A stretch of DNA of 64,000 nt from Candidatus Hydrogenedentota bacterium (GCA_016791475.1 JAEUWI010000003.1:1-64000); one strand, 5' to 3'. Counted from the first letter of the stretch, positions 1 through 64,000 are shown. The notes: generated by a model from the letters alone, not told the origin. Numbers and translations are program-made.

Positions 1-651
1 ACCCTGCGGGCCAAGGACCTGTTGCGGCCCTGGGACAAGAAACAATCCAAGAAGGGCACGGGCTTCGAGCAGCCGCTGAAGGCCCATGAACACTGGCATA
101 CGGACGTTTCCTACGTGAACATATCCGGCACTTTTTACTACTTGTGCAGCGTCCTGGACGGCTTCAGCCGCGCCATCCTGCACTGGGAAATCCGCGAGTC
201 CATGAAGGAGGAAGAAATCCAGCTCGTGTTGCAGATGGCCAAAGAAAAGCACCCCGACGCCACGCCGCGCATCATCAGCGACAACGGCCCCCAGTTCCTC
301 TCCCGGGACTTCAAGGAGTTCATCCGCATCAGCGGCATGACCCACGTGAAGACCTCGCCCTACTACCCCCAGTCCAACGGAAAAATAGAACGCTTCCACA
401 AGACCCTCAAGCAGGAGTGTATCCGACCCAAGACGCCATTGACCCTGGAGGACGCACAGCGCGTCGTCGGCCATTACATCACCGAATACAACACCGTGCG
501 GCTGCACAGCGCCATCGGCTATGTGACACCCCAGGACATGCTCGACGGGAAGCAGGCCGAGATCCACGCCGAGCGCGACCGCAAGCTCGAAGCGGCCCGC
601 GAAGAGCGCCGCAAAAGAAGACAGTTGAATCAGGAAGCCCAAGTCGCCTAA
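1..651 (+). CDS. IS3-family transposase, integrase catalytic region (5' truncated by window edge)
   Basis: The reading frame is open to the left edge of the window, so this is the C-terminal part of a longer protein. It shows an rve/DDE integrase core: the first Asp in HWHTDVSY, the second in ISDNGPQF, and the Glu in SNGKIERFHKTLKQE, followed by the YNTVRLHSAIGYVTP motif typical of IS3 OrfB proteins (HxxLGxxTP-like). The tail is rich in Arg, Lys and Glu. OrfB proteins of this family catalyse cut-and-circularise transposition together with OrfA, which would lie left of the window. The catalytic residues are intact, so the gene may be functional. The internal TTG at base 22 is not needed as a start. 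The downstream flank holds short hairpins and repeats that may include the element's right end. Confidence 0.88.
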   Translation, partial: TLRAKDLLRPWDKKQSKKGTGFEQPLKAHEHWHTDVSYVNISGTFYYLCSVLDGFSRAILHWEIRESMKEEEIQLVLQMAKEKHPDATPRIISDNGPQFLSRDFKEFIRISGMTHVKTSPYYPQSNGKIERFHKTLKQECIRPKTPLTLEDAQRVVGHYITEYNTVRLHSAIGYVTPQDMLDGKQAEIHAERDRKLEAAREERRKRRQLNQEAQVA

Positions 652-1060
652 CGTGGCGATGCCGGGCGAAACGGAAGGCGGCGCTGCGGGAGCGCAACCG
701 CCCGAGGGATACCCCGGCCAGGCTCATCGGACGATGAGAGAGCGTGGCGCGCAAGCCGTGTCACGCCCGCCAGCACCTTCATCGGACGATAGACCTGCCA
801 TACCTAAAAAACTCACGCCCGAAGGGCGGTTAAAGATGCTGAGTGCAACTGACCGCACTCACTAAGAAATACAGGCATCACTCCGATTCAGGCTGAGACA
901 ACACAGCAGGACAGTCCCCCTCGACGGGACAGTCCCGCGATTTTCAAAGCGGAAGGACGGTCCCGCACATTGGGGTGGGACTTGCTCCATCGAGCAAATC
1001 TTGATTGCCCAATGACTCACCCCACTGTGAGTGCCCTTGCGTGCAGGACAGTCCCCCTCG
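652..1060. other. Non-coding flank of the IS3 gene with small hairpins and repeats
   Basis: I see no convincing gene here; a 70-codon frame at 653-865 has no recognisable content. The stretch carries several short perfect inverted repeats: CTCATC/GATGAG at 723-738, CGCCC/GGGCG at 816-828 and GAGTGC/GCACTC at 841-860. The 12-mer TCATCGGACGAT occurs twice, at 724-735 and 779-790. The right part carries GGGACAGTCCC-type motifs near 928-938 and a related GGACGGTCCCGC near 955-966. The right end of the insertion sequence probably lies in this interval, but I could not identify matching terminal repeats because the left end is outside the window. Confidence 0.5.
906..924 (+). repeat. 19-bp direct repeat, copy 1
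   Basis: A 19-bp sequence beginning GCAGGACAGTCC is repeated exactly at 1043-1061, 137 bp downstream. It contains half of the GGGACAGTCCC dyad that recurs nearby. It may mark insertion sequence ends or a small dispersed repeat. Confidence 0.7.
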
Positions 1061-1061
1061 A
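1043..1061 (+). repeat. 19-bp direct repeat, copy 2
   Basis: Second exact copy of the repeat at 906-924. It abuts the terminator of the minus-strand gene that follows. Confidence 0.7.
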
Positions 1062-1095
1062 AAAAGAATCGCCCCGAAGTCCTTCGGGGCGATTC
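1061..1095 (-). terminator. Rho-independent terminator of the minus-strand redoxin/TPR gene
   Basis: A perfect 13-bp GC-rich stem (GAATCGCCCCGAA paired with its complement) closes a 4-nt loop. Read on the minus strand it is followed directly by five T residues. It lies 22 bp past the stop codon of the gene at 1117-3030. Confidence 0.9.
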
Positions 1096-1116
1096 GTGTG
1101 TCCGTCTGATGAGCGA

Positions 1117-3030
1117 CTATTTCAACTGCTGAATCTTCATTTCCTTGGCCAGCGTAACACCCTCGGCCAGATTGGAGGCCGTGCCGATGGCGTAGTCCTC
1201 TTCCACCGTGGTGAGGGTCAGCTTGCCCACGGGTTTCTGACGGTGTGCGATAACCTTGCCGCCTACCTCAATCGGGGCGCCATCCTGCAGGATTTTGAAC
1301 TCCAGGCCCTCTTTCGCGCCATGTTTTTTGCCCAGGTTAATGATTACCGCATCGTTCGCGGCGGCATCGGCAATCAGACCCTGCAGCGGCTCGGTGGAGG
1401 CGAGCTTCTCGGTCAGGGCGTTCACCACCGCGGCCACCGTCTCGGTGGGCCTGGAATCGTCGATCTTCTGGGAGGCCTGGAAAAAGATACCCGTGGTCTC
1501 GGAGTCGATCAGGCGAAGATAAAGCATCGTGTCCGCGCCCACCTGCGCAAAGTCGATGAACCCAAGGTGTCCTGCGGAGAGCACCTGACCCAGACGACGC
1601 TGGGTGTCGCCGCTGGCGAGTTCCGAGCTGCCCAGGTTCAATTCCTGGAGGAGCTTGTCGAGCATGACGCGTTCAACCACTTGGATGCCGTTCTTGCCCT
1701 GGGCCTGCACTTCGATTTCGCGCTGGAGGACCATGTCCGTGCCGGCGCGATCAAAAACTATCTTGCCCTTGGTCTCTCCGGGCAGGAAGGCCAGCACCAC
1801 GGGGCGGGACGTCCAGTCATCCGCCGGTTCCGCTTCTCCCTTGGCCTTGAGCTCTTCGTAGCGCTTGCTCAGGTCCGTGATGAGGCTCTTGATGAGCTCG
1901 CCCTTCTTGATGTCGTTGGCTTCTTCAAGTTCCGTCCTGACCTGTTGGAGCATCAGATTGGTCATCTCGTCGGGACGGATGGCGGAGGCCTTTTCCAGCG
2001 TTTCCTTGGCCAGCGCCAAGTCGTTTTCGCCGCCGCGTTCGCGATAGGCCGCACCTTCGTTGCTGAGGGCTTCCACGTTGTATTGGTCCAGCGACTGGGC
2101 TTTGGCGTATTGCTCCACAGCCTTGTCGATATCGCCATTGGCCTGGGCCAGACGCCCCTGGGCATTGACGGCTTCCGACTTCTGCCATTCGGGGATTTCC
2201 GCGCTGGCCGCCGCCGCGAGGCTGGTTTCGGCCTGCTCCAACTGGCCCGACTTGATGAGGGCCTCGCCTTTCACCGCCTGGGCGTAGCCATCGTCACCGG
2301 CCTTGTCCGCGGCGGCGATGGCGCCTTCGAGGTCGCCCCGCTCCAGAGCCACCTTCGCCAGACCGGCATCCGCGCCGATTTCGCCGAATTCCTTCTCGGC
2401 TTCGTCCAGCTTGCCCTCGGCCACGAGAATGTGGCCGTTCAATTCCTTAACCTCCTTCGCGTCTTCACCGTTTTCCAGCGCAGACGCAACTACGGCCGAG
2501 GCCTTGTCCGTCTTACGTTGCTGGAAGAGATTCTCGGCGACTTGCTTGAGGATGTTGGCCTGTTCCGTACCCGCGCCACGCAGCACCCGCTCAATTTTGC
2601 GCTCGGGCGTGTGGACAAAGAGGGTCAGGGGGAGTTGGTTGACGTTCTTGTACCACTCGGCCGTCTTGACCTGTTCATCGGCCAGGAGGAAATACTGGAT
2701 CTTGAGGCCGTCGGCGAAGGCCTGAAGGGCCGCCTTGTCGGATTCCATCCCCAGTGCGATGATGGAGAGCGCATCGCTGTTGTATAGACGTTTCAGGGCC
2801 TGAAGCTTGGCGGCGATGGCCTTGCCGTTGTCCGGCGTGAAGAAGAAGAGGATGACCAGATCGGGATTCTTTTCGAGAATCTCGTTCAGGTTCACCGATT
2901 TTCCAAAGATGTCCTGGGCCTGAATTTCCGGGACCGGGTCGCCTTCAAAGAAGTCCGCCCGGCTGGACATACTGCACAGTGAAAAGCCCAACACCAGACC
3001 GAAATGCAAAACACGTTTGCTGATATTCAT
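1117..3030 (-). CDS. Secreted redoxin-like/TPR protein with CsgG-like and FlgT-like C-terminal domains
   Basis: This 637-residue protein has a signal peptide (about 1-25, ending SSRA). Residues 28-155 form an AhpC/TSA-type thioredoxin-like fold, but the expected CxxC position reads FFFTPDNGK, so no redox cysteines are present. Residues about 160-360 are TPR-like helices. Residues about 400-530 look like a CsgG/curli-assembly domain: ERVMLDKLLQELNLG followed by RRLGQVLSAGHLGFIDFAQVG matches the family's EReklekvLeE and klGk-lgAdy pattern. The last 90 residues (DAVIINLGKKHGAKEG onward) resemble the FlgT C-terminal domain. The likely location is the periplasm or outer membrane. The start is ATG with an AGGAGG-type site. 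It is followed downstream by its own terminator. Its position beside a Ser/Thr kinase suggests envelope signalling, but the function is not known. Confidence 0.75.
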   Translation of the reverse strand: MNISKRVLHFGLVLGFSLCSMSSRADFFEGDPVPEIQAQDIFGKSVNLNEILEKNPDLVILFFFTPDNGKAIAAKLQALKRLYNSDALSIIALGMESDKAALQAFADGLKIQYFLLADEQVKTAEWYKNVNQLPLTLFVHTPERKIERVLRGAGTEQANILKQVAENLFQQRKTDKASAVVASALENGEDAKEVKELNGHILVAEGKLDEAEKEFGEIGADAGLAKVALERGDLEGAIAAADKAGDDGYAQAVKGEALIKSGQLEQAETSLAAAASAEIPEWQKSEAVNAQGRLAQANGDIDKAVEQYAKAQSLDQYNVEALSNEGAAYRERGGENDLALAKETLEKASAIRPDEMTNLMLQQVRTELEEANDIKKGELIKSLITDLSKRYEELKAKGEAEPADDWTSRPVVLAFLPGETKGKIVFDRAGTDMVLQREIEVQAQGKNGIQVVERVMLDKLLQELNLGSSELASGDTQRRLGQVLSAGHLGFIDFAQVGADTMLYLRLIDSETTGIFFQASQKIDDSRPTETVAAVVNALTEKLASTEPLQGLIADAAANDAVIINLGKKHGAKEGLEFKILQDGAPIEVGGKVIAHRQKPVGKLTLTTVEEDYAIGTASNLAEGVTLAKEMKIQQLK

Positions 3031-3133
3031 GGATCTCTCCCCAACCTCCTACATTTCAATGGTTTATCGACACACACCACCTATATGGGTGAATTCTACC
3101 ACCAAGCGGGCTTTTTTACGAATGGACCAAGTC

Positions 3134-4819
3134 TCACAGAGTCGAGACGGGACCGAAAATGATTGGCACATTCGCCGTGGCTTCGGGGGTGCTCGCCGGC
3201 TCGATCTCGTCCGTAAAGCTTTCGCCTTCGGAACCCGGCTGGGCGGGGTCCGTTATTGTCACCCGATAACTCATGGCGCCGACCTTGCGTTCGGCGGGAA
3301 TTTCGATAAGGTCGCCCGCACTCCAAGCGGGAGCGCTGGCGAGAACATTGCCGGCCGAGTCCAACAACTCAATGGCGATTGTGCCGGATACTTCGCTGAG
3401 TTTTCCTGCCAGATCGTCAAGGGTAGCTTCTTTCTGCATGAAGCGCTTGTAATCGTCTTCTGTATTCGCGCGATAGATCTCGAAGATCGCCGCCGTGTAA
3501 TAGCGGTCTGAAGATGCGGTGGACGCCCCATTCTTGGAGTCCGGCGGGGGCGTTTTCGTCGGCGTCTCAGTCTTTTCCCCTCCGGACATCATGATCCCGC
3601 CAATAATCACCACCAGCGCCACCGCGATACCGCCGCCGATAAGAAGGCCTTTATTGGGTCCCGCGGAAGGCGTCGGAGCGGATTGAATCTGGGCGGGCGC
3701 AAGTCCGGGCACGGTTGCGCCAACGTCAACTGCGGAGGCCGGTGGCGGGCCCGCGACAGTCGCTTCGGGTCCGGGCGAACCGCCAGGCACGGTTGCGTCC
3801 GGCCCCGGACCGGCGATGGTCGTTTCCTGACTCGCGGGTCGCGAGCCGACGACCGTAGACTTAAAGTCCTCCGATGCGGGCTGGCTGATCATGGTTGCCT
3901 GCACCGGTGCTGCGGGTGCCGGGGCCGCCATGGTGGAAGAGAGGGCGACACTCGCGCCGGGATCGAGGATGGCCGGATTTGGGTTTTCCTTCAGGCTTTC
4001 GCGCAGGGCGGCGGCCATTTCATTGCCCGTCTTGAAGCGGCTGGCAGGGCGCTTACTCAAGGCTTTCATGATAACGCCGGCCAAGGCATCGGGGATGGCG
4101 AAGTTTAATTCGGTGGGGGAGACGGGATCGATCTTGATGACCCGGTGCATGACGGTGCTCAGGGCCTCGCCGCCAAAGGGCTTTTCGCCGGTGGTCAACT
4201 CATAGAGGATGTTGCCCACGGAGAACAGATCCGAGCGGCCATCCAGCTTTTGCCCCATGAACTGCTCCGGGCTCATGTAGTGGGGCGTGCCGATGAGGGC
4301 GCCGTCCTGCGTAAGGTTGGAATCACTCACGTGGGCGATGCCGAAGTCCGCCACTTTGAGGGGCTTGTCTTTCGGCATGAGGATGTTGGCGGGCTTGATG
4401 TCTCGGTGGACGACGCCGTGCTCGTGGGCCACGTGGAGGGCCTCGCAGATGTTCGCGCCGATCTCCACGATTTCTTCCATACCCAGCCGCTTGCGCGAAT
4501 CGACGATATCCGCCAGGTCGCCCCCTTCGAGGTACTCCATGGCGATGTAGGCCATTCCGTCCTCTTCGGCGGCGTCGTAGATCGTGATGATATTCGGGTG
4601 GTTCAAGGCGCCGGCGGCCTTTGCCTCGCGGAGGAAGCGCTCCATCATCTCGTCGGCCATGCCCGAGGCTTCCACCACCTCGCGACGCGCGGTCTTGATG
4701 GCCACGCGCCGTCCGATGTTGGGATCTTTCCCCTCATAGACGACGCCCATGGCGCCTTTGCCCAGTTCACGGATAACTTCATAGCGCCCCAGCTTGGCGG
4801 GCATTTTCGGATCGGCCAC
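3134..4819 (-). CDS. Membrane-anchored eukaryote-like serine/threonine protein kinase
   Basis: The protein has 561 residues and begins at GTG with AAGGA seven bases upstream. The N-terminal half is a complete Hanks-type kinase: glycine loop GKGAMGVVYEG, VAIK lysine, catalytic loop HRDIKPANI, DFG, and the SPEQ activation segment end. A Pro/Ala/Thr-rich linker (about 285-390) precedes one transmembrane helix (LLIGGGIAVALVVIIGG). About 150 residues then lie outside the cytoplasm and have no domain I recognise. This is the PknB-type layout: a cytoplasmic kinase controlled by an exported sensor region. It is the first of three consecutive minus-strand signalling or envelope genes, followed 103 bp later by the redoxin/TPR/CsgG-like protein, which may be a partner (inference). 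Confidence 0.92.
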   Translation of the reverse strand: MADPKMPAKLGRYEVIRELGKGAMGVVYEGKDPNIGRRVAIKTARREVVEASGMADEMMERFLREAKAAGALNHPNIITIYDAAEEDGMAYIAMEYLEGGDLADIVDSRKRLGMEEIVEIGANICEALHVAHEHGVVHRDIKPANILMPKDKPLKVADFGIAHVSDSNLTQDGALIGTPHYMSPEQFMGQKLDGRSDLFSVGNILYELTTGEKPFGGEALSTVMHRVIKIDPVSPTELNFAIPDALAGVIMKALSKRPASRFKTGNEMAAALRESLKENPNPAILDPGASVALSSTMAAPAPAAPVQATMISQPASEDFKSTVVGSRPASQETTIAGPGPDATVPGGSPGPEATVAGPPPASAVDVGATVPGLAPAQIQSAPTPSAGPNKGLLIGGGIAVALVVIIGGIMMSGGEKTETPTKTPPPDSKNGASTASSDRYYTAAIFEIYRANTEDDYKRFMQKEATLDDLAGKLSEVSGTIAIELLDSAGNVLASAPAWSAGDLIEIPAERKVGAMSYRVTITDPAQPGSEGESFTDEIEPASTPEATANVPIIFGPVSTL

Positions 4820-4883
4820 GATAAAATCCTTGGTTGATAATTGCGGTATGTTTAACTATTCAGCCGTGGAGGCTAAAGATTCC

Positions 4884-4914
4884 AACCACGAATGGACACG
4901 AACTTACACGAATT
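4884..4914 (+). repeat. Degenerate CACGAAT-type intergenic repeat, left arm
   Basis: Three near-repeats of an 11-nt unit with the core ACACGAA. The same sequence occurs inverted at 5104-5133, so the 330-bp gap between the kinase and the protease is bracketed by a facing pair. Nothing coding is visible in this gap (4820-5149). Confidence 0.75.
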
Positions 4915-5103
4915 AAGATGGGAAATCGACGCCGATTATGACAAATCAAAACTTTGTTTTAACCTCAAAGGACTCAAAGTGAAGGACAATAGGTCCACTT
5001 TTTCGCCTTGTGCCTTCATGGGTTCAACGATCTGATTTCTATCTTCAAATTGAATTGCGGGTTTGCGAAGAAGTCGATTCTAAAATCAGAAACCTGGTTT
5101 CTT

Positions 5104-5133
5104 ATTCGTGTGGATTCGTGTTCATTCGTGGTT
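5104..5133 (-). repeat. Degenerate CACGAAT-type intergenic repeat, inverted right arm
   Basis: Reverse-complement partner of 4884-4914 with only a few mismatches over 30 nt. It lies just past the stop of the minus-strand protease gene, so the pair could form a long-range hairpin at the end of that transcript. Confidence 0.75.
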
Positions 5134-5149
5134 CAAGTTTTTGAGGCTG

Positions 5150-6415
5150 TCACGGCATCTTCAATTTCGCTATCCAGGCGCGCACGTTTTCCGCGTCGTT
5201 CGCGGTGGGGGCGAGGGCGAGGTACGCCTCGAAGTGCTTGATCGCTTCGGCGCTCTTATCCGCCGCCGCCAGGGTCAGGGCGAGGTTGTAGTGTGCGCTC
5301 GGCGCGTCGGGGTTGATGCGCAGGCTCTCCGAGAAATGGCCGATGGCCTCTTCGTTACGGCCCGCCCGCCGACAGGCCTCGCCCAGATCGTTGTGGCTTT
5401 GGGCCTCGTCTGGCGCGATCTTCCGGGCCTCGTCAAAGATTGTCACGGCTTTGTCGTAGTCCTTTTCGCGCAGGTAGAGCCGACCGAGGTTTCTCTTGAC
5501 CTCCAGCCCTTCGGGCCGCAGGGCGGCGGCGCGCAGGTAGCTTTCAATCGCCTTGTCCGTTGCTCCCGCGCGGGCCTCGGCCGCGGCCAGGTTGAAGGTG
5601 GCTTCATAAAAAGTCGGCAAAAGTTTCTCGGCAAGGCGGTAGGCCTCAATTTTCTCTTCCAGGGTCTGGGCCCCGACACCTCGGTTATAGGCCTCGATGG
5701 CGCGGCGTTCGGACTCGCTGGCGCCGTCGGCGGGCACGAGGCGCGATTCCGTCGGGTCGGGAGCGGCCATTTTTGCGCCGCGCAAGCCGTGGGCGTCCAA
5801 CAGGGGGAAGGCGTTGTTGATTCTATTCACAATTGTGAAGTCGATGTCGTTGAAACCGCCGCTGATGAGGCCGATGAGTTGGCCCTCCCTATCAAAGACG
5901 GGGCCGCCGCTGGAGCCGTGGGTCGCGGTGAGGGCAACCTGGATGACCGCATAGCCGTCAAAGGTTCGATTCGGATTAGCGACTGTTCCCGTGACGGTAG
6001 AGAATTCCAGATTCATAGGCGCGGCGATGGATACGAGGGGCGCGCCGCTCTTGAGCACTTCGGCATCGCCCAGAATGGCATGTGCCGGCAGGGGGGCGGC
6101 CGCCTTGAAAAGAGCGAACTCGACCTCGGGTCGGGACTCCACCAGTTCCAGCGGAACTTTCGTGCCGTCGGCCAGGCGTCCAACAAAATCCTTCACGCCT
6201 TCGGCCTGATGCGCCGTTGCGAGGACGTAGCCATCGGGGTGGATAGCGCAGCCGCTACCCTGTACCTCCGCGCCATTGTCGATTCGCTTACCCTGGATTA
6301 CCAGCACCGTGGCCATGTTCCGGCTCGCCACGGCTTCCACATCGACGGGTTGTGCGCCGGTCCACGGCGCGCAGACCAGGCAGAAGGGCACCAGCGCCCT
6401 GACAAAATAGTTCAT
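5150..6415 (-). CDS. Secreted HtrA-like trypsin-fold serine protease with C-terminal TPR repeats
   Basis: I chose the ATG giving MNYFVRALV because it follows a GAGGAA site and starts a clean signal peptide (about 1-21); an upstream extension lacks both. The product is 421 residues. The protease domain spans about 25-215: His69 in LATAHQA, and Ser169 in THGSSGGPVF. The position of the catalytic Asp (DIALI in DegP) reads VEFALFK, putting Glu99 where Asp is expected, so activity may be altered. Residues about 240-415 are TPR units, with no PDZ domain. A likely role is periplasmic protein quality control or a scaffold with reduced proteolysis. A strong promoter with a 16-bp palindrome lies directly upstream. 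Confidence 0.85.
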   Translation of the reverse strand: MNYFVRALVPFCLVCAPWTGAQPVDVEAVASRNMATVLVIQGKRIDNGAEVQGSGCAIHPDGYVLATAHQAEGVKDFVGRLADGTKVPLELVESRPEVEFALFKAAAPLPAHAILGDAEVLKSGAPLVSIAAPMNLEFSTVTGTVANPNRTFDGYAVIQVALTATHGSSGGPVFDREGQLIGLISGGFNDIDFTIVNRINNAFPLLDAHGLRGAKMAAPDPTESRLVPADGASESERRAIEAYNRGVGAQTLEEKIEAYRLAEKLLPTFYEATFNLAAAEARAGATDKAIESYLRAAALRPEGLEVKRNLGRLYLREKDYDKAVTIFDEARKIAPDEAQSHNDLGEACRRAGRNEEAIGHFSESLRINPDAPSAHYNLALTLAAADKSAEAIKHFEAYLALAPTANDAENVRAWIAKLKMP

Positions 6416-6446
6416 GGGTATTCCTCGTCCCTTATTCCCGAACCTA

Positions 6447-6475
6447 ATAATAGGGCGGACTCGCTGTGCAGTCAA
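6447..6475 (-). promoter_or_regulatory. Sigma70-type promoter of the protease gene
   Basis: On the minus strand TTGACT (6470-6475) and TATTAT (6447-6452) are separated by 17 bp, close to consensus. The start codon is about 32 bp further on. Confidence 0.75.
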
Positions 6476-6485
6476 TTTTTCACGT

Positions 6486-6501
6486 CGATGTGTACACATC
6501 G
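6486..6501. promoter_or_regulatory. Perfect 16-bp palindrome between divergent genes (candidate operator)
   Basis: The sequence CGATGTGTACACATCG is its own reverse complement. It sits 11 bp upstream of the minus-strand -35 element and about 66 bp upstream of the plus-strand start at 6568, so one dimeric regulator could control both directions. No regulator gene is adjacent. Confidence 0.6.
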
Positions 6502-6567
6502 TTTTTCGATCCGGTACGTCACTGTGTTAGGATGGAACCGCGACGCGTTCCGGCAGGAGTTTACAAC

Positions 6568-7332
6568 GTGAAAAAGTTATTGGTGATAGCGCTGGCCCTT
6601 CTGGCCGCCCTGCCCGAGGGGGCAAGGGCCCAGGGAATGATGTCCGATCTCCTTCTTGGAAAACTCGTAAATCCGGAGGTCGGCGCCTACGCCTGGTATT
6701 CTCTCAAAGACCAGGCAAGCGGCCAGGAGTATTTTCTCCGCCAGGCCATCGTGGGCACGGAGAAAATCAAGCGCAAGGAGGCGTGGTGGCTGGAGACGGA
6801 ACTGGTGCCGAAGGTGGGCTTCTCTTCCGTCTATAAGATGCTCCTGACCGGGCCGGCGAGCGAGCCCGACAATGTGAAGCGCCTCCTGGTTCGCGAAGGC
6901 AACGGCGCGGTGCAGGAAATCACCATGGAAAACGGCGGTGACTGGGAAGACGATGCCGACATTCCACGCGAATCCGCGGGTATCGAAACGATTACCCTGC
7001 CTTCCGGTGAGATTCAGGCGGAGCACTACATCGTAAAGGACGGCGAGCCCCCCACGGAAATCTGGATCAGCGAACAGGTACCCCCGATGGGACTGGTCAA
7101 GATGAAGAATTCCGAAGGAGAACTGGTACTCCAGCGCTTTGGCAACGGGGGGAAGGACGGTCAGACCGCCATTCCCACGGAGACGGTTCAATCTGGAGAG
7201 ACGGGAGAAGCGGACGAGGTGTCGGAAGCGCCGACGTCGGAAAGTCCCGATTCTGACACGGCGGATAAGGAACCCGAAGCCCCCAAAGAGAAGAAGAAAT
7301 CGAATATTTCCATTCGGAAGCGGGCACGATGA
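6568..7332 (+). CDS. Exported protein of unknown function with acidic/charged C-terminal tail
   Basis: The start is GTG with CAGGAG ten bases upstream; it begins a signal peptide (KKLLVIALALLAALPEGARA). The mature part (about 230 residues) is beta-rich by appearance, with a central region (KRKEAWWLETELVP, YIVKDGEPPTEIWISEQVP) faintly reminiscent of LolA/LppX-type or outer-membrane lipoprotein-sorting proteins, but I cannot assign a family. The last 70 residues are a Ser/Glu/Thr-rich spacer ending in a basic cluster. It overlaps the next gene by four bases (ATGA), so the two are probably translated together, and an AsmA-like gene follows. The context suggests an envelope function. Confidence 0.7.
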   Translation: MKKLLVIALALLAALPEGARAQGMMSDLLLGKLVNPEVGAYAWYSLKDQASGQEYFLRQAIVGTEKIKRKEAWWLETELVPKVGFSSVYKMLLTGPASEPDNVKRLLVREGNGAVQEITMENGGDWEDDADIPRESAGIETITLPSGEIQAEHYIVKDGEPPTEIWISEQVPPMGLVKMKNSEGELVLQRFGNGGKDGQTAIPTETVQSGETGEADEVSEAPTSESPDSDTADKEPEAPKEKKKSNISIRKRAR

Positions 7333-8114
7333 GCGCCCGCACTTTCGTCGCCCCTGTGCTGGTGGGCCTCGCCCTCGTTTTATTCTCCGGTTGCCAGACC
7401 ACCGATTCCTCCGATGCCGAAGCGGTTTCCCCCTCGGCGAAAATCGTGTTCACCCCCCGCGTTCACCGGGTTGTGATTCAGGCGGGCGAGGGGCGCTACC
7501 CGAACCTGTTCACGACGGCCTCCTATGCAGTGTGGGGCAGGGAAGGGCATGCCTCCGCGCCCATGACGCCTCCGGTAGCCACAGATGCCGCACAAGGGGA
7601 TACCGCCACGGAAGCGGTGATGGATGCCAATCTGGAAAGCGTTCCTCCGCAACCGGAAGTGGAGGCGTCCCGAGCGGGCGGATTGACCATCGAGTGTCAC
7701 CTGGAGTCGGAGTTTCCGGATCGCAGTATCGCCTATGACGCGGTTGGGCTGCGCGGAATGACGATCCTGTTGAAACTGCCCGACGGGCGCGAGTTGCAGC
7801 CCGCCCAGAAGACCCTTGGTTCGGAACTGGAAGAGGTCCCGATCGGGGCCTTGCGACGCTATGGACGAAAGCTGACCCTCTATTTCTCGGAAGGCCAGTT
7901 CATGGTGGAGAATCCCGCCGTCAATCCGAAGGCCGTCGGCGTTCAACTCCGAATTGTGGGGCTGGAATCTCAGTTCCTCTTCGACTGGCCCGCCACGCCG
8001 GACTTCCTGGCGACACCGAAGCCGCGACCGGACCAGAAAGCGGCCAAGTTCGTTCGCAAGCACCTGCCAGAGGCGCGTTCAGCCGTCGCTCGGACCTCCC
8101 ACACCTTTGACTAA
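7329..8114 (+). CDS. Lipoprotein of unknown function
   Basis: This 261-residue product starts with a lipoprotein signal: a hydrophobic segment VLVGLALVLFSGCQ with lipobox FSGC, cleavage before Cys. After a short acidic linker the protein has no domain I recognise; it is rich in beta-type stretches and ends with a basic tail. It starts inside the stop codon of the preceding exported protein (4-bp overlap) and is followed 21 bp later by an AsmA-like protein, so the three form one transcription unit. It is probably anchored in the inner leaflet of the outer membrane or the outer leaflet of the inner membrane. Confidence 0.72.
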   Translation: MSARTFVAPVLVGLALVLFSGCQTTDSSDAEAVSPSAKIVFTPRVHRVVIQAGEGRYPNLFTTASYAVWGREGHASAPMTPPVATDAAQGDTATEAVMDANLESVPPQPEVEASRAGGLTIECHLESEFPDRSIAYDAVGLRGMTILLKLPDGRELQPAQKTLGSELEEVPIGALRRYGRKLTLYFSEGQFMVENPAVNPKAVGVQLRIVGLESQFLFDWPATPDFLATPKPRPDQKAAKFVRKHLPEARSAVARTSHTFD

Positions 8115-8135
8115 GCCCCGCGAGGGCCTTCTTTC

Positions 8136-8852
8136 GTGAAAGCCGCCATCAAATTCATCATGACCCTGACGGGGTTGTTACTCATCGCCATCAATATTGG
8201 CACGGTCCTGCTGCTGACTCAGTTCGAGGGCCTGCTTCGCCAGGGCATCACCCGACAGGCGGGGCAGATTCTGGGCTCGGAGGTTCATCTGGAAGGCGTG
8301 CGGATCGACTGGTCGCGCCAGGCCATAGAATTCAAGGGCATTTCCGTTTTCAATCCCGAAGGATTCAGCGACCGCGAGGCCTTCCGGTTGGAATCCGCCT
8401 GGGTCTATCCCCAGTGGCTGGCCATATTTTCGAAAACACCCGTAATCGATCAGGTGCGAATAGGTGAAGCACAGCTTCAGCTCCAGTATGACGAGGCAAA
8501 GGGCACCAACCTGGGGGCGATGATGGAGCGCGCCAGGGACTGGGCCGATCAGCAGACCCGTGGCGAGGCCTGGGTGCTCGGGCGGCCTGTAAATATCCGG
8601 AAGATCATTTGTGACGCGGCTGAGATCAAGGCGGAGAGTGTGTCGCCGCCCCAACCGCCGATCGCCCTCACCATGAACGCCTTTACCGTGGAGAACCCGG
8701 CGGGCGAGGAGGCGGTCAGCGGGGCGCGGGCGATTCATCTGGTGCTGCAGGGAATGGCGCGGCAACTGGGCTCGCTGGATGGACTCTTCAGCTTCGTTCG
8801 CGAGACCGTAAGTGCCGAAGCAAGCCCGCCGCCGGAAGCGGTCGCGCCTTGA
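8136..8852 (+). CDS. AsmA-like membrane-anchored protein
   Basis: The start is GTG; the product is 238 residues. An N-terminal transmembrane helix (TLTGLLLIAINIGTVLLL) is followed by a segment with the pattern seen at the start of AsmA/DUF748/mdcA-like proteins: a membrane-proximal strand, then VHLEGVRIDWSRQAIEFKGISV with FNPEGF, and then VYPQWLAIFSKTPVIDQVRI. These proteins are linked to lipid transport and outer-membrane assembly, but here the protein is much shorter than AsmA proper and keeps only the N-terminal module. It is the third gene of the envelope operon at 6568-8852. Confidence 0.65.
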   Translation: MKAAIKFIMTLTGLLLIAINIGTVLLLTQFEGLLRQGITRQAGQILGSEVHLEGVRIDWSRQAIEFKGISVFNPEGFSDREAFRLESAWVYPQWLAIFSKTPVIDQVRIGEAQLQLQYDEAKGTNLGAMMERARDWADQQTRGEAWVLGRPVNIRKIICDAAEIKAESVSPPQPPIALTMNAFTVENPAGEEAVSGARAIHLVLQGMARQLGSLDGLFSFVRETVSAEASPPPEAVAP

Positions 8853-8976
8853 CCAACGTCAGGCCCCTTGTTATCATCCACCGGCGTCGGCCCCCGCATC
8901 GGGGATCGAATGTGTCGCAAAAACCCTGTTTCGCGCGCGGGTGCCGTCGAATCAACGAGCTGGAGGTCCCTGAACC

Positions 8977-10083
8977 GTGGCCCAGGTTACCCTGACCAAC
9001 GTACAGAAGTTCTATCCCGGCGGTATTCCCGCCGTGAAGAACGCGAATCTGGTCATCAACGACAAGGAGTTTGTCGTGCTGGTCGGTCCCTCGGGCTGTG
9101 GGAAATCCACGACGCTGCGCATGATCGCCGGCCTGGAGGAAATCTCGGGTGGTGAAATTCGCATCGATGGCTGCGTCGTAAACGACGTGCCCCCGAAAGA
9201 TCGGGACATTGCGATGGTCTTTCAGAACTACGCCCTCTACCCCCACAAGAACGTGTACAAAAACATGTCCTTTGGGCTGGAAATGCGGCGCTACCCCAAG
9301 GACGAGATTGACCGGCGCGTCCGCGATGCCGCCGAGATTCTGGGGATTACCGACCTGCTCCAGCGTCGGCCCAAGGCTTTGAGTGGCGGGCAGCGGCAGC
9401 GCGTCGCCGTGGGCCGGGCCATCGTTCGTAAGCCGAAAGTCTTCCTGTTCGACGAGCCTCTTTCCAACCTGGACGCGAAACTCCGGGTGCAGATGCGCGC
9501 GGAAATCTCCAAGCTCCACCGGCGGCTCCAGTCCACCATGATTTACGTGACCCACGACCAGGTTGAGGCCATGACCATGGGCGACCGGATCGTGGTGATG
9601 CTCGATGGCGTTATACAGCAGGTTGACGCGCCGCTGGATCTCTATCATCGCCCGGCCAACAAATTCGTGGCCACTTTCATCGGCAGCCCTCCGATGAACA
9701 TACTAGAAGGCGGGATCGACAGCCACGGGCACGGCCTGGCGTTTCATACTTCAGGAAACACCTTCGTGCTCCCGCTGCCGTCGGAGTACCACGGGGCATT
9801 AACCCCCTTCAAGGGTAAGGAAGTATATCTGGGGATTCGCCCGGAAGACCTTCAGGATGCCTCGGAAAGCGCAGTGGAACCGGGGGAAATGCTGGAAGCG
9901 CTGGTGGAGGTGGTGGAGCCCATGGGTTCGGAAATATACGTCTACCTGAGCCTTGCGGGTCAGCCGATCGCGGCGCGCGTCCACGCGCTGGCCCAGCCGG
10001 AAGTGGGGCACCCCTACGCCCTCCGTATCAACACCGCCGCCCTCCATTTCTTCGACCGAGCGAGCGAAGAGGCCATCCGCTAG
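8977..10083 (+). CDS. ABC transporter ATP-binding protein, MalK/UgpC/MsmX type
   Basis: This 368-residue protein starts at GTG, with GGAGG 12 bases upstream. It carries Walker A GPSGCGKST, a Q-loop (VFQNYALYPHKNVY), signature LSGGQRQR, Walker B VFLFDEPLSNLDAKLR and the switch THDQ. The C-terminal 130 residues form the TOBE/MOP regulatory domain (LGIRPEDL) found in ATPases of carbohydrate importers of the CUT1 class. Those partners, two MalF/MalG-type permeases and a binding protein, are absent from both flanks. It is therefore probably an orphan ATPase that energises sugar permeases encoded elsewhere, as MsmX does in Gram-positives. The exact substrate cannot be read from sequence. Confidence 0.93.
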   Translation: MAQVTLTNVQKFYPGGIPAVKNANLVINDKEFVVLVGPSGCGKSTTLRMIAGLEEISGGEIRIDGCVVNDVPPKDRDIAMVFQNYALYPHKNVYKNMSFGLEMRRYPKDEIDRRVRDAAEILGITDLLQRRPKALSGGQRQRVAVGRAIVRKPKVFLFDEPLSNLDAKLRVQMRAEISKLHRRLQSTMIYVTHDQVEAMTMGDRIVVMLDGVIQQVDAPLDLYHRPANKFVATFIGSPPMNILEGGIDSHGHGLAFHTSGNTFVLPLPSEYHGALTPFKGKEVYLGIRPEDLQDASESAVEPGEMLEALVEVVEPMGSEIYVYLSLAGQPIAARVHALAQPEVGHPYALRINTAALHFFDRASEEAIR

Positions 10084-10198
10084 CCGGGGCCTCGGGTTTT
10101 CTGTGGATTCAGGTGCGAAATATCGCCCGCCCCGATTGCATTAACCTCGCAAGCGGCCTTGCCGCATAGGGTTAGGATGCCGGAGAATTTCACGCTGC

Positions 10199-10227
10199 TT
10201 GCACATTGGCGTGGGGCATGGCATAAT
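10199..10227 (+). promoter_or_regulatory. Promoter of the pilin-like operon
   Basis: TTGCAC (10199-10204) and CATAAT (10222-10227) are spaced by 17 bp. The first pilin start is about 125 bp further on, leaving a long untranslated leader with no clear structure. Confidence 0.6.
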
Positions 10228-10351
10228 CGTACGGATAAACTATTAACACTTTTAAGAATCTGCCGTAAACACAAGAAGGGCAGCGTCGTTATAGATTTTG
10301 TTGCGGGGATTGCTGATTCCATGGCCGGATGCCCTGGAGAACGGAGTGAAG

Positions 10352-10816
10352 ATGAAAATAAATCGATTCCTCAAAGATGAGCGCGGCGTGACGCTGATAG
10401 AAATAACACTTGCGGTGGCTATTTTCGCAGGTGTCATCGCCGTGACCGCCCAGTCCCTCATGTCTTTCTACGTCAGCATCGACATCCAGGAACAGCGCAT
10501 GGAAGGCGTCCGCGCCTGCCAGAGCGTGATGGATGGCCTTCGGGAGAAACGGGTTGAGTATAAAGACAATTTCCCGGAAGGGCTTCTGACCTGGATCGAG
10601 ACCAACAATGACAGCTCCTGGGCGGCGTTCAAAGCGGACAACAGCGAGCATGTGGAACTTGCGGATCAGACTATCGAAGTGACCTGCTTCAATGACGCAG
10701 GCGAAACGGCGGATGGGGACGACAACCCCATCGTGGTTCACGTAACCACGAACTGGACCGATCGTAAGGGTCGTCCGCTGGCGGCTACGCTTGTGAGCAT
10801 GTTGACCAATGAATAA
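10352..10816 (+). CDS. Type IV prepilin-like minor pseudopilin (PilV/GspI class)
   Basis: The ATG at 10352 is preceded by GGAG and gives a short basic leader (KINRFLKDERG) before a class III signal: cleavage after Gly, then VTLIEITLAVAIFAG with Glu at +5. The product has 154 residues, and its mature body is a small globular pilin head. Such proteins are processed by a prepilin peptidase (not in this window) and build the tip or shaft of a type IV pilus or type II secretion pseudopilus. The stop overlaps the next reading frame; the second pilin probably uses an ATG just after it. Confidence 0.85.
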   Translation: MKINRFLKDERGVTLIEITLAVAIFAGVIAVTAQSLMSFYVSIDIQEQRMEGVRACQSVMDGLREKRVEYKDNFPEGLLTWIETNNDSSWAAFKADNSEHVELADQTIEVTCFNDAGETADGDDNPIVVHVTTNWTDRKGRPLAATLVSMLTNE

Positions 10817-10829
10817 GGAGACAGCTTCC

Positions 10830-11459
10830 ATGAAAAACAGCGGACACACCATGGTCGAAATAATGGTCTCGATGGGCATCCTCTCCGTCGTCTCCCTCCT
10901 CGGCTTTATCGTACTTCAATCTTCCACCACTTCGGCCCAGTTGGCCAACGCCAAGGTGGAGGTTCAGAATAACCTTCGGGATACCGTCTCCGTATTGAGC
11001 AGCGAGCTTCGCGAAGGGGTAACGGAAATTACGACCGAGAAGACGGGCGCGCCCGAGGGCCTGTTTCCCGTTGCCATCAGCGATGAAGGCCGTTCGATTA
11101 CTTTCCAAGTTCCACAACCCGTCTCGGGCGAGGCGATTTTTGCTTACTCCACGCCCATCACATTCTCCCTGGAGAATGAAGATGCCAATGAGAACGGTCT
11201 GCTGGATCCCGATGAGGACACGAACGGCGACGGTACGTTGACGCGTCGCATGGTGCGTTCGCAGGACGGGGCCACGGTGCCCGTGGCGAGCGCCTCGACC
11301 ATCGAATTTGTGAATTTTACGCTGCTGGCCAACCAGGCTGCGGACGTTGAAGATATGACTACCGTGCAAATTACCTTGCGTGGCAGCAAGCGATACGGAG
11401 CAGGTGAAGGCAAACCGCTTCTCGCCGAGACAACATCCAATATTCGCCTCGTCAATTAA
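10830..11459 (+). CDS. Type IV prepilin-like minor pseudopilin (PilW/GspJ class)
   Basis: I place the start at the ATG at 10830, which has AAGGAG nine bases upstream; an in-frame ATG at 10809 would overlap the previous gene. The product (209 residues) has a short leader MKNSG followed by HTMVEIMVSMGILSVVSLLGF, a class III prepilin signal with Glu at +5. The mature domain contains Asn/Asp-rich repeats (DANENGLLDPDEDTNGDG) that look like a calcium-binding EF-hand or dockerin-like loop, also seen in some PilW-like proteins. It is the second gene of a four-gene operon. Confidence 0.85.
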   Translation: MKNSGHTMVEIMVSMGILSVVSLLGFIVLQSSTTSAQLANAKVEVQNNLRDTVSVLSSELREGVTEITTEKTGAPEGLFPVAISDEGRSITFQVPQPVSGEAIFAYSTPITFSLENEDANENGLLDPDEDTNGDGTLTRRMVRSQDGATVPVASASTIEFVNFTLLANQAADVEDMTTVQITLRGSKRYGAGEGKPLLAETTSNIRLVN

Positions 11460-11474
11460 GAAAGGAGGGGACCT

Positions 11475-13781
11475 ATGGATCATAGCCACCTTAAAAGAAC
11501 AAATCAGGACGGTATAGCACTCGTATTCGCCATGCTCGCCATCATCGTCATTCTGGGCTCGATGGGTCTGGTCATGACGGGTGTACAGCGCGCCAAGAAA
11601 GAAACCGACCTCGCCTACAACAATGTGTTGTTGGAAGAAGCGGCCCAGGCGGGCATTGACCTGGCTGTAGAGCAGCTATGGAACGATTACAAAGTAAGCA
11701 GCGGCAACACGACCGGCAACGTTGCCTCGTACAAGTACTACCTGAACAACACCGCCGAGATCCCCATCAACGAAGATTTGAACTTCAACGGCAGCAAAGA
11801 TGTCGGTGAAGAGGGCAACGGTGACGGTACCTTCGACACGCTGCCCTCGGGTGTCGGCCAGTATGGCAAGGCCATCATAACCGAACCCATCGATTTCAAG
11901 AAGCCGGGTACGGAAACCGTGCTGGCTACTATAGAGAACGTAACGGTTTCCCGCTACGACACGGTCTATGAATCGCGGCTTACCGTCCGCTCCTCGGCGA
12001 CGATCGACGGCACGTCCAAGACGGCGGTGCAGGTGCTGCGCATTGGCGGTTCGCCCTTCGATCACGGCCAGTTCGCCATTCTTGCCAATAACATCAGTTG
12101 CATCCTCTGTCACGCGGAAATCCGCTCCCTCGAACTCGAGCGCAACACGGATTCCAGCCTCTACGGCACCTTTGACCGGGTCAAGGTAGCGGCGCTGGAG
12201 TCCCTCCTCGTCCGCACGGGTTCCGAGCCCGATTCCCGTGTAGCCGGTTCCGTGTACACTCGCGGCCGGGTTTATCAGCCCAACGGCAGCGAGTATACCG
12301 CCGCCGGCCTGGCTTCCACCGGCTTTGACGCCTATTCCTTCAGCAGCGAAGACGGAAAGATTACCCAGAGCGCCACGGGCGGCATGACTACGACCAATCT
12401 GGCCAATGCCGCGAAGAACGGTGACGGGGAGTTGCTCCAGTTCGCTAACCTCTACATGGAATACCCCGAAGAGGCGGAGGCGCAGACCGACGGCCCCCTT
12501 CCCGGTACTTTCCCGGCGCCCTATCCCGATGAAGATGGTGACCGCGTGGTGGATGACTCCGAGTTTGAAGTTATCGTCAACACCGCCAACGGCAGTATTG
12601 ACTTCGAGTTGGGCGTGGAAGACCCGAGCGGCGCCATCACCAATGGTGTTGCCTACGGCATACCCGACGGCGGCATTTATACCGGTACGACGCTTCCGGA
12701 GTCTTCCAATTCGGCGCTGTCTTCGCTGTCCACCGACGGGTACTACGACGGTAACCTCATCCTGGTGGGCACGGAAGACGACCCCATCAAGATACAGAAT
12801 ACCGTTGCCATTGACGGTGACCTGGTGATCAAGGGACCAGTTGAAGGCGAAGGAAAGCTCCTCGTTCGCGGCAATACCTATGTCATCGGTGACGTTACCT
12901 ACAAGGACGCCCCCGGCGAATTTGGCGTAAACGAATCCGGCGAAACGAACGCCTTCGCGTTGGTATCGGGCGGAAGCGTCATGATGGGCGACTACACCAC
13001 GATTCGTGGCGTCAACCATACTTCCTATAACAACGACAAGTACCCGACCTGGAGCCAGTACAGCATCCACACGCGGGACAAGAACCGGACCAACAACGTA
13101 AATCGCCTTGGTTCCAATCAGACGCTGAAGTGGGGCTATTTTGACCCCTACTCGACGGATCCCAACCAGAAGGTTACCGGAACGCCCGGCAATCAGTTCA
13201 GCTTCACCATGTCAGAGCTTCAGTTGTTCAACCAGCTCGAACTGGAAAAGGCCGTGGCCGACAACACCTACACGCCGCGATTCTATGGTCTTCGCGAAAG
13301 CCAGCCGAACAACATCTGGCTGTACGACGCGGCCGACGAGCACGCGGTGCACTATAACGACTCGGGCGTGAAGAAACTGAGCGACTATCTGGTTGCGAAG
13401 GGTTACCCCCTTGATATTCTGAGTCGTGCGGCCTATCACTACCTGAATCCGGACGGCAACTGGATGTCGGAAGATCAGTTGCGCCAGTTCTGGTACGACG
13501 ATGAAATGTCCCGCCCGAGCAGCGGACGCGACTTCAAGTTCGACGGCTTGCTGTACAGCAACAACTCGATCTTCAATATCGTCCGCAGCATGGAGCGGCA
13601 CTACTCGAACTCGAAAGGCAAGATGACGATCCGGGGCGGCGTGATTGCGGCCGATCTGGGTATGTTCGTGCCCGGTGGTCTCAAGCTGCACTACGATCCG
13701 CGCGTGGAGCGTTTCCTGAATGTGGCGGATACGGAACAGGTGGTTTTCGCCCGCGCGGCCTTCTACTTCGATCGCGGGTGA
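11475..13781 (+). CDS. Large PilX-like pilus assembly protein with a CxxCH motif
   Basis: This 768-residue protein has a perfect AAAGGAGG ribosome site. The N-terminus (DGIALVFAMLAIIVILGSMGLVM) is the hydrophobic segment typical of PilX/GspK-like proteins that lack a canonical +5 Glu, and an EAAQAGIDLAVEQL helix follows as in that family. Residues about 205-215 read NNISCILCHAEI, a CxxCH motif that could bind covalent haem c. Around residue 445-475, IDGDLVIKGPVEGEGKLLVRG is a beta-helix-like stretch resembling bactofilin/DUF4900-like polymer-forming proteins. Asp-rich loops (NFNGSKDVGEEGNGDG) may bind calcium. It is far larger than usual PilX (about 200 residues). It probably caps or decorates the pilus made by the two preceding pilins. 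Confidence 0.75.
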   Translation: MDHSHLKRTNQDGIALVFAMLAIIVILGSMGLVMTGVQRAKKETDLAYNNVLLEEAAQAGIDLAVEQLWNDYKVSSGNTTGNVASYKYYLNNTAEIPINEDLNFNGSKDVGEEGNGDGTFDTLPSGVGQYGKAIITEPIDFKKPGTETVLATIENVTVSRYDTVYESRLTVRSSATIDGTSKTAVQVLRIGGSPFDHGQFAILANNISCILCHAEIRSLELERNTDSSLYGTFDRVKVAALESLLVRTGSEPDSRVAGSVYTRGRVYQPNGSEYTAAGLASTGFDAYSFSSEDGKITQSATGGMTTTNLANAAKNGDGELLQFANLYMEYPEEAEAQTDGPLPGTFPAPYPDEDGDRVVDDSEFEVIVNTANGSIDFELGVEDPSGAITNGVAYGIPDGGIYTGTTLPESSNSALSSLSTDGYYDGNLILVGTEDDPIKIQNTVAIDGDLVIKGPVEGEGKLLVRGNTYVIGDVTYKDAPGEFGVNESGETNAFALVSGGSVMMGDYTTIRGVNHTSYNNDKYPTWSQYSIHTRDKNRTNNVNRLGSNQTLKWGYFDPYSTDPNQKVTGTPGNQFSFTMSELQLFNQLELEKAVADNTYTPRFYGLRESQPNNIWLYDAADEHAVHYNDSGVKKLSDYLVAKGYPLDILSRAAYHYLNPDGNWMSEDQLRQFWYDDEMSRPSSGRDFKFDGLLYSNNSIFNIVRSMERHYSNSKGKMTIRGGVIAADLGMFVPGGLKLHYDPRVERFLNVADTEQVVFARAAFYFDRG

Positions 13782-13825
13782 GCCGCACGATGACCGAATT
13801 AAAATCGATGCTGGAGAAAGTGCAC

Positions 13826-14791
13826 ATGAAATCTCGATGGCAACACGTCCTGCTGGCCGTTGCCTTGTTGGCGGCCACCGCGGGCGCCGATACGGTCTAC
13901 CTGAAGAATGGTGTCGAGTTCGACGGCGTCGTGACGCCCGTTCCCGATAATCCGGATGTCTTCAAGGTGACGGCGGGCGAGCGGAGCCTCGTCTATCGCG
14001 CGGAAGAAATCGACCGCGTGGAGAAGAACGAAAAGACCGGAAAGTTGAGCAAGGAGGAGATCCTGGCCAATTGGGAAGAGCAGAATCGGATCCTCACGGA
14101 GGAAACGGGCCTTACCGCGGAACAGCGCAACCTCGTCATGGGGCTGATGTTCGAGTTGAAGACCGACAACGTTTCCAAGCGGGTGGCGGTGCGCGAGAAA
14201 CTGATCGGGCTTCAGAAGGAGTTCGACGCCTACAGTTTTCTTGCGAATCAGCTCCCCGGCGTATCGATTCTTATCGGTCCCAATCTGCTCGAAGCACTGG
14301 CCTATATGGACAGTTCGCGGGCGCTGGAACTCCTCCAGGCCGGCGCGCAAAATAATTATTTTGGCACGCGGGTCATGGCGATTGAGTTGCTTGGCCGCCT
14401 CGGTCATACGGGCAGCAAAGATCTCATTGTCCGCGGCCTGGCCGACCACAAACAGGAAGTGCAGATCAGCGCGATTTACGTGCTGGCGGGTATGGGGGCG
14501 CGGGAAGTGACCCCGGCGCTCATCAGCCTGCTGCCGAACCCGGACGAGCGCGTTTCAAATGCGAGCCGTGAGGCATTGCTGGCGCTCTGGGCGAACGCTC
14601 TTCCCGATCCGAAGCCGGGCACGGTGGACGAGTGGACCGCCTTCTGGAACGCCCAGGAGAAGTCGGGAACGCCTGTGCAGCTCGCGGATCTTAAGGCGCT
14701 CAGCAATCCCGAAGAAGAGATCGTAAGCAGTATCGATACCAATCACGGGGTGGGCTCCGGCGCCGAGACGACGGTCGCCTCGGAAGGCTGA
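13826..14791 (+). CDS. Exported HEAT-repeat protein
   Basis: The chosen ATG (13826) follows GGAGAAAG and opens a signal peptide (KSRWQHVLLAVALLAATAGA); an upstream in-frame GTG at 13778 would overlap the pilin gene and bury the signal. The mature protein begins DTVYLKNGVEFDGVV, a short beta motif common at the N-terminus of periplasmic proteins in planctomycete-like bacteria. From about residue 150 it contains HEAT/PBS-lyase-type repeats (ALELLQAGAQNN, RVMAIELLGRLGHTG, VQISAIYVLAGMGAREVTPALISLLPN). It is the last gene of the pilin-like operon and is followed by a terminator. It may act as a periplasmic scaffold for the appendage. Confidence 0.75.
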   Translation: MKSRWQHVLLAVALLAATAGADTVYLKNGVEFDGVVTPVPDNPDVFKVTAGERSLVYRAEEIDRVEKNEKTGKLSKEEILANWEEQNRILTEETGLTAEQRNLVMGLMFELKTDNVSKRVAVREKLIGLQKEFDAYSFLANQLPGVSILIGPNLLEALAYMDSSRALELLQAGAQNNYFGTRVMAIELLGRLGHTGSKDLIVRGLADHKQEVQISAIYVLAGMGAREVTPALISLLPNPDERVSNASREALLALWANALPDPKPGTVDEWTAFWNAQEKSGTPVQLADLKALSNPEEEIVSSIDTNHGVGSGAETTVASEG

Positions 14792-14821
14792 CAGACAGAA
14801 ACCCCTTGAATGCGAAGTATC

Positions 14822-14860
14822 GAAGCCGGCTGCCTCTGAGAGGTGGTCGGCTTCTTTATT
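14822..14860 (+). terminator. Rho-independent terminator after the pilin-like operon
   Basis: Arms GAAGCCGGCTGCCT and AGGTGGTCGGCTTC pair over 14 positions if G-U wobbles are counted, with a short loop, and are followed by a T-rich run. It lies 30 bp past the stop of the HEAT gene. Confidence 0.8.
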
Positions 14861-14950
14861 AACCGCACCGAGCCGATCTCTCCCCGATACCGGGCTTGGG
14901 GATTGGTGGGCGAAGAGACTATAATGGGGCCAAACTCAGGAGCGATTGCC

Positions 14951-16021
14951 ATGTCGGGAATTTCAGTTTTGCTTTGTGTCGCGGCCCTTGCCGCGCCGGT
15001 GTCGGTCGATGTGACCAAGCCTCCGGCGCGTAATATTTCCGAGTATAACCTGTTTAAAGACGGCGCCCGCCAGATTCCCAATGATGGTGTTCTGCCTTAC
15101 GACTTGAATACACCGCTCTATTCGGATTATGCGACCAAGCACCGCTTCATCTGGCTCCCTGAAGGTACCCAGGCGGCGTATCGAGACCCGGATGTCTTCG
15201 ATTTCCCCGTCGGCACGGTGATCGCGAAAACGTTCGGTTTTCTAAATGATATCCGAGACCCTTCGAAAGGGGAGCGGATCGTTGAAACGCGCCTCCTTAT
15301 TCACAAGCCGGAAGGGTGGGCGGGCTTCGCCTACATCTGGAACCAGGACGCGAGCGACGCCCGGCTGGCCGTTGCGGGGGGGCGGGTGGATGTTTCGTGG
15401 ACGCATTTCGACGGGGAGGTGCGCAAGCTAGATCGCTACATCATCCCCAACATGAACGAGTGCAAGCAGTGCCATGAAATCGGAGGCAAGCTACAGCCCA
15501 TCGGTCCAAAAGCGCGCCACCTGAACAAGACGTACTCCTATCCCGATGGCGCCATGAATCAGCTCCTCAAGTGGCAGGCGGCGGGTTATCTGGGCGAGGC
15601 GCCCACCCCGGAAGCGGCACCCCGGGTTCCCAACGCCGACGACCCCGCCAGCGGCACCCTGAACGAGCGGGCGCGGGCCTATCTGGATATCAACTGCGCC
15701 CATTGCCACAACCCCTCGGGGCCCGCGCACATGTCCGGGCTGGATCTGTCCTACAATCAGCGAGACGCCGGAAAATACGGTGTGTTCAAGAGCCCTATTG
15801 CTGCGGGCCGCGGTTCCGGCGGCTACAAGTTCGGCATCGAGCCGGGACACCCCGAGGTGTCCATTCTGATGCACAGACTGGAGAGCACCGAGCCCGGCGT
15901 TATGATGCCGCCCCTTCCCAAACGAATGATCCACGATGAGGGAGTGGCCTTGCTGCGGGAATGGATCCTCGCCATGCAGGCCAGGGTGACCGAAGGGAAC
16001 TTAGTGGAGTTGGTGGAGTAG
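14951..16021 (+). CDS. Exported diheme c-type cytochrome, SO_2930 family
   Basis: The start at 14951 has an AGGAG site and gives a signal peptide (SGISVLLCVAALAAPV). The product (356 residues) has the layout of the SO_2930-type diheme proteins: an N-terminal domain with SEYNLF, PYDLNTPLYSDYATKHRFIWLP and FPVGTVIAKTF, a first haem motif CKQCH, and a C-terminal domain with a second CAHCH followed by HNPSGPAH and a late MMPPLPKR that may supply an axial Met. Such proteins carry electrons in the periplasm, often next to oxidases or multicopper proteins; none is adjacent here. The last ten codons (EGNLVELVE) fall inside a 31-bp repeat that recurs at 20007-20037 in non-coding DNA, so the C-terminal end may be acquired. 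It follows the terminator of the pilin operon and is probably transcribed separately. Confidence 0.85.
   Translation: MSGISVLLCVAALAAPVSVDVTKPPARNISEYNLFKDGARQIPNDGVLPYDLNTPLYSDYATKHRFIWLPEGTQAAYRDPDVFDFPVGTVIAKTFGFLNDIRDPSKGERIVETRLLIHKPEGWAGFAYIWNQDASDARLAVAGGRVDVSWTHFDGEVRKLDRYIIPNMNECKQCHEIGGKLQPIGPKARHLNKTYSYPDGAMNQLLKWQAAGYLGEAPTPEAAPRVPNADDPASGTLNERARAYLDINCAHCHNPSGPAHMSGLDLSYNQRDAGKYGVFKSPIAAGRGSGGYKFGIEPGHPEVSILMHRLESTEPGVMMPPLPKRMIHDEGVALLREWILAMQARVTEGNLVELVE
15991..16021 (+). repeat. 31-bp direct repeat, copy 1
   Basis: Matches 20007-20037 at 30 of 31 positions (T for C at one place). Here it encodes the last codons and stop of the cytochrome gene. The two copies bracket the 4-kb ABC/DUF3299 block. 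Confidence 0.85.
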
Positions 16022-16076
16022 AAGTAGGATTTGCGTCTGATGTTGTCGCAGGTAACTGCAGCGGGCTGTTAGGCGT

Positions 16077-16913
16077 CTACGGTCGCAGCAGGGACTTTCG
16101 CAGCAGTTTAGACGCGTCTGACACGTCGCCGGCCTTCATGCGATAGATACTGAGTACGTAACCCTCTTCAATCTCTTCACCAACGTCGAGAGTTCCGAAG
16201 ACGGCCACGGGCGATTCGGGTTGGTAGGCGACTTTCAAGGCGGGGGATGCCTCCACGAGAACCCACTCGTTTATTTCGGGGGAAACGCCGTAGCAGCAGA
16301 AGGACTGATTCTGCGTGATGGCGAAGCTGGTAATGCTTCCATCCTCGGCAAGTTCAAAAGGCACCATGAATCCCACGACCACCGCCTGCTGGCCGCTCAG
16401 CGCGCGAATTGGCGCGGGAATCTGATCACCCAGCAGGGCTGACGGGTTTTCCGCTCTTTGAAGTGTCTCGGGATCCGGATGTTTGTATGTGAAGGATGCT
16501 AGTCCACGAAAGGTGAGCTTGAAATACTTCCCGTCGGTCGTTTTCTCAAAATTGAGCGAGCCACCTTTCTCTGCAAGCTTCGTCTCCGATTCCTGTAAGG
16601 CTTCAAAGTCGGCTTGAGGTATGTTGCGGCTGCCCGGCGCGACCGACGGCGTATCGATTCTCCGGCCGGCCCGGGGCGCCGGGGCGTCGATGGGTGCGCC
16701 GCGTGGGGGAGGAGGCGTTGCCGTCGGGGTCTCCTCGGTACCCGCATAGGCGACATCCGCAAGGGGGAATAGCGCTTCTTCGGCCACCTGTGGGTGACGT
16801 CCAATCTCCCCGGGGGCATTCTGGTCACTCAATCCTCCCCCCATAATCATGCCCAGCAGTGCGGCCACTAGAACGATCAGTCCCGCCAGTTCCTTGGGTC
16901 TTCTCATGTTCAA
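16077..16913 (-). CDS. DUF3299-family exported protein (ZrgD-like)
   Basis: This 278-residue protein has an N-terminal hydrophobic signal or anchor (LAGLIVLVAALLGMIMGGG) and a Pro/Ala/Thr-rich linker to about residue 100. The C-terminal domain from about 145 matches DUF3299: ALSGQQAVVVGFMVPFELAEDGSITSF, then QNQSFCCYG with vicinal cysteines, then VAVFGTLDVGEEIEEGYVLSIYRM. Family members accompany FtsX-like ABC cassettes and a His-rich lipoprotein, as in the zinc-regulated zrg locus of Vibrio (from memory). The paired Cys may bind metal. It is the last gene of a four-gene minus-strand operon. Confidence 0.72.
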   Translation of the reverse strand: MNMRRPKELAGLIVLVAALLGMIMGGGLSDQNAPGEIGRHPQVAEEALFPLADVAYAGTEETPTATPPPPRGAPIDAPAPRAGRRIDTPSVAPGSRNIPQADFEALQESETKLAEKGGSLNFEKTTDGKYFKLTFRGLASFTYKHPDPETLQRAENPSALLGDQIPAPIRALSGQQAVVVGFMVPFELAEDGSITSFAITQNQSFCCYGVSPEINEWVLVEASPALKVAYQPESPVAVFGTLDVGEEIEEGYVLSIYRMKAGDVSDASKLLRKSLLRP

Positions 16914-16953
16914 GTTACCTTTCCAATTGGCCCCGGCTTAATCCGCGGTATTG

Positions 16954-17541
16954 TTACTCGTTCCCGTCCGGGAAGTTGAATTCGGTCTCGTTGATCGATG
17001 TGCCCCTGAAACTCAACGGGCCTATTCGACCCTGAAAGCGCTGAAGGTTTTTCAGGCGTTCGTCCGTAACCGAAAACTGGGAGGTGTCCCCCGACGTTTC
17101 ACCGGTCAGGGCATTCTCCTGGGCTGCCACCTGCAGTTCGAACGGTGTCCCACCTTCGGGAATCACGGTCAACACTAGGTTAGGCTCTTTCATCCGGACG
17201 GGACTCTCGGCATGGCCGTCAAGGGAGTAGAGGGTCAAGCGCCCGGATGACGGGTCGAGTACCACTTCGATGTGCCCCAGGTGACCACCCAATACCAGCA
17301 GTGTGCCACCGTGCGGTGCGGTGTGATGGTGGTCATGCTCTTCCTCGTGATCATGACCAATATCATCGTGATCGGCGGGCGCAGGAGCGGGGGAGGCCGC
17401 CATCGCTTTGGCTTCAGGTCGGGCAGGTTCCGTCGCAGGGGGAACTTCTTGGGCGGGCTTGCATGCGCCGAGATGAAGGCCAATGCCCAAAGCCAGTGTC
17501 AGAGTGGCAATCCAGGGGCGCAGTGAAAGGTGGTGGCTCAT
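16954..17541 (-). CDS. His-rich lipoprotein, probable metal-binding partner of the ABC cassette
   Basis: I start at the ATG giving MSHHLSLRP, which follows GGAG; upstream in-frame ATGs give no signal peptide. The product has 195 residues with a lipoprotein signal (LALGIGLHLGAC, Cys at lipobox). Residues about 50-80 are an Asp/His/Glu cluster (DHDDIGHDHEEEHDHHH), a classic zinc or nickel ligand patch like those of ZnuA or ZrgA/DUF2796 proteins. The following domain (GGTLLVLGGHLGHIEVVLDP...) is beta-rich, ends near SINETEFNFPDG and may bind further metal. It lies between the ABC permease and the DUF3299 gene in one operon. A role in capture of periplasmic zinc is the best guess. Confidence 0.72.
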   Translation of the reverse strand: MSHHLSLRPWIATLTLALGIGLHLGACKPAQEVPPATEPARPEAKAMAASPAPAPADHDDIGHDHEEEHDHHHTAPHGGTLLVLGGHLGHIEVVLDPSSGRLTLYSLDGHAESPVRMKEPNLVLTVIPEGGTPFELQVAAQENALTGETSGDTSQFSVTDERLKNLQRFQGRIGPLSFRGTSINETEFNFPDGNE

Positions 17542-17597
17542 CTCTTGGTCTCCAGAGTTCATTCTGATGTTGACCTTCAACGCCATCTTCGGGGCGT

Positions 17598-18860
17598 TCA
17601 AGTTTTTGGAAGCAGGTTGGTGGCGATATCAGTGCCATAGGCTCTGACGGCGGGAATGATTCCCGCGAAGCCGCCAACGAGCGTCATTCCCAGAGGAGTT
17701 ATGACTTGTATCGGATGGGGGACCAGGGTGCGGAGAACGACACCGGTATGCTCACGGACGACCCAGGCGGCGACGGCCAGAATTACCATGTAGAGCGCGA
17801 AGCCCGCGATTGCACCAATGAAACCGATGAGACTCGACTCAAGTACGATGGCGCCGAATACGGTGGCCCGGCGCGCACCCAGTGCGCGAAGTATGGCAAA
17901 CTCGCGACGCCGCTCGTTGATGGTGTTGTAAATACTGGCCGTGATCGCGGTCGCAGATACGAGCACGACGAGATAAGCCACTAGCTTCAGCACACGATTG
18001 ACCCAGCCCATTTTTTCGAAGAGATCCAGCATGACGGCATCAAGGGGAAAGGCCAACGTTGCGACCTTGCCCTGCTTGTTGATGGTCTGCTCCAACTGCC
18101 AACCCGTGGCGGGGCTGGCGAGTTTGAGCAGCACTGCGCTGACTTCTTTGTGCTCATCGGGTATGGACTGCCCCGCGGCGGCCTGGTAGTCTTCGCCCGA
18201 GGCCCGAAGCACGTGGCCCTCCATGCGGAAGATCCCTTCGATAGGGATCCATATCACACGGTCCGATGGCGTGTTCGTTGGCTCAAGAATTCCGACCACC
18301 GTATACTCTTCCGGGTGTTTTGCGTTCTCGTCATAGGTGAGTCCGTGATAGGGGTTGATCGTATCGCCCGGTCTGAGGCCGGTCTGTTCGGCGACAAAGC
18401 TTCCGACCACGGCCTCGCGAAAGCCGTCGTCGAAGAAACGCCCGCCATCGCGGACCGCGTTGACCGCTCCGCTTCGAGATGGAAGATCGGTAAAGAAGGC
18501 GTGGGTCGTTCCGACGATTCGGAACCCCAAGTAGTTGTCGCCGGTCGCTACAGGTATGGCCTTCTGCACCCCAACAGTGTTATCGCGCAGAGACGTATAA
18601 AGCGTCCAGGGAATGTTGCCCGGCGAGGTCTCCAGATGAAAGACCGTGTTCAGCACCAGTTGCAGCTTGCTGCCCCGCGCCCCCAGCACCGCATCATAGC
18701 CCACATCCGGATTTGCGAAGGCCTGCCTGGACTGGGATTCTATCGCGAATACCGCCATGATGAGGCCCGAGGCGAGCGCCACAGAGATGACGGTTATCGC
18801 CGTGGAAAAGAGGTGCTGCCGGAGGCTCTTTCGTGCAATCATGAGTATGGCTCGGCTCAT
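17598..18860 (-). CDS. ABC transporter permease, FtsX/MacB-like
   Basis: This 420-residue protein has the topology of the MacB/LolC permease family: one N-terminal transmembrane helix (HLFSTAITVISVALASGLIMAVF), a periplasmic domain of about 240 residues, then three C-terminal helices (VAYLVVLVSATAITASIYN, SLIGFIGAIAGFALYMVILAV, PLGMTLVGGFAGIIPAV). The motif INERRREFAILRALGARR before the second helix is the coupling loop that contacts the ATPase. Its start overlaps the stop of the ATPase gene by four bases. MacB-type pairs do mechanotransmission or extraction from the periplasmic face rather than classical import. Confidence 0.9.
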   Translation of the reverse strand: MSRAILMIARKSLRQHLFSTAITVISVALASGLIMAVFAIESQSRQAFANPDVGYDAVLGARGSKLQLVLNTVFHLETSPGNIPWTLYTSLRDNTVGVQKAIPVATGDNYLGFRIVGTTHAFFTDLPSRSGAVNAVRDGGRFFDDGFREAVVGSFVAEQTGLRPGDTINPYHGLTYDENAKHPEEYTVVGILEPTNTPSDRVIWIPIEGIFRMEGHVLRASGEDYQAAAGQSIPDEHKEVSAVLLKLASPATGWQLEQTINKQGKVATLAFPLDAVMLDLFEKMGWVNRVLKLVAYLVVLVSATAITASIYNTINERRREFAILRALGARRATVFGAIVLESSLIGFIGAIAGFALYMVILAVAAWVVREHTGVVLRTLVPHPIQVITPLGMTLVGGFAGIIPAVRAYGTDIATNLLPKT

Positions 18861-19588
18861 TCCGACTTCCTCCGCCGAAGCACTACGTTGATATCCGAAA
18901 AGGCGTGCAACTCGTCAAACTGTGCGAGTATCTCCCGATCGTGGCTCACGAGGAGCAAGGCGGCTCCCGCCTCCGCGCAGATGGTGCGGATGAGTGTCAT
19001 CGCGTCCGCCGCGTTCTTTTGATCCAGGTTGCCCGTGGGCTCGTCTGCGAGCACAACCGACGGACGATTGGCGAGAGCGCGTGCCACGGCAACCCGCTGT
19101 TGCTGGCCCACCGACATTTGGCCTGGCCGATAGTGAAGGCGATCAGCCAAGCCCACGCGCTCCAGCAGGTGAAGGGCGTATTCATTGTCCACCTCACTAC
19201 CGAAAAGCATGCTCATACGAACATTTTCGAGGGCAGTGTATCCCTGGAGCAGGTTGAAGGTTTGGAAGATGTAGCCGATGCGTCTGGCGCGCACCCGATC
19301 CCGGGCGGACTCTTGGAGGGCGGAAAAAATCTGGCCTTCGATCAGTACTACGCCCGTATCGGGCTGAAGAATGCCGGCAAGCATATTGAGAAACGTTGTC
19401 TTTCCGGATCCGCTGCCACCGTGGATGGCCGTATGATGACCGTGGACCAACTTGAAGGCGTCCACCCGCACGATGGGCACGCGAACACCGTCTGGCGTCC
19501 GATAGGACTTCTCCAGACCTTGCGCTTCAAGTGCGGGCTCGGGGTTCCCGTTAAGCGCGGATATTTGAGAACGTGGGGTGGACAACAT
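18857..19588 (-). CDS. ABC transporter ATP-binding protein, LolD/MacB-like
   Basis: The product is 243 residues from ATG 19588, which has GAAGG five bases upstream; a GTG at 19609 in frame is an alternative. It has Walker [11 protein letters not shown]-loop [16 protein letters not shown], signature region MSVGQQQR, Walker [13 protein letters not shown] and switch SHDRE. The signature is SVGQQQR instead of the usual SGGQQQR, a change at the second position. [10 protein letters not shown] is the hallmark of the LolD/MacB/FtsE subfamily. It pairs with the FtsX-like permease and heads the operon that ends with DUF3299. A dyad-containing promoter lies about 100 bp upstream. Confidence 0.9.
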
Positions 19589-19689
19589 GGGGACCTTCGG
19601 GCACCTCACGGGATCGGCGAAAGCTCACTTTAGTTGTATTGCACCAACTGCACCATGGCGATATTGGCCGAGACTGTCTCGACACCATG

Positions 19690-19719
19690 ATGATACTGCG
19701 TACGCAGTATCGAATGCAA
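19690..19719 (-). promoter_or_regulatory. Promoter with a 20-bp palindrome in its spacer (candidate MerR/Zur-type control)
   Basis: On the minus strand TTGCAT (19714-19719) and TATCAT (19690-19695) are separated by 18 bp. The perfect dyad GATACTGCGTACGCAGTATC (19692-19711) fills the spacer and overlaps the -10. A dyad in a long spacer is the hallmark of MerR-family promoters; a simple repressor is the alternative. Confidence 0.65.
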
Positions 19720-20006
19720 ATCGTGCTTTCGGGCAGTCCTGCTCCACGAGGTACCAGGCACCAAGAGGGGGGGGGGCGATGGATGAGCCAAACCCAACTG
19801 CGCAGGCTGATACAAAAAAGAGCACGCCGGTTTACGAAAGTGGTTTGGGGTAAGAAGCTTCTCCCTCGGCCCCAGAGTTCCGCCGGCAGCATGAGCCTAA
19901 CAGCAGGGATCCGTAAGGTAGATGTCGAGCCTGGTGCCGGTCGAACTGATATTGCGCCACACCGGTTCGGCTACCCAAAGTTTGGCGACATGGCTGTCAG
20001 TGCAAG

Positions 20007-20037
20007 CGAAGGGAACTCAGTGGAGTTGGTGGAGTAG
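20007..20037 (+). repeat. 31-bp direct repeat, copy 2
   Basis: Partner of 15991-16021, with one mismatch. It lies in non-coding DNA, 29 bp from the 3' end of the Cache-sensor kinase gene. Confidence 0.85.
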
Positions 20038-20065
20038 TCGACGTATCCCGCAACGCGCCGGAGTC

Positions 20066-22234
20066 TCATGTGACCTGGGTCTTGCCCTCAACACCGACCC
20101 AGGAGCCCTTGGATTCCGGGAAAAACTCCCGCCACCAGGTTGCGGCCATCTCCTTTGTCCATTCGTTAACCGGATCACACTCCTCCAGCATTCGCTGCAG
20201 GGTAGCCGCGCTGTGGGGGCGATCCTGAGGCGCTTTGGCAAGGCACCGAAGAATCAGGTTCTCCAGGGTCAGATCCAGGGAACGGCCCAGCCGGACGGAG
20301 GGTGGAGACGGTGGTTCATTGACATGGCTGCGCAGGATTTCCATGGGCGATTGACCGGGGAAAACGGGCGTTCCGGTAAGCAGAAAATAGCCTACGGCCC
20401 CCACGGCGTAGAGGTCGCTTCGCGCGTCCACATTGTCCGGAGAATTCACCGCCTCAGGCGACATGTAGGCCGGGGTGCCAATCCACGAGCCCGAGGCCGT
20501 CAGGCGGCTCGCCGCAGCGGTGTCCATGGCCTTGACGACGCCAAAGTCGAGCACTTTGATCATGTCGTACAGCCCGCCCCGTGCGGAGATCATGATATTG
20601 GCGGGCTTGATGTCGCGGTGGATCAAGCCCGCGCCGTGGGCTTCGGCCAGCGAACCGCAGATCTGTTTGAGTATAGAGATGACGCGTCCCTCCGGGAGGG
20701 CGCCATAGCGGTTTACGAGGCGCTCAAGATCGACCCCTTCGAGATACTCCATGGCGTAATAGAAGATGCCCTCGGGGGTGCGACCATAGTCGTAAATCGT
20801 GATGGTGTTGGGATGGTTCAGCAGGCTGGTGAGTTTGACTTCCCGCTCGAAACGCTCGATGCTGTCGGGGGTCGTGCGTTCCACGTCCAGCAGTTTTACG
20901 GCCGTGGGCCTGCGAAGCATCTCGTGACGCGCCCGATAGACGACGCCCATGCCTCCGGCGCCAAGCTTTTCCTCCAGCGCGTACTGGCCCAGGCGCTGGG
21001 CGTCGAGAGCCGCTTTGCGCGCCTCGCGTTTCAAGCGCTCCACGAGTACGGTGAACACAAAAATGGCCACGGAGGTCAGGGCGATGAGCGCGTATAACCC
21101 CCAGAACACCTTGCGAATGAAGTACACCGGACGATAAGCCTCGGCACGGTCAACTTCGGCGACAACGCCAAATCCCGCGTCTTCCAGCCAGGTCCAGGCG
21201 CCGACACTCGGCACGCCCCGATAGTCGCGGTACCCGTCTACATTGAATCCGGACTTGCCCTCGCTTAGTGCACGCGCGGGAACGGTCAATGGCTGGTCCG
21301 GGCGACGTGTTTCAGGGCGCGTGCCCTCGGTCATATCGACCCCCGGATCTCTGAGTTCCACTGTCAAAACCGAAGAGGACAAGTCGTCGTCGGTGACCAG
21401 ACCAATTTGCTTGAGTTCATCGTCGAATCGGCTCTGAGACAGCATCAGTCCGTTTCGATCCACCGCGTAGGTCTCTCCGGTCTTTCCCAATCTCGCAAGC
21501 TGGAGGATGGCGGTAAATTGCCCTTCGGGGTGCAGTCGTTCGGCGATCACGGCAATCTGCTCGCCGCTGTTATTCCGAACGGGCGCCAGGGCAAACATGG
21601 TTGGGACACCGGTTCTGAGTCGTCCCTGGGCGTCCGCGAGCATGACGATACTCTTGAAGGGGTTGGAGAGGGTTGTCTTTCCCGCCAGTGCTTCGGCGAG
21701 CCACGGAAGTGCTACATCGTAGGGCGTTTTGCCAATCAGTTCGGGTGCGTAGGAAGCGAGGACCATTCCCTGCGGATCGAAGAGAACATAGCCCGTTGAC
21801 ACTTTTTCATCGTTTCCCGATTCGAATCGGTTTCGAAGCTCCGACTGGGCGGGCGAATCAAGCAGGGCCGTGGGCGAATCAGGATTGGACCGGGCGATTT
21901 CGGTCAGCCGCAGAGACGAATCACGCACAACCGTGTCGGCGGCGTAGGCTTCCGCGTTCTCCTTCTGGTGTTGAATCCAGAGCTCCATAGCCGCCACATC
22001 CGCGTTCAGAACCGTGGTCAATTCACTTTGCAATTGTTCCCGAATCGGTCGCTCAATCTGTTTTCGAACCCAGGTGCCGAGGAACACGAGAAGGACCAGG
22101 GCAATCACGGGCCAGATCCAGAGTTGTTTCCTCAATAGCAGCGCGGTACTCCGAAAGGAACGGGAGATCGACTTGGAGGACAGGCCGGAACGGTGCGTCG
22201 AGGAGCCTTTGGTTGTTGGAATATTCTCAGTACC
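20066..22234 (-). CDS. Serine/threonine protein kinase with an extracytoplasmic Cache-like sensor
   Basis: From the ATG with AAGG upstream (22234) the product has 722 residues. After a short cytoplasmic lead comes one helix (IWPVIALVLLVFLGTWV), a sensor region of about 300 residues with Cache features (GYVLFDPQGMVLASYAPELIGKT, GETYAVDRNGLMLSQSRF, VPSVGAWTWLEDAGFGVVAEVD), a second helix (ALIALTSVAIFVFTVLV), and then a complete kinase: GAGGMGVVYRA, VKLL lysine, HRDIKPANIM, DFG, SPEA. This inverts the usual PknB order: sensor first, kinase last. The layout is that of a histidine-kinase-type chemoreceptor carrying a Ser/Thr kinase. It is divergent from the kdp operon with a 398-bp gap, so co-regulation is possible but not shown. 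Confidence 0.9.
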   Translation of the reverse strand, partial: GTENIPTTKGSSTHRSGLSSKSISRSFRSTALLLRKQLWIWPVIALVLLVFLGTWVRKQIERPIREQLQSELTTVLNADVAAMELWIQHQKENAEAYAADTVVRDSSLRLTEIARSNPDSPTALLDSPAQSELRNRFESGNDEKVSTGYVLFDPQGMVLASYAPELIGKTPYDVALPWLAEALAGKTTLSNPFKSIVMLADAQGRLRTGVPTMFALAPVRNNSGEQIAVIAERLHPEGQFTAILQLARLGKTGETYAVDRNGLMLSQSRFDDELKQIGLVTDDDLSSSVLTVELRDPGVDMTEGTRPETRRPDQPLTVPARALSEGKSGFNVDGYRDYRGVPSVGAWTWLEDAGFGVVAEVDRAEAYRPVYFIRKVFWGLYALIALTSVAIFVFTVLVERLKREARKAALDAQRLGQYALEEKLGAGGMGVVYRARHEMLRRPTAVKLLDVERTTPDSIERFEREVKLTSLLNHPNTITIYDYGRTPEGIFYYAMEYLEGVDLERLVNRYGALPEGRVISILKQICGSLAEAHGAGLIHRDIKPANIMISARGGLYDMIKVLDFGVVKAMDTAAASRLTASGSWIGTPAYMSPEAVNSPDNVDARSDLYAVGAVGYFLLTGTPVFPGQSPMEILRSHVNEPPSPPSVRLGRSLDLTLENLILRCLAKAPQDRPHSAATLQRMLEECDPVNEWTKEMAATWWREFFPESKGSWVGVEGKTQVT

Positions 22235-22632
22235 CATGCAATGCCTTAATGGTCCGTCCGCACCCTTCTTAGACACGATGTCAAGGCGTCCGGAATCTGG
22301 TTCGATACGCTTTATGGATGAGGCGGAATTCTATCAGTGTATTCCATGGGAGGGCAACGTGGCGAGGCCACGGCGCATGGCGCGAGGACCCTCTACTCAG
22401 CGTAGTGCTATTGCACTGCTGGGCCAGACGGTCGCGCCCGTTGAATTCTCGGCGGCAAATCCGGTGGATAGACCCGGACCTGACTTCTCGCCGAACTGCC
22501 GCCCAATTTCCCCGAGTTGGCGCGTTGCCAGCGCGGGCTGTTTACACCATTTTTACACCAGCCGCCCGCCTCTTTACCCCGTTTATTCGCGCCGGAAGGT
22601 ACAGTCTTGTCAGCACAACCAAGGAGGTGCGT
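22235..22632. other. Divergent intergenic region between the kinase and kdp
   Basis: No gene is supported here. The right third holds the KdpE-like operator (22540-22557), a CCGCCCGCC run and a -10-like TACAGT at 22600-22605 without a good -35, as expected for an activator-dependent promoter. The left part shows nothing I can interpret. Confidence 0.6.
22540..22557 (+). promoter_or_regulatory. KdpE-like operator upstream of kdp
   Basis: TTTACA occurs twice, at 22541-22546 and 22552-22557, exactly 11 bp apart, followed by a CCAGCCGCCCG run. The E. coli KdpE site upstream of kdpFABC is a T-rich TTTATA/TTTACA pair followed by CCCCGCCCG (established knowledge, from memory). The likeness and position, 76 bp before the first small ORF, support binding by the KdpE encoded in this operon. 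Confidence 0.75.
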
Positions 22633-22725
22633 ATGGACCTGATGTATCTGACACTGGCGGCGATTCTCGCCGCCTTGACCGTAGGGATGGCCGTGGCCAT
22701 TGCTCGAACCACTGGGAGAAACTGA
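22633..22725 (+). CDS. Small membrane protein at the head of the kdp operon
   Basis: A 30-residue reading frame preceded by a perfect AAGGAGG six bases before ATG. It is almost entirely one hydrophobic helix (MYLTLAAILAALTVGMAVAIA) with a short basic tail RTTGRN. The next gene, kdpF, starts one base after its stop, so the two are co-translated. It is not KdpF, which follows. Small single-helix proteins before kdpF occur in some kdp operons, but I know no established function; a stabilising subunit of the KdpFABC complex is a guess. The strong ribosome site argues that it is expressed. Confidence 0.7.
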   Translation: MDLMYLTLAAILAALTVGMAVAIARTTGRN

Positions 22726-22726
22726 G

Positions 22727-22816
22727 ATGGGCCTTCTGGAATGGGTGGCGGTCCTCCTGACCGCGGGGCTCTTGCTCTATCTGTCTTATGTACTGGTTTT
22801 TCCGGAGCAATTCTGA
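22727..22816 (+). CDS. kdpF: Potassium-transporting ATPase small subunit KdpF
   Basis: A 29-residue, single-helix peptide (MGLLEWVAVLLTAGLLLYLS) ending in PEQF, of the length and composition of KdpF. It is the stabilising subunit that binds KdpA in the inner membrane. It is too short for most gene finders. Its stop TGA overlaps the start ATG of kdpA by one base, giving a tightly coupled kdpFABC order. Confidence 0.88.
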   Translation: MGLLEWVAVLLTAGLLLYLSYVLVFPEQF

Positions 22817-24540
22817 TGAGTAACGGATATTTTATCTTGCTTGCGGCATTCATGCTGACGCTCTTTGGCGCAACCTTCCCCTTCGGGGCCTGGCTCGTTC
22901 GCATCGAGCGGGGCCTCCCGGGCGCCGGGCTGCTGGGGCGTTTGGAGCGCGCCGTCTATCGCCTGTGCGGTATCGACCCCGCGGAGGGCATGTCCTGGTC
23001 TCGCTATGCGATGGCGGTACTGGTGTTCAATTTCCTGGGCGTGCTCGCGGTCTATGCCTTGCAGCGGACGCAGGCCTGGCTCCCCCTGAATCCACAGGGG
23101 TTTGGCAACGTCACCGCGGACTCGGCGTTCAACACCGCGGTCAGTTTCGTCAGCAACACGAACTGGCAGGGCTATGGCGGTGAGAGCACCATGAGCTATC
23201 TTACCCAGATGGCGGGCCTGGCCGTGCAAAACTTCCTGTCGGCGGCGACGGGAATCGCGGTGGCCTTTGCGATGATTCGAGGCTTCACGCTGAAGCGCTC
23301 GGCCTCTATCGGAAACTTCTTCGTGGACGTCTACCGGATCACGGTATACATGCTGCTTCCGCTCAGCGCGATTTGCGCGTTGGTGCTGGTCAGCCAGGGT
23401 ATGGTCCAGAATTTCAGCGCCTATGTGACGGTCGCGCCGCTGGACAGCGCGGCGCAGCCGGCACAGGAGCTCGCCATGGGCCCCGCAGCGTCCCAGGTTG
23501 CCATAAAGATGCTGGGGACCAACGGCGGTGGTTTCTTTAACGCCAACGCTTCGCACCCCTTCGAGAATCCCAACGCGCTCTCGAACTTTCTGCAGATGGC
23601 GCTTATCTTCCTGATTCCCGCCGGGCTGTGCCGGGCCTTTGGCCACCTTGCGGGCGACTACCGTCAGGGATGGGTGCTCTGGGGTGTCATGGCGGCGCTC
23701 TTCTTGAGTTGCGCCGTGGGCGTGGGCTATTTCGAACAGCAGGCCAACCCCGCCCTGAGTCCCGTCGGGTTGGATATGGCAGCCAGTCCGGACCAGCCGG
23801 GCGGCAACATGGAAGGCAAAGAAGCGCGATTTGGAATCTCGGCCACCTCGCTCTTTGCCACCATCACCACCAGCGCTTCCTGTGGCGCGGTAAATGGCAT
23901 GCACGACTCCTTCTCACCCCTGGGAGGCCTTTTCCCCATGTGGCTGATGCAACTGGGCGAGGTGGTCTTCGGCGGCGTGGGCAGCGGGCTCTACGGCATG
24001 CTGGTATTCGCGGTTATTGCCGTTTTCATGGCGGGCCTGATGATTGGGCGCACCCCGGAGTACCTGGGCAAGAAGCTGGAGCCCTTCGAAATGAAGATGG
24101 CCGCTATGGCGGTGCTCGTGACGCCAGTCCTGGTGCTCGCGGGAACGGCCGTGGCGATTTCGGTCGAAGTCGGCCGTTCAGGCATGCTCAATCCCGGCGC
24201 CCATGGTTTCAGTGAGATTCTCTACGCCTTCAGTTCGGCCGCCAACAACAACGGCAGCGCTTTCGGCGGACTCTCGGCGAACACGCCCTTCTATAACAGC
24301 ATGCTTGGCATCGCCATGTGGCTCGGTCGCTTCGCGGTCATCGTACCAGTACTCGCCCTTGCGGGCGGCCTGGCCGCAAAAGCCGAAACGGCGCGAACGG
24401 TCGGTACCCTGCCCACGGACGGCGTGCTCTTTGCCGTGATGCTGGGCGGCACGGTGCTGGCCACCGGCGCCCTTACCTATATCCCCGCGCTGGCGCTCGG
24501 CCCGGTAGCCGAGCACCTCTTGCCGCTTGCCCTCCACTAA
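22816..24540 (+). CDS. kdpA: Potassium-transporting ATPase subunit KdpA (channel-like)
   Basis: This 574-residue polytopic membrane protein has about ten helices and is of the SKT (superfamily of K+ transporters) fold. The four pore-loop repeats are visible, including [38 protein letters not shown] and [21 protein letters not shown], and [18 protein letters not shown]. These line the selectivity filter. KdpA binds and passes K+ to KdpB in the high-affinity import complex. Length matches the family (about 560). The 18-bp gap to kdpB carries an AAGGAA-like site. Confidence 0.97.
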
Positions 24541-24557
24541 GACAAGGAATCCCTTTC

Positions 24558-26615
24558 ATGTATAAAAAATCGTTCTCCATGCTCGACCCGGCCACAATGA
24601 AGAGTGCCCTGGTGGGTGCGGTCAAGAAGCTCCACCCCAGCAGTCAGTTCCGGAATCCGGTCATGTTTGTGGTTTACGTGGGCAGTATATTGACGACAGC
24701 CCTCTTCGTCCAGGCGCTCGTTGGCGAAGGTGAAGCGCCCCCAAGTTTTATCTTCGGCGTAGCAGCCTGGCTCTGGGCCACCCTGCTCTTCGCCAACTTT
24801 TCCGAAGCCATGGCCGAAGGCCGGGGCAAAGCCCAGGCGGCGACCCTGCGCGAGATGCGTACCGCCGTCCATGCGAAGCTCCTCATCGAGCCAAAGCGCC
24901 ACGCCCCCTGGGAGAACGTGCTGGCCGACGAGCTCCGAAAAGGCGATGTGGTCCTCATCGAGGCCGGTGACATGGTGCCCTGCGACGGCGAAGTGATCGA
25001 GGGCGTCGCGTCGGTGGACGAGAGCGCCATTACGGGCGAGTCGGCTCCGGTCATTCGCGAGGCCGGCGGCGATTTCAGTTCCGTCACCGGCGGCACCCGC
25101 GTGCTTTCCGATTGGCTCGTTGTCCGCGTGGCCGTGGATCCTGGAGAGTCCTTTCTAGATCGCATGATCAAGATGGTGGAGGGTTCCCAACGGCGCAAGA
25201 CCCCGAACGAAGTGGCTCTGACCATCCTTCTCGTCGGCTTGACGATTGCCTTCCTCATGGCCACGGCCACGCTGCTGCCCTTCTCGCAGTATGCGGCGAA
25301 TAATGGCAGCGGGGGAGCGCCGGTAAGCATCACGGTCCTCGCCGCCCTGCTGGTATGCCTGATTCCCACGACCATTGGCGGCCTCCTTTCAGCCATCGGT
25401 ATCGCGGGCATGAGCCGCGTGCTGGCGGCAAACGTGGTCGCGACGTCCGGCCGTTCCATCGAGGCCGCGGGCGATGTTGACATCCTCTTGCTGGACAAGA
25501 CCGGCACCATTACCCTGGGTAACCGGCAGGCGGTCGCCTTCCTTCCCGCGGACTGGGTGGCGGTCGAAGACCTGGCCGACGCGGCCCAGTTGGCCTCACT
25601 TTCCGACGAGACGCCCGAAGGGCGGAGTATCACCGTGCTTGCGAAGCGGGCCTACAACCTCCGCGAACGTGAACTGGCCGCGCTTGACGCCCATTTCATA
25701 CCCTTCACGGCACAGACGCGAATGAGCGGTGTTTCCCTCGGCGGTCGCGAAATATGCAAGGGCGCCGCCGAGGCGGTGCGCGCCTGGGTTGAGTCACAGG
25801 GAGGCAGCTACCCGGAAAGCATGAGCAAGCTCGTAGACGATGTGGCCACCCGGGGGAGCACGCCGCTGGTGGTTGCGGAGGGCACCAAGGTGCTGGGCGT
25901 GGTCGAGTTGAAGGACATTGTCAAGGGCGGAATTCGCGAGCGCTTCGCGGAACTGCGCCGAATGGGCATACAGACCGTCATGATTACCGGTGACAACCCA
26001 AAGACGGCGGCGGCGATTGCCGCGGAAGCCGGCGTGGACAATTTCCTGGCGGAAGCCACACCGGAAGCCAAACTCGCCATGATCCGACGCTACCAGGCGG
26101 AGGGCCACATGGTGGCCATGACGGGCGATGGAACCAACGACGCCCCCGCATTGGCCCAGGCCGATGTGGCCATGGCGATGAATTCGGGTACGCAGGCGGC
26201 CAAGGAAGCCGGCACGATGGTGGATCTGGACTCCAACCCGACAAAGTTAATCGAGATCGTCCAAATTGGCAAGCAGATGCTCATGACGCGCGGCGCGCTC
26301 ACCACCTTCAGTATCGCCAACGACGTGGCGAAGTACTTCGCCATTATTCCGGCGGCCTTCGCGGCGACCTATCCGTCGCTGGGTGTGCTCAACGTGATGG
26401 GGCTCGAAACGCCGGCCTCGGCAATTCTGTCGGCGGATATCTTCAACGCCTTGATTATCATCGCCCTGATTCCCCTGGCCCTTCGCGGCGTGGCCTACAC
26501 GCCCGCGTCCGCCGGAGCGCTGCTCCGGCGGAACATGTTGATCTACGGACTGGGGGGACTTGTCGCGCCCTTCGTCGGTATCAAAGTTATCGACATGGCG
26601 CTGTCCGTGTTCTGA
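24558..26615 (+). CDS. kdpB: Potassium-transporting P-type ATPase subunit KdpB
   Basis: The ATG at 24558 gives a 685-residue protein, the usual KdpB length. The actuator domain has ITGESAP, the phosphorylation site is [11 protein letters not shown], the nucleotide domain contains [10 protein letters not shown] and KGAAEAV, and the hinge motif is [22 protein letters not shown]. Transmembrane helices include [19 protein letters not shown] with the IPTTI bend typical of KdpB. It hydrolyses ATP to drive K+ uptake. A long in-frame upstream extension overlapping kdpA is an artefact. Confidence 0.97.
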
Positions 26616-26646
26616 TTGCTGTATACTCAAAGGAGCTATGAACCCC

Positions 26647-27219
26647 ATGAAAAACATACTTAGACCCGCAGTTGTGCTCTTCGCCCTCATGACTGTACTG
26701 ACCGGAATCGTCTATCCGGTGCTCATCACCGTCGCCGCGCAGGCGCTCTTTCCCCATCAGGCCAACGGCAGTCTCATCATCCGTGACGGAACGGTTGTCG
26801 GCTCGGAATTGATTGGTCAGTCCGTTACCGCGCCCCGGTATTTCTGGGGCCGCCCTTCGGCCTCGGGGGGATCCGCGTACAATGCCGCGGCTTCGGGCGG
26901 CTCAAACCTCGGGCCGACCAACCCCGCGCTGCTCGAAGCCGTGACGGCGAGGGCGACTCTTCTGCGCGATGCTGCGACGGATAAGAACCAGCCGATCCCC
27001 ATCGACCTGGTCACCGCCTCCGGCAGCGGTCTCGATCCCCATATCAGCATTGCTGCGGCGAAGTATCAGGCTGAACGTGTCGCGCGCTTTCGCAGCAAGG
27101 ATGTGGGGGTGATCGAGTCCCTGATTGAAGCCCATGCCGAGCGTCCCGCCGTGCCGGGATTCGGGGAGCCGGTGGTGAACGTGTTGCGCCTCAATCTCAG
27201 CCTTGATGAAATGGAGTGA
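26647..27219 (+). CDS. kdpC: Potassium-transporting ATPase subunit KdpC
   Basis: The product is 190 residues if the ATG at 26647 is used; AGGAG lies 11 bases upstream, while an in-frame ATG at 26638 sits only two bases after it. KdpC hallmarks are the N-terminal helix (AVVLFALMTVLTGIVYPVLIT), GSELIGQSV, YFWGRPSA, YNAAASGGSNLGPTNPAL, and the C-terminal VNVLRLNLSLD. KdpC is the periplasmically exposed chaperone-like subunit that helps K+ binding. Its end overlaps the upstream-most possible start of kdpD. Confidence 0.95.
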   Translation: MKNILRPAVVLFALMTVLTGIVYPVLITVAAQALFPHQANGSLIIRDGTVVGSELIGQSVTAPRYFWGRPSASGGSAYNAAASGGSNLGPTNPALLEAVTARATLLRDAATDKNQPIPIDLVTASGSGLDPHISIAAAKYQAERVARFRSKDVGVIESLIEAHAERPAVPGFGEPVVNVLRLNLSLDEME

Positions 27220-27244
27220 CAGTGTGGTGGACCCGGAGCATGCG

Positions 27245-29935
27245 ATGACCCGCCCCGACCCGGACGAGCTTGTCCGGCGTGTTCAGGCGGAAGAGGCCAA
27301 AGCGGGGCGCGGCAGGTTAAAGATATTCTTTGGCGCCAGCGCCGGCGTGGGGAAGACCTTCGCCATGCTCCGGGCCGCCCGGCAATTGCAGGAGGGTGGA
27401 GTGGATGTGGTCGTTGGCCTCGTGGAGACCCACGGCCGCCGCGACACCATGGCGTTGTTGGAAGGGCTGGAGCTTCTTCCGCGAAGGGTTCTGCCGTATC
27501 GCGGTCATGACCTGGAAGAATTCGATATTGATGCCGCCCTGAAACGCCGTCCATCGGTAATACTCATCGATGAACTGGCCCACACCAACGCTCCAGGCTC
27601 GCGCCATCCGAAGCGGTGGCAGGATATTGAAGAAATTTTAGGCCAGGGTGTGGATGTTTATTCGACACTTAATGTGCAGCACCTGGAAAGTTTGAACGAC
27701 GTGGTGGGGCGGATCACGAGCATCCGGGTGGGGGAGACCGTGCCAGATCGGGTCTTCGATGCCGCCGATGAGATCACCCTGGTCGATCTTCCGGCGGAGG
27801 AATTGCTCCAGCGCCTGAAGGACGGCAAAGTCTACATGCAGGAGCAGGCGAATCGCGCCGCGCAGAATTTCTTCCGCAAGGGCAACCTAATCGCACTGCG
27901 CGAGCTGGCCCTTCGTCGCACGGCCAACCGGGTGGACGATGATATGGCGGGCTATCGCAGCCGCGCCGCGGCAACGTCAATCTGGCACGCGCGGGATCGC
28001 GTCCTGGCCTGCGTGGGGCCCGCTCCCGGATCGGACGATGTGCTCCGGAGCGCCTCCCGGCTGGCCTCGGCACTGAACGCGGACTGGCACGCGATCTACG
28101 TGGACCCCCCCGCCCACCAGGCGCTGCCGGAAGCGGTCCTTTCCGTTGTCCTGGGGCGCTTGAAGCTTGCGGAAGATCTCGGCGCGTCTACGTCGACCAT
28201 TTCGGGGGTGGACATCGCCCAGGGGCTGATCGCCTATGCACGGCGGCAGAATGTCACCAAGATCGTGCTGGGTCGCACGGTGCATTCCTGGTGGCGCAAC
28301 CCCCTTTCGCTGGATCTGCCCCAGCAGATTGAACGTCTGGCGCCGGATCTCGATCTGGTGCTGGTGGGCAGGCCCGCACAGGCTGATCAGCCTCGCCGCG
28401 CCGCGAAGACATCCCCGGCGGGGCCGCGGATTTCCACCCAACGCTACGTCCTCTCCATCGTCGCCAGCGCGGCCACGGCCGCCGCCACCTATCCGTTCTT
28501 TCCCGCACTGGACGACACGAACATCGCCATGCTTTTTCTTGCTTCCGTACTACCGGTGGCCCTGTATCTCGGGCGCGGCCCAGCCATCGTCACGGCCCTG
28601 TTGAACGTGCTGGCCTTCGATGTGCTCTTCGTCGAACCGCGCTTCTCCGTTGCCGTGAGTGATGTGGAGTATCTGATCACCTTTCTTGTCATGTTTGTAG
28701 CCGGGCTCCTCACCGCAAGCCTGGCTTCCGGCATGCGTTTTCAAACGAGAAAAGCCCTCTCCCGCGAGGAGCACATGCGCGACCTCTATCAGCTCGCACG
28801 GGACCTCTCCGGCGCACTGACCAACGAGCAGATTGCGGGGATTGTGCAGCGCGCGGTGAAGGGGCTTTTCGGGGCGGAATCCCGCCTGCTCATGCCCGAT
28901 CTCGCCAACCGCTTGAAGGCCCCCGCCGATACCATGGCCGTGGATATGGGCATTGCCCAGTGGAGCTTTGATCGGTGCAGCACCGCAGGCGCCGGCACCG
29001 ACACACTCCCAGGCAGCGAGGTCCACTATCTCCCGCTGAAGGCCCCCATGCGCGTCCGGGGCGTCCTGGCGATTCAAAGTCTCCCGCGCCAGGCCCTGAT
29101 GATGACGGAAGACCGCCAGCAACTGGAGACGCTGGGCGCCCTGGCGGCCATCGCGCTGGAGCGCGTCCACTTTGTCACCGTGGCCCAGGAGACCCTGCTG
29201 AAGATCGAGTCGGGGCGTCTGCGGGAATCCATGCTGAACGCCCTTTCCCACGATCTCAAGACGCCCCTGGCCTCCATGCAGATCATGGTCGAAACGCTCC
29301 TTCATGAAAAGGCCCGATTCCCGGAAGCGCAACACGATCTGGTGGCGCGGATCCACCTGCAGGTACGGGGCATGGCGCGCATCGTCGGCAATTTGCTCGA
29401 CATGGCGCGGCTCGAAGCGGGGCCCGGCGTGCTCCGGCCCGACTGGCAGCACCTGGAAGAGCTCATTGGCACCGCCCGCAATGCCCTCGGCCCCGCCCTG
29501 GATCAGCACCGGTTGCTGGTCGAAATACCGTCCGACTTCCCCTTGCTCCATGGCGACGGCGTGCTCCTGGAGCGGGTGTTCGCAAATTTGCTCGAAAATG
29601 CGGGAAAATACGTGCCTGCCGGAGGGTCCATAGGCATTCGCGCCCGTGTGAAAGGCGTGCAGGCGGAAATTGAAGTGTGGGATGAAGGTCCTGGAATACC
29701 GAAAGGTCAGGAAAGTGTGCTGTTCGAGAAATTCGTGCGCGGGAAGTCGGAGTCCTCGGTGGCGGGCGTCGGACTCGGATTGGCGATTTGCCGCGCCATC
29801 ATCGACGCCCACGGCGGCACCATCACGGCCGAAAATCGGCCAGAAGGCGGCACCTGCTTTCGCATGACCCTGCCCCTGAAGACACCGCCCGAACTGGATC
29901 CGGAGACGGTGGAAAGCGAGATGGACGACGCATGA
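27245..29935 (+). CDS. kdpD: Sensor histidine kinase KdpD
   Basis: I start at ATG 27245 (GGAG six bases before), giving 896 residues and MTRPDPDELV..., the usual KdpD start; an upstream ATG (27203) lies in kdpC. Order: KdpD N-terminal domain with Walker A GASAGVGKT and ETHGRRDT (about 20-215), a universal-stress-type domain (about 240-370), four transmembrane helices in a DUF4118 region (about 400-500), a GAF-like segment, HisKA with H in LSHDLKTPLAS, and HATPase with ENAGKY, DEGPGIP and GVGLGLAI. It senses K+ limitation or ionic stress and phosphorylates KdpE. The stop overlaps kdpE by four bases. Confidence 0.96.
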   Translation: MTRPDPDELVRRVQAEEAKAGRGRLKIFFGASAGVGKTFAMLRAARQLQEGGVDVVVGLVETHGRRDTMALLEGLELLPRRVLPYRGHDLEEFDIDAALKRRPSVILIDELAHTNAPGSRHPKRWQDIEEILGQGVDVYSTLNVQHLESLNDVVGRITSIRVGETVPDRVFDAADEITLVDLPAEELLQRLKDGKVYMQEQANRAAQNFFRKGNLIALRELALRRTANRVDDDMAGYRSRAAATSIWHARDRVLACVGPAPGSDDVLRSASRLASALNADWHAIYVDPPAHQALPEAVLSVVLGRLKLAEDLGASTSTISGVDIAQGLIAYARRQNVTKIVLGRTVHSWWRNPLSLDLPQQIERLAPDLDLVLVGRPAQADQPRRAAKTSPAGPRISTQRYVLSIVASAATAAATYPFFPALDDTNIAMLFLASVLPVALYLGRGPAIVTALLNVLAFDVLFVEPRFSVAVSDVEYLITFLVMFVAGLLTASLASGMRFQTRKALSREEHMRDLYQLARDLSGALTNEQIAGIVQRAVKGLFGAESRLLMPDLANRLKAPADTMAVDMGIAQWSFDRCSTAGAGTDTLPGSEVHYLPLKAPMRVRGVLAIQSLPRQALMMTEDRQQLETLGALAAIALERVHFVTVAQETLLKIESGRLRESMLNALSHDLKTPLASMQIMVETLLHEKARFPEAQHDLVARIHLQVRGMARIVGNLLDMARLEAGPGVLRPDWQHLEELIGTARNALGPALDQHRLLVEIPSDFPLLHGDGVLLERVFANLLENAGKYVPAGGSIGIRARVKGVQAEIEVWDEGPGIPKGQESVLFEKFVRGKSESSVAGVGLGLAICRAIIDAHGGTITAENRPEGGTCFRMTLPLKTPPELDPETVESEMDDA

Positions 29936-30627
29936 TCAACGACAACCGCGCTACCATCCTGGTCGTCGAAGACGAGCGGGAAATTCGACGTTTCCTTCGC
30001 TCCAGCCTGAGCGACAGTGGATTCGAAGTGGTGGAGAGCGACACCCTCCGTGGTGGTCTGGTGGAGGCGGGCACCCGCAAGCCCGATCTTGTCATACTCG
30101 ACCTCGGCCTGCCCGATGGCGACGGCGTCGACTTTATTCGCGAGGTCCGGGCCTGGAGCAACCTGCCCATCGTGGTCTTATCCGCGCGCGACGCCGAGAA
30201 GGACAAGGTCGGGGCGCTGGACGCGGGGGCCGACGACTATCTGACCAAGCCCTTCAGCACGGGCGAACTTCTTGCGCGCGTTCGCGCGACCTTGCGCCGC
30301 ACCACCAGCGCCACGCTCGATTCGGGATCCAGCATCCGTTTTGGGGCGATAGAAGTCGATCTTGCCCGACGACAAGTCACCAACCACGGGGAGAAGGTTC
30401 ACTTGACGCCCATTGAGTATCGTCTTCTGACGACCCTCATCGCCCATGAGGGAAAAGTGCTCACCCACCGCAACCTCCTTCGCGAAGTCTGGGGCCCATC
30501 CTTCGTCGAGCATAACCACTACCTTCGCATTTACATGGGTCACCTGCGCCACAAGCTGGAAGCCGACCCAACCCGACCGGCCCACCTACTCACTGAGACA
30601 GGCGTTGGGTATCGCTTCGTGATGTGA
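29932..30627 (+). CDS. kdpE: Response regulator KdpE
   Basis: The ATG overlapping the kdpD stop (ATGA) gives 231 residues. The receiver domain has acidic pocket VVEDE, phospho-acceptor Asp in LDLGLPDGDG, Thr/Ser switch VVLSARD and Lys in YLTKPF. The C-terminal half is an OmpR/PhoB winged helix (LTPIEYRLLTTLIAHEG, RNLLREVWG, YMGHLRHKLE, GVGYRFVM). It activates kdpFABC transcription when phosphorylated by KdpD; the TTTACA pair at 22540-22557 is the likely target. The operon ends here. Confidence 0.96.
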   Translation: MINDNRATILVVEDEREIRRFLRSSLSDSGFEVVESDTLRGGLVEAGTRKPDLVILDLGLPDGDGVDFIREVRAWSNLPIVVLSARDAEKDKVGALDAGADDYLTKPFSTGELLARVRATLRRTTSATLDSGSSIRFGAIEVDLARRQVTNHGEKVHLTPIEYRLLTTLIAHEGKVLTHRNLLREVWGPSFVEHNHYLRIYMGHLRHKLEADPTRPAHLLTETGVGYRFVM

Positions 30628-30757
30628 CGTCACCCGGTAGCCGCGATGCCGGCAACGGCGGATATTGTTTCCCGTCCCGCCATTGCGCTAGAGTCCATGT
30701 TGGCCCGCGGCCCTCCGGGTAGGGCCCTCGTACCCCATGTGGTGAGGAGAGCGAATA

Positions 30758-31417
30758 GTGCGTGCAAGAAAAACGACCCTGATGTTCATCGGCGTGATGC
30801 TGGTCGCGGGACTTTTACATGGAAACGAGACCGCGCCAGACCGGGAAGGCTTCGTTCCGCTCTTCAACGGCAGCAATCTGGATGGCTGGAAGACTACGGG
30901 CAACTGGGTGGTGGAGGAGGATGGCACGGTCTCCCTCGTGCCCCGGCCCGGCGAGACCGGCTGGCAGCGCTTCGACGCCTATATCATGACCGAACGCACC
31001 TACAAGGACTTCGTCCTCGACTTGGAGTTCAAGATCGAGAAGGAAGGCAACTCCGGCGTCTTTTTCCGCGTCGGCGATCCCCTCCAGCCCGTCGCCAACG
31101 GCATCGAAGTGCAGATCCTCGACACCCATGGCCTCGAAAATCCCGGGAACCACGACTGCGGCGGCGTCATCGGCACGGCGGCCCCCTCGAAAAACATGGC
31201 CAAACCCGCCGGCGAATGGAACCGCTATACCATCACGGTCGAGAACAACCGACTCACCGTCGTGCTCAACGGCGAGCAGATCATAGATCTAAAGCTCGAC
31301 GAGTCCGCCATGAAAGACCGCCCCGAAATGGGCCACATCGGTTTTCAGGACGAAGCCAAGCGCATCTGGTACCGCAACGTGCGCATCAAGGCGTTGCCTG
31401 ACAAGGAGCCGAAATAA
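30758..31417 (+). CDS. DUF1080 family exported protein (3-keto-disaccharide hydrolase domain)
   Basis: The GTG start at 30758 follows GAGGAG and opens a signal peptide (TTLMFIGVMLVAGLLHG). The 219-residue product is a single DUF1080 concanavalin-like beta-sandwich: FVPLFNGSNLDGWKTTGNW, FVLDLEFKIEKEGNSGVFFRVGD, GIEVQILDTHG, GEWNRYTITVENNRLTVVLNG, GHIGFQDE, WYRNVRIK. The domain is very frequent in planctomycete-like bacteria; some members hydrolyse 3-keto-glycosides made by Gfo/Idh-type oxidation (established), others probably only bind carbohydrate. It stands alone between kdpE and a toxin-antitoxin module. Confidence 0.9.
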   Translation: MRARKTTLMFIGVMLVAGLLHGNETAPDREGFVPLFNGSNLDGWKTTGNWVVEEDGTVSLVPRPGETGWQRFDAYIMTERTYKDFVLDLEFKIEKEGNSGVFFRVGDPLQPVANGIEVQILDTHGLENPGNHDCGGVIGTAAPSKNMAKPAGEWNRYTITVENNRLTVVLNGEQIIDLKLDESAMKDRPEMGHIGFQDEAKRIWYRNVRIKALPDKEPK

Positions 31418-31444
31418 GTACGGGTAGCCTTCACTTTCGGAAGG

Positions 31445-31810
31445 TCACCCTTCAACGGGGTCGATTAGGTCCAAGCCTTCGATCCAATCAAAGTCGTGCG
31501 TGTTGTGCGTTGCGAGTGGCAAATTGTGAGCGAGCGCCGTGGCCGCAATGATGGCATCGGCGAGCCCGATGCTTCGTTTTCTTCGCAACGCGATGGCACC
31601 ATCAACAATCTCGGGGGATAGGGCGATTATATCCAACTCGGCAAAGAAGGCCGCGAAGGACTGGTGATCGTCGTTCGTGAGTCGCCAGTAACCCATGACC
31701 TCGATTTTTGAGACCGCCGACGCCCGAATGTTCTTGCCACGCAGAAAATCGGCCACCTTCGCATGGGCAGGATCGAAGGCATAGATGACAATGTTGCTGT
31801 CCAGCAACAT
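31445..31810 (-). CDS. vapC: PIN-domain ribonuclease toxin, VapC-like
   Basis: This 121-residue protein has the PIN core: N-terminal LLDSNIVIYAFDP with the first acidic residue, KIEVMGYWRL with the second, GLADAIIAATALAH with the third and fourth, and THNTHDFDWIEGLDLIDP at the end. These four acidic residues chelate Mg2+ for RNA cleavage. The start ATG overlaps the stop of the upstream antitoxin by one base (TGATG), the standard antitoxin-toxin coupling. VapC toxins usually cleave tRNA or rRNA; the target cannot be read here. Confidence 0.88.
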   Translation of the reverse strand: MLLDSNIVIYAFDPAHAKVADFLRGKNIRASAVSKIEVMGYWRLTNDDHQSFAAFFAELDIIALSPEIVDGAIALRRKRSIGLADAIIAATALAHNLPLATHNTHDFDWIEGLDLIDPVEG

Positions 31811-32082
31811 CAGCGTTGTTCCCGACCGGGCTGTTGTCGCTCTTGCCGTTCCTCACGCTGCCACGCGACTGGGTCGCCGAATTTTTCCGTCAAGCTCTTT
31901 CGGCGGGTCGTCTCCAGGCCTTCCAGCAAATCGGCCAGTCGGTCACCGTTGGTCGATCCGGCTTCCGATACGTCCGGCGCTTCTTCCACCACCACCAGAA
32001 CCCGTCCGTGTTCAAGACGCGGTTCCGATCCAATCCATTCTACGCGTCCATGATCGTATATAGCCTCATAACTCTTAAGCAT
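31810..32082 (-). CDS. VapB-type antitoxin
   Basis: A 90-residue protein with AGGAG before its ATG, directly upstream of and coupled to the PIN toxin. The N-terminal half (MLKSYEAIYDHGRVEWI, LEHGRVLVVVEE) resembles the short DUF104/AF2212-like antitoxins rather than the AbrB or RHH type. The C-terminal half is charged and Gln/Arg-rich (FGDPVAWQREERQERQ), as expected for the part that wraps around the toxin. No clear DNA-binding fold is visible. Confidence 0.75.
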   Translation of the reverse strand: MLKSYEAIYDHGRVEWIGSEPRLEHGRVLVVVEEAPDVSEAGSTNGDRLADLLEGLETTRRKSLTEKFGDPVAWQREERQERQQPGREQR

Positions 32083-32213
32083 GGAAAATCTCCTGCGCGT
32101 GCAACCCCGGCACGTATCGTTCCATCAGTCTACCAATTCATCAGGTGTCTCGGCGAATTAAAAGGTGAGAGGACTTTTCAAGCCGAATCCCCACGGACGG
32201 CACCCACCCAAAA

Positions 32214-32280
32214 ATTTGCGTCCATTTGCGATAATTTGCGGTTCAACTCCCTTTCCCCATCTTCCGTGAAATTCCGTGCC
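32214..32280. repeat. Degenerate TTTGCG and TTCCGTG intergenic repeats
   Basis: Three 10-nt units with the core ATTTGCG (32214-32240) are followed by two units with the core TTCCGTG (32262-32278). This is analogous in layout to the CACGAAT units at 4884-4914. They lie between the antitoxin start and the end of the TPR gene. Confidence 0.65.
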
Positions 32281-32295
32281 CTTCCTTGGTCAATC

Positions 32296-33144
32296 CTATT
32301 CCTTTTTCTTCTCCGTTTCACCCGCCACCCGCGCCTCCAGCCGCCGGAGATCCTCCCGAGCGCAATCATCCATGAAATACGGCAGCGACTGCGCCAAGGC
32401 CTTCGCCACATGCTCCCGTGCCCTGGGGAAATCCTTCGTCGCCTCAAAATACTTCCCCACATAATAATGGGCATAAAACAGACGCCGTCCACGGCCGTCC
32501 GCATCGCCATCCCCCGACTCCGCCGCGGCCATCACAGCTTCCACAGTGCCTTCGCCCTGATATAGCGCCCACAGCGCCGGAAAAGGAGCCTCCCGCATCC
32601 GCGTGTAGTCCAGCAACGCCTCCCGCGCCTTCTCCACGCCCTCCGCCTCCGCCAGACACAAGAAATGCCACAGGCCATTCTCAACGTCCGTCGCGCCCAC
32701 CGAATGATAGCGCGCAAACTGCGCCGCCCCGCCCGCGTAGTCCCCCGCATAATAGAGCGCCAATCCCCGCTCCCAGCACGAATCCTCATCATGCGGCTCA
32801 CCCCCGCGCGCCGCCACGTTGTAATCCGCCACCGACTCCGAAAAACGCCCCAGACGAAACAAAACCTCCGCCCGCTGATGATGCCGTGGGGAAGGGGATT
32901 CGGGCCGGAGGTCGGCAAAGGGGGCGAGGGAGGGATCGGGGAGCGGGGTCGGTGTCGCTTTTGTCTCGTCCGCAGGTGCGTCCCAGAACCCGTTAGAGAT
33001 CAACAGAGCTGCGAGAGTCGAAGGCAAAGTAAGGTATCGATAAATATGCTTCAGGGTGGATTCCGAAGTGGAGCGCTTTACAACGTTCACAATTGCTCTT
33101 CTCCATAGTAATAGAGCAGAGTGTCTCTTGTGCGTTAAACTCAT
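32296..33144 (-). CDS. TPR-like protein of unknown function
   Basis: The product is 282 residues. An N-terminal segment (LTLPSTLAALLIS) could be an anchor or a poor signal. A Pro-rich linker is followed by TPR-type helices (HHQRAEVLFRLGRFSESVADYNVAA, DSCWERGLALYYAGDYAGGAAQFARY, GLWHFLCLAEAEGVEKAREALLDY, FYAHYYVGKYFEATKDFPRAREHVAKAL). It resembles NlpI-like or planctomycete TPR proteins. Its start overlaps the stop of the DUF2971-like gene by four bases (ATGA), so the two appear translationally coupled. The GC-rich body contrasts with the AT-richer neighbour upstream, so the coupling may be recent. Confidence 0.6.
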   Translation of the reverse strand: MSLTHKRHSALLLWRRAIVNVVKRSTSESTLKHIYRYLTLPSTLAALLISNGFWDAPADETKATPTPLPDPSLAPFADLRPESPSPRHHQRAEVLFRLGRFSESVADYNVAARGGEPHDEDSCWERGLALYYAGDYAGGAAQFARYHSVGATDVENGLWHFLCLAEAEGVEKAREALLDYTRMREAPFPALWALYQGEGTVEAVMAAAESGDGDADGRGRRLFYAHYYVGKYFEATKDFPRAREHVAKALAQSLPYFMDDCAREDLRRLEARVAGETEKKKE

Positions 33145-33857
33145 CTTGTGAGGCCGTTCGGTGATTGGCAGTGTAATCTCGCGTTTGGAGCCTTCACGTC
33201 CAAGTGCTCGCGTGGCTCGTAATTGACAATCCAGACAAATCTATACTCAACCTGGTGTGCAAATGAGCCTTCTTTGAGAAAGAATGGAAGATGCCCCATA
33301 CGCGACAAAGGAAATTCTTCCAATCGGGTACCGCTTGGCGTTGGATTTGTACTTGGTCCGCGTAGCCACTCCGGGTCAACCCAGCCAAGATCCTGCTCAA
33401 TAATTCTCTTCTCCTGATAAAGACAAGGCCCCTCAAATCCGGCCACTAGGCCAGGAATTTGTCGCGAAACCTCTATTCCGAAGTTTGTGGAGTGTCCAAT
33501 GCGGATGTATGAATCTGTTGCAAAATTCGCTTGGCCTGTTTTATCGAATTTCATAGTAGTACATAATACGTAAGCATTCATGCCATGATCGGCGAAGGCT
33601 TCAATTGTCTGTCCGCCGTTGGCATGTGTCCTGCTCACGAACATTGTCTTGCCCTCCTTTATATCCAACCTTTCTTCGTCGGCGTGCTTTCGAAACTGAC
33701 CGAACGAGCTCAGACGGAGGCTCCCGTCAGAAAAGAACTCATCTACAAATTTCGATTCTAAGTAGCGAAAAAGGTGGGGGGAGCAATAGTTCCAAGGTGT
33801 TGTGATAGGGAGTGTTATCAATTCGGGATCCTCCGGCGAAATAATTAGTTTAGGCAC
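33141..33857 (-). CDS. DUF2971-like protein of unknown function
   Basis: The GTG start gives 238 residues with a weak ribosome site. The N-terminal part (YCSPHLFRYLESKFVDEFFSDGSL, RLSSFGQFRKHADEERLDIKEG) matches the pattern of DUF2971 and related proteins (LYRY..., a gain-of-structure loop, then a D-E-R-D-EG motif). The rest contains FNFGIEVSRQI-like and VEYRFVWIVNYEPREHLDV strands. Such proteins often occur in accessory or defence regions, next to toxin-antitoxin or restriction modules, as here, but their activity is not known to me. Base composition is visibly more AT-rich than the genes around it, which suggests horizontal transfer. Confidence 0.55.
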   Translation of the reverse strand: MPKLIISPEDPELITLPITTPWNYCSPHLFRYLESKFVDEFFSDGSLRLSSFGQFRKHADEERLDIKEGKTMFVSRTHANGGQTIEAFADHGMNAYVLCTTMKFDKTGQANFATDSYIRIGHSTNFGIEVSRQIPGLVAGFEGPCLYQEKRIIEQDLGWVDPEWLRGPSTNPTPSGTRLEEFPLSRMGHLPFFLKEGSFAHQVEYRFVWIVNYEPREHLDVKAPNARLHCQSPNGLTR

Positions 33858-34007
33858 ATAAATCAGTCGCCCGGTCTTGGAGACTCACCTGCGTTAATTC
33901 AAGCCTTCAAAGCATGCGAAAAATCGATTGGCTCTAGGGTAATCATAGTAGTCCGACAGGTGAACGTCGAAGACGACTACGGTTCTGACCGCTACGAAAC
34001 GATCAAG

Positions 34008-35600
34008 TCAAAACAATGTCATCTGAATAGCCGAAACCTTGAAATGGGACGAAAACAGCAAGGCAAACTTTTCAGCGGGAACGTTCAGCAGTTCCTTCGG
34101 TTCCAATTTGTGTAGTCCGCCGCCGTAGACCCGCCCTTCGCCGATTAGGCTTCCGACGGGTATCGACTGGAGCATGGCCCAAATTTCTTCCGCCAGGTGC
34201 GGATTCGCCTGAAGCTCCTTCTTGACCCACGGTTTTGGGTAGAGGAGCAGGTAGACATTCGCCGCGACGGCGTTGGAGTGGTTGAGTATGAATCGGAATA
34301 CCTGGTCTGTGCCGTTGCCGTTGGTGCGCCCCATGTAGGTGCAGAGGAACATAGGGGCTTCTCGGCGCTCTTGCTGATACCACGGATAGCGGTTGCGGCA
34401 GATGTAACCTTCTGGGACTCCTCGCTCGCGGCCTTCTTCGAGGTATTTCCACACGTCGGGGTATTCGTGCTGGATGCGTTCCTCCGGCAGGGCGCTGGAG
34501 AAAAGGAAGCCCAGCTTTTCAATCGCCGGAACGCCGTCTTTTCCGTTTTCTATCCGATCCGTGGCGAGATAGCGCGGACTCGGGAGAATCGGAGTCAGGA
34601 ATTGCTTCGGGATCTTGCGCCGTTCGGCCTCCGCGAGGGACATGATGAAGAAGTTATTGGCCCCCGTGGCGATTCCACGCTTGACACTAAAAAAATCGCC
34701 GAGGACGGGCTCTGGCAATTCGCAGGTGATGGCGATTTGTCGTGGCGTGCCGGTCTGAGGAAGGCTAGTCCACTTTTTCTCCAAGTGGAGTTGCTCAAGC
34801 GGGTATTCACTTTCCGTCGATGGCTCCAAGAGGGATCCGCCGAGGGAAAACCTGGCCGTGTGGGAAGGCGCGGGGGACTCGTTCCTGAACCATACAATGG
34901 CGGAAGAAACCAGGGCGTCGCCAAACTGAACATCCGCCGGGGAGAAGCGATGGATGTGCAACAGGGTGACCTTATTCAGCAGGAAGTCCTTGACGGCCCT
35001 GCCGTAGTTCACATCCATGAACTCACTCGGAATGAGCCATGCGGCGAGTCCGCCGGAGGCCATCCACTCTTTGGAGAGGCACAGGAAATAACAATAGAGC
35101 CCGCTGAGTCCCGACAAGGCGATACCGTGTTTCGCGGCAACGCGATCATGAAGACGGCGCTTGTCTTCGGCTGAAATGTGGTGATGGCGGACATAGGGCG
35201 GATTGCAGATGAGCAGCGTGGCCTTGTCCGCATCGTTTTCGGGCGGCACCGCCGCCGTGAAGTCCTCGCTTCGAATGTTCAGCCCGTGTTGTTGCCACAG
35301 ATCGCGCGAAGGTTCTCCATAGTGGCCGTCGATCTCAAAGCCGTCGGCGGCAAAGGGAGCATCCTCGCCAAATATGCGAAGAAAGGCTGAATAGAAAGAA
35401 CCTGTCCCGAGGGCGGGATCGAGAAAGCGTATTGGAGTGTCCAGGGACAGCTCGCGTTTGGCGTATCGGAGCAGGTCGCAGGCCAGCGCGGTAGGCGTGG
35501 CAAATTGGCCCATGCGGTTTCGCTCCGCCTGGGTCTTTTCGGAATCCAGCCTAGCCTGTATTTCAAGCCGTTCCCGTTCTAGTTCGTCGATATTCAGCAT
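34008..35600 (-). CDS. Type II DNA adenine methyltransferase (XamI/Eco57I-type N6 MTase)
   Basis: This 530-residue protein has an Eco57I/TaqI-like layout: GQFATP near residue 31, motif I LDPALGTGSF, motif IV NPPY in LLICNPPYVRHH, and later YCYFLCLSKEW with GGLAAWLIPSEFMDVNYG. The N-terminal 30 residues are a coiled coil. The C-terminal third is the target-recognition region (VKRGIATGANNFF, KYLEEGRERGV, APMFLCTYMGR, LIGEGRVYGGGLHKLEP). NPPY marks N6-adenine or N4-cytosine specificity. It starts three bases after the stop of the endonuclease gene and so forms a restriction-modification pair with it. Confidence 0.92.
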   Translation of the reverse strand: MLNIDELERERLEIQARLDSEKTQAERNRMGQFATPTALACDLLRYAKRELSLDTPIRFLDPALGTGSFYSAFLRIFGEDAPFAADGFEIDGHYGEPSRDLWQQHGLNIRSEDFTAAVPPENDADKATLLICNPPYVRHHHISAEDKRRLHDRVAAKHGIALSGLSGLYCYFLCLSKEWMASGGLAAWLIPSEFMDVNYGRAVKDFLLNKVTLLHIHRFSPADVQFGDALVSSAIVWFRNESPAPSHTARFSLGGSLLEPSTESEYPLEQLHLEKKWTSLPQTGTPRQIAITCELPEPVLGDFFSVKRGIATGANNFFIMSLAEAERRKIPKQFLTPILPSPRYLATDRIENGKDGVPAIEKLGFLFSSALPEERIQHEYPDVWKYLEEGRERGVPEGYICRNRYPWYQQERREAPMFLCTYMGRTNGNGTDQVFRFILNHSNAVAANVYLLLYPKPWVKKELQANPHLAEEIWAMLQSIPVGSLIGEGRVYGGGLHKLEPKELLNVPAEKFALLFSSHFKVSAIQMTLF

Positions 35601-35603
35601 TCG

Positions 35604-36566
35604 CTAGAGTCCAAATTTCGCGAGGTCGTCGATTCGATGCTCCCACACCCAGTCAATACCTTCGGCGGCTTCGTAGCCCAGATAGCCGCTGTCAAAATAG
35701 CCGCAGAGAAAGAGGATGAAGTTGAAAGACTTCCCATAGTTCGCCCGCAACTGCGAAATCTTGACCGCCTCTTCCTTGCGCCGCTTGTTCGTGTTCGTGA
35801 AGTCGCCGGCCGATTTGCACTCGATCAGCAGGGGATTGCCGCGTTTGCTCCCTTTGTGCGGCAAGATGGCTACGTCTATTGGAATGTTGACCCTGGATAG
35901 GCCGCCTTCAAGTGCGACGGATACATTGAGATGGAAGGCAAAGGTGCCCGGCACCATTTCGCGAAACTCGGATATCGAGGCGGGCTTTACAAGCGTGTAC
36001 TGCCGTTGCTCAAGCCACTGCCGAATCATGGCGAGCTGTCGTTTCTCCTGCGCATTCCTGACAATCGGATCTGCCAAGGCGCCGCAAAGTCGGTCGGCCA
36101 CCACGGTGGCGGCCCGATGAATCTCTGTATCCGAAGGGGGGACTCTATTTTCAAGCCAAGGAAACAAATCCACGTCGGCGAGTTTGTGTATCAACGTGCC
36201 AATTTTTTCAAGTTCCGCGGCAGCGCCCGTCGCTATCAACTTCGGCGACACCCGTTGTTTCTTTTCCATATTGTTCACGAGACTGGGCGAGACTGACGCG
36301 AGACCAATCAATCGATCACGGGCAATTGGCGGTGCGGTGGACATTCTGAGAATGGGTAGGATTTCCGGGTGCTTCGCGAGCGTCTTCGATGATATGTCCG
36401 TCAGATTGTTGGTTAGCGCGAGGGCCGTTTCTACCTGCTTCGTGGCTTCAAAACGTGTTTCGCGGTAGGCCCCTGGGGCAAAGCGCATGAACCATTCGTT
36501 GTATTGGTCAACCGACCGGGCGACATCGTCTTTCCAACGATGGGGCTTGTCCATATTTACCGGCAT
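35604..36566 (-). CDS. Type II restriction endonuclease, XamI family
   Basis: From the ATG at 36566 the product is 320 residues; upstream codons lack a plausible ribosome site and the M at 36554 is an alternative. The start (KPHRWKDDVARSVDQYNEWFMRFAPGAYRETR) is the hallmark of XamI-type endonucleases. A PD-(D/E)xK active site is visible in IDVAILPHKGSK...LLIECKSAGD. XamI itself cuts GTCGAC (established); the specificity here is likely similar but not proven. The methyltransferase follows with a 3-base gap. As a mobile selfish module it fits the accessory nature of this block. Confidence 0.85.
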   Translation of the reverse strand: MPVNMDKPHRWKDDVARSVDQYNEWFMRFAPGAYRETRFEATKQVETALALTNNLTDISSKTLAKHPEILPILRMSTAPPIARDRLIGLASVSPSLVNNMEKKQRVSPKLIATGAAAELEKIGTLIHKLADVDLFPWLENRVPPSDTEIHRAATVVADRLCGALADPIVRNAQEKRQLAMIRQWLEQRQYTLVKPASISEFREMVPGTFAFHLNVSVALEGGLSRVNIPIDVAILPHKGSKRGNPLLIECKSAGDFTNTNKRRKEEAVKISQLRANYGKSFNFILFLCGYFDSGYLGYEAAEGIDWVWEHRIDDLAKFGL

Positions 36567-36782
36567 TGCGCGCGATTTCCTGAATTCTAAAGAGCGAATT
36601 GGGTCTTGGAGGGTAAATTTGTTGGAGTAGCCCCTCGGTGACCGTGAACACGAACCAAGAATACCCCATTCGTCAAGGGGTTGCAATACGGGCGAGGCCA
36701 AATCCCCTCGCCTCTCCCTATCCGCCTGTGCTATACTCTTTCTATCGAGTGAGTTACGCCGCAGGTCCCCGGGTTTTTCCGC

Positions 36783-37277
36783 ATGATCGTACAGTTGAGT
36801 CTTGGCAGTAATCTGGGTGATCGTGCCGCGTCGTTGCGCGCCGCGTTGCGGGCGTTGATGTCGGTGGAGGGGGTGGAATTAAAGGCGTGGTCCCATTGTT
36901 ACGAGACTGAGCCGATTGGCTTTACGGAGCAGCCGGCTTTCTTGAATATGGCGGTTGAGATCGAGACGGCCCTCGGGCCGCTTGAACTCCTGAATGCCGT
37001 CAAGACGATTGAAGCCACGATTGGTCGGCAGAAGACCACCCGGTGGGGTCCTCGCGAGATTGATATCGACATCATTCTCTGGGGGGACACGGAGTATGCA
37101 TCGGATCGGTTAACCTTGCCGCACCGGGAGTTTCGCCAGCGCGCCTTTGTGCTGGTGCCCATGGCGGAGATTGCGCCGGAGGCCGTGGACCCCGTCACGG
37201 GGGAGACGATTGCCGAATTGGCGAAGCACCCCGAAGTGCGGGGGTGGATCGAAAAACGCGAGAAAATCGCACCCTGA
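36783..37277 (+). CDS. folK: 2-amino-4-hydroxy-6-hydroxymethyldihydropteridine diphosphokinase
   Basis: This 164-residue enzyme transfers pyrophosphate from ATP to the pterin in folate synthesis. Motifs: SLGSNLGDR at the start, YETEPIGFTEQPAFLNMAVEIET, and GRQKTTRWGPREIDIDIILWG with the two Asp that bind Mg2+. LPHREFRQRAFVLVPMAEIAP is the C-terminal signature. Length is typical. It heads an operon with panB, panC and panD, linking folate and pantothenate: methylenetetrahydrofolate is the one-carbon donor used by PanB. Confidence 0.96.
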   Translation: MIVQLSLGSNLGDRAASLRAALRALMSVEGVELKAWSHCYETEPIGFTEQPAFLNMAVEIETALGPLELLNAVKTIEATIGRQKTTRWGPREIDIDIILWGDTEYASDRLTLPHREFRQRAFVLVPMAEIAPEAVDPVTGETIAELAKHPEVRGWIEKREKIAP

Positions 37278-37337
37278 ACCGCTCCGCTTGGAGCCCAAAG
37301 GGACCGGGACGGGTACGTCACGGTTCAGGAGAATAAC

Positions 37338-38132
37338 GTGGCCAAGGTCACCACACTGTCCTTCCAGGACAAAAAGCTGCAGGGCGAGAAGATCACCGTC
37401 CTGACCGCTTACGATTACCCAACGGCCCAGTTGCTGGATGCCGCCGGGGTGGATGCGCTTTTGGTGGGGGATTCCATGGGCATGGCGGTCATGGGCTTGA
37501 AGGACACCCTCGCCGTCACTGTGGAGGATATTCTTCACCACACCCGCATGGTCGCCCGCGCCGCAGCGTCGGCCATGGTCATCGCGGACATGCCCTTTCT
37601 TTCCTACCACGTCACCCCCGAGGAATCGGTCCGCAACGCCGGGCGGCTCATTGCCCAGGGTGGCGCCCAGGCCGTGAAGCTGGAGGGACCCGTTTCGAGG
37701 ATTGGCGCATCGCTGGAGCGTATCCTCGCGGCGGGCATCCCGGTGATGGGCCACCTCGGCCTCACGCCCCAGTCCGTCCACCAGTTCGGCGGATTCAAGG
37801 TGCAGGGGAAAGACGAGGCAGCCCAGGCGCGCCTGAAGGAAGACGCCCTGGCGCTGGAAGCAGCCGGTTGCTTCGCCATCGTGCTGGAGTGCATCCCTGC
37901 GACATTGGGCGCTGAGATTTCGGCGTCGTTGCGCATCCCCACCATCGGTATTGGCGCGGGACCCGACTGCGACGGTCAGGTGCTGGTACTTCACGACATC
38001 CTGGGTTGGGGCAAAGCCCGCTTCGCCCACACCTTCGCCGATGTGAAGGGCCAAATCAGCGACGCCGCCGCGCAGTATGTGGCGAGTGTCAAATCCGGGG
38101 CCTACCCGGCGCCGGAGCAAACCTACCCATGA
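37338..38132 (+). CDS. panB: 3-methyl-2-oxobutanoate hydroxymethyltransferase
   Basis: The GTG start gives 264 residues, the normal PanB length. PanB makes ketopantoate from 2-oxoisovalerate and methylenetetrahydrofolate. Visible motifs: LTAYDYPTAQLLDAAGVDALLVGDSMGM with metal ligand Asp, DTLAVTVEDILHHTRMV, ADMPFLSYHV, KLEGP, MGHLGLTPQS and the catalytic Glu in VLECIPA. The stop overlaps the panC start by four bases. Confidence 0.97.
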   Translation: MAKVTTLSFQDKKLQGEKITVLTAYDYPTAQLLDAAGVDALLVGDSMGMAVMGLKDTLAVTVEDILHHTRMVARAAASAMVIADMPFLSYHVTPEESVRNAGRLIAQGGAQAVKLEGPVSRIGASLERILAAGIPVMGHLGLTPQSVHQFGGFKVQGKDEAAQARLKEDALALEAAGCFAIVLECIPATLGAEISASLRIPTIGIGAGPDCDGQVLVLHDILGWGKARFAHTFADVKGQISDAAAQYVASVKSGAYPAPEQTYP

Positions 38133-38977
38133 GAATCATTCGCGACAAGAAGACCATGCGCCAGATCGCCATCCAGGAAAAGGCTGCGGGTCGCTCCGTC
38201 GGCTTTGTGCCCACCATGGGCGCGCTCCACGAGGGCCACGCGAGTCTCGTGCGTGCGGCGGTGGGCGGGGATGACCTCTCCGTGGTCAGCATCTTCGTGA
38301 ACCCGACCCAGTTTGCGCCTCATGAGGACCTCAAGAAATATCCGAGGCCCTTCTTCGATGACTGCGAGCTCTTGGAGTCCCTGGGCGTAGACCTGGTCTA
38401 CGCGCCCGACGCGGAAAGCATGTATCCCGAGGGCTATGCAACCTATGTGACCGTGGAGGGCCTGACCGAAGGTCTGTGCAGCGGCACGCGCCCGCACTTT
38501 TTTCGCGGCGTGGCCACGGTGGTGACGAAACTTTTCACGACCGTGCTGCCGGACCGGGCCTATTTCGGGCAGAAGGACGCGCAGCAGTGCGCCGTCATCA
38601 AGCGTATGGCGCTCGATCTGGATCTCGGCGTGGAAGTCATCGAATTGCCCATCGTTCGCGAGGACGACGGCCTGGCCATGAGCTCGCGCAACAGGTACCT
38701 TTCTGCCGACGAGCGGAAAGACGCCTTGCGCATCTCCGCCGCGCTCTTCCACGCCCAATCCATGCTGGAGGTGGGCGAACGCAACAGCGCCGCGATCATC
38801 GAGTCTGTTCGCGCAGGCATCGCCCCGCTGGTAATTGACTATGTATCCCTCGTGGATGTGAAGACCATGCGCCCGCTGGAAACGGTGTCGGGGGAGATTC
38901 TCCTCGCCGTTGCCGTGAATATGCCCTCCGCGCGTCTCATTGACAACATCAAATTCACCGCACCCGCGGTTCACTAA
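38129..38977 (+). CDS. panC: Pantoate--beta-alanine ligase
   Basis: From ATG 38129 the product is 282 residues, the normal PanC length. It joins pantoate and beta-alanine using ATP. Motifs: [16 protein letters not shown] with the HIGH-like ATP site, [37 protein letters not shown], and the KMSKS-like MSSRNRYL. A longer upstream reading frame lies inside panB and is not needed. It is coupled to panB and followed by panD. Confidence 0.97.
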
Positions 38978-38993
38978 GTCGGGAACATACGCC

Positions 38994-39365
38994 ATGCTGC
39001 TATCCATGTTCAAAAGCAAAATCCATCGCGCCACCGTCACCGAAGCCGTTCTGCACTACAAGGGCAGCCTCACACTCGATCCGGACCTGATGGACGCCGC
39101 AGAAATGCTGCCGAACGAAGAGATCCACGTGTTGAACATCAACACGGGCGCGCGCTTCACGACCTACATCATCGAGGGCGAGCGGGGGAGTGGCGTGGTG
39201 TGCCTGAACGGCGCCGCCGCGCGGCTGGGACAGCCGGGCGATCTGATCATCGCGCTAACCTATTGCCACATGGATCGCGAAGAGGCGAAAATGCACGTAC
39301 CGGTCGTGGTGCACGTGGATGAGAAGAATAAGATCACGTCGGTCGAGGGGACGGAACGGAATTAA
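38994..39365 (+). CDS. panD: Aspartate 1-decarboxylase proenzyme
   Basis: Starting at ATG 38994 gives 123 residues and a beginning ([18 protein letters not shown]) that aligns with E. coli PanD. Self-cleavage between Gly and Ser in [10 protein letters not shown] makes the pyruvoyl group needed to form beta-alanine from aspartate. Other conserved segments: [47 protein letters not shown]. It completes the pantothenate branch in this operon. The ribosome site is weak. Confidence 0.96.
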
Positions 39366-39367
39366 CA

Positions 39368-39462
39368 GGGGGAATGGGTCTTATGGGTCGTATGAAAAGC
39401 AGGACGTGGTAAATCTCATAAGGCCCATATCACCCATAAGACCTATAAGACCCATTTCCCCC
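39368..39462. repeat. Inverted TGGGTCTTATGGG-type repeats after the pan operon
   Basis: A 27-nt arm (39368-39394) has a near-complementary partner at 39435-39462, with a 40-nt loop that holds related units (CATAAGGCCCATATCACCC). The core unit TGGGTCTTATGGG recurs. It lies three bases after the panD stop and may end the transcript or act as a mobile or structural repeat. Confidence 0.75.
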
Positions 39463-39507
39463 CCGACGCCGTGATCCACCCGCCGAGAATGCGCTAAGAT
39501 ACCCGCC

Positions 39508-40719
39508 ATGGGAGCACGACTCAACATCACCGACGGCATGCGCCGCTTTCTCGATTACCCCAAGTTCACGGGACCAACGCGCGTGCTCGTGCTGGACACG
39601 GGCTATTTCTTTGACCAGAGCTGGCTCCGCGCGGCCGCGAAGCTGGGTTGGAAGACGGCCTCCGTGCGCAGCGTCATCACGGGTGATCTCACGCGCGACG
39701 ACATCGCGTCGCTCTTTCAAACGATCGGCGAGTTCAAACCCGACTTCATCCTCACGAGCAATTACGCGGGCATGGACAACGCGGGGCTCTTCGCGAATTT
39801 CTTTAACGACGCGAAGCTGCCCTATGTGAGTTGGTTCACCGACACGCCGCGCATGATTCTGTTCAATCGAACGATGTATGTATCCGAGTATTCCATCGCG
39901 GCAACCTGGGAGCGGGCCTACGAGCCCCACTTGCGCAGGCTTGGATTCGAGCACGTACACTACATGCCCCTGGCCACGGATCCGGAGGTCTTCTGGGGTT
40001 GCCCCCGCGATACGTTCGAGCGCAGCCTCGCTTTCGTCGGCAATTCCATGCTGGTGCAACTCGGCGAGGCGCTGGAGAAACACGTGGACTTACCCCACGT
40101 GACGGCGGCGGTCGAAGGGGCCATTCGACAGGGGAGAGCCACCCGTTCGGCCTATGCGGAAGGTGTCGCGGACATCATCGGTCGTGACCTCTACGATTCC
40201 CTTGATGAAACCGGCCAGCGGAATGCGGAGCTCCTCTTGAACTACGAAGTCACTTCCCACGAGCGCATCGAGCTTGCGCGGACCCTGGCCCCGCTGGGCC
40301 TGGAGGTGCGCGGCGACGCGAGTTGGTCGAAAATCATAGACAAGCACGGCCCCGGCGTTCACTACTTTGAGCAATTGCCCGCGTTTTACAGCGGCACCGC
40401 GATCAATGTGAACCAGACCAGTCTCCAAATGCGCGATGCCGTAAACCAGCGTGTGTTCGATTGTCCGGCGGCGGGAGGCTTCGTGATCACCGACAATCAG
40501 CCCGATCTCCACGAGCACTTCGATGTTTCGCGCGAGATGGTGACCTACGATTCACTCCCGGAGCTTTCCGACAAGGTGCTGTACTATCTCCATCACCAGG
40601 AAGAACGTCAGACCATTTGTGACCGTGCCCGTGAGCGGGTGCTGGCGGAGCACACCCACGCCCACCGGCTTCGGGCGCTGGAGGCATACATGAAGCCGTT
40701 GTTCGGGGTGAAATCTTGA
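39508..40719 (+). CDS. CgeB-type glycosyltransferase-like protein
   Basis: This 403-residue protein resembles the CgeB/DUF3880 family: an N-terminal Rossmann-like half (RVLVLDTGYFFDQSWLRAAAKLG, FKPDFILTSNYAGMDNAG, LPYVSWFTDTPRMILF) and a C-terminal glycosyltransferase-1-like half with VHYFEQLPAFYSGTAINVNQTSLQMRDAVNQRVFDCPAAGGFVITDN, which is the family's nucleotide-sugar region. CgeB acts in modification of spore surface or glycan maturation in Bacillus; here the target is unknown. The product is cytoplasmic. The next gene starts inside its stop codon, so it is coupled to a polytopic membrane protein. Confidence 0.85.
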   Translation: MGARLNITDGMRRFLDYPKFTGPTRVLVLDTGYFFDQSWLRAAAKLGWKTASVRSVITGDLTRDDIASLFQTIGEFKPDFILTSNYAGMDNAGLFANFFNDAKLPYVSWFTDTPRMILFNRTMYVSEYSIAATWERAYEPHLRRLGFEHVHYMPLATDPEVFWGCPRDTFERSLAFVGNSMLVQLGEALEKHVDLPHVTAAVEGAIRQGRATRSAYAEGVADIIGRDLYDSLDETGQRNAELLLNYEVTSHERIELARTLAPLGLEVRGDASWSKIIDKHGPGVHYFEQLPAFYSGTAINVNQTSLQMRDAVNQRVFDCPAAGGFVITDNQPDLHEHFDVSREMVTYDSLPELSDKVLYYLHHQEERQTICDRARERVLAEHTHAHRLRALEAYMKPLFGVKS

Positions 40720-42293
40720 GTCGCCCTAAGAAGTCCAGGCCGGAGGAGGAACCCTCGTCAATTGGGCCCGATGTAAGGCCCAAGGCCAAGCCCCGTGCAC
40801 GAAAGACCGCGGCCAAGGTTGCTTCGGTTCCTCATCCTGTATCGGAGAAGCCCGCGCCCAAACCCCGCGCGCCGCGCAAGCCACGCACGCCGTCCGCCCC
40901 GAAGGCCAAACCCAATGCGAAGGCCGTCGCCGCCCCGCCCATGTGGAGCCTATCTCCCGAACGGAAGCGAATTCTCTGCCTGAGCGGTGGCACGGCGTCC
41001 ATCTTGTTTCTCGTGGGCATGTATCTCTTCTACTCCATCGATTATCCCTATTACGATCAGTGGGACTTCGTGCCCTTTCTGGAGAAGGCCTACGCGCGCC
41101 AGTTGACGTGGACGGATTTCTGGGCGCAGCACAACGAACACCGCCTCGTCTTTCCGCGCCTGCTCATGCTCGTCCTGGCGCGTCTGAGCCACTGGAATAT
41201 TTACCTGGAACTCGGGGCCAATTTCATACTCGCGGGTCTGACCTGGCTCGTCTTGTGTGCCCAGGCCAAAGCGGGCGGGCGCCGGGTCTTTGAAGGCACC
41301 AGTATCACAATCTACCTGATGTTGACCCTGCTCATCTTCTCCCTGAGCCAATGGCAGAACTGGTTCAATGGCTGGCAGCTCCAGGAGTTCATGAACGTCC
41401 TCGCGGCCGTTCTGTCGTTCATCGCCCTCACCTGGGGCGGGCTGCCCGGCCTTGGTATTGGCCTTGCGGCATGCTTTGGCCTCGTGGCGACCGGTTCCTT
41501 TGCTAATGGTATCCTCGTCTGGCCCATCGGGCTGATCCTGTTGATTCTCCAACGGGCGGAACGAGACAAATACCTGCGCTTTGAGTTGCTTGGCTGGTTC
41601 GCTGTCGGCATGGCGGTAACCTGGGCCTATCTGCGCGACTACGCCACGCCCTCGTATCATCCGCCCCTGAGCAGCGCCCTCAATCAGCCGCTGCAATGCG
41701 TTTTGTATGTGCTGGCCTATCTCGGCCAGCCCGTCTGGAATCTGGACCCCGTCGTCTCCATCGTAATGGGAATGATCGGCCTGCTCCTCTGGTCCACCTC
41801 GCTGGCGCAACTCTTCCTTTCGCGGGTCTCCCTTCGTGTCTTGTCCCCCTGGATCGGCATGGCGCTCTACGCCATCGGAACCGCCGCCATCACCGCACTC
41901 GGTCGCGTTGACATCGGCCTCGATCAGGCCATGAGTTCCCGCTATGTCACCATGGCCAATCTACTGTGGGTTGCCGTTGCCATCCAGTTCTACTGGGTAG
42001 CCCGGCTCAACGACGGCCCCATCGTCCGCCGTACCCTGGCGGTAAAGGTGGTGGCCCTCTGCGCGCTGCTTCTCACCGCTTCGCTGACCGGTGCGTACCG
42101 GTGGGCGGAGCGCCACCACGCCTACAGCGGCCTTCGTAATCAAGTGCTTCAGGGCTATGACCTGGAGAGCCTGCACACCGTCTATCCCCCGAACCCCGCC
42201 GCCGTGGTCGAGCGACGGGTCATTCTCCACCGCCTTGGGCTCACCGTCTACCGGGGCAAGGGTCTACCCCTGCCCGCAGGGCCACCACCGTGA
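40716..42293 (+). CDS. Polytopic membrane protein with a cationic N-terminal tail (GT-C-like)
   Basis: The TTG start overlaps the CgeB stop (TTGAG). Of 525 residues the first 75 are a Lys/Arg/Pro/Ala-rich cytoplasmic tail resembling a histone-H1-type sequence. Then come about ten transmembrane helices, the first followed by SIDYPYYDQWDFVPFLEKAYA and TDFWAQHNEHRLVFPRL, a pattern seen in GT-C glycosyltransferases (acidic residues in the first extracytoplasmic loop). I do not recognise an exact family. With the preceding cytoplasmic glycosyltransferase it may assemble a surface glycan. It ends before a 240-bp gap with a candidate promoter. Confidence 0.65.
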   Translation: MSRPKKSRPEEEPSSIGPDVRPKAKPRARKTAAKVASVPHPVSEKPAPKPRAPRKPRTPSAPKAKPNAKAVAAPPMWSLSPERKRILCLSGGTASILFLVGMYLFYSIDYPYYDQWDFVPFLEKAYARQLTWTDFWAQHNEHRLVFPRLLMLVLARLSHWNIYLELGANFILAGLTWLVLCAQAKAGGRRVFEGTSITIYLMLTLLIFSLSQWQNWFNGWQLQEFMNVLAAVLSFIALTWGGLPGLGIGLAACFGLVATGSFANGILVWPIGLILLILQRAERDKYLRFELLGWFAVGMAVTWAYLRDYATPSYHPPLSSALNQPLQCVLYVLAYLGQPVWNLDPVVSIVMGMIGLLLWSTSLAQLFLSRVSLRVLSPWIGMALYAIGTAAITALGRVDIGLDQAMSSRYVTMANLLWVAVAIQFYWVARLNDGPIVRRTLAVKVVALCALLLTASLTGAYRWAERHHAYSGLRNQVLQGYDLESLHTVYPPNPAAVVERRVILHRLGLTVYRGKGLPLPAGPPP

Positions 42294-42318
42294 CTCCCCA
42301 GACGGCGGAATCTGGCCC

Positions 42319-42347
42319 TTGAACGGGGGAATTGATTTCTATATTCT
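42319..42347 (+). promoter_or_regulatory. Candidate promoter of the small membrane protein
   Basis: TTGAAC (42319-42324) and TATTCT (42342-42347) are spaced by 17 bp. The start codon is 187 bp further on, so the leader would be long. The rest of the 42294-42533 gap shows nothing I recognise. Confidence 0.4.
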
Positions 42348-42533
42348 GTTCCTGTAAGTCGGGCGGGGAACCGTAGTTTAACATCTATATCGGCCTGAAA
42401 CATCGCGTTCAGGCAGGCACAATTCCATCGTGGGCGCTTCAGGGAGGGGCATTTCGCGGCGTATCCCAGGGTGTTAAGGCTCGAAAGGGCCAGCATGCAC
42501 GGGATGCAGTCGCCATCGCTGGAGGATGGCCAA

Positions 42534-42818
42534 ATGGAAAACGGTGAAGTCCGTTTTGACCTCGTGCTGGGGGTGCTCGCGGTCACGACCCTTATCGCCG
42601 GAACAGCGGTGGGCGTGGGTATCATCGCATTTCGGAAGAAGCACGGACTCATCGATCGCTCCGAGGCGATGTTGCGCCGATTCGGATCCGCCGAGCAAGA
42701 CGATCATGGCGACGGCGCGCGTGCGCGAATTAATCTAATCGTACTCTCCGCTATTCTCCTCTGGATCGCGTTTCTCCTGTGCCTTGGCGGTTTGCGCGCC
42801 GTGCTGGTGACCGGCTGA
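42534..42818 (+). CDS. Small membrane protein of unknown function
   Basis: I start at ATG 42534, which has GGAGG nine bases before it; an in-frame GTG at 42471 would add residues without a ribosome site. The product is 94 residues with two helices (LVLGVLAVTTLIAGTAVGVGIIAF and LIVLSAILLWIAFLLCLGG) separated by a charged cytoplasmic loop (FRKKHGLIDRSEAMLRRFGSAEQDD). No family recognised. It converges on rpsI, whose terminator begins three bases past its stop codon. Confidence 0.6.
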   Translation: MENGEVRFDLVLGVLAVTTLIAGTAVGVGIIAFRKKHGLIDRSEAMLRRFGSAEQDDHGDGARARINLIVLSAILLWIAFLLCLGGLRAVLVTG

Positions 42819-42820
42819 CC

Positions 42821-42851
42821 AAAAAAAATCCCCCGGAAGTTTCCGGGGGAT
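42821..42851 (-). terminator. Rho-independent terminator of rplM-rpsI
   Basis: An 11-bp stem ATCCCCCGGAA/TTCCGGGGGAT with a tiny loop. On the minus strand it is followed by a run of eight T. It lies 32 bp after the rpsI stop. The converging plus-strand gene ends here too. Confidence 0.93.
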
Positions 42852-42882
42852 GCAAAATTGAACCTGGGGGGGATAGCGCGGC

Positions 42883-43284
42883 TTAGCGCTTGGAGAACTG
42901 GAAACGCTTGCGGGCGCCGGGGCGACCGTACTTCTTGCGTTCCACTTCGCGGGCGTCGCGGGTCAGCATGCCCGCGGAGCGAAGGGCGCCATGGGTATTG
43001 GCGTCGTTTTCCAGCAGCGCGCGGGCGATACCGAGGCGCAGGGCGCCGGCCTGTCCGGAGATGCCGCCGCCATCGCAGATAGCGCGCACGTCGAAGGTGC
43101 CGGTGGTGCCAGTCGCTTCGAAGGGCTGTGTGGCGAGGAACACGAGTACATCGCGCTCCAGGTATTCCCGCACTTCCTTGCCGTTCACGATGAACTTGCC
43201 GGAACCCGGCGTCATGCGGACACGGGCGGTGGCGCGTTTGCGGCGGCCGAGGGCTACGATTTCATTGGTCTTGGGGTCAATCAC
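42883..43284 (-). CDS. rpsI: 30S ribosomal protein S9
   Basis: A 133-residue protein with the S9 hallmarks: ALGRRKRATARVRMTPGSGKFIVNGK near the start, GGGISGQAGALRLGIARALL in the middle, DAREVERKKYGRPGARKRFQFSKR at the C-terminus, whose basic tail reaches the P-site tRNA. It follows rplM with an 18-bp gap, the conserved order in bacteria. Confidence 0.98.
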   Translation of the reverse strand: MIDPKTNEIVALGRRKRATARVRMTPGSGKFIVNGKEVREYLERDVLVFLATQPFEATGTTGTFDVRAICDGGGISGQAGALRLGIARALLENDANTHGALRSAGMLTRDAREVERKKYGRPGARKRFQFSKR

Positions 43285-43302
43285 AGTTCGCGGTCTCCAG
43301 CG

Positions 43303-43734
43303 TTACTTCAGTTCGAAGGGTTTCGGGTTCTGCGCCACGTGGGGATGATCCGCACCGGCATAGACTCGAAAGTTCGTGCAAAGTTTCCGGCCAAGGCGGT
43401 TGTGGGGAAGCATGCCCTTGATGGCCAAGGTCATGGCCCGTTCCGGGAAGCGTTCTACGATTTCGCCGTAGTTCGCTTCCGAGAGGCCGCCGGGATAACC
43501 AGAGTGCCGATAGTACTTCTTCTGTACCATCTTGTTGCCGGTAACCCGGGCTTTTGCCGCGTTGATGACAATGACGTGATCGCCACAGTCAAGATAGGGG
43601 GTGTACTGAGGCTTGTGCTTGCCACGGATCAGCTTCGCAGCTTCTGCGGCAACACGGCCCAGGACTTGGCCCTCGGCATCAATGATATGCCAGTTCTTTT
43701 TAACTTCCCCGTCTTTGGGGACATAGGTTTTCAC
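43303..43734 (-). CDS. rplM: 50S ribosomal protein L13
   Basis: A 143-residue protein with L13 signatures: KNWHIIDAEGQVLGRVAAEAAKLIRGKHKPQYTPYLDCGDHVIVINAAK, KYYRHSGYPGGL, FPERAMTLAIKGMLPHNRLGR, LRVYAG-type end. An AAAGGAG site lies about ten bases before ATG. The strong promoter at 43809-43838 and the terminator after rpsI bound the unit. Confidence 0.98.
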   Translation of the reverse strand: MKTYVPKDGEVKKNWHIIDAEGQVLGRVAAEAAKLIRGKHKPQYTPYLDCGDHVIVINAAKARVTGNKMVQKKYYRHSGYPGGLSEANYGEIVERFPERAMTLAIKGMLPHNRLGRKLCTNFRVYAGADHPHVAQNPKPFELK

Positions 43735-43808
43735 AAACTCGCTCCTTTAGTAGCGTTTTGTTGCACGCAATGGGGGGGGAAAGCGCGCGTAAATGTAACG
43801 GAAGAGGG

Positions 43809-43838
43809 ACTATAGCAAATTGAGAAGGGCCATGTCAA
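43809..43838 (-). promoter_or_regulatory. Strong sigma70-type promoter of rplM-rpsI
   Basis: Minus-strand TTGACA (43833-43838) and TATAGT (43809-43814) with an 18-bp spacer. The leader to the rplM start is about 68 nt and contains a G/C-rich run (eight G on the plus strand near 43772). Confidence 0.85.
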
Positions 43839-43874
43839 ACGCGTTTCCCCCCTAAAGCGCTGCTTGCCTTTGGC

Positions 43875-44576
43875 TTAGGCCCTGCCCGCAGGACGTACCG
43901 CCTGGACGAAGTTTTCCCCGTCGAATTGATACCCCTCCTCCCGGAAATCGCCAAAGTCCTGCACTCGTTTGACATTGTTTTCCAGCAGCCACCGAACAAA
44001 ACGGCCCTTGATCGCTTTACCGAAATGTCCCGCCGCTTTCTGACCGCCTCCAACGCGAAAATCGACGGTGATCAACGACGGGTATTCCAGCGCACGGGCG
44101 TAATTCTGCGAAAGGAGATTCAAGACGGGTTTCCCCTGGGTGATCGCTTCCAGGCGCGCGCTGTTCCTCGGACGCCAGTAGCGCGTCAGCCACGGCGTCA
44201 TGGATAGCTTGTAGCACGGCAGCGGTGTGGCCCCGGGGATGAGCCCGAACAAGGCCGAGACGATGAGAAGTCGCTTCCTGGCTGCGGCCCGATTGGGGAG
44301 CGTGCCGAAATCGAGGTGGTCATAAACCACGCCGGTATAGCGTTCCAGCGCCGGTACGGCCGGTGTATCCAGCGCGCTCAGGTTCCAGGCGTGGGCCTCC
44401 CGGGCCTTTTCCTCCGACTTCAGACCGTAAAGGGCAAGCCGCTCACGGGCCGACAACGAAGCCAGATAGGTTAGAACCCCTTCGACATCGCGAACGAACT
44501 CTGGACGCCCACGGCGAAAAGAAGCGGAACCCAGAGCGGATGACTTGCCCTCGCTGGGGGGAAGCAATACATACAC
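43875..44576 (-). CDS. yaaA: Peroxide stress protein YaaA
   Basis: This 233-residue protein has the UPF0246/YaaA motifs: VLLPPSEGK at the start, TGVVYDHLDF, LLIVSALFGLIPGATPLPCYKLSM, NLLSQNYARAL, TVDFRVGGGQKAAGHFGKAIKGRFVRWLLEN. YaaA lowers intracellular free iron and protects DNA during peroxide stress in E. coli (established). It follows the metallophosphoesterase gene with a 6-bp gap, so the two are likely co-transcribed. Confidence 0.93.
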   Translation of the reverse strand: MYVLLPPSEGKSSALGSASFRRGRPEFVRDVEGVLTYLASLSARERLALYGLKSEEKAREAHAWNLSALDTPAVPALERYTGVVYDHLDFGTLPNRAAARKRLLIVSALFGLIPGATPLPCYKLSMTPWLTRYWRPRNSARLEAITQGKPVLNLLSQNYARALEYPSLITVDFRVGGGQKAAGHFGKAIKGRFVRWLLENNVKRVQDFGDFREEGYQFDGENFVQAVRPAGRA

Positions 44577-44582
44577 GGTTCT

Positions 44583-45797
44583 TCATTCCACCGTAAGTTC
44601 GTCGAGCGTCTCTTCGGCCTGGCTGATGGCTTTGAAGTGCATGCCCGCATCATCGATGGTGACCACCCAGAAATGGGGCGTACCGGAGGCCTTTTCCAGG
44701 TACCAGCGTCCGGGATCAACCGCTTCTCGGGGATTGACGCCGAAACTGCCATCGCCAAGATAGACCGTGCCGGATTCGGCCACCTGATTTCCCTTCAACA
44801 CCTTGCTGCGCTTGAAGGAGTGATCGTGATTCTCAAAGGCGACATCCAGGCCATACCGATCGAAAATCGGCAACCAGTTTTCGCGCCCCGCCACCGCCCG
44901 CCAGTCGTCAAAATCGCGATGGCTGGGGTAGAGGGGAGCATGGTAAACCGCCATCCGGTTTTCGACGTCCTGTCCATCCTTCAGGGTCTGTTCCAGCCAG
45001 GGAATCTGCTCCGCGTGGAGGACAGTATGGCCGGAATCGAGGACCACCAGCAGGGTGTCATCCCGCACCTTACGGGAGAAGTAGGGGAGCCCCCCCTGGG
45101 CGAAGAATGCATAATAAAAGGGAGCCCGCTCCAGGAGTGTGCCCTGCTTCTCGTTGACCTCATGATTGCCGATCGCCAGGATCATGGGCACCATCACGCC
45201 ATCCGATGTCACCATGTTGTTTTCCCACATGGCAAACCAGTGATCCCACATCCAGGCGCTGCTCAGTTTGCCATTGTCGTAGGCGATATCCCCGCCAATG
45301 AGGGCGAACATGGGGTCAGTCCCGCCGGCCAGCCCCGTAAGCTGATGCGCACGGGGTAGAATGGTCATATCGCCCCCGGCTATGAAACGAAGGGGGGTGT
45401 TGTCCGGGGGCAGGGGGCGGAATCGGAGCTCCTCGGTCACGCTTTCCCCACCCTCGCTGAGTACGAAGTAGTAGGTTTCGCCGGGAATCAGGTCGGTCGC
45501 CTCGACATGGTAAATATACCGTTCGTCGCGCAGACCGGGAATCTGGCGCACCACGGTGCCTTCCGCCTGCATGGCATACTCCGCCGCCACACCGCCATGA
45601 GATTCGGTGTCATAGGCGAGTTTCAGCGCTTCATAGTGCTTCGGACTCTGATAATTCACCGTCATCGTGGTGCGTGGGTCATGTTGCCAGGTCAGGTAGA
45701 CGTGATCAATGCGCGCGCAGCCCGCGAAAAACGGGACGGTGATCAGCAACATGAGAATCAGGAACGGTACCCTGACCGGGGGGAGAAAACTGGGCAT
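44583..45797 (-). CDS. Purple-acid-phosphatase-like metallophosphoesterase lipoprotein
   Basis: From ATG 45797 (GGAG seven bases before) the product is 404 residues with a lipoprotein signal (LILMLLITVPFFAGC). An N-terminal Fn3-like domain (HVYLTWQHDPRTTMTVNYQSP, YIYHVEATDLIPGETYYFVL) precedes the metallophosphatase core: GGDMTI, GGDIAYDNG, ILAIGNHEV, VVLDSGH, AVYHAPLYPSHR, FENHDHSFKR. That arrangement is the purple acid phosphatase type, with a dinuclear metal centre. It would act outside the cytoplasm on phosphate esters. A long in-frame upstream extension lacks a signal and is not coding. Confidence 0.88.
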   Translation of the reverse strand: MPSFLPPVRVPFLILMLLITVPFFAGCARIDHVYLTWQHDPRTTMTVNYQSPKHYEALKLAYDTESHGGVAAEYAMQAEGTVVRQIPGLRDERYIYHVEATDLIPGETYYFVLSEGGESVTEELRFRPLPPDNTPLRFIAGGDMTILPRAHQLTGLAGGTDPMFALIGGDIAYDNGKLSSAWMWDHWFAMWENNMVTSDGVMVPMILAIGNHEVNEKQGTLLERAPFYYAFFAQGGLPYFSRKVRDDTLLVVLDSGHTVLHAEQIPWLEQTLKDGQDVENRMAVYHAPLYPSHRDFDDWRAVAGRENWLPIFDRYGLDVAFENHDHSFKRSKVLKGNQVAESGTVYLGDGSFGVNPREAVDPGRWYLEKASGTPHFWVVTIDDAGMHFKAISQAEETLDELTVE

Positions 45798-45835
45798 TTC
45801 GTGTCTCCGGGGAGCGTTTGTGACAGGCTCCCTAT

Positions 45836-45849
45836 GATAACCTGTTATC
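45836..45849. promoter_or_regulatory. GATAAC-CT-GTTATC dyad between divergent genes
   Basis: An inverted repeat with 6-bp arms in the gap between the phosphatase (minus) and the TlpA-like gene (plus). It could bind a regulator that serves either gene. No regulator is adjacent. Confidence 0.45.
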
Positions 45850-45953
45850 CTGGTCGGATTCACCGTTTCGCCCCGCCGCTGAGATGGGGAACCCCGTCCC
45901 GAGAATGGACATGACGAATCAACCGGTTTAATCTCAAAGAAAAGGCAATCCCG

Positions 45954-46499
45954 ATGCAGTACCTGCGCGAATACGGCTCCACCATCGCCATCGTCCTGGT
46001 GGGCGCACTTATCGTCTACACCATGGCCGTGGGAGGTTCCCATCCGCTGAAGGGGAAAACCGCGCCGGATTTTACGCTCCCCGGTGTGGATGGTAAGCCG
46101 GTAAGCCTCTCCAGTCATCTGGGCAAAGACGTTGTCGTCCTCGACTTCTGGGCCTCCTGGTGCCCGCCCTGTCGAAAGGGCCTCCCCATCCTTGATCGCC
46201 TGGCCTCATCGATGAAGGGAAAACCCGTGGCTTTCTATGCGGTCAACATCCGCGAAAGCGAGGCCCTGGTAACCGAGTTCGCACGCAGGGAGAAGCTGAC
46301 GCTTCCCATTCTGCTGGATGATTCGGGGCTGGTTGCCGATGACTACGGTGTGACAACCATCCCCCAGACCGTCATCATTGATCGCGCGGGAAAGGTCCAT
46401 AACGTCGAAGTCGGATTGTCCCTGTGGGGAGCCGAAGAGACCATCCTTACCGAGATCCAGGCGGCTCTGGACGCCCCCGTGGGGACACCCGGCGTTTGA
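45954..46499 (+). CDS. Membrane-anchored thioredoxin-like protein, TlpA/ResA type
   Basis: This 181-residue protein has an N-terminal helix (STIAIVLVGALIVYTMAV) and then a TlpA/ResA fold: APDFTLPGVDGKPVSLSSHLG, the active site FWASWCPPCRK, FYAVNIRESE, and cis-Pro TTIPQTVIIDRAGKV. It would reduce disulfides in the periplasm, for example during cytochrome c maturation. An ankyrin protein follows and has its own candidate promoter. Confidence 0.93.
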   Translation: MQYLREYGSTIAIVLVGALIVYTMAVGGSHPLKGKTAPDFTLPGVDGKPVSLSSHLGKDVVVLDFWASWCPPCRKGLPILDRLASSMKGKPVAFYAVNIRESEALVTEFARREKLTLPILLDDSGLVADDYGVTTIPQTVIIDRAGKVHNVEVGLSLWGAEETILTEIQAALDAPVGTPGV

Positions 46500-46525
46500 C
46501 CGTCGTCGCGACCCTTGTCTACACT
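46496..46525 (+). promoter_or_regulatory. Candidate promoter of the ankyrin lipoprotein
   Basis: TTGACC (46496-46501, overlapping the TlpA stop) and TACACT (46520-46525) with an 18-bp spacer, 41 bp before the start codon. Confidence 0.55.
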
Positions 46526-46566
46526 GCCAACGGCGATAGGTTCTAAGGCAACGGGAGAAATTCGGA

Positions 46567-49101
46567 ATGGACCGACGAGCAGGCAACCTGGTCTTCCAAG
46601 CTTGCGTCCGTCTGTCGTCCGTACCGCCACGCCTTGCGGCTCTCGCCGGGCTCCTGCTGGCACTGAGCGTCAGCGGGTGCCGCCCCCAGGTCCCGACCCC
46701 GGAAATCGATTACGCGCCCGAAGAAGCGGGAAACACGGTACGTCGAACAGAGGACGTGGCCCCCGCGCCCGCCCTCCACGCGCTCCTGGATCTTTTTTTA
46801 CGCGGGGTTGATCATCCACTTGCGCCGACTCGATGGCGCGTCGCCGGGTTGTCGTACTATCCGTCCATCCATCAGGCGGTAGCGGCGGGGGATCTCTACG
46901 CCGTTGTGGACCAAATTGAGGGCGGGGCCAATCTTCACGAGCGCGACAAAGACGGACGCACTCCCCTGCTTGTGGCGGCGGCCGAGAACCAACCCTTCGT
47001 AGCAGACTACCTCCTTGATCGCGGAGCGCAATTGTCGGATCGGGATAGCCTTGGCAATTCCGCCATGCATCTCGCCGCACGAGCGAGCCATATCTACACG
47101 CTTGAGAATCTGCTCCACCGCGGCGCGACGTTGGAGACGCGAGATTTGGAGGGTTACACGCCCTTGCACCGTGCCGCGGAAGCCGGCGACCTCTTCGCGG
47201 TACAGCACCTGGTGGCCCTCGGCGCGAATCTGTTCGCCATGCAAAACGATGGAGAACTTTCTATTCCAGCGGTACTTGCCGCACGAAAGCGACACTGGGA
47301 GGTCACCCGTTTCTTTCGCGAAAAGGGCCAGTACTTTCCAATACACATGATGGCGGCGCAGGGAGACCTGCCCGGCGTATCCGAGGCAATCTCCGATATG
47401 CCGGCGGCCGTCAACCTCTTCGATTCCATGCAAAACACGCCCCTCATGAGTGCGGTTCAGACCGGTGAATGCGAGACCGCCGCGCTTCTTCTGGAGCGGG
47501 GAGCCGATCCCACATTGCGTAATCTGGAAGGCGAATTTCCGCTGGCCATCGCACTTCGCCGCAGCCATTTTGCGTGCGCCGAGACCCTGCTCGAGCGCGG
47601 CGCCAATATCAACGAGCCCCTCTCTTCAGGAGTCGAATTGACTTTGCTCGGCGACGCGGTCCGAAGCGCCCCCATTGAGACGGTGTCCTTCATCCTTGAG
47701 CACGGCGCCGATCCGCGAGCGAGCTGGGAGGGAGGAAGGACCGCCCTCCACGTGGCCGTGGAAATCGCGGATGTCGCTAAAGTACGGCGACTTGTAGAGG
47801 CGGGCGCCGATCCAGCCTTCCTGAACGTGGCGGGTTGGTCGCCTCTGCTCCTCGCCGCGCAACGTGGGCTGCTGCCGGTCCTGGAGGCGATGACAACTGA
47901 CCCCGACCTCCTTGATGCCCCGTCCAACGATGGGCGACGACCGATTCACGAGGCCGCCGCCCGTGGACAAGATGGGGTCGTGGCATGGCTCCTCTCCCGG
48001 GGTGTGTCGCCGACTTCCGCGGACGGCGCCGGGCGGACGGCATTGCACCGTGCCGCACTTGAAGGGCACACCACTACAGCGACCCTTCTCCTGGAGGCGG
48101 GGGCATTGCTGGAGGCGGTTGATACCAAGGGGAATACGCCTTGGCTGGCGGCGGTCGAGGGCGGCTCCACAGCGATGCTTCAGTTGCTGCTCGCGCGCGG
48201 CGCCAACGGCGGACAGCGAAATACCTCCCAGGCCGGGGCCGTTCATATTGCTCTCGCGAATCATCATGTCCCCCTGGTCTATTGGCTGCACGACCACGGC
48301 GTCCCCATCGACCCGCGAGACGGCGAAGGCCGCTCCGCCCTCTACCCCGCGGTACGAACCGGAGACCGGGAGGTCGTGGAGTGGCTCGCAGCGCTGAATC
48401 TACCCGTTGATGATCGTGATCGGGCCGGACTCGGCCCCATCCATGAAGCGACGGCCGGGGGAGATATCGAAACGATCCGATTCCTGATTGAAAAGGGCGT
48501 CTCGGTGGCAAACGCGGACGCCAACCTCAATACACCGCTTCACTTCGCCGCCGCCCGAGGCAACGGGTCGATTATCCGACTCCTGTTGGATTCGGGAGCC
48601 CCCTTAGAGGTCGAGAACGCTGACGGACAAAGGCCCCTGCACATGGCGGCAAGAAACGGACATGGGGATTGCGTGGAGGTCCTTGCTGTTCGGGGGGCGG
48701 TTGTGAACGCGGCGGATCACCACGGTTCTACGCCCCTCATCGCAGCGGCGGCGGCGGGCCACTATGACGCGGTGGTAGCTTTGATACGGCGGGGGGCGTC
48801 GATTGAAATGGTAAATGCCGATGGGCTCACCCCGCTACAGGCGGCCTCATACTTGTTGGAAAGCCCCGTTGACGACACCACGCGGGAGGAAATATTTCGG
48901 GTCCGGGCGTTCCTTCATGCCGTCCTGGCGGAAGAGTTTCGCGCGGTTGCGACCGCAGGCGATCTGGAACGAATGAAGACGCTGTTGATCGCCTACCCAA
49001 GCTACCGAGATGCCCCGACTTTCGGACGAACTCCAGTCCACTGGGCGGCACAGAGCGGCCACGACGCCATGGTGGAGCTACTCGGAAGCGACTTGCACTA
49101 G
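46567..49101 (+). CDS. Large ankyrin-repeat lipoprotein
   Basis: This 844-residue protein has a lipoprotein signal (LAALAGLLLALSVSGC) and a short Pro-rich linker. The rest, from about residue 95, is an array of ankyrin repeats of about 33 residues, over twenty by eye, with G-TPLH-AA and LL-GA motifs (DGRTPLLVAAAENQPFVADYLLDRGA, LEGYTPLHRAAEAGDLFAVQHLV, GRTALHRAALEGHTTTATLLLEAGA, NTPLHFAAARGNGSIIRLLLDSGA). The array may be uninterrupted apart from an insertion near 765-800. It is a surface or periplasmic protein-binding scaffold; its partner is unknown. The gene has its own promoter-like sequence. Confidence 0.9.
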   Translation: MDRRAGNLVFQACVRLSSVPPRLAALAGLLLALSVSGCRPQVPTPEIDYAPEEAGNTVRRTEDVAPAPALHALLDLFLRGVDHPLAPTRWRVAGLSYYPSIHQAVAAGDLYAVVDQIEGGANLHERDKDGRTPLLVAAAENQPFVADYLLDRGAQLSDRDSLGNSAMHLAARASHIYTLENLLHRGATLETRDLEGYTPLHRAAEAGDLFAVQHLVALGANLFAMQNDGELSIPAVLAARKRHWEVTRFFREKGQYFPIHMMAAQGDLPGVSEAISDMPAAVNLFDSMQNTPLMSAVQTGECETAALLLERGADPTLRNLEGEFPLAIALRRSHFACAETLLERGANINEPLSSGVELTLLGDAVRSAPIETVSFILEHGADPRASWEGGRTALHVAVEIADVAKVRRLVEAGADPAFLNVAGWSPLLLAAQRGLLPVLEAMTTDPDLLDAPSNDGRRPIHEAAARGQDGVVAWLLSRGVSPTSADGAGRTALHRAALEGHTTTATLLLEAGALLEAVDTKGNTPWLAAVEGGSTAMLQLLLARGANGGQRNTSQAGAVHIALANHHVPLVYWLHDHGVPIDPRDGEGRSALYPAVRTGDREVVEWLAALNLPVDDRDRAGLGPIHEATAGGDIETIRFLIEKGVSVANADANLNTPLHFAAARGNGSIIRLLLDSGAPLEVENADGQRPLHMAARNGHGDCVEVLAVRGAVVNAADHHGSTPLIAAAAAGHYDAVVALIRRGASIEMVNADGLTPLQAASYLLESPVDDTTREEIFRVRAFLHAVLAEEFRAVATAGDLERMKTLLIAYPSYRDAPTFGRTPVHWAAQSGHDAMVELLGSDLH

Positions 49102-49276
49102 ACCACGGAGAAAATCCCCCTTCAGACTTCCAGCGCCGAAGCTAAGCCGCGCGTTCGACTTGATAAGGCGAGCCTCTGCTTGATAGCCTCTATGACGTGT
49201 TTTCGTCTTATTCGTCATTTTTACTGAGTCCCGTCTCCCAGACTCGGGCACCCACCAGCCGAGGTCTTTCCTCTCC

Positions 49277-50431
49277 GTGAATCCCATCGAAGTATCCGTC
49301 GTCATGCCCTGTCTGAATGAAGAAAAGACCGTCGCGGTGTGTATTCAGAAGGCCCTGACCTCCATGAACGCCATGGGCGTTGTGGGCGAAGTGGTTATCG
49401 CCGACAACGGCAGCACGGATCGATCCCGCGAAATAGCGGCCGCCGAAGGCGCCCGTGTGGTGGAAGTCGTCGCGCGTGGTTACGGGTCCGCCCTGCGGGG
49501 CGGGATAGAAGCGGCCCAGGGCGCATTTATCATCATGGGTGACGCGGACGACAGTTACGACTTTGCCAATCTCCGTCCCTTCATCGAAAAGCTTCGGGAA
49601 GGCCACGACCTGGTCATGGGCAACCGTTTCCTGGGCGGAATACAGCCGGGCGCGATGCCGCCGCTTCACCGTTATCTGGGCAATCCCGTGCTGAGCTTTA
49701 TCGGACGCCTCCTTTTCCGCACGCCCATACGCGATTTCCACTGCGGCCTACGCGGCTTCAGCAAGGACGCCTTTGCGCGGATGGACCTGCGAACCACGGG
49801 CATGGAGTTCGCCAGCGAGATTGTAGTTAAGGCGTCGTTGCTTCGCATGCGGATCACCGAAGTGCCGACCACGCTGAAACCCGATGGTCGCGACCGACCG
49901 CCCCACTTGCGCTCCTGGCACGATGGATGGCGTCATCTGCGATTCCTGCTGATTTTCTGCCCGCGCTGGCTCTTCCTCTACCCCGGTTTTGCCATGCTTG
50001 CCGCTGGTGTGCTCCTCGCCGTCGCGGTGCTTCTCACCGGCGCCCAACGCGCCAATTCGCTCCTCTTCGCCATGGCGCTCATCGCCATCGGTTTCCAGTC
50101 GGTGTCTTTTTCTCTCATCGTCAGGCGATTTGCCGAGATGGAAGGACTATTGCCCGCCAAGAAGAGTTTTGACCGGCTTCTCGGACTGCTGACGCTTGAG
50201 CGGGGCCTCGCCATGGGAACCGGCACCTTCGTCCTCGGTCTGATCGGTTTTGCGATTGCAACGGTCTACTGGGGGCGCTCCGGTTTCGGAGCCTTCCCCC
50301 GCGTCCTGACCCATACCCTCGTCGTGCCCTCGGCCTTTGCCCTGGTGATGGGTGTGCAGGTGGTGCTCAATTCCTTTGTGCTCAGCATCATTTCTCTGGA
50401 GCACATTGGGTCCAGAAAGGCGTCGCCATGA
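49277..50431 (+). CDS. Family 2 glycosyltransferase with C-terminal membrane helices
   Basis: The GTG start gives 384 residues. The GT2 domain (VSVVMPCLNEEKTVAVCI, IADNGSTDRSREIAAAEGA, RGYGSALRGGIEAAQG, FIIMGDADDSYDF with the DxD, MGNRFLGG) is of the dolichol-phosphate-mannose synthase type, followed by four hydrophobic helices (WLFLYPGFAMLAAGVLLAVAVLL, LLFAMALIAIGFQSVSFSLIV, GTFVLGLIGFAIATVYW, VVPSAFALVMGVQVVLNSFVLSII). Such enzymes make a polyprenyl-phosphate sugar on the cytoplasmic face. It heads a run of coupled plus-strand genes for surface glycan synthesis. Confidence 0.93.
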   Translation: MNPIEVSVVMPCLNEEKTVAVCIQKALTSMNAMGVVGEVVIADNGSTDRSREIAAAEGARVVEVVARGYGSALRGGIEAAQGAFIIMGDADDSYDFANLRPFIEKLREGHDLVMGNRFLGGIQPGAMPPLHRYLGNPVLSFIGRLLFRTPIRDFHCGLRGFSKDAFARMDLRTTGMEFASEIVVKASLLRMRITEVPTTLKPDGRDRPPHLRSWHDGWRHLRFLLIFCPRWLFLYPGFAMLAAGVLLAVAVLLTGAQRANSLLFAMALIAIGFQSVSFSLIVRRFAEMEGLLPAKKSFDRLLGLLTLERGLAMGTGTFVLGLIGFAIATVYWGRSGFGAFPRVLTHTLVVPSAFALVMGVQVVLNSFVLSIISLEHIGSRKASP

Positions 50432-51273
50432 TTACCAGCTCCCAGTTGCTGCGGGAAATCGCCGTGGACAATCCCTTCCAGCCAGCCACAAGTATCTGGC
50501 GCGCGGTGGAGCTTGCCCTCATCATCAATACACCCTTTCCCGAGGGGCGGGGTCTTGATTTGGGTTGTGGGGACGGAACAATCCTGCAGCGAGTCCTGAA
50601 GTATGTCGGTTCCCGCGAGGTGGTTGGTATTGACCTGGATCCGCGCGAAACGGAAGCCGCCACGGCCCTGGGTCTCTACGCCAACGTCCACACAGGACCG
50701 GGCTCGGCCATACCCGAGCCGGACGCCAGCTTCGATTTCGTTTTTTCCAACAGCGTGCTGGAGCACATCCCGGATCTGGCTCCCGTGTTCGCCGAGGTTG
50801 CGCGGATTCTTAAGCCCGGTGGCGTTTTCTACTTCACCGTACCGAGTTCGACATTCCCCGACCTGCTCTACGGCCCGTGGCTGCCCGGGACGGACCGGCG
50901 CGCCTACAACGATCTCGTCACGCGCCGCATCGCAGTGGCGCATTACTTCACGCGGGAGCAATGCGCGGCATGGATGTCAGAGGCTGGTCTACGCCTCGAC
51001 GAAACGATTCCGTATTTTTCTCGGAAGGTTACGCGCCGCTGGGAGTTTGTGGCGCGGGTGACCTCGGGAATTCTCTATCAGATTGCGGGCCATCGCAAGC
51101 AGCCCATAGAAATACAGCATACCCTCAGGATTCGCACGCGACGCAGTGGTCTGTTGGCCAAGCTCGCGGTCCATGCGGTCACGCTCCTTGGAATCGGCGC
51201 GCTCAAGGATGACGATGGACCGCGGCACGGCTACGGGGGCTACCTTTTCATCGCGCGGAAGCCCGCATCGTGA
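50428..51273 (+). CDS. Class I SAM-dependent methyltransferase
   Basis: This 281-residue protein has motif I GLDLGCGDGTILQ, an acidic end to the second strand (VVGIDLDP), and the post-I region DFVFSNSVLEHIPDLAPVFAEVARILKPGGVFYFTVPSS, typical of the Methyltransf_11/25 families. Its start ATG overlaps the previous stop (ATGA) and its own stop overlaps the next start. In this setting it probably methylates a sugar or a lipid-linked intermediate. Confidence 0.88.
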   Translation: MITSSQLLREIAVDNPFQPATSIWRAVELALIINTPFPEGRGLDLGCGDGTILQRVLKYVGSREVVGIDLDPRETEAATALGLYANVHTGPGSAIPEPDASFDFVFSNSVLEHIPDLAPVFAEVARILKPGGVFYFTVPSSTFPDLLYGPWLPGTDRRAYNDLVTRRIAVAHYFTREQCAAWMSEAGLRLDETIPYFSRKVTRRWEFVARVTSGILYQIAGHRKQPIEIQHTLRIRTRRSGLLAKLAVHAVTLLGIGALKDDDGPRHGYGGYLFIARKPAS

Positions 51274-52214
51274 CTGCGGAGGACTCGGAGAGCCCGCGCT
51301 GCCCGGCGTGCGCGAGTGACTTCACACGCCGGTGGCTCAACAAAGGCGGCTACGCCCATGGCCGCTGCAATGCCTGTGGCCACGGATTTGTTTTTCCCCT
51401 GCCGAGTCAAATGACTATCGACGCCTACTATCGGCATCTCGATTCCGGCCTGAGTTCCGACGCTTCGTGGCAGACCGAGGCCGGGCACAAGATACAGCTC
51501 TGGCGCGATCTCCTGAACCGAGTCGAGGTCGCTTCGGGACGCGGCCCCCTGTTGGATCTCGGGTGCGGCGGGGGCCAGTTTCTCCAACTGGCCGCGCAAT
51601 GCGGATGGTCGGACGCCACCGGCGTGGAACCATCCCCGAAAGCCGTCGCCCTTGCGCGCGCCGCAGTCACCGCGCCGATTTACGAGGGCTCCTGGAAAGA
51701 CGTCTCGCTGTCGCCGTCGAATTTCGCCGCCGTGGCACTCTTGGACGTGCTGGAACACGACAGGGACCCCCTCGGTCTCCTGGCGCACTGCTTTCGCCTG
51801 CTGCGGCCCGGCGGGAGCCTCCTGATCACCGTTCCCAATATTCGCGGCCTGTCGATTCGATGTTTCGGCGAGGGCGCCTATGTGGTTATCCCCCCGGAGC
51901 ATCTGTCCTATTTCACGGCCAAATCCCTCAGGCTCATGCTCCTGAAATCCGGCTTCGCTCCGCCGGCGACCTTTACTTGTGACCTTTATCTCAAAGAGTG
52001 GCTTCGCTTCATCTCACGGTTGCGGAAGGGAAAGCCCGCCGCCTCGGCCTCAACGGACGGCAGATCGCAGTACCTGAAATGGCACCGGCGCCTTTCCGGA
52101 GGCGTCGCAATCCATGGAATCGGCGTGGCAAACACTTTCCTGGCCGCACTCGGTTGCGGCGACCAGTTGGTCGCCGTGGCGCGGAAACCTTTCGGGAGCC
52201 CCGAACATGCCTGA
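51270..52214 (+). CDS. SAM-dependent methyltransferase with an N-terminal zinc ribbon
   Basis: The GTG start overlaps the previous stop. The 314-residue product opens with CPACASDFTRR...CNACGHGFVFP, a zinc ribbon made of two CxxC pairs, and then a class I methyltransferase domain: LLDLGCGGGQFLQLAAQCGW, GVEPSPKAVALARA, FAAVALLDVLEHDRDPLGLLAHCFRLLRPGGSLLITVPN. The pairing of zinc ribbon with Methyltransf_23 is common in glycan clusters (for example sugar C-methyltransferases). It overlaps the next gene by eight bases. Confidence 0.88.
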   Translation: MTAEDSESPRCPACASDFTRRWLNKGGYAHGRCNACGHGFVFPLPSQMTIDAYYRHLDSGLSSDASWQTEAGHKIQLWRDLLNRVEVASGRGPLLDLGCGGGQFLQLAAQCGWSDATGVEPSPKAVALARAAVTAPIYEGSWKDVSLSPSNFAAVALLDVLEHDRDPLGLLAHCFRLLRPGGSLLITVPNIRGLSIRCFGEGAYVVIPPEHLSYFTAKSLRLMLLKSGFAPPATFTCDLYLKEWLRFISRLRKGKPAASASTDGRSQYLKWHRRLSGGVAIHGIGVANTFLAALGCGDQLVAVARKPFGSPEHA

Positions 52215-53301
52215 ACCCCTGCGCGTACTCTCCATTGGCCTCGGTTGGGTTGCAACTCACCGACACCTTCCGGTCATGACCGCCAGTCCGTTGTTTGACG
52301 TCGTTGGCGTTGCGGACAAACGGCCGGAGCGCGCTGTGGAAGTGGCCCGAAAGTTCAATGTGCCAAAACACTATTCCGCGCCGGGGCTGGCGGGGGAAGA
52401 CGGTCTGGCTCAGATTCCCTGGCTTGATGACGTGGAGGCGGTGGTCATCGGTGCGAGTCCCTTTGCCCATTACGCCCTGGCAAAGTCCGCCCTGCGCGCG
52501 GGAAAACATGTGCTCACCGAAAAGCCCTTCGCCATGACGGTTGAAGAAGGCGAGGAACTCGTTGCGCTGGCGAAAGAGAAAAGTTGCATACTCGCCGTCG
52601 TGCACAATTTCCAGTTCGCGCCCTCCATGCGCCGCCTACTGGCGGACATTCAATCCGGAAAAATCGGAAGGATTAAGAGCGTCAGCGGAGTCGTCTTTGG
52701 CAATCCGCGACGCAGGTTGCCCGAGTGGTACGAATCGTTGCCGCTGGGGCTTTTCTATGATGAGAGTCCCCACCTCTATTACCTGTTGCGCTCGGTCTTG
52801 CCCAATTCCATGACGCCTGTACAGTGCGATGTATTCCCCGGCTCCGATGGCAAAGCAACCCCCGCCCAATTGAGCCAATGGTTCACTTCGGTATCGGACG
52901 TCGGCGAGACTATTCCGGTGCACCTCTCCATGAATTTTGAGAGCCCCCTGAGCGAGTGGCACCTCCAGGTACACGGGGAGCACGCCTTTGCGGATGTCGA
53001 TATATTCCGCGATATCTATCTATGTCTTCCCAACGATGGCGCCCATACGGCCGCCACGATACTGCGAACGAGTCTGCTTACGTCCATCCAGCACTGGATG
53101 CAACATATCCCCTGCGGGTTCAAGCATTTCAGTGGCCGTATGTGGTATGGAAACGAGGAAGTCTTCCAGCGCTTCGCCGATGCCGTTCGGCGCGGAAAAC
53201 AGCCCGAGGGCATCAGCGGGGAAGACGCCCTGGCGGTTCTCAAGCTGCAACATCATGCCATCGCGACATGCGCCACGCTGCCGAGGCATGGTGACGGCTG
53301 A
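52207..53301 (+). CDS. Gfo/Idh/MocA-family oxidoreductase
   Basis: From ATG 52207 the product has 364 residues. A Rossmann N-terminus (LRVLSIGLGWVATHRHLPVM) with DVVGVADKRPERA and DVEAVVIGASPFAHYALAKSALRAGKHVLTEKPFAMTVEEGEELV is the family signature, including the catalytic EKP lysine. The C-terminal half is the GFO_IDH_MocA alpha/beta domain. It probably oxidises or epimerises a nucleotide sugar in this cluster. The upstream frame of 31 residues belongs to the methyltransferase end. Stop and next start share one base. Confidence 0.92.
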   Translation: MPEPLRVLSIGLGWVATHRHLPVMTASPLFDVVGVADKRPERAVEVARKFNVPKHYSAPGLAGEDGLAQIPWLDDVEAVVIGASPFAHYALAKSALRAGKHVLTEKPFAMTVEEGEELVALAKEKSCILAVVHNFQFAPSMRRLLADIQSGKIGRIKSVSGVVFGNPRRRLPEWYESLPLGLFYDESPHLYYLLRSVLPNSMTPVQCDVFPGSDGKATPAQLSQWFTSVSDVGETIPVHLSMNFESPLSEWHLQVHGEHAFADVDIFRDIYLCLPNDGAHTAATILRTSLLTSIQHWMQHIPCGFKHFSGRMWYGNEEVFQRFADAVRRGKQPEGISGEDALAVLKLQHHAIATCATLPRHGDG

Positions 53302-54476
53302 TGGATTCCCTGACCAACAGCGGGGTACCAGTGCTCCTGGTCACGCATTATTTCGCGGAACAAGGTGGGGGAATAGAGCGCGTAGCCGCCCAACTCGCCG
53401 CCCAACTGGGGCGAACCGGACACAAAATCACCTGGGCCGCAAGTGATACCTGCCAGCTTACGGAGTCGTCCAGGGCCGCGGCGCAATGCGTTCCCATGCG
53501 GACGTGGGACGGCATTCAGCAGGCCACAGGCGCGCCGTGGCCCGTCTGGAGCCCGAGGTCCATACTCCAACTATGGAAACTCGTGGGGCAGACCACGGTC
53601 GTCCATATCCACGACTGCCTCTACATGGGCAACATCGTTGCCTTTCTATTTGCCCGCATGCGCGGACGACCGGTTGTGGTCACCCAACACGTTTCCGATG
53701 TACCCTTCAAGAATCCCGTACTGAAGCTGGCGCTCTGGCTTGCCTATCAGAGTATCGGGCGGCTGTTACTCGGGTGGGCGGATCAGGTCGTCTTTATCAG
53801 CGAAGTGGTTCGCGACGACTTTCTGCGGCACTTTCGGTTTCACCGCGCGCCACAGTTCATTCCAAATGGGGTCGACGCTTCGTTGTTCACGCTTCTCGAT
53901 GCGGATTCGCGGGAAGAAGTTCGCCGCAAACTTTTCGGAACTTTTGCGGACCGAACGGTGTTTATCTTCGCAGGGCGCTTCGTTGAGAAGAAAGGACTCG
54001 CTGTTTTGCGGCGTATCGCCGCTTCGATGCCGGGCAAATGCTTCGTGTTGCTCGGTCAGGGTCCCGTCGATCCGAAGTCCTGGGAACTGGAGAATGTGCG
54101 GGTCGTCGGTGCGGTGTCCCAAACCGAACTTGCGCGGTACTATCAGGCTGCGGACGCCCTGGTGCTACCCAGCGTGGGCGAAGGTCTGCCGCTGGTGGTT
54201 CAAGAGGCCATGAGTACCGGTTTGACGGTCGCGGTATCTTCGAGGACGGCTCGTGCCGACTCGACGGCAAGCGCATACCTGTTGCACGCACCGTGTACGG
54301 ATGAAATGGATGAAGATGCAGTTGTGGAACACTGGATCGACTTGCTGGAGGCCATTGAGCCCCGACATGGCGATGCCGATATCCGCCGAATCGAGATTCG
54401 TCGATTCGCAACGAGCCGCTGGTCGTGGGAGCAATGCGCGGAGCACTACGCGAGCATTTTTCGCACCCTTGCCTGA
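53301..54476 (+). CDS. Family 4 glycosyltransferase
   Basis: This 391-residue GT-B protein has the N-terminal GT4 domain (VPVLLVTHYFAEQGGGIERVAAQLAAQLGRTGH, VVTQHVSDVPFKN, VVFISEVVRDDFLRHF) and the C-terminal nucleotide-sugar part (IPNGVDASLFTLLD, RTVFIFAGRFVEKKGLAVLRRIA, FVLLGQGPVDPKSWE, DALVLPSVGEGLPLVVQEAMSTG). The final E-x7-E pattern (GEGLPLVVQEA) matches the retaining GT4 motif. It is a cytoplasmic sugar transferase in surface glycan synthesis. It ends a run of five coupled genes; a 456-bp gap follows. Confidence 0.94.
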   Translation: MDSLTNSGVPVLLVTHYFAEQGGGIERVAAQLAAQLGRTGHKITWAASDTCQLTESSRAAAQCVPMRTWDGIQQATGAPWPVWSPRSILQLWKLVGQTTVVHIHDCLYMGNIVAFLFARMRGRPVVVTQHVSDVPFKNPVLKLALWLAYQSIGRLLLGWADQVVFISEVVRDDFLRHFRFHRAPQFIPNGVDASLFTLLDADSREEVRRKLFGTFADRTVFIFAGRFVEKKGLAVLRRIAASMPGKCFVLLGQGPVDPKSWELENVRVVGAVSQTELARYYQAADALVLPSVGEGLPLVVQEAMSTGLTVAVSSRTARADSTASAYLLHAPCTDEMDEDAVVEHWIDLLEAIEPRHGDADIRRIEIRRFATSRWSWEQCAEHYASIFRTLA

Positions 54477-54932
54477 CCGTGGGTTTCAGTCTTGGCCTCC
54501 TTTTCCCATCGTACCGCATTTTGTAGCGGACGCACTCCCCCCCTGAACATCGCCTGGTCCCGCACCAGAAGTGCGATTAATGGAATTTATCCATGGCGTA
54601 GCGCCGCCAGGATTAAGATTTCGTAATCGTTACGCGTCGAATACCGCAATGTCGGTACATTAGGCTTACCTTGAATACAAGATCGTATTTACCTCTGAAA
54701 GGCAGTACCTCCAATGCACCGATTCTCCGCGTCCGAGCTCGACAGCGAGGAAAAAGTCGGCCCGAAGGGCACGGGCAACCACAAAGCGGTGGGGGAAACC
54801 AGTGCTCTGCTGGCCGAGTCCAAAAGCGTTCGATATCGCTGTTCGCCGTCGAAGTATGAAAAATGCAGGGGACCTGAATCGAGCAGCAGCCATCGTACCG
54901 TGACAGCGGGGAACAGTGAGGGCATGTTTCCC
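54477..54932. other. 456-bp gap within the glycan cluster
   Basis: I find no supported gene. An open frame runs in phase with the sulfotransferase from 54714, but it has an odd composition, no family match and no ribosome site. The opposite strand also carries open frames without recognisable content. The left end contains GC-rich and AT-rich alternation near 54530-54660. The sulfotransferase start at 54933 probably depends on a promoter in this gap that I cannot place. Confidence 0.5.
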
Positions 54933-55754
54933 ATGAAAAAGCCAAACTTTCTTTACATCGGTATCGCGCGCGCAGGTTCCACCTGGCTCTTCGAAATGCT
55001 TCGCCAACACCCGGAAGTATTTGTTCCGCCGGCGAAGGACGTCTACTTCTTCGACCGCTACTTCGAAAAAGGCCTGACGTGGTATTTCTCACATTTCAAA
55101 CATGCGGACGAGGCCAAAGCCATTGGAGAACTCTCCCATGACTACTATTTCTCCGAAAGGGCACTGAAGCGAATCCATGAAACTCTCCCCGAAGTACGCC
55201 TGATCCTTTGCCTCCGCGAACCTGTCGGGCGGCTGGTTTCGGGTTTCGTTTACAATCGAACCACGGCCCTTCGCAGTGGCGTTTCCCTGGCGGACTATGC
55301 GGCGCAGGAAGAAATCGCCACGCAGTTTGAGTATTACCACCACCTCAAGCGATATATCGACTGTTTCGGCCGCGATCGTGTGCTGGTCGTCTTTTTCGAA
55401 GATATGGTCGAGGAACCGGAGAAATTCATTCGCACCGTCTACCGCTTTCTCGATGTGGATGACTCCTTTGTTCCGCCCAATCTCCACGAGCGGATCAATC
55501 CCGCTCGGGATGCCCGCGCGGAATCGCTCGCACTTTTCGCCTACAGGGTGGCATTGCTTCTGCGCCGGCTCGGACTTTCAAATCTCGTTGGGCGCATTAA
55601 AGAGAGCAAACTGGTGAACCGATTTCTTTATAAAGCCCCCACCGAAGGCCTGGCTGAAAAGCCCTCAACCGAATTGATAGCCAGGCTGCGCCGCGACCAC
55701 GCCCGGCTCGAATCTCTGATTGGTCGCCCCTTGCCTCAGTCCTGGCATGTCTGA
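54933..55754 (+). CDS. PAPS-dependent sulfotransferase
   Basis: From ATG 54933 the product has 273 residues and opens with KPNFLYIGIARAGSTWLFEMLRQHPEVFVPPAKDVYFFDRYFEKG. GIARAGSTWL is the 5'-phosphosulfate loop of the Sulfotransfer_1 family and LILCLREPVGRLVSGFVYN is the 3'-phosphate loop. KDVYFFDRYFEKGLTWYFSHF is the usual start of the substrate region. It would add sulfate to a glycan in this cluster. The gene's stop overlaps the start of the next gene by eight bases. Confidence 0.9.
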   Translation: MKKPNFLYIGIARAGSTWLFEMLRQHPEVFVPPAKDVYFFDRYFEKGLTWYFSHFKHADEAKAIGELSHDYYFSERALKRIHETLPEVRLILCLREPVGRLVSGFVYNRTTALRSGVSLADYAAQEEIATQFEYYHHLKRYIDCFGRDRVLVVFFEDMVEEPEKFIRTVYRFLDVDDSFVPPNLHERINPARDARAESLALFAYRVALLLRRLGLSNLVGRIKESKLVNRFLYKAPTEGLAEKPSTELIARLRRDHARLESLIGRPLPQSWHV

Positions 55755-56757
55755 TCGCCGTCGTGTGCGCCGTACTGCGCTGTTGGTATCGGGAGGCTGC
55801 CTTGCGAGTGCGATCCTGCTGGCACTCCTCCTCCGCGCCTTCCCAATAGACGGAGCAAGCTACCGGGAGACGCTCGCTCAAGGGCGATGGATTGGGCTTG
55901 CGGGGATACTCGCGACCACCGTGTTTCATTGCTGGGTTACGGGCGTTAAATGGCGCTATGTTACCCGCCTCACCAGTCGCGGGACCGATCTCGGCGCGGG
56001 TTATTACTTCTATTCAGCGCTTATCGGTCTGCTGGGGCAGGTGCTGCCATTGCAGGTGGCCATGCTCGCGGGGCGCGGTCTGGCCCTGAGGTTTCATGGC
56101 AAGGTTCCTCTCCGACGCGGCGCTGCTGCTGTGCTCTATGATCAATTCTTCGATGTGCTCGTTCCCCTGACCATGGTCGTACCCATTTTGCTCGCGGCTG
56201 CGAACGTAATCTCTCAGGAGGCGGGGGGATGGTTGTGTTTCACGGCCGTGGGATTGGTGGGCGCACTCCTGGCGATCCTGGGTGCGCAGGCAATTCAAGT
56301 CCTGCTGCGTCCGCTGCTGCTGCTGCCTCGGGATTGGAAGCTCTCCGGGCTCGCCCGTTCACTCCAGGAGGGCACGTCCCTCACCGAGCGTCAAACGCTC
56401 GTAACGCTATACACGCTTTCGTCCCTTCGAGTGGCCAACCTGGTTTTTCGCGCCTGGCTGGTGGGCTGGACGCTGCACCTCGACCTGTCCTGGATGGTGA
56501 TCCTCTTTGCCCATTGCGGCGTGACCTTCTCCCTCATTTTCGCCTTTCTGCCGGGTGCACTGGGGGTCGTCGAGTGGGGATGGGTCGGGATGCTCCACCT
56601 CTTCGGCGTCGACACCGTTGACGCAACCCACTATGCCCTCTCCAGCCGGCTCTTCGCCCTGGCCGCGCTGGTCGCCATCAATCTCGTTCACGCTATCGCG
56701 CTCATGGCATACTGGGGGCTTCGTGGCCTCCGCCGCCGTAGAGACAACACTCCCTGA
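55747..56757 (+). CDS. LPG synthase TM/UPF0104-like membrane protein (flippase-like)
   Basis: From ATG 55747 the product has 336 residues with about eight hydrophobic helices (VSGGCLASAILLALLL, GLAGILATTVFHCWVTGVKW, YYFYSALIGLLGQVLPLQVAMLAGRG, VLVPLTMVVPILLAAANVI, and others). The pattern G-LL-Q-LPL-V-ML-RG and the region VVEWGWVGMLHLFGV match the AglD/LPG_synthase_TM family, in which the glycosyl-donor or lipid-flipping role is proposed. Here it lies in a surface-glycan cluster and could move a lipid-linked intermediate across the membrane. Confidence 0.82.
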   Translation: MSDRRRVRRTALLVSGGCLASAILLALLLRAFPIDGASYRETLAQGRWIGLAGILATTVFHCWVTGVKWRYVTRLTSRGTDLGAGYYFYSALIGLLGQVLPLQVAMLAGRGLALRFHGKVPLRRGAAAVLYDQFFDVLVPLTMVVPILLAAANVISQEAGGWLCFTAVGLVGALLAILGAQAIQVLLRPLLLLPRDWKLSGLARSLQEGTSLTERQTLVTLYTLSSLRVANLVFRAWLVGWTLHLDLSWMVILFAHCGVTFSLIFAFLPGALGVVEWGWVGMLHLFGVDTVDATHYALSSRLFALAALVAINLVHAIALMAYWGLRGLRRRRDNTP

Positions 56758-59065
56758 ACGGCCGGGACGCGGGCCGCCTTGGAAGGCTTGGAAGAGGATA
56801 TACTCCGAAGTGATCGAACGAAACTTGAGAGGCCCCTGGCCCTGGCTGCTACTTGCGTGTATCACTCTGTTGGCGGCTCTGGGACTGACGAATTTCTTAC
56901 GCGCCATGCCCGTGGAGATCAGCCTCGATCTTGACACACCGGCGGAGCAGGTGTCCGCCCACTGGCACGGAGGTTCGAGCAGTTTCGAGCAGCTTGCCGA
57001 TGCGTGGTCTCCCCATCATTACAAGGTCCGGATCACCGCGCCGCCCGGCGGGGAGGGGGGGGATGGGGGCTACCAATTGATCGTCATGGCCACAATCGAC
57101 CAGGTGAACTTCTCCGACGAATCGCTCTGGGGCAAGGCCAGCAGCTACTTCATGCTCCATGGCGCGGAACGCCCCGCGACACTCGAACTGGAGGGGTGGA
57201 ACCTTGGCGCGACGCCTTATCTCTCTTTTGAGACGGATATGGCTTCGGAGGCGGTGGAGATTCAGTCGGGAGACGAAGCGCCGCAAACGGTATCCCTCCA
57301 GAGTGCGGAGCGGGGCAAACTCAAGCACCCCTTGTCCACGGATACGCGCCGCTATCGCTATACGGGCGAAGTGCCGCTACGCCATGTGAATGAAGTGGCA
57401 ATCGCTATTGCGGGGGTCGACCAGCCGACCGTCCACCGCCTCTATGTGAACAGTCTTATCCCGCGCCTGTACTTCGCGCAGGGGCGTCCGGCCAAATCGC
57501 CCACGGCAATCAACACGGAGCACTGGAAGCCCGCTTGGAGCGGAGACCGCTTCTTACTGCCCGGCGCCTTTCTGCTGGGGAGTACCTTCCTCCCGACATT
57601 GGTGATCCTCTGGGCGGGACTCTTCTGCGGCTTTCTCGCGTGTCTCCTGATCGCCCGGCTCCTGTGGACGTTGTTGCGGTCGCTATGGCGGTCGTCCATG
57701 GAAAACCGCATCGAAGGCCCGCTTCCAGTACGAGCTTTTCTCGCGTTTTGTTTGCCCGCCTTTCTTGTGTGGTCCTTCTTCCTCCTGGTCTTCTATCCCG
57801 GCACCATGAATGCCGATTCCCTAACCCAGTGGTCGGAAATTCCGGACTTCAAGTTCACGGCAATCCATCCGCCCATCTACGCCCTATGCATGTGGCTGGG
57901 CACCTTTCTGTGGGATTCACCCGCCACCACGGCACTGTTCCAGATACTGGCCGCGTCCATCGTCGTCGGCAGCGCATTCTCCCTCCTCTGGAAGGCGGGT
58001 GTTCCCCGCGCGGTGGTGCTGGCGCTCTACGCCGTCACCGTGCTCTCCCCCCGCAACAACACGACCCTGATTTCCCTGATGAAGGACACGCCCTACGCCA
58101 TCGCCATGCTCGCCATGGTGGTCCTGCTTGCGTGGTACCTCGTCCAGCCAGGCCGGAAAGCCCTCCTGCGATGGGGGGCGGCGGGGCTCTGCCTTGGCGC
58201 GGCCTGCGTCTTTCGCTATAACGGCCCCCTCGTGGCCGCTGTCTTTATCCCCCTTGTTTTCATTTACTTTCCCCGCCAATGGCGCGCGGGGCTGCTCTTG
58301 ACCGCGGGGTACTTCGTCGTCACCGTGGGGGTAAATCACGGCGTCTATTCCCGAATCTCCATCGATACCGAGAATGGGGGCGCCCACGACTTGACCACCT
58401 GCCACCTCGCCATCCTGCTGGATCGGGACGTGCCCATCCGGTCGGAACAATTCGAGTTTCTGAGCAAGGTGCGCGACCTGGAAGACCGCTGGGCCTACGA
58501 TCCCCGGCGCGTGGCCTCGGTCGTGCAGCCCTTTGAAGAGCTCTACCGCCGCGCGTGGGCAAAGGAAAACAGCCAGGCGTACATGGCCCTCTACAAGTCC
58601 CTCGTCATGCGAAACCTTCTAAACGCCGCCATGTACCAGGTCGAACGGGGCGAATTCCTCTACGTGCCCTGGCAGACCGAAGTCGATATGGAAACCTACT
58701 TTCTCGGCATAAGTTCCAACGATCTGGGGCTATGGAACACCCAGCTCTTCCTCGAACTGCCCGATCAGCTTCGCGCACTCCTCGCCGCGACGGCCAAACC
58801 CGGCCTGAATTGGCTCTTCTGGCGACCGGCCCTGCCGCTCTACATCATCCTCATCGCCTGCATTGTTCTCTGCATTCGCCAGCGCAATCTCGCCTGGAGC
58901 ATTGTCTATCTGCCTTTCGTCCTCAACACGGGAACCATCGCCCTCGCCGCCATCTCCCAGGCCTGCCGCTACCAGTTTCCCCTCACCTTCGCCGCCGCCT
59001 TCCTCGTGGGGCTGGCCTGCCTGCCGCGTCCGACCCCGCCAGTGACTGAAACGACACAGGATTGA
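56723..59065 (+). CDS. Large GT-C-like polytopic membrane protein (DUF6020-like)
   Basis: I use the GTG at 56723, 35 bp inside the previous gene; GTG 56811 is an alternative. The 780-residue protein has a helix near residue 45 (PWPWLLLACITLLAALGLTNF), an extracytoplasmic domain to about 300, then about eight helices. The motif FYPGTMNADSLTQW and KFTAIHPPIYALCMWLGTFLW is the DxxxQ/HPP pattern of DUF6020 and related GT-C glycosyltransferases, which use polyprenyl-phosphate sugars on the outer face. RYNGPLVAAVFIPLVF, KDTPYAIAMLAMVVLLAWYL and YQFPLTFAAAFLVGLACLPR fit. It is the last gene of the cluster and could complete the glycan on the outer side. Confidence 0.75.
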   Translation: MASAAVETTLPERPGRGPPWKAWKRIYSEVIERNLRGPWPWLLLACITLLAALGLTNFLRAMPVEISLDLDTPAEQVSAHWHGGSSSFEQLADAWSPHHYKVRITAPPGGEGGDGGYQLIVMATIDQVNFSDESLWGKASSYFMLHGAERPATLELEGWNLGATPYLSFETDMASEAVEIQSGDEAPQTVSLQSAERGKLKHPLSTDTRRYRYTGEVPLRHVNEVAIAIAGVDQPTVHRLYVNSLIPRLYFAQGRPAKSPTAINTEHWKPAWSGDRFLLPGAFLLGSTFLPTLVILWAGLFCGFLACLLIARLLWTLLRSLWRSSMENRIEGPLPVRAFLAFCLPAFLVWSFFLLVFYPGTMNADSLTQWSEIPDFKFTAIHPPIYALCMWLGTFLWDSPATTALFQILAASIVVGSAFSLLWKAGVPRAVVLALYAVTVLSPRNNTTLISLMKDTPYAIAMLAMVVLLAWYLVQPGRKALLRWGAAGLCLGAACVFRYNGPLVAAVFIPLVFIYFPRQWRAGLLLTAGYFVVTVGVNHGVYSRISIDTENGGAHDLTTCHLAILLDRDVPIRSEQFEFLSKVRDLEDRWAYDPRRVASVVQPFEELYRRAWAKENSQAYMALYKSLVMRNLLNAAMYQVERGEFLYVPWQTEVDMETYFLGISSNDLGLWNTQLFLELPDQLRALLAATAKPGLNWLFWRPALPLYIILIACIVLCIRQRNLAWSIVYLPFVLNTGTIALAAISQACRYQFPLTFAAAFLVGLACLPRPTPPVTETTQD

Positions 59066-59217
59066 AGGGTTCCATTCCTCGATTTCCACAATTGGCGAAG
59101 CTCTAGGTGTAGGAATATCGTGGCTAATCTGAACAGGCCCGTTTGTATCTCGGTCCCTTGACAGCATTCCCCGCGGCGGTGTCCATGTCGTAAACTGACC
59201 CCGGCTGGAACGACACC

Positions 59218-59460
59218 ATGGAAATCGCCCACACCACCGACTTTATCCTACTCCACCGCTGGCGCGCATCGCGGGACGCCGAAGCCTTTCGCGCCCTCGC
59301 CGAGCGCTATGCGGGTCTCGTTTTCGCCGCCGCCCACCGGGTGCTACGCGATCCGTCCGAGGCCGAGGACGTGGCCCAGGAGTGCTTCCTGACCCTCGCC
59401 CAGGCCCGAAAACCCCCAGAGCGCAACCTCGGAGCCTGGCTCAACGTGTGGCCGAGTTGC
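59218..59460 (+). pseudogene. Truncated ECF sigma factor (region 2 only)
   Basis: The ATG at 59218 with GGAA upstream opens an ECF sigma factor: FRALAERYAGLVFAAAHRVLRDPSEAEDVAQECFLTLAQ is a clear region 2 with the DPSEAEDVAQE motif, and RNLGAWLNV is where the linker to region 4 begins. Homology stops near 59448 and the frame runs into sequence that is the 3' end of the opposite-strand gene (stop at 59462-59464). Region 4 is gone, so the protein cannot recognise promoters normally. The breakpoint coincides with the neighbouring gene's end, which suggests a rearrangement. Confidence 0.8.
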
Positions 59461-59461
59461 T

Positions 59462-61864
59462 TCAACTTGCGCTGGGGAGCACTACAACAAGGTCCTGCGT
59501 CTCGAGCCCCCCGTCGTTCTCTCCCAGGTCCAGGTGGACTGGTTCGAATCCGGGGGCCTCGATTTGCAGTAGCCAGTGACCGCTGTAAGGGAGGCTGACG
59601 GAAAAGATGCCCTGAGTGTTTGAAAAGCGTTCTCGAAGCACACGCGACTCTGTATCGTTGGCGAGCGAAAGGATCACGGTAAAGTCTGTTACGGGCTGGC
59701 CGTCCCTGGCGCTAACAGCACCGCCGACCGAAAGTGCGGACCTCAGTCGTACGAGTATGCCATCGCCAGAATCGCTGCCGACGGTCATCATGTGGTCGCC
59801 GTAACCACGGGCCGATACTTGGAGGACGTAAGTACCCAGGGGCAGGCCATCAAGGTGAAACTCACCGTGCTCGTCCGTAACTCTCGCGGGTATAAGGCCC
59901 AACGGCGATGCGTTCATGACCGAAGCCTTTACACGGGCTCCCTGGACGGGCGCATCGCTTTCATCAACCACAACGCCCGATACGTCGAATAGATCGCCGG
60001 GATCATAGACCAATTCAAGCCCAGTCAGCGACTCACCGGGCGCGATATGAACCGTCTCCAAATCACTCGGACTCTTCCCCGGAGGAATGACGCGCAGCAG
60101 GTATGTCCCGGCGCAGACACCGCCCATTACGAAATTCCCCTCAAAGTCGGTCTTAGCGTGGGGCATCAGCATGGGGAAACCGAGTTTGGGATCCTCTCCG
60201 TGGGCCTGTATCTGGCAAGCGACGGGGGTGCCGTCTGGGTCGATAACCCTTCCGGCGATGATGCCCGAGCAGGCCAGTGCCAGGACGATCTCTATGGAAT
60301 CGGAACCAGGCGCGCCCGCAAGAAACGGCCCCTGAAAACCGCTTTTCTGTTCCAGGGTTTCGGCGCTCAGATTGACCGCCACGCCGTCCGCATAATCGCC
60401 AAAGGAAAAGCGGCCGTCGGTCCCCGTGTAGAACTCCGCCAGCACTTGCGGCCCCTCTTCGTTTCGGGCGCGGACAGTAGCGTCCGGAACCGGTCTTCCC
60501 TCTGTATCTAAGACGACCCCCGCTAACGTGGCGCCCGGCGTGAGAATAAAATCGACGTCGCCCAGTTCACCGCCTTCCTCAACGACAACGCTGTGCTCCA
60601 AGGGCGGCCTCGGATCCTGGGGGTAAGCGGGTATCCTCTCGCTAAGGGCTACCTGGTATTTCCCCGGCGGCAGGCCGCTCACGAGATAGGCGCCTTCCGC
60701 GTCGGATGCGCTGGAGAAGAATACCCTCTGCGATTCATGGTTGGCCCAGACGACCACGTTGCGAATGCCCGCGCCGGTGTTGCCATCGGCGATCCGCCCG
60801 CGAATCCGTCCGCCATGAATAAGCCTGAGCGTCAGGGGCGGCTGTTTTCGAGCCGGGTCGATTTCCACCTCTTCCGGGCCCTCCGCGAGGGCGTACGTTT
60901 TGTCGTCGATTCCAACCGAGTAGATACCCTTGCCCACGGATGCGAACTCGGCCAATCCTTCCGCATCGCTGACCGCCTGGAGGCGGTCGATCTCGGTCAC
61001 CGCGTGGGAGAGTGTCACGGTCACGTTCGGGATCGGAGTCCCATCGTCCGCAAGGACCACCCGACACTCAACCATCGCTCCAGCGTCCAAAACAATTCGG
61101 GCAGTATCGCGGCCCGTGGGGATTTCCTCCGTGATCACACTGCCGAATCCATCCGCCGAAACCAGCAACTTCCACGATCCGGGCGCCAGCCAGGAAAGGC
61201 GAAAGCGTCCGACATCATCCGTCGTTGCCGCCTTTGCCTCGATGATGTGCTTGAAGGCTTGTCTACCCGCCTGCTCCAGGGGAAATACACGCGCGCCTGC
61301 AATTGCGGCTCCATTTCGAGTGACTACCGTGCCGCCCAGATAGTCTCCCCCGGCGAGAACAAGAAAGACCTCCTCGACCGGCTGGTTTAAACGCAGGTGA
61401 ACGCGCTCGATGGCGCGGCCCGTTTCGTGTTCGGCAGTCACCACAATCCAGCCCCGCCGCAAGTCACGAAATTCGAAGCGGCCATCCGCTTCCGTATTCA
61501 TGGGGGCCGGCCCTGCCGGTGGGTCGCTGTCCGACAGATCCGGCACCGGCACTTGAATTCTGCTGGACGACCAGCGATAGCGGATAGAAGCGTGTGCGGC
61601 GGGATGCCCGTCGGGCTGGAGAACGATTCCCCGGACAGCGCAGAGGGATTCGTCATTCAGGGGGGCTTTGCCCTCTTTAGTACCCTTGGTCAGGGAAACG
61701 GACTCCGCGGGTAACACGTTCGTATCCCACGCCGTACTAGACACGGCGATCACAGGGAGAACTTGGCCACTTATTTCGGGGGTGGGCCGCCTAATATAGA
61801 ACAGGGCCCCCGAAAGCGCCACCAAGGTTAGAATGATGACCGCAAGTCTATTCCGCCTTCGCAA
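59462..61864 (-). CDS. Large carboxypeptidase-regulatory-like (CarboxypepD_reg) repeat protein
   Basis: The TTG start follows AGGAGGG and the protein has 800 residues. An N-terminal helix (LAVIILTLVALSGALFYI) anchors or exports it. The rest is a series of 80-100-residue beta-sandwich repeats of the CarboxypepD_reg/Cna-B type, each with the pattern G-V-D--G-PV-GA-V (for example GTVVTRNGAAIAGARVFPLE, GVVLDTEGRPVPDATVRARNEEG, GRVIDPDGTPVACQIQAHGED, GVVVDESDAPVQGARVKASVMN, and FHLDGLPLGTYVLQVSARGY). At least seven units are visible. Proteins of this kind are common near ECF sigma genes in planctomycete-like bacteria. The strong promoter at 61902-61930 serves it. It abuts and truncates the ECF gene. 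Confidence 0.85.
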   Translation of the reverse strand: MRRRNRLAVIILTLVALSGALFYIRRPTPEISGQVLPVIAVSSTAWDTNVLPAESVSLTKGTKEGKAPLNDESLCAVRGIVLQPDGHPAAHASIRYRWSSSRIQVPVPDLSDSDPPAGPAPMNTEADGRFEFRDLRRGWIVVTAEHETGRAIERVHLRLNQPVEEVFLVLAGGDYLGGTVVTRNGAAIAGARVFPLEQAGRQAFKHIIEAKAATTDDVGRFRLSWLAPGSWKLLVSADGFGSVITEEIPTGRDTARIVLDAGAMVECRVVLADDGTPIPNVTVTLSHAVTEIDRLQAVSDAEGLAEFASVGKGIYSVGIDDKTYALAEGPEEVEIDPARKQPPLTLRLIHGGRIRGRIADGNTGAGIRNVVVWANHESQRVFFSSASDAEGAYLVSGLPPGKYQVALSERIPAYPQDPRPPLEHSVVVEEGGELGDVDFILTPGATLAGVVLDTEGRPVPDATVRARNEEGPQVLAEFYTGTDGRFSFGDYADGVAVNLSAETLEQKSGFQGPFLAGAPGSDSIEIVLALACSGIIAGRVIDPDGTPVACQIQAHGEDPKLGFPMLMPHAKTDFEGNFVMGGVCAGTYLLRVIPPGKSPSDLETVHIAPGESLTGLELVYDPGDLFDVSGVVVDESDAPVQGARVKASVMNASPLGLIPARVTDEHGEFHLDGLPLGTYVLQVSARGYGDHMMTVGSDSGDGILVRLRSALSVGGAVSARDGQPVTDFTVILSLANDTESRVLRERFSNTQGIFSVSLPYSGHWLLQIEAPGFEPVHLDLGENDGGLETQDLVVVLPSAS

Positions 61865-61901
61865 GTTTTTGCCCTCCTATTGTCACCACGCGAACACGTG
61901 T

Positions 61902-61930
61902 ATCGTAGAATGGCCCCGAAATTTTGTCAA
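61902..61930 (-). promoter_or_regulatory. Strong sigma70-type promoter of the CarboxypepD_reg protein
   Basis: Minus-strand TTGACA (61925-61930) and TACGAT (61902-61907) with a 17-bp spacer, about 38 bp before the TTG start. Confidence 0.8.
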
Positions 61931-62069
61931 GCGTTGTCCCACATTGGAGTCTCAGCACGCCAACTGATACAGAAAAACGGCCCGGAAAGGGTTTCAATAC
62001 GAAATCATTGCAATGGAGTGGTTTTTCGCGTCCTCGCACGACATCATGTGGTGATAGTAGAAAAGCGGC

Positions 62070-62098
62070 TGGACAGAATAGAAGAAAAAGGGTACAGT
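62070..62098 (+). promoter_or_regulatory. Promoter of lipoprotein paralogue 1
   Basis: TGGACA (62070-62075) and TACAGT (62093-62098) spaced by 17 bp; 32 bp lie between the -10 and ATG. The second paralogue has the same arrangement. Confidence 0.75.
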
Positions 62099-62130
62099 GA
62101 ACGCGTAGTTGTTACGTAAAGGGGTATGCG

Positions 62131-63285
62131 ATGACTAACTATTCCCTAATCCGATTCCTTCCCCTGGCGGGCTTGCTTCTGGGGCTATCCTGCTCCAGGC
62201 AACTCGACCCATCCGCAGTCGCTAATGCTGGCGATTCTCCCGCAGTCGCAATATCAGCGGCGCCGGCATCAATCGGAAGTGAGCCGCCACCCTCAGAAAC
62301 CGGCGATGGTGAGGAACAGATCAAAGCGATCATGGCGCAGTGTAAGGCCGCGCGTGAGGGAATTCGTTCCTACCGACTGCATATTAAGTGGAGGACTTGG
62401 AAGTATGCAGGCAGTTCGTTAGCTCAGCCGCTTCCCGATGGCCAGGTAGTTTCCGAAGGCGAGGGGGTTTGGATCGAGGAAGGCGACAAATGGCGGGTAC
62501 ATCACTCCAGGCGTAAGGAGCGGGCGGAATTTCTCCTCTCGCCCGACTTGCCGTCGAGCGCCGCTCCACCGCCAGAGCTGCCGCAAGGCGAGTTCCAGTA
62601 TTGGGCGGCCTATGATGGTGAAGACTATGCCAAAAGAACCACCCAGCACGGGTTGGACGAACTTTTGTTTTTTCCTGGGCCGGTAGTAAGAGCCGGAGAG
62701 CACGTCATAGTTGGTCCGAGTCTTTTTCCATTTCCACTCAAGTGGGGGTTTGGCAGCGGTAGCGACTATCTGGACGAGTTGTATAGAAAGAGCGTTGAGA
62801 AAAAGGTTGAGGCCCGCGGCATTTGGGATGTGGAGTATTTCACCGATGAAACCGGTTCCAAAATAAGACTGAACGCCTATCATTCGCGCGAGAAGAGGGC
62901 GGGGCGGATGGTTGAATACGTGCTCGATCCGGAACGGGACTTTCAGGTTGTGTATGTCGCGGGTTGGGATCGGCCTGGGGGAATGAAAACCATGGAGAAG
63001 CGCAAGACCCTGCAACAATTGGCGGATGGGCGTTGGTTTCCGGACAAGGTGAGCCATCGGCACGAAGATCTGTTCAAGGAATGGGAGTACAGCAATGTAG
63101 AGTTCAATATTTCCCTGGATCCCTCGGTATTTACGATGAACGGTTTTGGTCTCGGGCCGTCCGTGACCATGCACAGAAGGAATACGGATGGGAGCACGTC
63201 AAGATTTCTTTTCAGAGACGACCAATGGGTTCCCGAAGCATTTGTGCCACAGTCAGAACGTCCCGAAATGTTGCGCGCACACTAG
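62131..63285 (+). CDS. Lipoprotein of unknown function, tandem paralogue 1
   Basis: The ATG (AAAGGGG upstream) begins a lipoprotein signal (IRFLPLAGLLLGLSC). The 384-residue product has a Pro/Ala/Ser linker to about residue 70 and then a domain that opens IKAIMAQCKAAREGIRSYRLHIKWRTWKY and contains SEGEGVWIEEGDKWRVHHSR, AAYDGEDYAKRT, YPFPLKWGFGSGSDY-like FPFPLKWGFG, and a late GVEYSN-type strand. This resembles a LolA-like beta-sheet carrier or an outer-membrane lipoprotein-sorting homologue with strand-rich content (weak inference). A near-identical 5' region and a divergent body recur in the next gene. Confidence 0.75.
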   Translation: MTNYSLIRFLPLAGLLLGLSCSRQLDPSAVANAGDSPAVAISAAPASIGSEPPPSETGDGEEQIKAIMAQCKAAREGIRSYRLHIKWRTWKYAGSSLAQPLPDGQVVSEGEGVWIEEGDKWRVHHSRRKERAEFLLSPDLPSSAAPPPELPQGEFQYWAAYDGEDYAKRTTQHGLDELLFFPGPVVRAGEHVIVGPSLFPFPLKWGFGSGSDYLDELYRKSVEKKVEARGIWDVEYFTDETGSKIRLNAYHSREKRAGRMVEYVLDPERDFQVVYVAGWDRPGGMKTMEKRKTLQQLADGRWFPDKVSHRHEDLFKEWEYSNVEFNISLDPSVFTMNGFGLGPSVTMHRRNTDGSTSRFLFRDDQWVPEAFVPQSERPEMLRAH

Positions 63286-63306
63286 GTCAGTCGTAGTAAC
63301 ACGCTT

Positions 63307-63335
63307 TAGACAGAAGGTCATCCCACGGATACAGT
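63307..63335 (+). promoter_or_regulatory. Promoter of lipoprotein paralogue 2
   Basis: TAGACA (63307-63312) and TACAGT (63330-63335) with a 17-bp spacer and the same 32-bp distance to the start as in paralogue 1. Confidence 0.72.
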
Positions 63336-63367
63336 ACTTCGAGAGTTGTTACGTAAAGGGGTATGCG

Positions 63368-64000
63368 ATGACTAACTATTCCCTAATCCGATTCCTTCCC
63401 TTGGCGGGCTTGCTTCTGGGACTATCCTGCTCCAGGCAACTCGACCCATCCGCAGTCGCTAATGCTGGCGATTCTTATCCACCCTCCCAGTCGGCGCCGC
63501 CTTCAATTGGCAGCGAACCGCCGCCCTCGGAGCCAAGCGATAGCGAAGAGATCAAAGCAATCATGGCTCACGTTGCCGCCGCCCGCCAGGGGATCCGTTC
63601 CTACCGGATGCACATCAAATGGCATACCCGCCGATTCGCAAGCACCTCGCTGAATAATCCGCTTCCGACGGGAGTTACTGTATCGGAAGGCGAAGGGATC
63701 TGGATAGAGCAGGGAGAGAAATGGCGCGTGCATCATTCCAGGTGCAACCAGCGAACGGACCTGCTCTTTTCCCCAGGGCTGCCGCTGGATACGCCGCCAC
63801 GGTCGGATTTTCCCCAGGTGGAGTATCAATTTTGGGCCGCCTTCAACGGCGATGAATATGCAATGCGCAGTACGGAGTATGCGACCGATTTCCTGACGTA
63901 TTGTCCCGGAGAAGTCGTAAGGTCGGGCGAACATGTTCAAGTGGGAGCCGCGCTATACCCGTTTCCTCTAAAATGGGGGTTCGGTTTTGGCTCAGAATAT
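63368..64000 (+). CDS. Lipoprotein of unknown function, tandem paralogue 2 (3' end outside window)
   Basis: The ATG and its AAAGGGG site match paralogue 1. The signal peptide and following 20 residues are the same as in paralogue 1 (about 35 residues, two silent base changes), then the linker and body diverge to roughly 55-60% identity by eye: EEIKAIMAHVAAARQGIRSYRMHIKW, SEGEGIWIEQGEKWRVHHSR, QFWAAFNGDEYAMRS, YPFPLKWGFGFGSEY. The gene runs past the right edge. It is the product of a tandem duplication. Confidence 0.75.
   Translation, partial: MTNYSLIRFLPLAGLLLGLSCSRQLDPSAVANAGDSYPPSQSAPPSIGSEPPPSEPSDSEEIKAIMAHVAAARQGIRSYRMHIKWHTRRFASTSLNNPLPTGVTVSEGEGIWIEQGEKWRVHHSRCNQRTDLLFSPGLPLDTPPRSDFPQVEYQFWAAFNGDEYAMRSTEYATDFLTYCPGEVVRSGEHVQVGAALYPFPLKWGFGFGSEY

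Follow-up and report, generated by a model that had tools for sequence, protein, structure and literature searches.

An invariant CxxCH motif in a PilX-like protein of Hydrogenedentota probably marks a haem- and calcium-binding pilus tip

A 768-residue PilX-like protein encoded in a pilin-like operon of a Hydrogenedentota bacterium is best read as a tip pseudopilin of the ComZ/GspK-like kind, with a CxxCH motif that is invariant among its full-length relatives. Judged from sequence comparison, the motif is probably the mark of a pilus tip that binds haem and calcium and has not been described before. Pilus tips decide the attachment of a cell or what it takes up, and their cofactors are almost unknown. 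If the reading is correct, the use of haem in filament tips would be old and general rather than peculiar to myxobacteria. Culturable carriers of the protein exist in the form of Meiothermus and Calidithermus isolates.

The operon lies in the window, that is, the whole 64,000-nucleotide stretch of DNA analysed here, which belongs to a Hydrogenedentota metagenome-assembled genome (MAG) of 7.7 Mb and 96% completeness. Its features and the evidence for each are as follows.

10352..10816, plus strand: minor prepilin 1, GspI/PilV-like, 154 aa; GVTLIE cleavage motif, N_methyl/TIGR02532 marginal.
10809..11459, plus strand: minor prepilin 2, GspJ-like, 216 aa; PF07963 N_methyl, E = 2.4e-5; an alternative start at 10836 is possible.
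11475..13781, plus strand: PilX/GspK/ComZ-like putative tip pseudopilin with beta-solenoid, 768 aa; family profile matches, AlphaFold2 model, ComZ fold match.
12099..12113, plus strand: CILCH, Cys209-Ile-Leu-Cys212-His213, candidate haem c site; invariant CxxCH within NNISCILCH.
12528..12563, plus strand: EF-hand-type loop D352-E-D-G-D-R-V-V-D-D-S-E363, candidate Ca2+ site; alignment, 62/62.
13778..14791, plus strand: HEAT-repeat protein, 337 aa, apparent export signal, last gene of the operon; PF13646 HEAT_2, 1.1e-11.
14822..14854, plus strand: intrinsic terminator closing the operon; 15-bp stem, −32.5 kcal/mol, z = −5.3.
14843..16021, plus strand: diheme cytochrome c of the SO2930 family, a neighbour outside the pilin system; TIGR03806, 6.4e-122.

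All five open reading frames (ORFs), those of the two prepilins, the PilX-like protein, the HEAT protein and the diheme cytochrome, were found with the coordinates given in an earlier, sequence-only reading of this DNA, which had also described the NNISCILCH motif, the end of the operon at a terminator and the cytochrome beside it; each of these stands. The terminator between the HEAT gene and the cytochrome is strong, none of 200 shuffled sequences being as stable.

Relatives were sought in one genome per species, 84,980 species in all, with patterns drawn from the solenoid, outside the CxxCH region. The scan gave 72 loci, the majority in Hydrogenedentota, with others in Zixibacteria, Planctomycetota (including the complete genome Poly30), Deinococcota (Meiothermus, Calidithermus, Trueperaceae and Deinococcales) and one MAG labelled Nitrospiraceae. 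Homologues are present in 43 of 68 Hydrogenedentota species, and in 33 of the 38 of good quality. Within this phylum, the motif is invariant in all 26 aligned full-length homologues. The cross-phylum alignment of 62 full-length homologues, from Hydrogenedentota, Zixibacteria, Planctomycetota and Deinococcota, has a mean pairwise identity of 35%, and C209, C212 and H213 are each kept in 62/62 of its members, being among just 27 invariant positions. The two X residues are almost always hydrophobic (I/V/L, then L/F/M). Cys209 and Cys212 are the sole cysteines of the window protein, and many members of the family likewise have just these two. The sequence-only reading had named loss of the motif in homologues as grounds for refuting it; the motif is kept throughout, and on the evidence of the alignment its conservation is far beyond chance. 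Since CxxCH is kept unchanged in four phyla, we take it, from this conservation, to be a real functional site.

The unfiltered matches give the same picture, with CxxCH in every ORF that spans the region; the exceptions are truncated pieces and two very distant solenoid pseudopilins (E ~1e-17) of a Planctomycetota MAG (L104:5984-10507), which could serve as an outgroup in tracing how the motif arose. A separate search of Thermaceae found CxxCH in 19/19 full-length family matches, several of the genomes overlapping those of the 62. Three remote solenoid PilX-like paralogues in genomes of Meiothermus type (L174, L175 and L176) also carry it, as TTNCMYCHLRV, and resemble the first PilX-like protein in one short stretch of the solenoid only.

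The 768-residue protein has no Pfam, NCBIfam or PDB sequence match above threshold, and neither Pfam nor NCBIfam has a model for the family. Profile matches do appear among its members, to PilX_N in 16/62 and to GspK in 13/62. The prepilin N-terminus has an invariant Gly13 followed by the hydrophobic helix IALVFAML, and Glu5 is absent, as in GspK. An AlphaFold2 model calculated with the cross-phylum alignment (pLDDT 88.2, pTM 0.79) opens with a long N-terminal helix (residues 7–75), continues with a beta-sheet and a solenoid region rich in beta-structure, and closes with a strand at 751–765; the CxxCH loop lies between strands 200–208 and 214–218, where the solenoid region begins. In the model of the Meiothermus rufus protein (L102:6995-9094; pLDDT 85.1), CxxCH forms a short helical turn between strands 161–167 and 173–177. 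A fold search of the PDB with the window model gave a sole significant match, ComZ (6qvi, E = 4.8e-5), with a TM-score of 0.16–0.21; the score is low and the match therefore covers local folds, not the whole arrangement. For the Meiothermus model, no PDB fold match was significant, the most probable being the Streptococcus sanguinis minor pilin PilA (probability 0.96, E = 0.3). No cytochrome fold was among the PDB matches of either model, no cytochrome profile matched the PilX-like protein or its family, PDB sequence searches with the family gave nothing significant, and nor did a viral structure library. The beta-helix-like part proposed in the sequence-only reading is borne out by weak MinC_C/bactofilin matches, the AlphaFold model and the ComZ fold match. 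The MinC_C/bactofilin matches raised the idea of a role like that of MinC or bactofilin, which was rejected because they reflect the beta-solenoid only.

ComZ of Thermus thermophilus is a DNA-binding protein in which a beta-solenoid is inserted into a GspK-like pilin domain; it has been argued to fit only at the tip of the filament (PMC6561018). In common with it, the PilX-like protein has a pilin-like N-terminus without the usual pilin motif, a pilin domain with a large predicted beta-solenoid, and a gene beside those of other minor pilins; its pilin domain pairs with that of a ComZ orthologue in hhalign (probability 93%, E = 2.5e-7). It differs in being ~200 residues longer and in having CxxCH, and the solenoid sequences are not detectably similar. 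ComZ itself was rejected as a member of the CxxCH family, since its orthologue (L169, 7.7e-303 to 6qvi) is without the motif; further PilX-like ORFs, two from genomes of Meiothermus type and one from a genome of Thermus type, were rejected as ComZ candidates, having no ComZ match. From these comparisons we infer that the PilX-like subunit would be located at the tip.

The genes around it point the same way. In Hydrogenedentota, Zixibacteria and Planctomycetota, the PilX-like gene is directly preceded by the genes for a GspI/PilV-like and then a GspJ-like prepilin. Family members of prepilin 1 match GspI (12/26) and PilV (9/26, best 2e-12), and those of prepilin 2 match GspJ (12/26, best 1e-8) and cassette C of the Verru_Chthon group (best 7e-9); the GspI, GspJ and GspK matches are mostly N-terminal and below curated cut-offs. 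On these profile matches, the genes stand in the I-J-K order of tip complexes, and the likeness to GspI-GspJ-GspK of type II secretion covers gene order and family-level profiles. GspK is not known to have a solenoid or CxxCH, unlike the PilX-like protein of the window. The Verru_Chthon cassette (TIGR02596, TIGR02598, TIGR02599 and TIGR02600) likewise combines small prepilins with one large PilX-like protein; the matches to its C and A members are weak and far below curated cut-offs. In Deinococcota, the PilX-like gene lies amid other pilins instead of the GspI-like and GspJ-like pair. A response regulator gene was seen directly upstream of the CxxCH PilX-like gene in Meiothermus and Calidithermus (L102, L101, L099, L088 and L092). 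The HEAT homologue adjoins the PilX-like gene in 31/72 loci, in Hydrogenedentota and the Nitrospiraceae-labelled MAG, and in none of the Zixibacteria, Planctomycetota or Deinococcota loci among the 72. Machinery for a filament, which the sequence-only reading had suggested should be sought elsewhere in the genome, is present: 19 PF00437 matches (PilB/GspE- and PilT-type ATPases), eight secretin matches and one prepilin peptidase.

The sequence-only reading made no mention of a second conserved site, the EF-hand-type loop at 12528–12563. Residues 352–363 follow the pattern D-x-[N/D/G]-x-[N/D]-[R/K]-x-[V/I/L]-D-x-x-E and fit the canonical EF-hand loop. All 62 aligned sequences keep positions 1, 5 (N/D) and 12, and 53 of them have Asp at position 9. 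As in an EF hand, the loop leads into a helix, at 361–371 in the AlphaFold model. The loop most likely binds Ca2+, to judge from this pattern. An Asp/Asn-rich loop is also present in prepilin 2, at about residues 116–132, and is kept in most of its family.

We consider it likely, from the conservation of the motif, that CxxCH of the PilX-like protein carries haem c. The strictness of His213 speaks for haem, since a plain CxxC disulphide would not require the histidine. The means of attaching haem are present in nearly all hosts: CytC_asm was found in 46/49 genomes carrying the family, and ResB in two of the remaining three. Among the genomes lacking CytC_asm, G107 has ResB and in G109 neither was detected; G073 and G035 represent one organism (identical homologue, L043 and L018), and the ResB gene of G035 lies near the end of a contig, which presumably cuts off the CcsA gene that follows. 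In several genomes, an operon of ResB and CcsA could be read directly. This co-occurrence discriminates little, because CytC_asm is present in 64/68 species of Hydrogenedentota overall. A three-gene operon for a lipoprotein, a ResB-like and a CcsA-like protein is conserved in Hydrogenedentota without a PF13442 (class-I cytochrome) match (L120, L121, L122, L123, L125 and L126); the small lipoprotein may represent an additional component of this System II pathway for haem c. Genome G022, which has no PF13442 cytochrome, was considered as a case in which the PilX-like protein would be the only client for haem, and was dropped on account of nine CxxCH codes within 1.5 kb elsewhere; the PilX-like protein is probably not its sole client.

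Against haem, the alternatives are another metal or a disulphide at CxxCH, which even taken together we regard as unlikely. If the two cysteines and the histidine bound a non-haem metal (for example, Zn or Cu) together with an acidic or carbonyl ligand, the site would be a structural clamp at the junction of pilin and solenoid. Such a clamp would suit the position of the motif in a strand-loop-strand of the window model and the absence of a cytochrome fold match, and no distal haem ligand is conserved: the 62-member alignment has no invariant His, Met, Lys or further Cys, the residues that are invariant being Tyr, Arg and acidic, among them D339, D352 and E363. The haem could nevertheless be five-coordinate, ligated by Tyr or provided with a ligand by a partner; candidates for a distal ligand among the invariant residues are Tyr476, Tyr604, Tyr694 and Arg160. 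Ligation of one metal by adjacent Cys and His is unusual, and exact invariance of CxxCH in an exported protein is the classic signature of haem c, in hosts nearly all of which have c-haem synthase genes; we therefore give the non-haem metal only a small probability. A disulphide between C209 and C212, with no cofactor and with His213 kept for packing or redox tuning, would be in keeping with the oxidising exterior of the cell and with the Deinococcota members, which have about 8 further cysteines, apparently paired. It leaves the strict His213 (62/62) unexplained, the residue after the second Cys being usually free to vary in CxxC loops, and we consider it improbable.

A precedent for the two candidate sites is found in Myxococcus xanthus, where the non-canonical cytochrome c TfcP helps the tip protein PilY1 to bind Ca2+; a part for TfcP in electron transport is judged unlikely (PMC8833165). 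Like that system, the proposed tip would combine a c-type haem with an EF-hand-like Ca2+ site in a pilus tip and priming system. In Myxococcus, two proteins are involved: the haem belongs to a soluble cytochrome, in which Cys is the distal ligand, and the Ca2+ to PilY1 (PMC8833165). Here, a single pseudopilin has both candidate sites. By analogy with TfcP, the role of the haem in the tip subunit is likely to be structural or regulatory. The open-access literature, to which the search was confined, yielded no description of a haem-bearing pilin; TfcP was rejected as such, being a separate protein, as was the "pilin-cytochrome" of Carboxydothermus, which is a gene cluster only.

On balance, we think it probable that the operon encodes a GspIJK-like tip complex with a ComZ-like tip subunit that carries one haem c and one Ca2+. 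The prepilin would enter the inner membrane and expose its large domain to the periplasm, where the System II synthase (ResB/CcsA) would attach haem to Cys209 and Cys212 before assembly of the filament, with His213 as the proximal ligand and Ca2+ occupying the loop 352–363. The GspI-like and GspJ-like partners would then recruit the PilX-like subunit, and the complex would prime and cap a type IV filament, displaying the solenoid at its tip as a receptor or adhesin. The haem would stabilise a Ca2+-dependent tip receptor (an adhesin or DNA receptor), or gate it by redox state or ligand, and would not carry current. A role in adhesion or DNA binding is what this arrangement suggests to us. Rather unlikely, and offered as speculation, is the broader proposal of a widespread class of haem c and Ca2+ tip proteins in which the redox or ligand state of the haem gates the adhesin or DNA receptor, making a pilus tip that senses redox or gas.

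A different emphasis, compatible with the haem- and calcium-binding tip complex, would make DNA uptake the main function, with the protein serving a competence pilus as a ComZ-like receptor for DNA and CxxCH being an elaboration of it. ComZ is the only significant solved fold, the pilin domain aligns with the ComZ orthologue at the profile level, and ComZ itself binds DNA (PMC6561018). Set against this are the lack of detectable sequence similarity between the solenoids and of CxxCH in the ComZ orthologue, and DNA binding by the PilX-like protein is putative. We hold this as a tentative possibility.

The sequence-only reading had gone further and proposed a haem-decorated pseudopilus or electron-transfer appendage in which the neighbouring cytochrome might take part. 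The conserved CxxCH and the many cytochromes of the host genome (31 PF13442 matches) would accord with a filament for extracellular electron transfer, as would the diheme cytochrome homologue found downstream in two close relatives also. There is no CxxCH in the two prepilins and one in the PilX-like subunit, which on structural grounds is expected only at the tip; one haem per tip subunit therefore gives no wire or chain of haems. The cytochrome itself belongs to the SO2930 family (406.6 bits against TIGR03806, curated cut-off 313.3). Its link to the operon did not hold: the terminator separates the two, a homologue lies within the flank (up to ~7 kb) in just 2/72 loci, those of the two close relatives, and some genomes that carry the PilX-like family have no detectable PF13442 cytochrome. 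The cytochrome was thus rejected as a partner, and an electron-transfer pilus working with it is very improbable.

Elsewhere in the window, genes for a DUF3299 protein, a His-rich putative lipoprotein (HDDIGHDHEEEHDHHH), a MacB/FtsX-type permease and an ABC ATPase lie in a row on the minus strand at 16077–19609, a cluster which we take to resemble zinc- or metal-responsive transport clusters such as zrgABCDE of Vibrio. An apparent kdp potassium-uptake cluster is on the plus strand at about 22741–30624, KdpD being identified by Pfam (PF02702, 3.5e-97) and the rest by order and size only. On the minus strand at 34008–36701, a gene for a XamI-type restriction endonuclease (PF09572, 9e-110) adjoins one for an Eco57I-type methylase, with a stretch of lower G+C (0.54 at 32–34 kb) beside them; this region is a restriction-modification island.
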